Below, piece after piece: positions 1-22,583 of a stretch of 22,583 nucleotides of DNA. The notes below the pieces were generated by a model that made no database searches, was not told where the DNA came from, and saw only the letters and a list, made by a program, of their open reading frames with translations. Positions within the stretch are counted from its first letter, which is position 1. Each line of letters opens with the position of its first letter. A program made the position numbers and the translations under genes. Source of the DNA: a virus; IMG/VR virus record IMGVR_UViG_3300037264_005251, positions 1 through 22,583 of that record, one strand, 5' to 3'.

Positions 1-279
1 TACAAGAATGTCATTGTTCATGACGCAAAGGTATTCATTCTGAGGAAAAACTTTCAAGGCATGGCGAAGGCCGTCATTAACAGATTTTGTAAATCCTTCA
101 TTCTTTTCATGCTGGACAAAGTACATGGAAGACTCATAAAGCCATTCTTTTGTTTCATCAGTGCTTCCATCATTGACAATAACAAAATCATATCCTTTGG
201 TATGCTTTTCAATGCTCTCGATGAGTTGTTCCGTGTACTCAAAATTATTGTACACAGGTATTATGATGCTGGTGCGCAT
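1..279 (-). CDS. GT2 family glycosyltransferase, N-terminal part (cut by window edge)
   Basis: The first 93 codons of a minus-strand gene run off the left edge. The protein begins MRTSIIIPVYNNFEYTEQLI, the classic GT2 start, followed by VIVNDGSTDET (nucleotide-binding Asp region, about residues 33-43), NEGFTKSVNDGL (about 59-70) and MNNDILV (about 87-93), which is the DxD-type metal/nucleotide-sugar motif. GT2 enzymes transfer a sugar from an activated donor in the cytoplasm. The start at 279 has GAAGGAG just upstream and overlaps the 3' end of the fibre gene by 19 nt, so it is probably translated from the same mRNA. Its place directly after the fibre suggests it modifies a virion protein or the host surface; that is inference. 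The family call is firm; the acceptor is unknown. Confidence 0.85.
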   Translation of the reverse strand, partial: MRTSIIIPVYNNFEYTEQLIESIEKHTKGYDFVIVNDGSTDETKEWLYESSMYFVQHEKNEGFTKSVNDGLRHALKVFPQNEYLCVMNNDILV

Positions 280-1307
280 TGTGCTCCTTCATAAACCTCA
301 AGAGTGTTCATGTCATCTTGCTGAAGCGGATGATCGTGAATCCATCTAAAGTTTTTGTATCCTTTCCTAATCGCACTCACTTGCCAATCAAATGAAACAT
401 CTTGGTCGCTGCACACGATAAAGCTTTCTGGTTTTTTCTCAGCTACAAAAAGATGAGCATTTCCCATAGGCGTTACTTGAACGAGATATTCAGGCTCAGT
501 TACTTTTCTATAAATAGAATCCAATGGAATTTCCTTGCAATGATAACAAAGGCAATCAGAGCCACGATCATGGAACCATACATCAGGGCTTTCTTCTACT
601 TTGAGCACTGCGTAGTGCTCTGGATCGTACTGAATTGTTGCTGCCTTAAGGATATTATTGATTCGAAAGCAACAACCAGTTCCACAAATGATAATGCATC
701 CAGCACCAGCACCAAATCTTCCTTTCACTGTTGCTGTAACCGTATCAAAAGCACAAACATTACCACAAGTGCATAAGCCATCTCCTGTGCTTGTTGCAAT
801 AACACAACCAAAAGTACCCGTTCCAGTCATGCGAAATGAGCCATTTCCACCAGCTCCACCAAGAAGACAAACAGTTAAATCTCCAGCACCGCCGCTATTG
901 CATAAAATAATGCATCGGGCAACACCACCTTGACTTACATCAAAAATCATATCTCCGCCAGTAACACATGTGCATAGTCCTGTTGCAAGTCCTTCAATAA
1001 GAGGAGTACAAATATAAGGGACACGTATTCCACATGCGTTGCACGGACAAATATAGCCTGTTGGTCCAAGCAACCATCGTGAACCACCACCACCGCCAGC
1101 AAGGTCTGTTACGTTTCCTAAAGCATCTTTGATAAACATGGATTGATTTTTTGCATAGAGTGCAATGTATCCTGAAGCAGGAGTCATGGGATCAGTCGAG
1201 CCATTGGTGAAACAATTAGCACAAAAGCATCCGCTTCCAGCAACGTCAAACTCATTAAAGACTTTGACTCCAACACATTGATTAGATACTTCGTAAAGCT
1301 TGCTCAT
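261..1307 (-). CDS. Cysteine-rich tail fibre / receptor-binding candidate (348 aa)
   Basis: I do not recognise the whole protein. An N-terminal stretch (residues about 47-70, GYIALYAKNQSMFIKDALGN) resembles phage tail-fibre segments and is followed by a GGGGGS linker (71-76). Residues about 85-215 are Gly/Thr-rich beta-like sequence carrying many CxC and CC pairs (ICPC, LCTC, LCTCGNVC, GCC). A different C-terminal domain, about 220-340, has DCLCYHC at 251-257. There are about 26 Cys in 348 residues. The gene lies at the distal end of the tail module, after the hub and before a glycosyltransferase, which fits a host-recognition fibre. The ATG at 1307 has no clear ribosome binding site; it overlaps the stop of the upstream 26-codon ORF (ATGA), so it is probably coupled to it. 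Alternative: tail-tip adhesin or minor structural protein. Confidence 0.6.
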   Translation of the reverse strand: MSKLYEVSNQCVGVKVFNEFDVAGSGCFCANCFTNGSTDPMTPASGYIALYAKNQSMFIKDALGNVTDLAGGGGGSRWLLGPTGYICPCNACGIRVPYICTPLIEGLATGLCTCVTGGDMIFDVSQGGVARCIILCNSGGAGDLTVCLLGGAGGNGSFRMTGTGTFGCVIATSTGDGLCTCGNVCAFDTVTATVKGRFGAGAGCIIICGTGCCFRINNILKAATIQYDPEHYAVLKVEESPDVWFHDRGSDCLCYHCKEIPLDSIYRKVTEPEYLVQVTPMGNAHLFVAEKKPESFIVCSDQDVSFDWQVSAIRKGYKNFRWIHDHPLQQDDMNTLEVYEGAQCAPAS

Positions 1308-1381
1308 GGTACAGGTTGCTTGGCAATAACCTCCGAGAGTGATCGAGCAACATCACATTGGTTTGAGACTTCGTAAAGCTT
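1273..1381. repeat. Direct duplication of a fibre-gene 5' segment, 80 nt apart
   Basis: The segment 1353-1381 repeats 1273-1301 with about five or six mismatches over 29 nt; the block acttcgtaaagctt is identical in both. On the minus strand both copies are read in the same frame as KLYEVSNQC. One copy is the start of the 348-aa fibre gene and the other the start of the 26-codon ORF. This looks like a partial gene duplication or a recombination scar at the head of a fibre gene. Confidence 0.7.
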
Positions 1382-1384
1382 CAC
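1304..1384 (-). CDS. 26-aa micro-gene repeating the N-terminus of the next fibre gene
   Basis: This GTG-started ORF of 26 codons begins (V/M)KLYEVSNQCDV, which matches the start of the following 348-aa protein (MSKLYEVSNQCVGV). It then runs into an unrelated ARSLSEVIAKQPVP tail. Its GTG overlaps the stop of the 117-aa gene (GTGA) and its TGA overlaps the fibre ATG (ATGA), so it fills exactly the gap between two genes and could pass ribosomes through to the fibre start, which lacks its own ribosome binding site. It may be the remnant of an earlier fibre gene, a coupling leader, or a real micro-protein. Only the frame, the overlaps and the duplication support it. Confidence 0.5.
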   Translation of the reverse strand: MKLYEVSNQCDVARSLSEVIAKQPVP

Positions 1385-1734
1385 GTTGGCACTTTCCCTT
1401 TAATAGACTGATGAGAAAAAAACTCTGGATCTTCTTGCGAAACAATGCTTGTCATGATCCCTTTGCCTATATGAATCTTTTTATCAATTAGCTTGTCTAG
1501 CTCTTCTTGTGACAAAGATTCTATATGTTCAAGAATCATGGCATCATGGAGATGTTCTCCTAATTCTTTTTTGAGCGTTTCCATGTCAAATGTGAATGAG
1601 ATTTCATCCGTAGGATTTTCTGTGTTGTAATACACATAGACTCTGCCAGTGTCAAAAACAGCAGATCGTCTCTTTATAGTAGCTGTTCCTTTTCCCATGT
1701 CTTTAAGATGTTCTTGTGCTTGTTCGAGGCTCAT
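1381..1734 (-). CDS. Unknown 117-aa protein of the tail module
   Basis: I do not recognise this family. The protein is polar and mixed alpha/beta, with AVFDTGRVYVYYNTE (about residues 25-39), then an acidic, Leu-rich helical region (about 50-85) including LSQEELDKLIDKKIHIGKG. It has no cysteines, unlike both neighbours. It starts at 1734 in an ATGA overlap with the stop of the 1113-aa hub gene and ends in a GTGA overlap with the 26-codon ORF, so it is part of the same translationally coupled string. Position between tail hub and fibre suggests a fibre chaperone or a small tail-tip component; that is inference only. Confidence 0.7.
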   Translation of the reverse strand: MSLEQAQEHLKDMGKGTATIKRRSAVFDTGRVYVYYNTENPTDEISFTFDMETLKKELGEHLHDAMILEHIESLSQEELDKLIDKKIHIGKGIMTSIVSQEDPEFFSHQSIKGKVPT

Positions 1735-4700
1735 GTGCAGCTCTCTATGTAGACCTTCTGGTATAAATTAGTTCTGATTCTTCCTCGACCACATCCTGCG
1801 GTCTGACCTGTTGGGCCGGGACGGATTTCAACGCAATGCCATTGGCCTCGTGTTTGCAATTGAGGAATGCATAATAAATTAATATCATTCTGCTGGGTTG
1901 TGCTTAAGGTGCCATAGCAAGCTGTGCAATCAGTTCCATTGGCAAACAAGGTGACGCAACAGATAGTGCTTCCAGTGTCTAAGATGCCAAAGCACGTGTT
2001 ATGACAATGCGTTGTTCGTAATTGGTGTGCAACATAGCGTTCATCATTAATAAAAGCACAACATGCAATAAAACGAACACATCGTCCAGCTCTGTTTGTT
2101 GTGTCTCTGCATACAATCAAAGCAATAGCATTATTTGCTAGTGTACATGTTGTTGGTGCCATGATATTAGCTGCACCAGTCACATCACATATTTGAAAGC
2201 AATAGGCTTGGCTTGAACCATGATTGTTTCCATAACTCATCATCCAGATGTTATCTTGAAATGTTCCATGACAACAAACATCGCCTACAGGAGTAAACAC
2301 AACTGCGGTGCAAATACATCCAGTCACGCTTGTGTTTTCAACGTCTTGCGATAAAGCTACATACGTTATTGTGCCATCAGGACAACTGCCTGTTGTCTGG
2401 CTATAGGTTCGATAACCAGAAACATCATAGCTGAGGCATGAAGCATTAATTCCCTTGACATCTGCTGGAAGGTAATACTTGAGAACCGTTCCAAATCCTT
2501 GGTCAACATTGTCATCAGCTTGAAGCTGATAGATATTTGTCGCACCCTGCATATATTGCAGATTTTCGTTAATCTGGCAAGATCTTCGCTGAAGCTCTTC
2601 AACAATCTCAATGCGCTTGTTTGAAAGCTCAACTTGATATTTCTGTCCATTTTCTTGGTCATTCATTGCTCGAATGCGAACAACTCTAAAAGTTCCTTGC
2701 GTGCATGAGCTTTGATCGTCAACGATAACTGCATCTCCTAAATCAACACGAGTAAGGAAATCAAAATTGCTTGGCTCTAAAATAATCCTTTGAGGAGGAC
2801 TGCATCGATTGAGCATATAGACTTGTGCTGTTCTATCTGCTAAATTTTGATCAAGGATACCAGGGCATGTAATAGCTATCTCATGCAGCCCGAAGCACGC
2901 GATTGAGCTTCCTGCTTGGCATGATGTGCATGTAAACGTAGAATCATAGACTTCAATGCATTTTCCATGCGCATATTTGCATGTGCTTCCAACACCACGA
3001 GCAACAGTAGTGCTTAAAACAAGAAAGTTAGTAGAAATACTTGTGTAGCATACTGTTTCTCTTCCTATGCAAACACAACTTGGACCTGCTGCAAAGCAAG
3101 CTCCGCAGAAGACTTCAAGGCAATTCAATGCAAGAGCTGATGAAAGACACGTGTGACAAAGGCAGCAAGTGCTATTTAATCCTCGTGTAACACTGCATAA
3201 ACAAGTAGCTGTTTTTGATCCATAGCTTGCGCATTCAGCGTCGATGCAAACGCATCCTGTCGCAGGATATCCTGTCGTGTCAAAAAGTCCAATGGCTGTT
3301 GCAGTTGCTGTAATATTTTCGCAGAGGCTTGATTCTCCATTGCAGAGACAACTTCTTCGTAGCGTTGCTCCCAAAGAAATTGAACAGATTTGGTTATTGC
3401 CATCACCAGAACCGAGAATAATTACTTTATTTGCAAGAGAATCATTGTCTTTCTGGTTAGAAATTCCTAGAGCATTCGAGAATTTGCTGCCCAAAGAGAA
3501 TCCATACCTTGTATGAACAACATGATCAACCATGATATTGCATGCAGCAATAGTGCAGCCAGCTGCACATGTCGTGATAAGCCAACGCATTCTGTCAATT
3601 GCTTTGTCATTTACAGTAGACATGCTCGTGACATTTTCTGGAAATTGTTCATCAACAAGCAATAAGTTCCATCCACACATGAGATCTTTGCAATCCCAGG
3701 TCCATTCTTTGTATCCTGTAAAGTTATCAGAGCTGACACGATATTTTAATGGAGCTGTTGTGTGAATACTTGTGCATGTTGTACAATCGAGATAAAACCA
3801 AAATCCAAGAGAACGATCAATAAAATTACATGTTGCTGTGCAACATAATTGATATTCACTGACTGCACTTGATGTTTGCGCTTTGACGAAAGTAATAGAA
3901 TTTGTTCCACATTTTGGAGCAGGCAATGCTGTAGCAGCTACACTATCTCCTACGCAAATTGCTGACCAACAGGTTGTTGCTTCAGCACAATTGATAATTG
4001 TAGTAGCTGATCCTCGTGCTGTGTCAGTGTTGTAATACTGCGTGCAGTATTCATAATTGACAAAATAATCCATCTTGAGGCACCCAAGGCAAATAGCACA
4101 ATTTGCACAAGGCGACCAAATGACTCGCATCGTGTCAATGCAATCCCAAGAAGCTGCTCCAGAGGCTGTAAAATTAGACTTCAGTGCACAAATATTATTC
4201 CAACCATTGGAGAATCCTGAACATGCAAGATCAACAAAATATCCTTCATTATCTGCTGCCTTATACAAGCATACGCGAGCAACATTTGTTGTGAAACATG
4301 CAATATTGTCCACATACATCCACCATTGAAATTGATTGTAAGGAACAACTGTGTTTGCTTGAGGTATTGTATAGGTATAAATAAGAAATGTTGCCGAAGT
4401 TCCGCCCATAGTCACAGAAGAATATCCTTCTTTTTTATTGCCTGTATCAATACCCACATCGCATGCAAGAAGAGCAACCCATCCATTTGTGGTATTGCCA
4501 TCCGTGATTGTTTTAAATCCTGGGCCTGTTGAACATTGGCAGGTAGAATTTCCATAGCTTGTCCACCAATCATAGCTCACGCCACTGGCTACTTTGCTGA
4601 GGCCAACGCCAGCAGAGTCATTTTCATTTCTGAAAGAGATTTTACCAAAGTTGGTATTGGTCCCCATAGAAATGATATTAGATCCTCCTGTGCAAAGAAG

Positions 4701-5072
4701 GCACGAATTAATGGCACATGTGTCAATATTCTGGAAACGAAGCACGCCTGTAGTTCGATCAAGCAATTTTGCAACACCAAGTTCTTCTCCTATAAGAGTT
4801 ACCTCTTGGTCATTGCCATAATTGATTTGTTGAATGCGCCCAACAAACATAAGCTTCATGCCTGAAAAAGCAAAGACGAGATTATTCGTGTCAATATAGG
4901 CCTTGTCTGCTTCTTCCAAGCCAGCCATGTTAATCGTAAATATTGGCGACTTGTCGAGCGTTAAATCAATGTCATACTCGCCCATGATATCAGTGAACTG
5001 TTTTTCAGAATTATCACTTGCCTTTTGGATATAGAGTGTTAATTCCTCAATTTGACCATACGGACCAGCCAT
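1731..5072 (-). CDS. Very large cysteine-rich tail hub / tip protein (1113 aa)
   Basis: The largest gene in the window lies after tape measure and distal-tail candidates, where the tail hub (tail-associated lysozyme or gp27-like) or central fibre is expected. Residues about 1-125 are a low-Cys hub-like domain (FSGMKLMFVGRIQQINYGND). A later segment near residues 765-835 (FLTRVDLGDAVIVDD...FRVVRIRAMN...QVELSNKR) resembles the domain that closes hub modules in many siphophages. Between and after them lie long beta-rich parts with about 81 Cys in total (around 7%), often as CxC or CC (CLCSVT, CCLCHTC, CVCIG). No lysozyme or peptidase motif was seen. The start at 5072 shares its ATG region with the end of the upstream gene. 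The exact domain composition needs structure prediction. Confidence 0.7.
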   Translation of the reverse strand: MAGPYGQIEELTLYIQKASDNSEKQFTDIMGEYDIDLTLDKSPIFTINMAGLEEADKAYIDTNNLVFAFSGMKLMFVGRIQQINYGNDQEVTLIGEELGVAKLLDRTTGVLRFQNIDTCAINSCLLCTGGSNIISMGTNTNFGKISFRNENDSAGVGLSKVASGVSYDWWTSYGNSTCQCSTGPGFKTITDGNTTNGWVALLACDVGIDTGNKKEGYSSVTMGGTSATFLIYTYTIPQANTVVPYNQFQWWMYVDNIACFTTNVARVCLYKAADNEGYFVDLACSGFSNGWNNICALKSNFTASGAASWDCIDTMRVIWSPCANCAICLGCLKMDYFVNYEYCTQYYNTDTARGSATTIINCAEATTCWSAICVGDSVAATALPAPKCGTNSITFVKAQTSSAVSEYQLCCTATCNFIDRSLGFWFYLDCTTCTSIHTTAPLKYRVSSDNFTGYKEWTWDCKDLMCGWNLLLVDEQFPENVTSMSTVNDKAIDRMRWLITTCAAGCTIAACNIMVDHVVHTRYGFSLGSKFSNALGISNQKDNDSLANKVIILGSGDGNNQICSISLGATLRRSCLCNGESSLCENITATATAIGLFDTTGYPATGCVCIDAECASYGSKTATCLCSVTRGLNSTCCLCHTCLSSALALNCLEVFCGACFAAGPSCVCIGRETVCYTSISTNFLVLSTTVARGVGSTCKYAHGKCIEVYDSTFTCTSCQAGSSIACFGLHEIAITCPGILDQNLADRTAQVYMLNRCSPPQRIILEPSNFDFLTRVDLGDAVIVDDQSSCTQGTFRVVRIRAMNDQENGQKYQVELSNKRIEIVEELQRRSCQINENLQYMQGATNIYQLQADDNVDQGFGTVLKYYLPADVKGINASCLSYDVSGYRTYSQTTGSCPDGTITYVALSQDVENTSVTGCICTAVVFTPVGDVCCHGTFQDNIWMMSYGNNHGSSQAYCFQICDVTGAANIMAPTTCTLANNAIALIVCRDTTNRAGRCVRFIACCAFINDERYVAHQLRTTHCHNTCFGILDTGSTICCVTLFANGTDCTACYGTLSTTQQNDINLLCIPQLQTRGQWHCVEIRPGPTGQTAGCGRGRIRTNLYQKVYIESCT

Positions 5073-5596
5073 TATGACCTCATATCTCTATTGCGCAAGA
5101 ATCTATTGTTCTCTCCAGCTCCGCCTTCTACGAATTGGAGTTTTACTTCAATGATTTCATCATTGTCATCGGACAAATCCTGCGGCTTTTTTGATGTTGA
5201 AAGTTTTGTGATAATTCCATCCATTGAAAATGTCTGCAATGTTCCTGATGCATTGATTCTTTGAAAACCAGAAACGCTGATAGGGCGTGTTCCTAAAGAA
5301 CCATGAAGAACCATTTGACGAAGAAGATTTGCTTGAAACTCTGCCGTGTCAGTATCATTATACTTTAAATGCCCTGTAATTTCAATAGAATGCCTTACTC
5401 TCAGGCGATCAAGGATCTTTGTTTTCGCTGAGCTGAATTCTCCTGTTGCACCCTGGCTGGATTGTCCTTTTCCTGGTTCTACAAAGAAAAGATCGTTGCC
5501 ATAATCTTCTGTGATGTCTGTTGTGTATATCGTTACTGCTCGTGAAGAACCACCAATGGTCTTCGTGAATGTAATATTTGTCTGCGCGTATGCCAT
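5072..5596 (-). CDS. Distal tail protein candidate (174 aa)
   Basis: This is a beta-rich 174-aa protein between the tape measure and hub genes, the standard place of a distal tail (Dit-like) protein. The segment TKILDRLRVRHSIEITGHL (about residues 58-76) followed by GFQRINASGTLQTFSMDGIITKL resembles small tail proteins that form beta-barrel rings in archaeal and bacterial tailed viruses. It contains no Cys. The start at 5596 is in a TAATG overlap with the tape measure stop and has AGGAGG upstream. The role is inferred from position and fold flavour, not from a decisive motif. Confidence 0.55.
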   Translation of the reverse strand: MAYAQTNITFTKTIGGSSRAVTIYTTDITEDYGNDLFFVEPGKGQSSQGATGEFSSAKTKILDRLRVRHSIEITGHLKYNDTDTAEFQANLLRQMVLHGSLGTRPISVSGFQRINASGTLQTFSMDGIITKLSTSKKPQDLSDDNDEIIEVKLQFVEGGAGENNRFLRNRDMRS

Positions 5597-6579
5597 TATC
5601 CGATCCTCCTTCCTAAGCCAAGGCCTAAGAGCTGCTGCTGGTAGACTGTTGAAAGCTGGTCTGCCAAGCGTCTCATGTCAATGTTGTTTGAAACATTTGC
5701 ATGAATAGTTACGTTTGGAGCAAAGTTTGCCAAGCGATTGAGTGGAATAACTGCTTCAGGGCCTCGTTCACCAATGAGTGCAGCAGTAGGTCGAGTAACA
5801 ATACCACCTTCAGCTAAACCAAAAAGACGCTTAAAAGCAGCTTTTATACCAACAAAATTTCCTGTAACAAGATTTGCAAAAATGTCTCCAATATCTTTAA
5901 GTTTTCCCCATATCCACATAATGGCATCTTTTACTGGTTGAAATTTTGTTGCCCAAGAAATGATACCAGCACCAATTGCAATAACTGCTGGAATCCATCC
6001 ACCAAATACTGCAAAGACCAATGCAGCAATGCCACCAATAATAAGAAGTGTATTTTTGATAATAGTAACAGGCGTTGCCATATCTACAAAGAATCCATAG
6101 ACACCTTTGATGAGCATAAAAACACCAGCGAGAACTGAAAAAATTCTTCCAACAATCGGTGCTGCTCTTGATATGCCCTCCCAAATTGCTGGGAAATGTT
6201 CCATAATAAGGCCTATTTGAGCTAAGACACCTAAGAGAACTCCAGCCCATGTTGCTAATTGAACAAATCCTCCAACAAGCAAAGGATTAGTGTCTGCAAG
6301 ATCACTAAAAAATTCTGCAACTTTGTCAAGCCCTAAGAACTCTCTGAATTCTGCAACTGCTGCTCCAATTGAAGTCGTTAAGACTTCATTCTCACCGCTG
6401 ATTTGCTTTGCAAATCCAACATATTCTGAAAAGAAAGAAACTACTTGCCTTCCAATGAAGAACATAGAAAGAAGTTCACCACGAAATCGTGCAGTCGCTT
6501 TTCCAACTCTGTCTAATTCTGATTTGCTTTTACCAAAAAGCATTTCTATAGGAACAAAAATTGTTGGTAACGTTGGCAT
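5596..6579 (-). CDS. Short tail tape measure protein (327 aa)
   Basis: The C-terminal signature EGGIVTRPTAALIGERGPEA, continuing into VIPL (residues about 257-280), is a hallmark of tail tape measure proteins. The N-terminus (about 1-95) is helical and the centre (about 100-210) is strongly hydrophobic with Gly-rich helices, as usual for the segment thought to enter the host membrane. At 327 residues it is short. With the textbook relation of about 0.15 nm per residue this predicts a tail near 50 nm. It lies directly after the tail assembly chaperone pair, which chaperones it in lambda-like systems. It has no cysteine although the next two large tail genes are Cys-rich. The start at 6579 overlaps the preceding stop (TAATG). 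Confidence 0.9.
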   Translation of the reverse strand: MPTLPTIFVPIEMLFGKSKSELDRVGKATARFRGELLSMFFIGRQVVSFFSEYVGFAKQISGENEVLTTSIGAAVAEFREFLGLDKVAEFFSDLADTNPLLVGGFVQLATWAGVLLGVLAQIGLIMEHFPAIWEGISRAAPIVGRIFSVLAGVFMLIKGVYGFFVDMATPVTIIKNTLLIIGGIAALVFAVFGGWIPAVIAIGAGIISWATKFQPVKDAIMWIWGKLKDIGDIFANLVTGNFVGIKAAFKRLFGLAEGGIVTRPTAALIGERGPEAVIPLNRLANFAPNVTIHANVSNNIDMRRLADQLSTVYQQQLLGLGLGRRIG

Positions 6580-6806
6580 TACAACCTCTTCTTTCTATTT
6601 TCTTGCTTTAACATTTTCAAAAGTGTATTGCGTACTTCGAAGAATGCTGGGATAGGCATGCTCATCATGTCTTGATAAGGAATGTTGCCCATTTTCATCG
6701 TCCAAATAATCTCTTTTGCAAGAGCTTCGTCCTCATGTGTTCCAAGTACTCTGCCCTTAATCTGTTCCAGAGGATGCATTCTTGATGCGTTCAAGGAATT
6801 GTTGCT
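6579..6806 (-). CDS. Tail assembly chaperone, second ORF (T part), probably made by frameshifting
   Basis: This frame overlaps the end of the 110-aa chaperone gene and stops at the tape measure start. It matches the lambda G/GT arrangement, in which a frameshift in G makes a longer GT protein that recruits the tape measure protein. The frame is +1 (equivalently -2) relative to the upstream gene. I give the span from the shift point (AGC codon at 6806); the product would be 94 residues of the first ORF plus 75 from this one, 169 aa. An ATG at 6779 could start a free-standing 66-aa protein but has no ribosome binding site. The sequence (PLEQIKGRVLG, DEALAKEIIWTM, MSMPIPAFFEVRNTLLKML) is helical, like other T domains. 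Confidence 0.7.
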   Translation of the reverse strand, partial: SNNSLNASRMHPLEQIKGRVLGTHEDEALAKEIIWTMKMGNIPYQDMMSMPIPAFFEVRNTLLKMLKQENRKKRL

Positions 6807-7089
6807 TTTTTGTATTTCCCTGTGCATTAACCTCCATGATTGCTGACATAATAGTCTCAATATGTGATGCGCTAATGTTGTCTATTTCTTCATTCGTTGC
6901 ATCGGGCACTGCTGCCTTGAGCGTTGAAAAAATGAGATCATGCATAGCTTCTGCTTGCTTTTTCTCATCTTTTGAGCTTATACGAACAAACAAATCAATA
7001 TCTCTCACGGCGAGAGGCTTTATTTCGAGTTCAATCTCTCCAAAGAGATATTTTTGTGGCTTGCCTGCTAGTTGGCTGAGCTTGCTCAT
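6757..7089 (-). CDS. Tail assembly chaperone, first ORF (G-like, 110 aa)
   Basis: This is a small acidic helical protein just upstream of the tape measure and overlapping a second frame, as in lambda G. The N-terminus KYLFGEIELEIKPLAVRDID (about residues 13-32) is typical of chaperones of this kind, followed by helices with KDEKKQAEAMHDLIFSTL (about 40-57) and a Thr/Glu/Ile-rich segment. It probably binds tape measure protein and tail tube subunits during tail assembly in the cytoplasm. The ATG at 7089 has GGAGG a few bases upstream and overlaps the previous stop (CCATGA). The last 16 codons are in the region where the alternative frame takes over. Confidence 0.8.
   Translation of the reverse strand: MSKLSQLAGKPQKYLFGEIELEIKPLAVRDIDLFVRISSKDEKKQAEAMHDLIFSTLKAAVPDATNEEIDNISASHIETIMSAIMEVNAQGNTKKQQFLERIKNASSGTD
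6781..6812 (-). other. Putative programmed frameshift site: A6 slippery run plus hairpin
   Basis: On the minus strand the 110-aa gene reads ACA AAA AAG CAA, with six A at 6811-6806. Nine nt after the slip, CTTGA ACGCA TCAAG (6795-6781) can form a perfect 5-bp hairpin, a suitable distance for a stimulator. A +1 slip of tRNA-Lys from AAA to the overlapping AAA, or a -2 slip from AAG back to AAA, would both enter the AGC frame of the second chaperone ORF. Confidence 0.55.
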
Positions 7090-7370
7090 GGTTTTTCCTC
7101 CTTCATAAGAAACTTTGGTTTCTTCTTCTGTTCACTTGGCTGCGAAAGGAATAATTCTAATTGTTCCATGCGTTGCAGCAGATAATCAAACTTGCTTCCC
7201 TGTTCCCAATAGTTAAAAAGAAAACAGAGAGTCATTCCATAATCTGAGCAGAACTCTTCTTCTGACAGCTTGATGAACTTCTCTTTCGTCGGCTGTGGCA
7301 GCCGACTAATCGTGAAGTCTGGAACTTTTCTCGTGATCCTAGTAACAATCTGTTCTTGTGGTGTTTCCAT
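7086..7370 (-). CDS. Unknown 94-aa protein between tail tube and tail chaperone
   Basis: The protein is small, with a central conserved-looking motif FIKLSEEEFCSDYGMTLCFLF (about residues 32-52), a helical LLQRMEQLELFL segment and a Lys-rich C-terminus. Small proteins with an EEFC.DYGM-like motif are common between tail tube and tape measure in siphophages, but I know no established function. The start at 7370 follows the tail tube stop by one base. The end overlaps the chaperone start, so translation is likely coupled. A role in tail tube or tape measure assembly is inferred from context. Confidence 0.75.
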   Translation of the reverse strand: METPQEQIVTRITRKVPDFTISRLPQPTKEKFIKLSEEEFCSDYGMTLCFLFNYWEQGSKFDYLLQRMEQLELFLSQPSEQKKKPKFLMKEEKP

Positions 7371-7371
7371 C

Positions 7372-7962
7372 TTATGTGTATGCTGCTACGCTTGCTAAAG
7401 CTGTCTGGTTTGCTGATTCAAAAACAAGCTTGCCTGTTCCTGTTTTATTGAATGCAGGAAACTTTGCTTCGATAGCAAATTTGACAATGCCATCGGTGAA
7501 ACTTGGTTTCACACTCGTGATATATCCGTCAGCAAACTGCATGCGCAATGAATCTGTTGATGCAGCCGTTGCTACTCCTGCTGAGCTTGTTGGTGTCAAC
7601 GCTGTATCATTTGACCATAATAAGATCATCTTAATGCGCAAGCGTGTTCTATCTGAAGTTATCGTCTGCGGTTCTGTTGTCGTTGTATTTGTGTACAAGA
7701 GATCAAAGAAGCCTGTAGCTGCACCTGCTGCTGTCGTTGCTGTGCCTGCTTCTGTTGGATACGCTTCAAGCGTAATAGTTGTCTCCTCTTGTGGATTGAA
7801 TTTTGCAATTCTGCCGCCTGCTATATCAGGTATAAATTCAACGCCTTTTTCTCCTACATCAATATCTATTGTTTCTGTCATTGCTTGGAAATTCATGTAG
7901 CTTGCACTTGCTACTCCAATTGTTACCCAAGCATATTCTGTCCATGCGTCTGGAAAAGCCAT
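7372..7962 (-). CDS. Major tail tube protein (196 aa)
   Basis: This is a beta-rich protein of a size usual for siphovirus tail tubes, placed after the tail completion proteins and before the chaperone/tape measure genes. Features include MAFPDAWTEYAWVTIGVASA at the N-terminus, KFNPQEETTITLEAYPTEAG (about residues 54-73) and a C-terminal strand-rich part (SVKPSFTDGIVKFAIEAKFP). Subunits would stack as hexameric rings around the tape measure protein. It has no cysteine. It has one of the strongest ribosome binding sites in the operon (AGGAGGATAACAAA before ATG), as expected for an abundant product. The call is from position, size and composition rather than a catalytic motif. Confidence 0.75.
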   Translation of the reverse strand: MAFPDAWTEYAWVTIGVASASYMNFQAMTETIDIDVGEKGVEFIPDIAGGRIAKFNPQEETTITLEAYPTEAGTATTAAGAATGFFDLLYTNTTTTEPQTITSDRTRLRIKMILLWSNDTALTPTSSAGVATAASTDSLRMQFADGYITSVKPSFTDGIVKFAIEAKFPAFNKTGTGKLVFESANQTALASVAAYT

Positions 7963-7966
7963 TTTG

Positions 7967-8458
7967 TTATCCTCCTAGTGTTTTGATAATTTGTGTTTGA
8001 ACTGTTCGTGCTGTCTTGGGATATTGTTCTAAAATCCCTTGAATAGCAATCTGCTCTAAATCAATTCCTCGTCCCATGTCACTCCAAGGAACTGGATAAT
8101 TAACAAAGTTACGTACTGGCTTTCCTTTTGCAGTAAGCCATTGCTTTATAGGAACCATTGACTTATGAATCCAATGCTGCCGAGTTCCAGGAGATTGAAA
8201 TAATGCTGCTTCTCCTGTAATATTTAACTGTGCTCGTTTGGTGCTTAAACGCTTGACGAAAATCAGCTGTTTAAGTCTATTTCCTCGAAATTGGTGATGC
8301 TCTAAAAACCATGTTTCTAATGCTTTTTCTCCTGCTTTAGCAGTTTGAAATGATAGAGCGGCTGGAATTTCCTGAAACATCATATTCTGGAGGCGAACGA
8401 TTTTTCCACTTAGGCGATTCATGCCACCAAGCTTAACTTTGAATTGAACACGCGCCAT
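7967..8458 (-). CDS. Tail completion / neck protein, HK97 gp10-like candidate (163 aa)
   Basis: The basic N-terminus MARVQFKVKLGGMNRLSGKI leads into helices (residues about 25-50) with AAL.FQTAKAGEKALETWF, a layout like HK97 gp10-type proteins that join head and tail. A later W-rich segment (QHWIHKSMVPIKQWL, about 95-109) and a C-terminal helix follow. The start at 8458 overlaps the previous stop (TAATG). The SD of the tail tube gene is made from its last codons (GGA GGA TAA), so expression is tightly linked. Assignment is by gene order (between the terminator candidate and tail tube) and general pattern. Confidence 0.6.
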   Translation of the reverse strand: MARVQFKVKLGGMNRLSGKIVRLQNMMFQEIPAALSFQTAKAGEKALETWFLEHHQFRGNRLKQLIFVKRLSTKRAQLNITGEAALFQSPGTRQHWIHKSMVPIKQWLTAKGKPVRNFVNYPVPWSDMGRGIDLEQIAIQGILEQYPKTARTVQTQIIKTLGG

Positions 8459-8895
8459 TAGACTTGGCCTCGAAAGTTGAGTCGAATCTGCTGCATATTG
8501 AAGATCTTTCCATTGATTTCAATGCCGTCAGTAGAACCATCTACAAGCATATTATTTGCTAAAGAAAGGCCATAGCATCTGAGGCATGAATGATTGCATA
8601 GCAATGTGCATCGAACATTGTCGATCCCTTGATCGACCTGACGCTTGGACTTGCATCCCAGTGCGACAACATCTATTATGACTGAAATGTCATTTAATTG
8701 TTTGTTTCTATTGACAGAAAGTGCTGTTGAATTTACTTCTGCTGGATTTACAACAAAGCAAGGAAATGCAGGATCTTGTTCTGGGAATGCTGAAACCACA
8801 GTCCATCCACTTGGCTTGCAGGTATTAAGAAGCGTAGCAACTGTATTAAAGACGTTTTGATGGATACATGCTTTAGTAAGTAGTTCATATCCCAT
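8458..8895 (-). CDS. Tail terminator candidate (145 aa, Cys-enriched)
   Basis: The protein has the alpha/beta pattern of tail terminators (lambda gpU, SPP1 gp17 type). There is an N-terminal helix (about residues 1-25), FPEQDPAFPCFVVNPAEVN (about 37-55), a strand DISVIIDVVAL (about 69-79), a helix QVDQGIDNVRCTLL and a final strand QIRLNFRGQV. It would cap the tail tube and contact the connector. It has 8 Cys in 145 residues, more than most neighbours, with four in the CTLLCNHSCLRC segment. GAGGAAAAACT precedes ATG at 8895. A 95-bp gap upstream separates it from the head-closure gene. Confidence 0.55.
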   Translation of the reverse strand: MGYELLTKACIHQNVFNTVATLLNTCKPSGWTVVSAFPEQDPAFPCFVVNPAEVNSTALSVNRNKQLNDISVIIDVVALGCKSKRQVDQGIDNVRCTLLCNHSCLRCYGLSLANNMLVDGSTDGIEINGKIFNMQQIRLNFRGQV

Positions 8896-8970
8896 AGTTT
8901 TTCCTCAGAGCTACGCTCGTTGTCAATCTAACAGCCCGCAGACTGTGATTCAAGAAGACACTTTCGAGAA

Positions 8971-8978
8971 TTTAAATA
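8971..8978 (-). promoter_or_regulatory. Possible internal TATA box in the 95-bp gap
   Basis: On the minus strand TATTTAAA lies in the largest gap (8896-8990) of the left half of the operon. Transcription would begin near 8947 and leave a leader of about 50 nt to the ATG at 8895, with two small GC-containing hairpins (around 8929-8942 and 8904-8914). This could be a secondary promoter for the tail genes. AT-rich sequence makes such a match cheap, so confidence is low. Confidence 0.25.
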
Positions 8979-8990
8979 GTGAATAGTATA

Positions 8991-9362
8991 CTACTCTTTC
9001 TTGCGAAGGATAATTGCTTGGGCTAGCTTTGATCCATTGAACATCACAGGGCGTACTTCACGAATCCAATATTCTTGGCTATCAAAGGTAACTCGATCAT
9101 TGACATCAATGGATGTCCCTGACTTGATGAGAAGTCTGACTTCTCCTTCTGCTAAGTCTCCGAATTTCTCTAAGCCTGTTCGTAACTTGACATAATTGCT
9201 AGGAATCGAATTAATAGTTGATGTCGATGTGCTTTCTGATGGCGTGTCATAGCCAAAATTAGAAGCTGTTTCTGTCACTGCTGTGAATGTTATCTGCGTT
9301 CTCAGATTTGCGTCATCGATCAGACTTTCAAAGTAAGTTTTAAGATCTGCGCCAAGTGTCAT
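8991..9362 (-). CDS. Head closure / stopper protein candidate (123 aa)
   Basis: I chose the ATG at 9362 (MTLGADLKTYFESLIDD) because GGAGG lies 5 nt upstream and the ATG overlaps the stop of the membrane-protein gene (ATGA). The longer frame from 9374 lacks this support. The sequence has an N-terminal helix, a Ser/Thr-rich linker (about residues 40-52) and a beta-barrel part with VKLRTGLEKFGDLAEGEVRL and DRVTFDSQEYWIREVRPV, typical of small head-tail joining proteins of the stopper type (SPP1 gp16, HK97 gp7-like). It would seal the connector after packaging. No Cys. Confidence 0.6.
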   Translation of the reverse strand: MTLGADLKTYFESLIDDANLRTQITFTAVTETASNFGYDTPSESTSTSTINSIPSNYVKLRTGLEKFGDLAEGEVRLLIKSGTSIDVNDRVTFDSQEYWIREVRPVMFNGSKLAQAIILRKKE

Positions 9363-9739
9363 AAATGCCTCCAAATGTAGATTAAAAGAGAGATATTTCC
9401 TAGAATAAATAAGCCTCTCGTGATTTCTGTTGCAGCCCCATGATAGAATACTGCGCTAACAATACTTGCAGTCATTCCCAGCAAAGCAAATACTACAAGG
9501 AAATAACGCTCTTTGAATGCCTTTCTTTTGTAGAATGCAGCGAGGCCCATAAACGTGAAAACGAAGAAGTTTACAAAAGCAAGAATAACCACCATAGGCG
9601 GGCTTCCAACCAAGCGAACACCAATTACCGCTGCTATCAGTCCTATAAGAGAATAAATAGTCTTATTTTGAGTAGCAATGACTACATCAAGCTTGCTGTT
9701 CATTGATCCTATTGCCAAAGACAGGTCATCGAGTTTCAT
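9359..9739 (-). CDS. Small membrane protein with four predicted helices (126 aa), holin-like candidate
   Basis: After a soluble N-terminus (residues 1-27) there are four hydrophobic segments at about 28-43, 48-69, 79-99 and 107-123, with basic loops (YKRKAFKERY at about 70-79) that predict the orientation. No family motif was recognised. It sits between the surface-protein/53-aa pair and the head-closure gene, in the middle of the connector module, which is an unusual place for a membrane protein. It could act in virus release like a holin, in tail-related membrane contact, or be an accessory cargo gene. The end overlaps the head-closure ATG (ATGA). Confidence 0.7.
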   Translation of the reverse strand: MKLDDLSLAIGSMNSKLDVVIATQNKTIYSLIGLIAAVIGVRLVGSPPMVVILAFVNFFVFTFMGLAAFYKRKAFKERYFLVVFALLGMTASIVSAVFYHGAATEITRGLFILGNISLLIYIWRHL

Positions 9740-9742
9740 AGA

Positions 9743-9904
9743 TTAAGCAGACCGTCCATCAAGTATTTGCTGCACTTTGGTCATAAATCGTTGTGCTCCT
9801 ATTTTGACATCTCCTAATGTCCCGCCTTGCGTGCGCATTGTGGCCAAAAATGTTGTTACTTCACTCGCCACAATCGCATCAATTTGTGCATCTGTTAAGC
9901 TCAT
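9743..9904 (-). CDS. Unknown 53-aa protein
   Basis: This is a short ORF beginning MSLTDAQIDAIVASEVTTFL with a very good ribosome binding site (AGGAGGAAACA before the ATG at 9904), overlapping the stop codon of the 553-aa gene. The sequence is one amphipathic helix, a Gly turn (TQGGTLGD) and a second helix with Gln/Lys. It ends 3 nt before the membrane-protein ATG. No known family is recognised. It may be a small partner of the surface protein upstream or of the membrane protein downstream. Confidence 0.7.
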   Translation of the reverse strand: MSLTDAQIDAIVASEVTTFLATMRTQGGTLGDVKIGAQRFMTKVQQILDGRSA

Positions 9905-9913
9905 TGTTTCCTC

Positions 9914-11575
9914 CTATGTTCGTATTGCTACCCATTGCACCTTAATATTTGTTCCTGCTCCCAATGTAAGGAGTGTCACGTTCGTTCTTAGCATTGTTGC
10001 GGGTGCTGTGTTCGTAAAAACTGCTACGCCTGAACCTGTTGCATTGGTATGCGTGGCAATTGTAAACCAGTTAGTGCCCGAATCGAGCGATCCTTGAAGC
10101 AAGACCGTCCATGCTGTTACTACTCCCGTCTGGAAAACGACAAGCGTATGCGTATCGGTCGCTTCTCCTGTCGTATTAACGCTTGTGCCTGTTGTAGCTG
10201 TTGTGAACGTTTCATTCTGCAAATAGCGGTTTATTCTTTGATAGGTGTTCCCGCTTGTGTCTTCCCATACTTCACGGGAGATCGTTACAACTCCATTTGG
10301 TGCGGTGAGAAGATTTGCTGTGCTTACGACACGTGGCGTAACCGTTGTTGATACATCTGTTATAGCAACTGCTCCAATGCCTAAACCAGCGAACGAAAAT
10401 TGGTACCAAGGTATGCCAACGTAGCCGACATGGAGAGGAGTTACTGCTGTGCCTATCTCTGTTCCAGAAACATTTCTTAGATTTGTATGCAAGGCCCGAA
10501 ATGAAGTCATTCGAAGAGCACCAGCATCACCTTCATCAACGACATCGGGAGACGTATCATCAAGCTCTGCGCCAATCATGGCAACTTTGCTTGTAGCTGG
10601 TGTAAATGCTGCATCATCAGTAAAGATAACATCATCGATTAACTGAAGTGATGTTGTTTGTTCTCCTTGGCATGCAGAAGTTGCTGCGCCACTTGGCAGA
10701 GCTGAATTACATATACTTACATTTGCACAGAGGTTTGCCGCAGTTGCCTGACAAACTGCTACGGAGTTTGTTATTGTTGTAACCGCAGTAACTGTTCCAA
10801 TATTCCATGTTCCACATTGGCCAACATTGCCAATATTTGCTGTTCCAGCTACAAGTGTCGGTAATCGAGTGACATCAACATCTAAACCATTCGTTGTATC
10901 TCCACGCATGCGATCCCATGTAGTTCCATTAAAAAGAGAATTATAGGTTCCAACAGATGTAACGGTTGGGTTTGTTACTGTGTCAGCTAAAGCTGCAACT
11001 GCAATAAGTTCAGTATCAACACAAAGATTTGACGCTGTTGTATTGCATACACATACTGGATTTGTAATTGATGTAACTGCGGTAATTGTTCCACAAACAG
11101 GAACTAAGTCATTGGTTGCTATGGTTACTCTCTGAGTGCCAGTGTCACGTACACCTGTATTAAGTGAGATAGCAACTCCACCCTGGCATACGAGATTAGT
11201 AACTGTCGTTACTGTTCCTACATTTGGCGTGTTGCAAACATTAACATTTGCGCATAAATTGCTTGCTGTTCCTTGGCAGACACCAATCGAACCATCATGT
11301 GATATCCACAAGGCTCCTCTGCTTGTTGTTCTCAATGAAACAGCATCATCTAACACAGGCGTGAGCGTGTCTAATGTGTCACACCTTCGAGCCATCGAAA
11401 GTGTTCCTGTTGGTGTTGCTCCGAGAGCTGTATCTTCTGCATACTGGCATCCACCGCCAAAAGAAGTTATTTGAACGCCACTTGCGTCAATTAAAGAAAC
11501 ATCGACTGTTGTGCAATCGCCACGTGCACTAAACTTTTTCTTTTCATTGTCGTAGACATTTGAGTTAAGGGCCAT
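9914..11575 (-). CDS. Repeat-rich virion surface protein (553 aa)
   Basis: The N-terminal part (about residues 85-305) has degenerate repeats built on VTxVTN..V.VCQ.TASNLCANV..CN and GQCGTWNIGTVTAVTTITN, patterns common in phage fibre or decoration proteins. All 16 Cys lie in residues 1-305. Residues about 330-375 (AMIGAELDD.SPDVVDEGDA then RMTSFRALHTNLRN) match a module I know from many phage virion proteins. The C-terminus (about 485-553, AWTVLLQGSLDSGTNWFTIA) is a beta-sandwich-like domain shared with the two plus-strand genes at 21487 and 21824. No enzyme motif. A head or neck fibre or decoration role is likely, given its place between connector and head-closure genes. Confidence 0.65.
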   Translation of the reverse strand: MALNSNVYDNEKKKFSARGDCTTVDVSLIDASGVQITSFGGGCQYAEDTALGATPTGTLSMARRCDTLDTLTPVLDDAVSLRTTSRGALWISHDGSIGVCQGTASNLCANVNVCNTPNVGTVTTVTNLVCQGGVAISLNTGVRDTGTQRVTIATNDLVPVCGTITAVTSITNPVCVCNTTASNLCVDTELIAVAALADTVTNPTVTSVGTYNSLFNGTTWDRMRGDTTNGLDVDVTRLPTLVAGTANIGNVGQCGTWNIGTVTAVTTITNSVAVCQATAANLCANVSICNSALPSGAATSACQGEQTTSLQLIDDVIFTDDAAFTPATSKVAMIGAELDDTSPDVVDEGDAGALRMTSFRALHTNLRNVSGTEIGTAVTPLHVGYVGIPWYQFSFAGLGIGAVAITDVSTTVTPRVVSTANLLTAPNGVVTISREVWEDTSGNTYQRINRYLQNETFTTATTGTSVNTTGEATDTHTLVVFQTGVVTAWTVLLQGSLDSGTNWFTIATHTNATGSGVAVFTNTAPATMLRTNVTLLTLGAGTNIKVQWVAIRT

Positions 11576-11576
11576 G

Positions 11577-12329
11577 TCATCGTACTACATCCACTTTGAA
11601 TGCACCCACTACTTCATTTTGAAGTCGTTTGATATCAAGGTCCAAGCTTTGCATATAGTTGACACTTTGTGTGATATTCTTTGAAATCGATAATCCATCC
11701 AAGCTGAATGAATCAATTGATGAAAACTGAGAGAGATTTGCTTTCGTTGCCAGAATCCTTCTGGCGACCATCTTTGTAGACAATTGCTGAACTGTTGCTG
11801 GTATTGCAGAATATCCATATTTGTAGGTCGTACAAATAGCTCTTGGATGCCCATATATAGGACCACACGAAGTAAACACAATCTTGCCTGTTTCTTTGTC
11901 CAGAAAATAGCTTCCGCCACTACCGGTATTTTCTGTTAAGGCTGTAAAAGAATCTGCTGCGTTTCCAAATGAGCTAGAGCCATTTACTCCAAGTGATGTT
12001 ATTGAGACGATTGGTCGTCTCTGCGGGCCGCCACTAACGTCTTGAAGAAAAACAGCATTGGGAATGCTCCCTGTAAGATTTTGCCCAGCGACAAGCCCCC
12101 AATAGCGATTATTATTATCAGAAAATGCGGTATCAGATGTAAAAGGGATAATTGCAGCAGTAACCGTGCAACCATCGCTTCCTGTTCCGAACTTTGTTCC
12201 GCTCAGCTCTTCTATTTCAGCTTCTGCTTCAGTAATCCAATTCGCAACAGTCGTGCACGTAGGTGTACTACTTGCATCAAATGTTTGCTGTAGTTCTACT
12301 CCTATGCAACCGACAGTCGTATATGCCAT
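11577..12329 (-). CDS. Head-tail connector (adaptor) candidate, gp6-like (250 aa)
   Basis: The position after capsid and decoration genes, and helices near both ends, fit a gp6-type adaptor that binds below the portal. The N-terminal helix WITEAEAEIEELSGT (about residues 31-45) and later AVQQLSTKMVARRILATKAN-like helix (about 178-197) are typical of this family. Between them is an inserted beta-rich part with DKETGKIVFTS.GPIYGHP. It is longer than usual for the family (often 100-170 aa). It has 5 Cys. The start codon at 12329 lies in a CATAAG/CTTATG inverted repeat and lacks a good ribosome binding site. Confidence 0.55.
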   Translation of the reverse strand: MAYTTVGCIGVELQQTFDASSTPTCTTVANWITEAEAEIEELSGTKFGTGSDGCTVTAAIIPFTSDTAFSDNNNRYWGLVAGQNLTGSIPNAVFLQDVSGGPQRRPIVSITSLGVNGSSSFGNAADSFTALTENTGSGGSYFLDKETGKIVFTSCGPIYGHPRAICTTYKYGYSAIPATVQQLSTKMVARRILATKANLSQFSSIDSFSLDGLSISKNITQSVNYMQSLDLDIKRLQNEVVGAFKVDVVR

Positions 12330-12342
12330 AAGTTCAACTCAC

Positions 12343-12609
12343 TTATGAGCATCTCTTGCCCCAAGCGATATAGCCGCCACAATGTCCAGTTTCTAAAGCT
12401 GTAAGGTCGATACATCGTCCATTCGCTGATGGAACAACGAGTATTGTTGAAGTTCCCACAATTTCCGAATAGATACTGACTGCTCCTGGATCGGCCATAA
12501 TGCCTAAAGTGATTGTGCCTGTTGTGACTGCTGCTGCTGTCCAACATCCTGTTTCTACTTTCTTATTTCCGAACGTTGTTCGGGTAATACAACTTGTACT
12601 AAATGCCAT
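12343..12609 (-). CDS. Small Cys-rich capsid decoration candidate (88 aa)
   Basis: This small beta-type protein lies directly after the major capsid gene, where head decoration proteins are usually encoded. It starts MAFSTSCITRTTFGNKKVET and contains GIMADPGAVSIYSEI (about residues 36-50) and a C-terminal GHCGGYIAWGKRC. There are 5 Cys in 88 residues, in contrast with the single Cys of the capsid protein. It has a strong ribosome binding site (GGAGGATTATT before ATG), as needed for a high-copy virion protein. Function is inferred from position, size and expression signals. Confidence 0.55.
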   Translation of the reverse strand: MAFSTSCITRTTFGNKKVETGCWTAAAVTTGTITLGIMADPGAVSIYSEIVGTSTILVVPSANGRCIDLTALETGHCGGYIAWGKRCS

Positions 12610-12635
12610 AATAATCCTCCATGCTCTAAGATTTT

Positions 12636-12665
12636 CCTCGATTGAGGGAAGGCATTGCAGCCTTC
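12636..12665 (-). other. Two back-to-back hairpins after the capsid gene
   Basis: In the 76-nt gap after the capsid stop, GAAGGC-TGCAAT-GCCTTC (12665-12648) and CCTC-AATC-GAGG (12647-12636) form adjacent hairpins on the minus-strand RNA. No T-run follows, so a simple terminator is unlikely. They could protect the 3' end of a processed capsid mRNA or tune expression of downstream genes. Confidence 0.45.
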
Positions 12666-12685
12666 AAAGCTTACTATCTCTTTAC

Positions 12686-13864
12686 TTAGACATTTTCTAA
12701 GTTAAAGATGGTTACTTGCGAATCAAATCGCTTCATGACTAAGACACCATAGGACTTGTAATAACCTCCACTGGAATCTGCGCCATACACTGTTCGTGTT
12801 CCATCGTCTCCGATGACTGGAACGTGCACTGCATTAACTCCGCCAACATAGACCATAAATATATTGTCTAAGTCAAGCAAAAAGACACAATTGTCTGCAT
12901 TGCCTGGCGTGGTCGTTACGCTTGAAGAAACAACTTTAACAATTGCTACATCATCCATAAATCGTGAACCAATAAGAGGTATTCTTCTGTAGGATAATAC
13001 TCTAAAGCCACCATCGAACTCAATCGTATTTCCTGTTGAAAGGAATCGCTGTTGTGCTTGAAGGAGTGCTGCGACTTTATCGACACGTTCTTCTGACATC
13101 AAGAAGATTCTTCGATTGTTCTTTGCGCCACGCTTATTTGATTTCGTTATTGACGAATCTAAATGATCGAGCGTTAACGCAACTGTTGATCCGCCTCCAG
13201 CTACACCCGTTGCATCAACTGCTTGTGCATTAAGATATGTGGTTGTAGTCGAACGAACAGTTCCATAGATTGTTGATGTATCCAACATGCCATTTAGCGT
13301 GGCTGTACCGACGCCATTCAGCATCAAGCCACCTCGTGCTGTGGAATTTTTGTCTCCATAGAGTCCATTAAATCCACCAACAACGTTTCCTGATGTGCTC
13401 GATGCTGTCGTATTTCTGCCAACGATAATCTGTCGTTCTTCGCCTGTGGCCATAGCATCTGCTGCAAAACGAGCCTCTTCCATGAGCTGATCGCCCATGC
13501 CTGCTGCAACCATCAGTCCTGAGACACTATAATCTGCTCGGTATCCTACTGCTGGAGCAAAAAGCTGTTGCTTTGCACTTGCTTGTGCAGTATTTGTCGA
13601 ACCTTCTGTAAAGAATGCAAACGAGGTATTGCCCCAACTATTGCCTGTTCCTTCAGTAACGAGGTTCCAAATATATGCAAGTTGATTAATATTAACACTT
13701 CGCAATAATGGGCGAAGATCAGTCATTTTATTATATGCTTCAACTGGTAGTTCTTCTATTCTTTTTTGGATTTCTGCGCCACCCGCCCCTGATCCTAATG
13801 CTGTTGTAGTATTAAGACCAGTCGTCAAAGAAGCGCGTACTTCCATCAATGTTTGATAGCTCAT
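12686..13864 (-). CDS. HK97-fold major capsid protein (392 aa)
   Basis: The protein follows the protease/scaffold and has the expected size. Residues about 30-60 (AEIQKRIEELPVEAYNKMTDLRPLL) are the N-arm and helix; the long central part contains VSGLMVAAGMGDQLMEEARFA (spine-helix-like) and the C-terminal part a P-domain-like strand set (KRGAKNNRRIFLMSEERVDKVAALLQA, FRVLSYRRIPLIGSRFMDDVAI). It forms the icosahedral shell. It contains only one Cys. The ATG at 13864 has AGGAGGAGATAAT upstream, built from the last codons of the protease gene. The family call rests on position and pattern; I see no covalent cross-link motif I could claim. Confidence 0.85.
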   Translation of the reverse strand: MSYQTLMEVRASLTTGLNTTTALGSGAGGAEIQKRIEELPVEAYNKMTDLRPLLRSVNINQLAYIWNLVTEGTGNSWGNTSFAFFTEGSTNTAQASAKQQLFAPAVGYRADYSVSGLMVAAGMGDQLMEEARFAADAMATGEERQIIVGRNTTASSTSGNVVGGFNGLYGDKNSTARGGLMLNGVGTATLNGMLDTSTIYGTVRSTTTTYLNAQAVDATGVAGGGSTVALTLDHLDSSITKSNKRGAKNNRRIFLMSEERVDKVAALLQAQQRFLSTGNTIEFDGGFRVLSYRRIPLIGSRFMDDVAIVKVVSSSVTTTPGNADNCVFLLDLDNIFMVYVGGVNAVHVPVIGDDGTRTVYGADSSGGYYKSYGVLVMKRFDSQVTIFNLENV

Positions 13865-13865
13865 A

Positions 13866-15050
13866 TTATCTCCTCCTGGTTAAGTTTATATCATCTGGAT
13901 CTCTTCGTGTTAACGCATTATAGTAATTTTCCAGCTCTGCTGGAAGTGGCTCTAATCGCGTTTCTGTTCTTGGATAAGCAGTTCTTCCTGCTGGATAGTC
14001 CTGTACTTTTATAAGTTTTGGCAGGATTTTTCGAATATTAGGATCAAATTGCAAGCTTAATGCTTCTCCTGGAGTGAGTGAACGAATCTTTTTGATGAGT
14101 TCCTCCTCAGACATGGCTTTTGTCTTGCTATCTTCTTCTTGAACGACAAAGCCTTTAGGAAGCACTTTCTGTTTCTCCAAATCTTCTTTCTGTTTTCTGA
14201 GATCTTCGAGTTCTTTCTGCATTCTCTGCATTTGAGCTTCCTGCTCTGTTTTTTGTCGCTCAATATCTCTCTTTTTGAGTTCTTCTTCAATCCTTTGCTG
14301 GACGATTTTGTTAATCTCATCATCTGGTATTCTTACTTCTATCTTTTGCTCTCCTTTCTGTTCAGGCTTTTCCATTTTTCTCTCCTCACGAGTTTCTATA
14401 ATATCTTGGATGCTCCTCATCACCACTTCGGTGATTGACGAGTTCGGACCCAATGCAGGATCAGCCACTAAGCTGATGCCATAAATATCCATGTCGTTTA
14501 TTTTATCAATGCCATTTTCTTGAATGGCTGACTTTGTTGTAAAATTGATGCTCATGCCGTTAAGGTAACCATGTAGCAAGCTGCCCATGATTGAGTTATA
14601 GTATTTTTCATGATCTCCATCAATTTCTGGAAAATAAGGATTTGATTCAAGCTCGACATATAACCCTTTATCGAGAACTTCAAAGTTTCTTAATTTGAAC
14701 AAAGGAAGCTCTTTAAGGCGAAGGTTTGAATCAAGTAGTGCAAGCTCTTCATCAAATTTTCCTTCAGATTTTTGCTTAAGATCTTTGATGATCTTTTTAG
14801 AGTTCATATTTGCTGCAATGTCATGCAGCGCGTCAATGAAAATTGGCTTATGCTTCATTTGCTCATACATGTTTTGCACGGCAGAATCAGTAAACAGGCT
14901 TCGAAAGCTCTGGACATTTCCTTTGTTGCGAATTGTCTTGTAAATATGTTCGACATTCGGAGCTACCGCATAGCCTTTAATAAGGTATTTCGGATGCTTC
15001 GCTTGTGTCTGGAGTGACCTGAGTTCTATTCTGTCGAGGATGAGTTTCAT
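13866..15050 (-). CDS. Prohead protease (S78-like) fused to a scaffold (394 aa)
   Basis: Residues 1-210 are a HK97-type prohead protease: the start [20 protein letters not shown], a candidate catalytic His76 in DALHD, candidate Ser167 in LNGMSINF (family G-x-S motif), and GISLVADPALGPNSSI (191-206). Residues about 215-297 are a charged, Glu/Lys/Gln-rich coiled coil, as in scaffolding (delta) domains. The C-terminus has LTPGEALSLQF and an Arg-rich tail. It cleaves scaffold and possibly capsid N-termini inside the prohead. The ATG at 15050 lies 74 nt inside the preceding gene and has no ribosome binding site. I keep it because the first residues look family-typical. Confidence 0.85.
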   Translation of the reverse strand: MKLILDRIELRSLQTQAKHPKYLIKGYAVAPNVEHIYKTIRNKGNVQSFRSLFTDSAVQNMYEQMKHKPIFIDALHDIAANMNSKKIIKDLKQKSEGKFDEELALLDSNLRLKELPLFKLRNFEVLDKGLYVELESNPYFPEIDGDHEKYYNSIMGSLLHGYLNGMSINFTTKSAIQENGIDKINDMDIYGISLVADPALGPNSSITEVVMRSIQDIIETREERKMEKPEQKGEQKIEVRIPDDEINKIVQQRIEEELKKRDIERQKTEQEAQMQRMQKELEDLRKQKEDLEKQKVLPKGFVVQEEDSKTKAMSEEELIKKIRSLTPGEALSLQFDPNIRKILPKLIKVQDYPAGRTAYPRTETRLEPLPAELENYYNALTRRDPDDINLTRRR

Positions 15051-15342
15051 CGTTGATGGTGATTGTTATTTCGTTTCCTTTTGGTTTCTCAAGCAATTCA
15101 ATCGCTTCTTTGAGGTAGAGCAACTTGAAGCTGCTATAATCGACTGAACTACCCAATTGGTCTATGAAGAGATCAGATTGCTTAAATAGTGAATGGTATA
15201 CAACATACTGTGATGGCTTATAGAGATGGAGACCGTCTGCGTCTTCAAAATATAAGAGTGGCTCTGTGTATTGTTCAATCATTGCCTTCGCTTGCGCTTC
15301 GATAATACGAAAGAGCCTTCCAATCGATACTGTAAACATCAT
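14977..15342 (-). CDS. Unknown 121-aa protein between portal and protease genes
   Basis: The protein has helical segments ([18 protein letters not shown], residues about 8-25), a [19 protein letters not shown] stretch (about 41-59) and [20 protein letters not shown] (about 74-93). No family recognised. The start is ATGATG at 15342/15339, overlapping the stop of the 45-aa gene. The 3' end overlaps the protease N-terminus by 74 nt in another frame, so its last 24 codons are a polar tail ([17 protein letters not shown]) coded together with the protease start. A role in head assembly is guessed from location only. Confidence 0.65.
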
Positions 15343-15476
15343 TTTTTCTTTCTCTTTGATTTTCGAGCTTCGCTGAACGCGATAGCTACTGCTTGCTTTT
15401 GTGGTTTTCCTGATTTCACCAGCTCTTTGATGTTTGCGCTAATAATTCTTTTGCTGGGTCCTTTTTTCAGTGGCAT
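15339..15476 (-). CDS. Small basic protein of the [13 protein letters not shown] family (45 aa)
   Basis: [20 protein letters not shown] is followed by [19 protein letters not shown] and a Lys/Arg tail. Short proteins with the [30 protein letters not shown] pattern are common in tailed phages, often near portal/terminase genes; their function is not established. 15 of 45 residues are Lys or Arg, so nucleic-acid or acidic-protein binding is plausible. The ATG overlaps the stop of the 28-aa acidic ORF (TAATG) and its stop overlaps the next ATG (ATGA). Confidence 0.8.
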
Positions 15477-15562
15477 TATTCCTCATCCTCGTCGTCATCG
15501 GAATTGTCTTCAAAGTCGGTGTCATCATGATCTTCTTGGGCTTCTTGTAGATAGCTTACCAT
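15476..15562 (-). CDS. 28-aa highly acidic micro-protein
   Basis: The ATG at 15562 lies in the last codons of the portal gene (AAAATGGTAAG) with AAGGA just upstream, and the ORF ends in a TAATG overlap with the 45-aa basic gene. 15 of 28 residues are Asp or Glu, concentrated in the C-terminal half ([13 protein letters not shown]). No known family. The pairing with a strongly basic 45-aa partner suggests the two products could bind each other. It could instead be only a coupling bridge without a stable product. Confidence 0.45.
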
Positions 15563-16974
15563 TTTCCTTTTTTGAGAACCTCCTGTTCGTATTGATCATA
15601 ATAGAGTTCATCTTCTTGCTTGATGGATCTCTGCTGGAGATCAGGATGCTTCTGGCTGCTGAGTTCGCTCACGCCCTTTTTGTCAATATTACTCGTCATG
15701 TCTTGTGCCATGCGATCTTGTCTGGGACGCTTCATGGATATCAAGTCTCTATTGAACTGCTGCGTTGGCTCTTGAATATCTTTTGGCTCAACGTAGATTC
15801 CTCGCATCGAAAGAAATTCAGATACTTTTTCTTTCTTGACGCCCATCGAGATAAGCTTCTGTGCATTATCTAAAATCGTTCGCTCGTCCTTGAGGCTGAA
15901 TGAATTAAATCTGAAGACAAGATTCTTGAATCCTAGCTGTGGAAGCAGCTTAAGATTAACGCCATTTTCAATCTTTGATTGAATTTTTCGAATGCGTGTT
16001 TCAAATGAAAATATTTGTGCTTCTGCATTTCCTCTATTTCCTGCATCCTCCAAAATGCCAAGCCACATCGGTGGAACTCGTGTAACGCCATAAATCTGCT
16101 GCCTCAAATATTTCATCACATTGGTTAATCCAGCATCAAGGTCCATGATTCCTTGCTTTGAATCTCCTTCGGCTGAGGATATGAGTGAAGCACCTGGTGT
16201 TTGCTTGACAATCTGAAGATTCTGCGCAAAAACCTTTCTCTGAGTACTTGATGCATTCTTGAGTGTATACCACAACCTTGGCGGCATGTGCTTGAATAAA
16301 TTCTGCAAATAGACGTTGGCATAGGTGTACGTTGCATATTCTCGTGCAATAGGCTCAAATGGCGAAAGGCTATACACTCTGCTGCCAAAAGGCTTCAAGG
16401 AAAAATAAATAACTTCATCAGCAGCAAACTCTGCAATGCGCTTCCCGCCTTGATTTTGCACAAATCCCTTTATTTCTCCATGATCATCATATTGAATCCA
16501 CGTTTCAGGAGTTTCCAGGACAAATAATTCACGAATATCTCCGCCCTCAGTTTTTCGCATTTCAAGATAAGCCATTCCATAGGTAGAAATATTGCGAACC
16601 AAATTATCGCTTATTTCGTCGAAGTTAAACTCGAATTTGAATTTCTCCCACAGTTCCTGGCTTGACTTTATGCCTGACTTGTTATCTTTCTTGGAATAAA
16701 AATCATAGCCAGCCATTGTTGAAACATCAACAGTTGCATCAACACAGGACGAAATAATAGGATCATTCACGAGCATGTCAGTAAAAATACTCAGGTCAAT
16801 AGGGGGTTTTGTTGGCTTGATACCGGCGATATAATTGCTACCTTGGCTCTGCGAAACATAGCCTTTAGAAGATCGAATTTCAAATAATTCTGCGAGAACG
16901 TCCATGCCACTCTTGATCTTTTGTACTTCTGACGGCACCAATTCTGTAGAAGATCCCTCAGTGAACTTCGCCAT
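15556..16974 (-). CDS. Portal protein (472 aa)
   Basis: The protein has the size, location and pattern of HK97/SPP1-like portals: an N-terminal segment (DLSIFTDMLVNDPIISSCVD, residues about 60-79), wing domain with STYGMAYLEMRKTEGGDI, and a stem/clip region with LQQ..YGVTRVPPMWLGIL (about 288-306) and FSFETRIRKIQSKIENGVNLK (about 320-340), the usual long portal helix. The last 80 residues are polar (Gln/Arg/Lys-rich), as in portals whose C-terminus faces the scaffold. It forms the dodecameric ring through which DNA is packaged, with the large terminase docking on it. It carries a single Cys. The start at 16974 lies 2 nt after the RHH stop. Confidence 0.9.
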   Translation of the reverse strand: MAKFTEGSSTELVPSEVQKIKSGMDVLAELFEIRSSKGYVSQSQGSNYIAGIKPTKPPIDLSIFTDMLVNDPIISSCVDATVDVSTMAGYDFYSKKDNKSGIKSSQELWEKFKFEFNFDEISDNLVRNISTYGMAYLEMRKTEGGDIRELFVLETPETWIQYDDHGEIKGFVQNQGGKRIAEFAADEVIYFSLKPFGSRVYSLSPFEPIAREYATYTYANVYLQNLFKHMPPRLWYTLKNASSTQRKVFAQNLQIVKQTPGASLISSAEGDSKQGIMDLDAGLTNVMKYLRQQIYGVTRVPPMWLGILEDAGNRGNAEAQIFSFETRIRKIQSKIENGVNLKLLPQLGFKNLVFRFNSFSLKDERTILDNAQKLISMGVKKEKVSEFLSMRGIYVEPKDIQEPTQQFNRDLISMKRPRQDRMAQDMTSNIDKKGVSELSSQKHPDLQQRSIKQEDELYYDQYEQEVLKKGKW

Positions 16975-16976
16975 AG

Positions 16977-17159
16977 CTATGCAGTGAGGCTCGACTCCTT
17001 ATATACAGGTTGGTATACGCAATGCTTGCGTATGGCATAATCATAGAAATACACAGCATCTTCTATTATTTCATTTCTGCTGCGCATTTCCATGCATGAA
17101 AGGTCATCAATAATCTTCTTTGTTCGCTCATTAAAGCGGATATTAAATTGTATCTTCAT
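16977..17159 (-). CDS. Ribbon-helix-helix DNA-binding protein (60 aa)
   Basis: The sequence IQFNIRFNERTKKIIDDLSC (residues about 3-22) followed by RSRNEIIEDAVYFYDYAI (about 26-43) has the strand-helix-helix layout of Arc/MetJ/CopG-type proteins: alternating residues in the first strand for operator contact and a conserved S/RNEIIEDA turn-helix. It would dimerise and bind an operator. It overlaps the upstream stop by ATGA and precedes the portal gene. A regulator inside the packaging module is not rare in archaeal viruses; it could control the divergent promoters at 20.6 kb. Targets cannot be read from the sequence. Confidence 0.7.
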   Translation of the reverse strand: MKIQFNIRFNERTKKIIDDLSCMEMRSRNEIIEDAVYFYDYAIRKHCVYQPVYKESSLTA

Positions 17160-17737
17160 TCATCCTCCTCGATAAGCTCAAGCTTTTTGCAGTTTTCAAT
17201 AATGCCCTTGAATCGGTCTATTTCGCTTTTGAGGCGTTCATTCTGCTGCTCAAGCCTTACTCGCACAACATCATAATTCTCGCCAGTTTTTTCTTCCTTC
17301 ATGATAAATTCTTTGTTAAGATTCAACGTTTCTATTTCAAAGTCAACGGATTTCAAGTTGAGATTAAGCTCTTCCTTTGCAAGCAATCTCCACTCATCAG
17401 ACTGTTTCCATTGTTCAATCGTCATGCCTCTTTTGATGGCATCAAGCTGCTTTGTAATAAATTCTTTCTTGTTTTCAAGCACCTTCTGCTGATGCGCATG
17501 CTTGTTATAAAAGCCTTCTTCAAATCTCTTTTTCTTGTTAGGAAGCTCAGCTATTTTCTTCTCATTCTCTTGAATAAGCTCTTCATTGTACTGGATAGAC
17601 TGTTCTACTCCTGCCTTTTCTGCATCATTTCTTAGTGTAAGAAATAACTTCCTGATAGATCTATTGACTTCATCATCGACTTTCATTAATGCTTCATACA
17701 CGGGGTAGTGAAGCTTCACGGTTCGTAATCGTGGCAT
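17156..17737 (-). CDS. Coiled-coil protein with RHH-like N-terminus (193 aa)
   Basis: The first 40 residues (TVKLHYPVYEALMKVDDEVN then RSIRKLFLTLRNDAEK) resemble a ribbon-helix-helix strand-helix-helix. The rest (about 45-190) is a long charged coiled coil with two breaks (ELPNKKKRFEEGF and GENYDVVRV). Thus it may be a DNA-binding dimer with an extended rod. It is coupled to both neighbours: its ATG overlaps the glycosyltransferase stop (TAATG, with GGAGG 7 nt upstream) and its stop overlaps the RHH gene start. No known family is recognised. A packaging or regulatory function are both open. Confidence 0.65.
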   Translation of the reverse strand: MPRLRTVKLHYPVYEALMKVDDEVNRSIRKLFLTLRNDAEKAGVEQSIQYNEELIQENEKKIAELPNKKKRFEEGFYNKHAHQQKVLENKKEFITKQLDAIKRGMTIEQWKQSDEWRLLAKEELNLNLKSVDFEIETLNLNKEFIMKEEKTGENYDVVRVRLEQQNERLKSEIDRFKGIIENCKKLELIEEDE

Positions 17738-18606
17738 TATTGATCCTCCTTTTTCTGTTCAACGGTGACAACTCCATCCTTATAGGATAAAATGCCCTCT
17801 TTATTTTTGATATGCTCTTTTAAAATTTCTTTCAATGGCAGTTTATTTCCTTCGTGCCGAAGAGGAATATTGACTTTTTCATATTCTTCCCAGTTGGCAT
17901 GATCTTTATGGAACTCTTTTTGGAACATATGCTGGTCGTAGAGGCTACCCTTGTAGATCAAAGACTGCATAATATGACCAAACTTCAAGGTAAGGTCTAA
18001 GTAGACCTTGAACCCTGCTTTCTTTGATCTCCGGCAGAATTCCAGGTCTTCTGAAGTCATGTCTTCAGAATACCACATGCATTCAAACTGTGGATTGCCA
18101 ACTTGCTCAAGGACTTCTCGCTTGATGCACATGCCTCCGCCGCCGAGACCATCAACTTCAATGAAATCATCATCAATAATATTGACATTGATAGCATCAT
18201 AGCGATGCTCTTTCTTTCCGGAGAGCGGCTCATACTTTCTTTTTTTGTAGGCATGCGGTGCATAGCCAAATCCAGTAGCATCAGTAAATGGCTTGAGGAT
18301 TTTCCAATAGTATAACCCTCCGACAACAGGCTTGTCATGCTGTACAAGCCGCTGAACGGTATCTTTTGGGTACACCATGTCCGCATCCAGCATAATCAAG
18401 TAATCAAATTTTCCTGCGATGCATTTTGCAGCACATTGGGTTCGCATCGAGTCAATATAAGCGCCCCACACAAAATCAAACATGACATCAATATTTGTTC
18501 GTGCCATGACTTCTTTTGAATAGACCATCATGTTCACCACGCTCGATACAAATTGCGTGTGCAAGTATGGCCAGTTGTTAATCACGCAGACTATAACTCT
18601 TTTCAT
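17737..18606 (-). CDS. GT-A fold glycosyltransferase next to the terminase (289 aa)
   Basis: The start MKRVIVCVINNWPYLHTQFV and LIMLDADMVYP (DAD motif at residues 74-76) mark a GT-A fold. GLGGGGMCIKREVLEQVG (about 153-170) resembles the acceptor-side loop, and SEDLEFCRRSKKAGFKVYLD (about 185-204) with LKFGH at about 207-211 gives the candidate catalytic acid/base region and metal-binding His. It would use a nucleotide-sugar in the cytoplasm. I prefer the ATG at 18606 to the longer frame at 18624: it forms an ATGA overlap with the terminase stop and GAGGTG precedes it. Such enzymes occur beside terminase genes in many phages; target unknown. Confidence 0.8.
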   Translation of the reverse strand: MKRVIVCVINNWPYLHTQFVSSVVNMMVYSKEVMARTNIDVMFDFVWGAYIDSMRTQCAAKCIAGKFDYLIMLDADMVYPKDTVQRLVQHDKPVVGGLYYWKILKPFTDATGFGYAPHAYKKRKYEPLSGKKEHRYDAINVNIIDDDFIEVDGLGGGGMCIKREVLEQVGNPQFECMWYSEDMTSEDLEFCRRSKKAGFKVYLDLTLKFGHIMQSLIYKGSLYDQHMFQKEFHKDHANWEEYEKVNIPLRHEGNKLPLKEILKEHIKNKEGILSYKDGVVTVEQKKEDQ

Positions 18607-20138
18607 TTCAGCACCTCGTTCCATAATTTATATTCATCAGACTGATACAATTCAACAGTCTGGTCTCTCTTTCTTGGATTATCTTCCATCGGATTCACTG
18701 CTTTTATTTCATAAGCAATATCAACAGTAAATGGCTCGTCTTCTTCAGTAAAATGATATGTTGAAAGCACCAAGGAATCAGGGTAATCATCTCGCCCGCC
18801 ATACGGCTTTTGGATCTTTGTTGTCATGGGCGTCTCAATCTGCTGAAGTGCCTTCAGCTGCGCAATCAGTTCTGGATTTTTGTATAACACAATTTTCTTC
18901 TTTTTAAATGCTTTCCTCAGCGCAAAGTATTTTTTAACCTTTTCTCCCCTGAAGTTCATGCGGGTAATCTGCACGCCAAGATTTTCAAGCTGTTGAATGG
19001 CATAATGCCCCTCAGGGCAGTCATCAACGATTATTTTTTGAATATTGAATCGTTCCTGCAATGCCTTGGCATCCTGCACCAATGTTGAATCATCATTCAT
19101 GTATATGTAGTCATAGATGAGAGAAATCTTTTCTCCATTGAACGAGCAGATCGTGAGAACTGTTTTTGAATGCACCATGCCAAAATCAATTCCTAAATGG
19201 CATTCTAAATCATAGCCTTCCAATTTTCCAAGTTCTGCATTGATGGCCTGATCGATGTCCAGTGCATCAAAGAATGCGCTGGTTTGACTCGTGAATTTTG
19301 CCTCGTACTCCTGCTCAAACTGCCGTTCTCTTCCAGTTTCTGTATAAAATCTTTTTTTGGCTTCAACATCCTTGATCCAATCAGGATGTTCTTCTTCCAT
19401 TATTGCATAATGAAACCACAACTTGTGATATTGATTCTCCCGCTTGTTTTCAGGATCAAACAATTCATAGAACCATCCTTGCATGCCATTCGGAGTTGTG
19501 GTCATGACAATCACGCCATCAGTGTTTGAAGTGGTCGGCTCAATGTATTGAAAAAAGATGTCGCCATCTTCAATGAATGCTGCCTCGTCAAGGAACACAT
19601 AGCTGAAATAATATCCCCTGACTCGCTGCGTTGGAGGAAGACAGACAATTGTATTTCCATTCCTGAACGTGATGGTCGTCTTGTTATTTTCTGCGCTTCG
19701 GGAATCATCAATCATGCTGGTGTAAAACCGAACAATCTTGTTGCTTGTCGTTTGAGCCACATGCTGGTCGCCCATGAGAATCAATCTTCGAATTTCGAGC
19801 ATGATTCTTTTGGATTGCTCCTCAGTTGCTGAAATAATGCCTATATGTGTTTTTTTGTTCACTCCTTTTGGACGGATATTATATGCAGCTGCTTTTAGGG
19901 CGAATGTTGCAATCGCAGTGGACTTTCCGATCTGGCGTGGAGTGACGCATAATATTCTTTTGAATCCATCATCGAGTTGCCTCCAAAAAACTGACTGCCA
20001 TCGTCTTGGAATGAGGCCCAGAGAATGATACGCAAAGTATGCAGTGGACTCTTTGGTTTTGGCCAGCGAAATAGTTTTCGTGTGGACAAAGATATCTTCA
20101 AGTTCCTGTATTTCCTGCTGGGTTATCTGGGTGTACAT
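18603..20138 (-). CDS. terL: Terminase large subunit (511 aa)
   Basis: The ATPase domain has Walker A TPRQIGKST (residues about 66-74), Walker B YVFLDEAA (about 180-187) with the catalytic Glu after Asp, and motif III TTTPNG (about 213-218). The RNase H-like nuclease domain has Asp318 in GIDFG, Asp372/373 in IIVDDCPEG and Asp451/454 in RDDYPDSLV, the three acidic clusters that bind two metals. It drives DNA into the prohead through the portal and cuts the concatemer. All key residues are present. ATG at 20138 overlaps the preceding gene by 41 nt and the only nearby ribosome binding site is a weak GAGG. Type: T4/SPP1-like terminase, family level firm. Confidence 0.95.
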   Translation of the reverse strand: MYTQITQQEIQELEDIFVHTKTISLAKTKESTAYFAYHSLGLIPRRWQSVFWRQLDDGFKRILCVTPRQIGKSTAIATFALKAAAYNIRPKGVNKKTHIGIISATEEQSKRIMLEIRRLILMGDQHVAQTTSNKIVRFYTSMIDDSRSAENNKTTITFRNGNTIVCLPPTQRVRGYYFSYVFLDEAAFIEDGDIFFQYIEPTTSNTDGVIVMTTTPNGMQGWFYELFDPENKRENQYHKLWFHYAIMEEEHPDWIKDVEAKKRFYTETGRERQFEQEYEAKFTSQTSAFFDALDIDQAINAELGKLEGYDLECHLGIDFGMVHSKTVLTICSFNGEKISLIYDYIYMNDDSTLVQDAKALQERFNIQKIIVDDCPEGHYAIQQLENLGVQITRMNFRGEKVKKYFALRKAFKKKKIVLYKNPELIAQLKALQQIETPMTTKIQKPYGGRDDYPDSLVLSTYHFTEEDEPFTVDIAYEIKAVNPMEDNPRKRDQTVELYQSDEYKLWNEVLK

Positions 20139-20604
20139 CCTCAATCACGAACAACGTGTCATCTCCTTGCTTTCGCAGCTTGTGCTCAACTTTTATTTTT
20201 TCCAGGTCAAACTGCATTCTCTCGTAATGCTTGATGATTTCAAACGTCAATTGCTTCCATCGGAAATAGTGAGGATCTTTAAGGAGCTGCTGAGGTGTTT
20301 TTTCGTGCTCGTATCGGGCGAGCTTCATTTGGATGTCCATAAGCTCTTCAAATAATGTAAGACCGCGCTGGTCATGAGACTTGAATAATTCAATCGCTGC
20401 CTGCATGGCTTCGAGCTTGGCTTCATACGCTGCCGCATTGAGCATCATGTCTTGAGCGAATCTTCCTGTGCTTGGCAGCTCTATCTTTGAAAGCCCATGC
20501 TTGGCAAGGAATTGCTGCACTAAGATACTGCTTCGGCCATGCTTGATATTATTCATGCTTTTCCGAGGAGTAGTACGCACAGGAGAAGAGAGCGGCATGT
20601 TCAT
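20098..20604 (-). CDS. Terminase small subunit candidate (168 aa)
   Basis: This is the first gene of the operon and immediately upstream of the large terminase, the usual place of the DNA-recognition subunit. The protein is largely helical: RSSILVQQFLAKHGLSKIEL near residue 25, a helix with NAAAYEAKLEAMQAAIELF (about 54-72), then QIMKLARYEHE-like helix and WKQLTFEIIKHYERMQFDLE, ending in a short acidic tail with FVIEDVHPDN. No HTH motif is sure. I start at the ATG at 20604, because a TATA box lies 24-31 nt before it, predicting a leaderless mRNA. The upstream frame extends another 21 codons but runs through the promoter. Confidence 0.65.
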   Translation of the reverse strand: MNMPLSSPVRTTPRKSMNNIKHGRSSILVQQFLAKHGLSKIELPSTGRFAQDMMLNAAAYEAKLEAMQAAIELFKSHDQRGLTLFEELMDIQMKLARYEHEKTPQQLLKDPHYFRWKQLTFEIIKHYERMQFDLEKIKVEHKLRKQGDDTLFVIEDVHPDNPAGNTGT

Positions 20605-20627
20605 ACACTGATGTAACGCCCCTTCTA

Positions 20628-20635
20628 TATAAATA
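20628..20635 (-). promoter_or_regulatory. Leaderless promoter of the structural operon
   Basis: On the minus strand TATTTATA lies at -31 to -24 relative to the ATG at 20604, with a purine-rich GAAAGAAG in the BRE position just upstream. The spacing is that of archaeal TATA boxes to the transcription start, so the mRNA would begin at or next to the ATG. Confidence 0.7.
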
Positions 20636-20649
20636 CTTCTTTCATAACC

Positions 20650-20657
20650 TTTATATA
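20650..20657 (+). promoter_or_regulatory. Divergent promoter of the plus-strand cassette
   Basis: TTTATATAGG on the plus strand would start transcription near 20681 and leave a leader of about 70 nt to the ATG at 20753. It sits back to back with the structural-operon promoter. The box is near-palindromic (CCTATATAAAGG on the other strand), so it might also serve the minus strand. Confidence 0.5.
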
Positions 20658-20716
20658 GGCGTAACACTTATCTAACATAAATTGTCTTCTGATTGAAGAA
20701 GATACATGCGCGCGGG

Positions 20717-20739
20717 CGTGGATTCATCCACGTCTTTTT
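20717..20739 (+). other. Leader hairpin with T-run before the ribosome binding site
   Basis: CGTGG-ATTCAT-CCACG (20717-20732) is a perfect inverted repeat followed by a T-run at 20735-20739, then AAAGGAGG. The hairpin lies in the predicted leader of the plus-strand cassette and may act as an attenuator or 5' stabiliser. The loop-adjacent AT pair extends the stem to 7 bp in principle. Confidence 0.4.
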
Positions 20740-20752
20740 AAAGGAGGATACC

Positions 20753-20914
20753 ATGAAAGAATCTCTTAGTATCAGTATCGATGGGCAACAACGAGTTGCC
20801 AACGCTCGGACGTTTTCTACCGGCAATACAGGATTTGGTTGTTATGGAAAAATTGAAATAGATGGCGAGAAATATCAAGTCAGCCTCAATATCATTAAAC
20901 TGGTGAAAAAATAA
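20753..20914 (+). CDS. Small beta-rich protein (53 aa)
   Basis: The start MKESLSISIDGQQRVANART is supported by AAAGGAGGATACC upstream; a longer frame from 20693 covers the leader hairpin and lacks a ribosome binding site. The part ARTFSTGNTGFGCYGKIEID then GEKYQVSLNIIKL looks like a small beta-barrel; I know similar short proteins from phage and archaeal genomes but no established function. The stop overlaps the AbrB-like start (TAATG), so the two are made together. Confidence 0.75.
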   Translation: MKESLSISIDGQQRVANARTFSTGNTGFGCYGKIEIDGEKYQVSLNIIKLVKK

Positions 20915-21096
20915 TGGAAGACAAATTCATTGGCACCTGCATGAAAGGATATGAACAACAATTATTATTGCATATTCCCAAGTCAATTGTGCAAGACCTG
21001 AAATTAGAACGGCGTGACAAGGTTGAAATCACCATTAGAAAAATAGGCATTAAAAATACGCGAACGATTCCGCCGCTTCCTTGGAGGCGAACATGA
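20914..21096 (+). CDS. AbrB/SpoVT-like DNA-binding protein (60 aa)
   Basis: The residues CMKGYEQQLLLHIPKSIVQD then LKLERRDKVEITIRK (about 9-43) give the swapped-hairpin AbrB fold signature (L.IPKSIV..L.L...D.VEI.I). Such proteins dimerise and bind AT-rich DNA as regulators or antitoxins. It is second in a three-gene coupled cassette (TAATG before, ATGA after). With a location next to the divergent promoters it is a candidate switch regulator; no toxin partner is recognised, so a toxin-antitoxin role is not supported. Confidence 0.8.
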   Translation: MEDKFIGTCMKGYEQQLLLHIPKSIVQDLKLERRDKVEITIRKIGIKNTRTIPPLPWRRT

Positions 21097-21443
21097 AAGA
21101 CGTGGACATTGGCGTCATGAATGAGCAAGAGCTTATTTTCTGGATTCACAAGTACAACAAGGCGATGTTTGAAAACTATACATGGACGGAGCCGCAAACC
21201 GCATATAACGTAGGCTTGCAGGAAGCATTTCTCACGATGTATAGCTTGAAAAAGAAATCAGTATACCAAGGGCTGGTTGGCGCATCATTTTTTGCTGGCA
21301 TGTACTATGCCTTGACAAACATCAGTGATCTCAAAAATGCAGACCATTTTGTCGCAACCATGAAAAAACGCCTCAAGCAATTCGGCGAAGACAGAGAAAA
21401 GAAATCAGCAATCACCGTATCAAAATCCAATTACATGGGCTGA
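21093..21443 (+). CDS. Unknown 116-aa protein
   Basis: I start at the ATG at 21093 because GGAGG lies 5 nt before and the ATG overlaps the AbrB stop (ATGA); a TTG frame starts slightly earlier. The protein is alpha-helical with NEQELIFWIHKYNKAMFENY (about residues 10-29), a Thr/Glu turn, and a hydrophobic stretch YQGLVGASFFAGMYYALT (about 58-75) that might be a membrane segment but is broken by Gly and polar residues. The C-terminus is Lys-rich. No family recognised. Coupling to a regulator suggests a host-takeover or regulatory partner role, but that is a guess. Confidence 0.65.
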   Translation: MKDVDIGVMNEQELIFWIHKYNKAMFENYTWTEPQTAYNVGLQEAFLTMYSLKKKSVYQGLVGASFFAGMYYALTNISDLKNADHFVATMKKRLKQFGEDREKKSAITVSKSNYMG

Positions 21444-21457
21444 TGTATACCGCCATC

Positions 21458-21465
21458 TATTTAAA
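21458..21465 (+). promoter_or_regulatory. Leaderless promoter of the surface-protein pair
   Basis: TATTTAAA lies at -29 to -22 before the ATG at 21487 with no ribosome binding site in front of that ATG. This fits a leaderless archaeal gene and separates this pair from the preceding cassette. Confidence 0.6.
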
Positions 21466-21486
21466 CTTTATTTCATTCTTTGTGCT

Positions 21487-21831
21487 ATGGTCAATCGAAG
21501 ATTTGTTGAAATAACCATGCAGGATGCACAGGCAGGCAATGCCAATGGCACGGTTGTGAATCTCAGCGGCTACACTCAGGGAACAATGCATGTTATTGGT
21601 ACATTCACAGGAACAGTCAATTTTGAAGGCTCTAATGATGGAACCAATTTCACGAATCTTATTGTTGCTAATAATGCTATTTCAGGCGTTGGCCTCGCAA
21701 ATCATGTTATTTCAGTCACCGCAGCAACACTTGTCTACCTTGTTTCGTTTCCTAAGCTGATTCGAGCGCGGACTTCAAGCATGTCTGCTGGGTCTGTATC
21801 TGTTCTTTTTAGAGGAGAACTGCATGGCTAG
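21487..21831 (+). CDS. Beta-sandwich surface-protein candidate A (114 aa)
   Basis: The segment GTVNFEGSNDGTNFTNLIV (about residues 42-60) followed by a Val/Ala-rich strand set and FPKLIRARTS resembles fibre or discoidin-like domains found in phage adhesins. It is a tandem paralogue of the next gene (shared GSNDG, then F.K.) and similar to the C-terminus of the 553-aa virion protein. It has no Cys. Expression would be leaderless from the TATA at 21458. A virion-surface role is inferred, because its relatives lie in the structural operon; it could also be cell-bound. Confidence 0.6.
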   Translation: MVNRRFVEITMQDAQAGNANGTVVNLSGYTQGTMHVIGTFTGTVNFEGSNDGTNFTNLIVANNAISGVGLANHVISVTAATLVYLVSFPKLIRARTSSMSAGSVSVLFRGELHG

Positions 21832-22204
21832 CGAAAAAAGAAGTATCTTCTGCACGCTTTTTGAAAATATATGCACAACCACAGGCACGATGAATTCAGT
21901 CTCTTTAGATGGATTATCTAAAGGATCTGTCCAACTCGTCGTAGGAGGCACTCCTACAAGCTGGACCGTAACTTTCAATGGATCAAATGATGGAAAAACA
22001 TATAGTCCTTTGCTTGTCGGTGCAAATTGTCAACAAGCAGTTTCAACACAGATGGATTGCATTCTTTGTGCAACTAACTCTTGTGCAGCAACGGTTCGTC
22101 TCTTCACCGTAAGTAATTTTCCCAAGTATCTTAAATTCTGCGTTTCAGCTATCGTTCCAGCAGATGATGGCTTAGTATCAGCCTACTTTTATGGCTACCA
22201 ATAA
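21824..22204 (+). CDS. Beta-sandwich surface-protein candidate B, Cys-rich (126 aa)
   Basis: SWTVTFNGSNDGKTYSPLLV (residues about 46-65) matches both the previous gene and AWTVLLQGSLDSGTNWFTIA in the 553-aa protein. Later strands include VSNFPKYLKFCVSAI. There are 7 Cys in 126 residues, several in a CILCATNSC cluster (about 79-87), against none in its sister. The ATG overlaps the previous stop by 8 nt and has AGAGGAGAACTGC before it. The pair may form hetero-oligomers, or carry alternative surface specificity. Confidence 0.6.
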   Translation: MASEKRSIFCTLFENICTTTGTMNSVSLDGLSKGSVQLVVGGTPTSWTVTFNGSNDGKTYSPLLVGANCQQAVSTQMDCILCATNSCAATVRLFTVSNFPKYLKFCVSAIVPADDGLVSAYFYGYQ

Positions 22205-22282
22205 ACCTTTTTAAGAAAAAGCTTTACCAAAAATCGGGAAAGAAGCCATGAATTTGTTTAACAAAAAGTTTCACCAGAACGA

Positions 22283-22289
22283 TTTTTTT
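22283..22289 (+). terminator. T-run at the end of the plus-strand genes
   Basis: A run of seven T lies about 80 nt after the stop at 22204, in the convergent gap (22205-22334). Archaeal termination often uses T-runs with little RNA structure, so this is a candidate terminator. Before it only a weak CTTTTT/AAAAAG inverted repeat is visible. Confidence 0.45.
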
Positions 22290-22312
22290 ATAACTATCGA
22301 TCTATAACTATC
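22289..22312. repeat. Direct repeat TATAACTATC x2, 14 bp apart
   Basis: TATAACTATC occurs at 22289-22298 and 22303-22312 with GATC between. It lies in the convergent gap. It could be a protein-binding site or short iteron-like repeat; two copies only, so meaning is open. Confidence 0.6.
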
Positions 22313-22320
22313 CGGCGTTC

Positions 22321-22336
22321 GACATCGAGAGATGTC
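22321..22336. other. GACATC-GAGA-GATGTC hairpin at the 3' end of the DUF2080-like gene
   Basis: A perfect 6-bp stem with a 4-base loop overlaps the TGA of the minus-strand gene. On the plus strand the loop is GAGA, a stable GNRA tetraloop. No T-run follows on the minus strand. It may protect or end the short mRNA. Confidence 0.5.
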
Positions 22337-22523
22337 AATAAGGATGTTTAGCATCTTCTATTTTATCATCAATTAACTTTTCAATCGTCTTCCACGTCAT
22401 CGGTTTCGTTCCAAGATCTGAAGTATCGCTTATAACAACCTCTTTGCCTATAAGCTTCTTTGGGAGAACTATATGTGCGCTTCCTTTTCCAAATTTTTTA
22501 ACAACTTTGATTATGAGTTCCAT
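22335..22523 (-). CDS. DUF2080-like small DNA-binding protein (62 aa)
   Basis: The start MELIIKVVKKFGKGSAHIVL followed by PKKLIGKEVVI matches archaeal DUF2080 proteins (also described as transposon-encoded), which have an AbrB-like half domain with a conserved K.GNSAH..LPK...GK.V pattern. The C-terminal MTWKTIEKLIDDKIEDAK is an extra acidic helix. I choose the ATG at 22523, because a TTATAA box lies at -31 to -26, predicting a leaderless mRNA; an in-frame ATG at 22535 would add four residues. Three CATATGGA repeats over the promoter suggest self-control. Function unproven; a regulator of the virus or a mobile-element gene are both possible. Confidence 0.7.
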   Translation of the reverse strand: MELIIKVVKKFGKGSAHIVLPKKLIGKEVVISDTSDLGTKPMTWKTIEKLIDDKIEDAKHPY

Positions 22524-22548
22524 ATGGACATCCATATGTTTCCATATG
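22519..22548. repeat. Triple TCCATATG repeat (operator candidate)
   Basis: TCCATATG occurs at 22519-22526, 22531-22538 and 22541-22548 (spacing 12 and 10 bp, close to one helical turn). The repeats lie between the TATA box and the start codon of the DUF2080-like gene, and the last one includes the start. A repressor bound here would block initiation. Each unit contains the palindrome CATATG. Confidence 0.65.
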
Positions 22549-22554
22549 TTATAA
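22549..22554 (-). promoter_or_regulatory. Promoter of the DUF2080-like gene
   Basis: TTATAA at -31 to -26 from the ATG at 22523, with an A/G-rich BRE-like sequence (AGAGAAAAGC) upstream on the minus strand. The box directly abuts the CATATG repeats. Confidence 0.55.
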
Positions 22555-22583
22555 GCTTTTCTCTCTTGATTTGTCGTTTGAAC

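Follow-up and report, generated by a model that had tools for sequence, protein, structure and literature searches.

Cysteine-loaded distal tail proteins in an environmental head–tail virus and in unrelated viruses

The window analysed here, a stand-alone IMG/VR record of 22.6 kb (22,583 nt), carries the genes of a head–tail virus, among them those for TerL, portal, capsid (an SU10-type MCP), tape measure and tail proteins. At its left edge lies a GT2 glycosyltransferase gene (1–279, minus strand; Pfam PF00535, E 2.8e-15), which is cut by the window end and overlaps the end of the tail fibre gene. Another GT2-like gene (17737–18624) sits between the TerL and portal genes and is most closely related to genes from Manatee Spring, Methanobacteriales and Mycobacterium phages. 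Haloarchaeal viruses are among the nearest relatives of the TerL and portal, alongside others. An archaeal host appears likely from the gene content, because DUF2080, which scores above the cut-off in the window, gives a match only in Methanocaldococcus (M. jannaschii) among 14 control genomes. A provirus search of genomes found no host genome, and no direct relatives of the virus were found by hub and capsid scans of viral contigs or by a TerL scan of genome contigs; locus L008 was the sole relative recovered in the Hc1 scans.

The tail-tip hub (1113 aa; 1731–5072, minus strand) matches phrog_4311 (E 2e-17) as well as siphophage tail proteins, and 80 IMG/VR relatives were recovered through alignment of its core, which bears the motif YMQGATN (searched as Y[SM]QGAT[NQ][IV]). 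The hub gene follows those for the tape measure (5596–6579) and a distal-tail-type protein of 174 aa (5072–5596), and this order of tape, 174-aa-type gene and hub is common to loci L176, L170 and L173. By homology and gene order, the hub is assigned as an ordinary siphovirus-type (Tal/tip) attachment protein. Its N-terminal part (aa 1–117; 4722–5072, minus strand) is Cys-free, the first Cys being at aa 119. Two tandem related domains follow (aa 190–545; 3438–4505, minus strand), which are Cys-rich and align with one another with a local score of 76, compared with 36±6 and a maximum of 59 in 200 shuffles; they are possibly carbohydrate-binding-like in fold. What appear to be two copies of a small beta domain (aa 575–680; 3033–3350, minus strand), the second identified by eye and with its strand at 666–669, each hold a C-V-C-I strand in which Cys (C607/C609 and C666/C668) alternate with core V and I in the alignment and modelled strands. 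The conserved core with YMQGATN (aa 741–930; 2283–2852, minus strand) is Cys-poor by density per 50 aa. A monomer model of aa 546–1113, built from 37 sequences, reached a mean pLDDT of 64.6 with some parts confident, and its best PDB matches, the phage Chi tail tip and the HFTV1 tail, are weak (E 0.005–0.009, low TM). A PDB sequence search with hub and fibre gave no match.

Downstream of the hub gene are the gene for a 117-aa protein (1381–1734, minus strand) and that for the tail fibre (348 aa; 261–1307, minus strand; phrog_6616 tail protein, E 1.9e-6). The C-terminal 100 aa or so of the fibre (aa 239–338) correspond to a domain that ends siphophage tail proteins, with tblastn matches to tail proteins of Enterococcus, Lactobacillus and Pediococcus phages. 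The columns occupied by Cys in this domain hold T/K/I/V, D/G and K/F/E in the homologues. An AlphaFold model of the fibre alone has a pLDDT of 35.

The hub contains 81 Cys (7.3%) and the fibre 26 (7.5%), and relative to the rate of 1.07% in the remaining genes the binomial probabilities are 2e-40 and 2e-14, respectively. The tape measure, protease, 174-aa protein, putative tail tube and 117-aa spacer have none, and the MCP and portal have one each (1/392 and 1/472). The original prediction had counted about 81 and 26 Cys by eye, with 0 in tape measure and protease and 1 each in capsid and portal, and every one of these figures is exact. It had also argued from the lack of Cys in the 117-aa protein between hub and fibre that the enrichment is specific to genes and not regional base drift; this protein and other neighbouring genes do have 0 Cys. 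A reference set of 230 viral loci, assembled by homology to TerL or hub, contains 1138 ORFs of 250 aa or longer; not one of them reaches 5% Cys, and the 99th percentile is 3.3%.

The further proposal that the rest of the particle is nearly Cys-free holds for tape measure, protease, tube, capsid and portal, but four further proteins contain 2.9–5.7% Cys. A 145-aa protein of the tail/connector region (8458–8895, minus strand) has 8 (5.5%), compared with 2 in its aligned L008 homologue (E 2e-15). A 553-aa structural-type protein (9914–11575, minus strand) has 16 (2.9%); its residues 286–366 share 63% identity with proteins of Manatee Spring phage, in which the aligned position has no Cys. An 88-aa protein encoded beside the capsid gene (12343–12609, minus strand) has 5 (5.7%) and is, from gene position, a possible decoration protein. 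The fourth, of 126 aa (21824–22204, plus strand), has 7 (5.6%). Its gene adjoins that of a 114-aa paralogue (21487–21831), 35% identical, with 0 Cys, so that the pair, on the strand opposite to the tail genes, forms a natural internal control; a scan found no relatives of either paralogue.

Comparison with Cys-poor homologues had been proposed as a check, and the enrichment is absent from all 80 homologous hubs (mean 0.63%, maximum 1.24% Cys). Thirty-two Cys columns of the hub could be aligned with the eight closest hubs, which are 26–28% identical to it. In these relatives the columns hold small residues (S/T/G/A/P) in 47% of cases, polar or charged residues in 37%, hydrophobic residues in 16% and Cys in 0.5%, whereas control columns, at which the window hub has V, I or L, are 63% hydrophobic. 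Because the relatives' columns are small or polar and almost never Cys, the alignment places the hub Cys as recent gains at solvent-facing, surface-type positions. In the modelled strand G-C-V-C-I (aa 606–610), Cys replace the relatives' S/T and R while V and I remain core. Additionally, when the neighbours of Cys are pooled over eight Cys-loaded proteins, hydrophobic residues make up 406 of 1085 at ±1 and 325 of 1075 at ±2 (P 5e-4), an excess that fits Cys lying on the face that points away from the core. Of the suggestion that Cys line one face of stacked beta strands, the single face therefore survives, as an outer face and in specific genes.

The pairing of these Cys fares less well. Frequent CxC and CC pairs had been reported, but against local shuffles the hub has 7 CxC where 6.8 are expected, 5 CC for 6.8 and 10 CxxC for 6.8, with longer gaps also at chance level; only the CxC of the fibre are weakly raised (5 for 1.9, P 0.026). 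The apparent pairs thus arise mostly from high Cys density. The disulfide ladders or metal sites that had been proposed gain no support from the hub, where spacing is random and metal motifs are essentially absent. Ladder-like periodicity is found instead in the Cys-loaded fibre stems of other viruses, where Cys are over-represented at gaps of 4, 7 and 11 (z 5.5, 2.7 and 4.2 in L267), in part owing to the pattern by which these proteins were found.

That pattern, a DNA search of viral contigs for the repeat C-x-T-x-C-phi-x3-phi-phi-C-x-T-x-C, gave 47 matching stretches, with about 5 expected by chance on our own rough estimate. Eight loci carry it in frame within a clearly Cys-rich long ORF, L271 being the L176 contig again; since one narrow pattern defines the set, it speaks to occurrence and not to frequency or taxonomic spread. 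The loci with the trait are L176/L271, L293, L284, L285, L267, L287, L269 and L258, and the most extreme of the fibre-type proteins contain 6.7–11% Cys. The L293 protein has 99 Cys in 1003 aa (0.31% in the rest of the locus), that of L267 117 in 1724 aa (0.8% in the rest), that of L285 65 in 713 aa and that of L287 63 in 934 aa. In L284 a 1143-aa protein (5486–8914, minus strand) reaches 126 Cys (11%). Its gene adjoins one for an S74-ended fibre (9155–13120, minus strand) in which Cys are concentrated near the C-terminal end. L176 is a relative of the window through its hub, which is Cys-poor (5/1124), and directly downstream encodes a 199-aa fibre with 19 Cys (9.5%), whose motif PCNSCGI resembles PCNACGI of the window. 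The architectures of the Cys-loaded proteins differ, comprising S74 stems, repeat fibres and some proteins without any family match.

Conservation of these Cys varies. In one related gene pair of L284 and L258, 15 of 16 Cys are kept, whereas for other residues the figure is 81%. The S74 fibres of the same loci, a more diverged pair, keep Cys no better than the rest (59%, and 65% for other residues). Relatives of the L267 protein in isolates contain little Cys (0.1–0.9%), with two exceptions. One is the Kyanoviridae single-cell record AG-345-L05, with a 2491-aa fibre (L299, 2706–10178) containing 75 Cys; the other is Pelagibacter phage HTVC112P, whose fibre is mildly enriched (14 Cys in 756 aa). 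The AG-345-L05 fibre is built of N-x-F-I-G-x-x-A-G repeats, and in 46 of these the conserved N, G, A/S and G never give way to Cys, which is almost confined to the variable positions. GT9-like genes are present in three unrelated records, HTVC112P among them (L267, 7180–8277; L284, 4490–5413; L302, 5611–6489).

A distal tail protein with at least about 5% Cys, accompanied by other virion genes at about 1% or less, is thus found in the window, in L293, L267, L284 and L176/L271, and partly in L285 and L287. Placement of Cys at surface or variable positions is seen in the hub columns, in the AG-345-L05 repeats and in the pooled neighbours. Cys-loading recurs independently in unrelated environmental viruses with different fibre folds.

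Our leading explanation, held tentatively, is that distal attachment proteins have convergently gained a coat of thiols, which most likely become cross-linked by disulfides once outside the cell. Hub and fibre would be ordinary siphovirus-type attachment proteins to which dozens of solvent-facing Cys have been added, coating the distal tail with thiols. During assembly these thiols would remain free in the reducing cytoplasm; after release they would oxidise to disulfides within and between subunits, stiffening the exposed attachment device and making it protease-proof. Parts that slide, mature or are buried (tube, tape, capsid, portal) would stay nearly Cys-free. By analogy, phage Milano, in which disulfides stabilise the tail, supports cross-linking (PMC10811340, PMC10491603). 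Against it, the random spacing and odd total (81) in the hub are unlike designed pairs, the host may inhabit anoxic, sulfidic settings that are poor for disulfide formation, the ORFs tested yielded no recognisable thioredoxin or Dsb-type gene, and Cys in the L284/L258 S74 fibre pair are conserved no better than other residues. Disulfides of the intracellular kind known from thermophiles are unsupported, the IVYWREL estimate being about 36 °C.

Random placement suits a coat more than defined pairs, and this, together with the outward Cys on distal attachment proteins, would also fit reactive thiols that bind the host by thiol–disulfide exchange with disulfide-linked surfaces, or that bind metal or sulfur surfaces. 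Archaeal sheaths, whose hoops are linked by disulfides (PMC11576556), offer an example of such a target, and the DUF2080 match makes an archaeal host likely. The trait is nonetheless also present in a record of the Kyanoviridae, a cyanophage family, and in other virus types, for which no such host surface is known, and Cys are enriched in the 145-aa and 88-aa proteins, which do not look adhesive; we regard adhesion by thiols as rather unlikely, although it and the next reading are serious competitors of disulfide cross-linking. Somewhat more doubtful is that the Cys are attachment sites for S-linked glycans or another modification, added by virus-encoded transferases and coating the fibre. S-glycosyltransferases of the GT2 type do exist (SunS), and a GT2 gene overlaps the window fibre gene. 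Likewise, GT9-like genes that match one another at about E 1e-12 are neighbours of the HTVC112P fibre gene and, in L267 and L284, of the Cys-loaded genes, and NodU-type carbamoyltransferase genes lie near Cys-loaded genes (L293, 38–1798; L284, 2773–4485). Adjacency of glycosyltransferases is not specific, however, because they also adjoin the Cys-poor tails of the hub relatives L170, L171 and L174; the window GT2 is cut by the window end, which precludes its classification, and we found no paper on such a modification.

Binding of Zn, Fe-S or haem by Cys clusters along the tail would be compatible with the high Cys density, with the few CxxC pairs (10 for 6.8 expected) and with a weak, sub-threshold Pfam match to 'phage zinc binding' (E 0.045). 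Yet the hub has one CxxCH, few CxxC..CxxC and 12 His in 1113 aa, so that canonical ligand spacing is lacking, its Cys are randomly spaced, and relatives do not share the Cys columns. Metal sites are on this evidence very improbable, and multihaem or zinc arrays in particular were rejected on the CxxCH, CxxC..CxxC and His counts. Least credible is that the Cys have no function and stem from drift in mutation or codon use, from recoding of TGY or from an artefact of assembly. Many residue types have been replaced by Cys, and the Cys-rich genes have slightly less CpG, but the 1113-aa frame is open beside genes with 0% Cys, TGT and TGC are both used in keeping with the bias of each genome, Cys are retained in one related pair, and the trait recurs in unrelated viruses. 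TGY means Cys here because the Cys of an FPC motif is conserved with L008; recoding was rejected on this ground and on the near-zero TGY in other genes. Hypermutation by CpG deamination was likewise rejected, as the replaced residues are not one-step CGY changes and CpG is only slightly lower.

No part of a tailed virus is more exposed or evolves faster than its receptor-binding proteins, which, as far as their chemistry is known, mostly recognise carbohydrates. Whether viruses of unrelated lineages, among them an archaeal-type siphovirus and a member of a cyanophage family, have each acquired a coat of surface cysteines on these devices independently is, in our judgement, evenly balanced. The recurrence suggests that virus attachment devices can have a surface chemistry not described so far; no description of such a class was found in a search of open-access literature. 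If real, the new chemistry would consist of armour set by oxidation, covalent thiol adhesion or S-modified fibres, and selection would act on exposure and not on a specific fold. A recurrent thiol coat of 7–11% Cys on different folds would imply a redox or thiol principle in attachment or survival, and Cys composition would be a simple signature by which to spot these devices in viromes.

Among known systems, the beta-helical antifreeze proteins of insects are made of short repeats with regularly spaced Cys. They resemble the 11-residue C-x-T-x-C repeats of L267, L287 and L285, with no homology claimed, and this type of repeat is absent from the window hub and fibre. The virion of Agrobacterium phage Milano is locked by disulfides, its structural proteins containing 2.1–2.4% Cys that span capsid, sheath, tube and collar/neck and form specific inter-subunit pairs (PMC10811340, PMC10491603). 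Like the window, Milano (as well as 7-7-1 and OLIVR4) is enriched in Cys in virion proteins that are exposed, fibre attachments among them, and has Cys-poor relatives. It differs in that the window has 7.3–7.5% mainly in hub and fibre, with scattered spacing in the hub and 0–1 Cys in capsid, tube, tape and portal (MCP 1, portal 1, tube 0, tape 0), and thus no rise across capsid, tube and neck. In methanogen and methanotroph viruses with cysH or dcm, the Cys-rich tail spike and the anoxic, archaeal setting are similar to the window. For two methanogen viruses the tail spikes are reported to be among the most Cys-rich proteins; the text consulted gives counts for these two only, with neither an analysis of surface positions nor such density (PMC9723712). 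The original prediction, which knew of no described tailed virus with such a tail, must accordingly be qualified in view of Milano and the methanogen viruses, although the enrichments in these precedents are much weaker or differently distributed. The closest kin of the hub are the siphovirus Tal/tip proteins (phrog_4311, YSQGATN core), which share its homologous core and its place after the tape gene, match it weakly at fold level through the phage Chi and HFTV1 tips, and contain about 0.6% Cys compared with 7.3% in the window.
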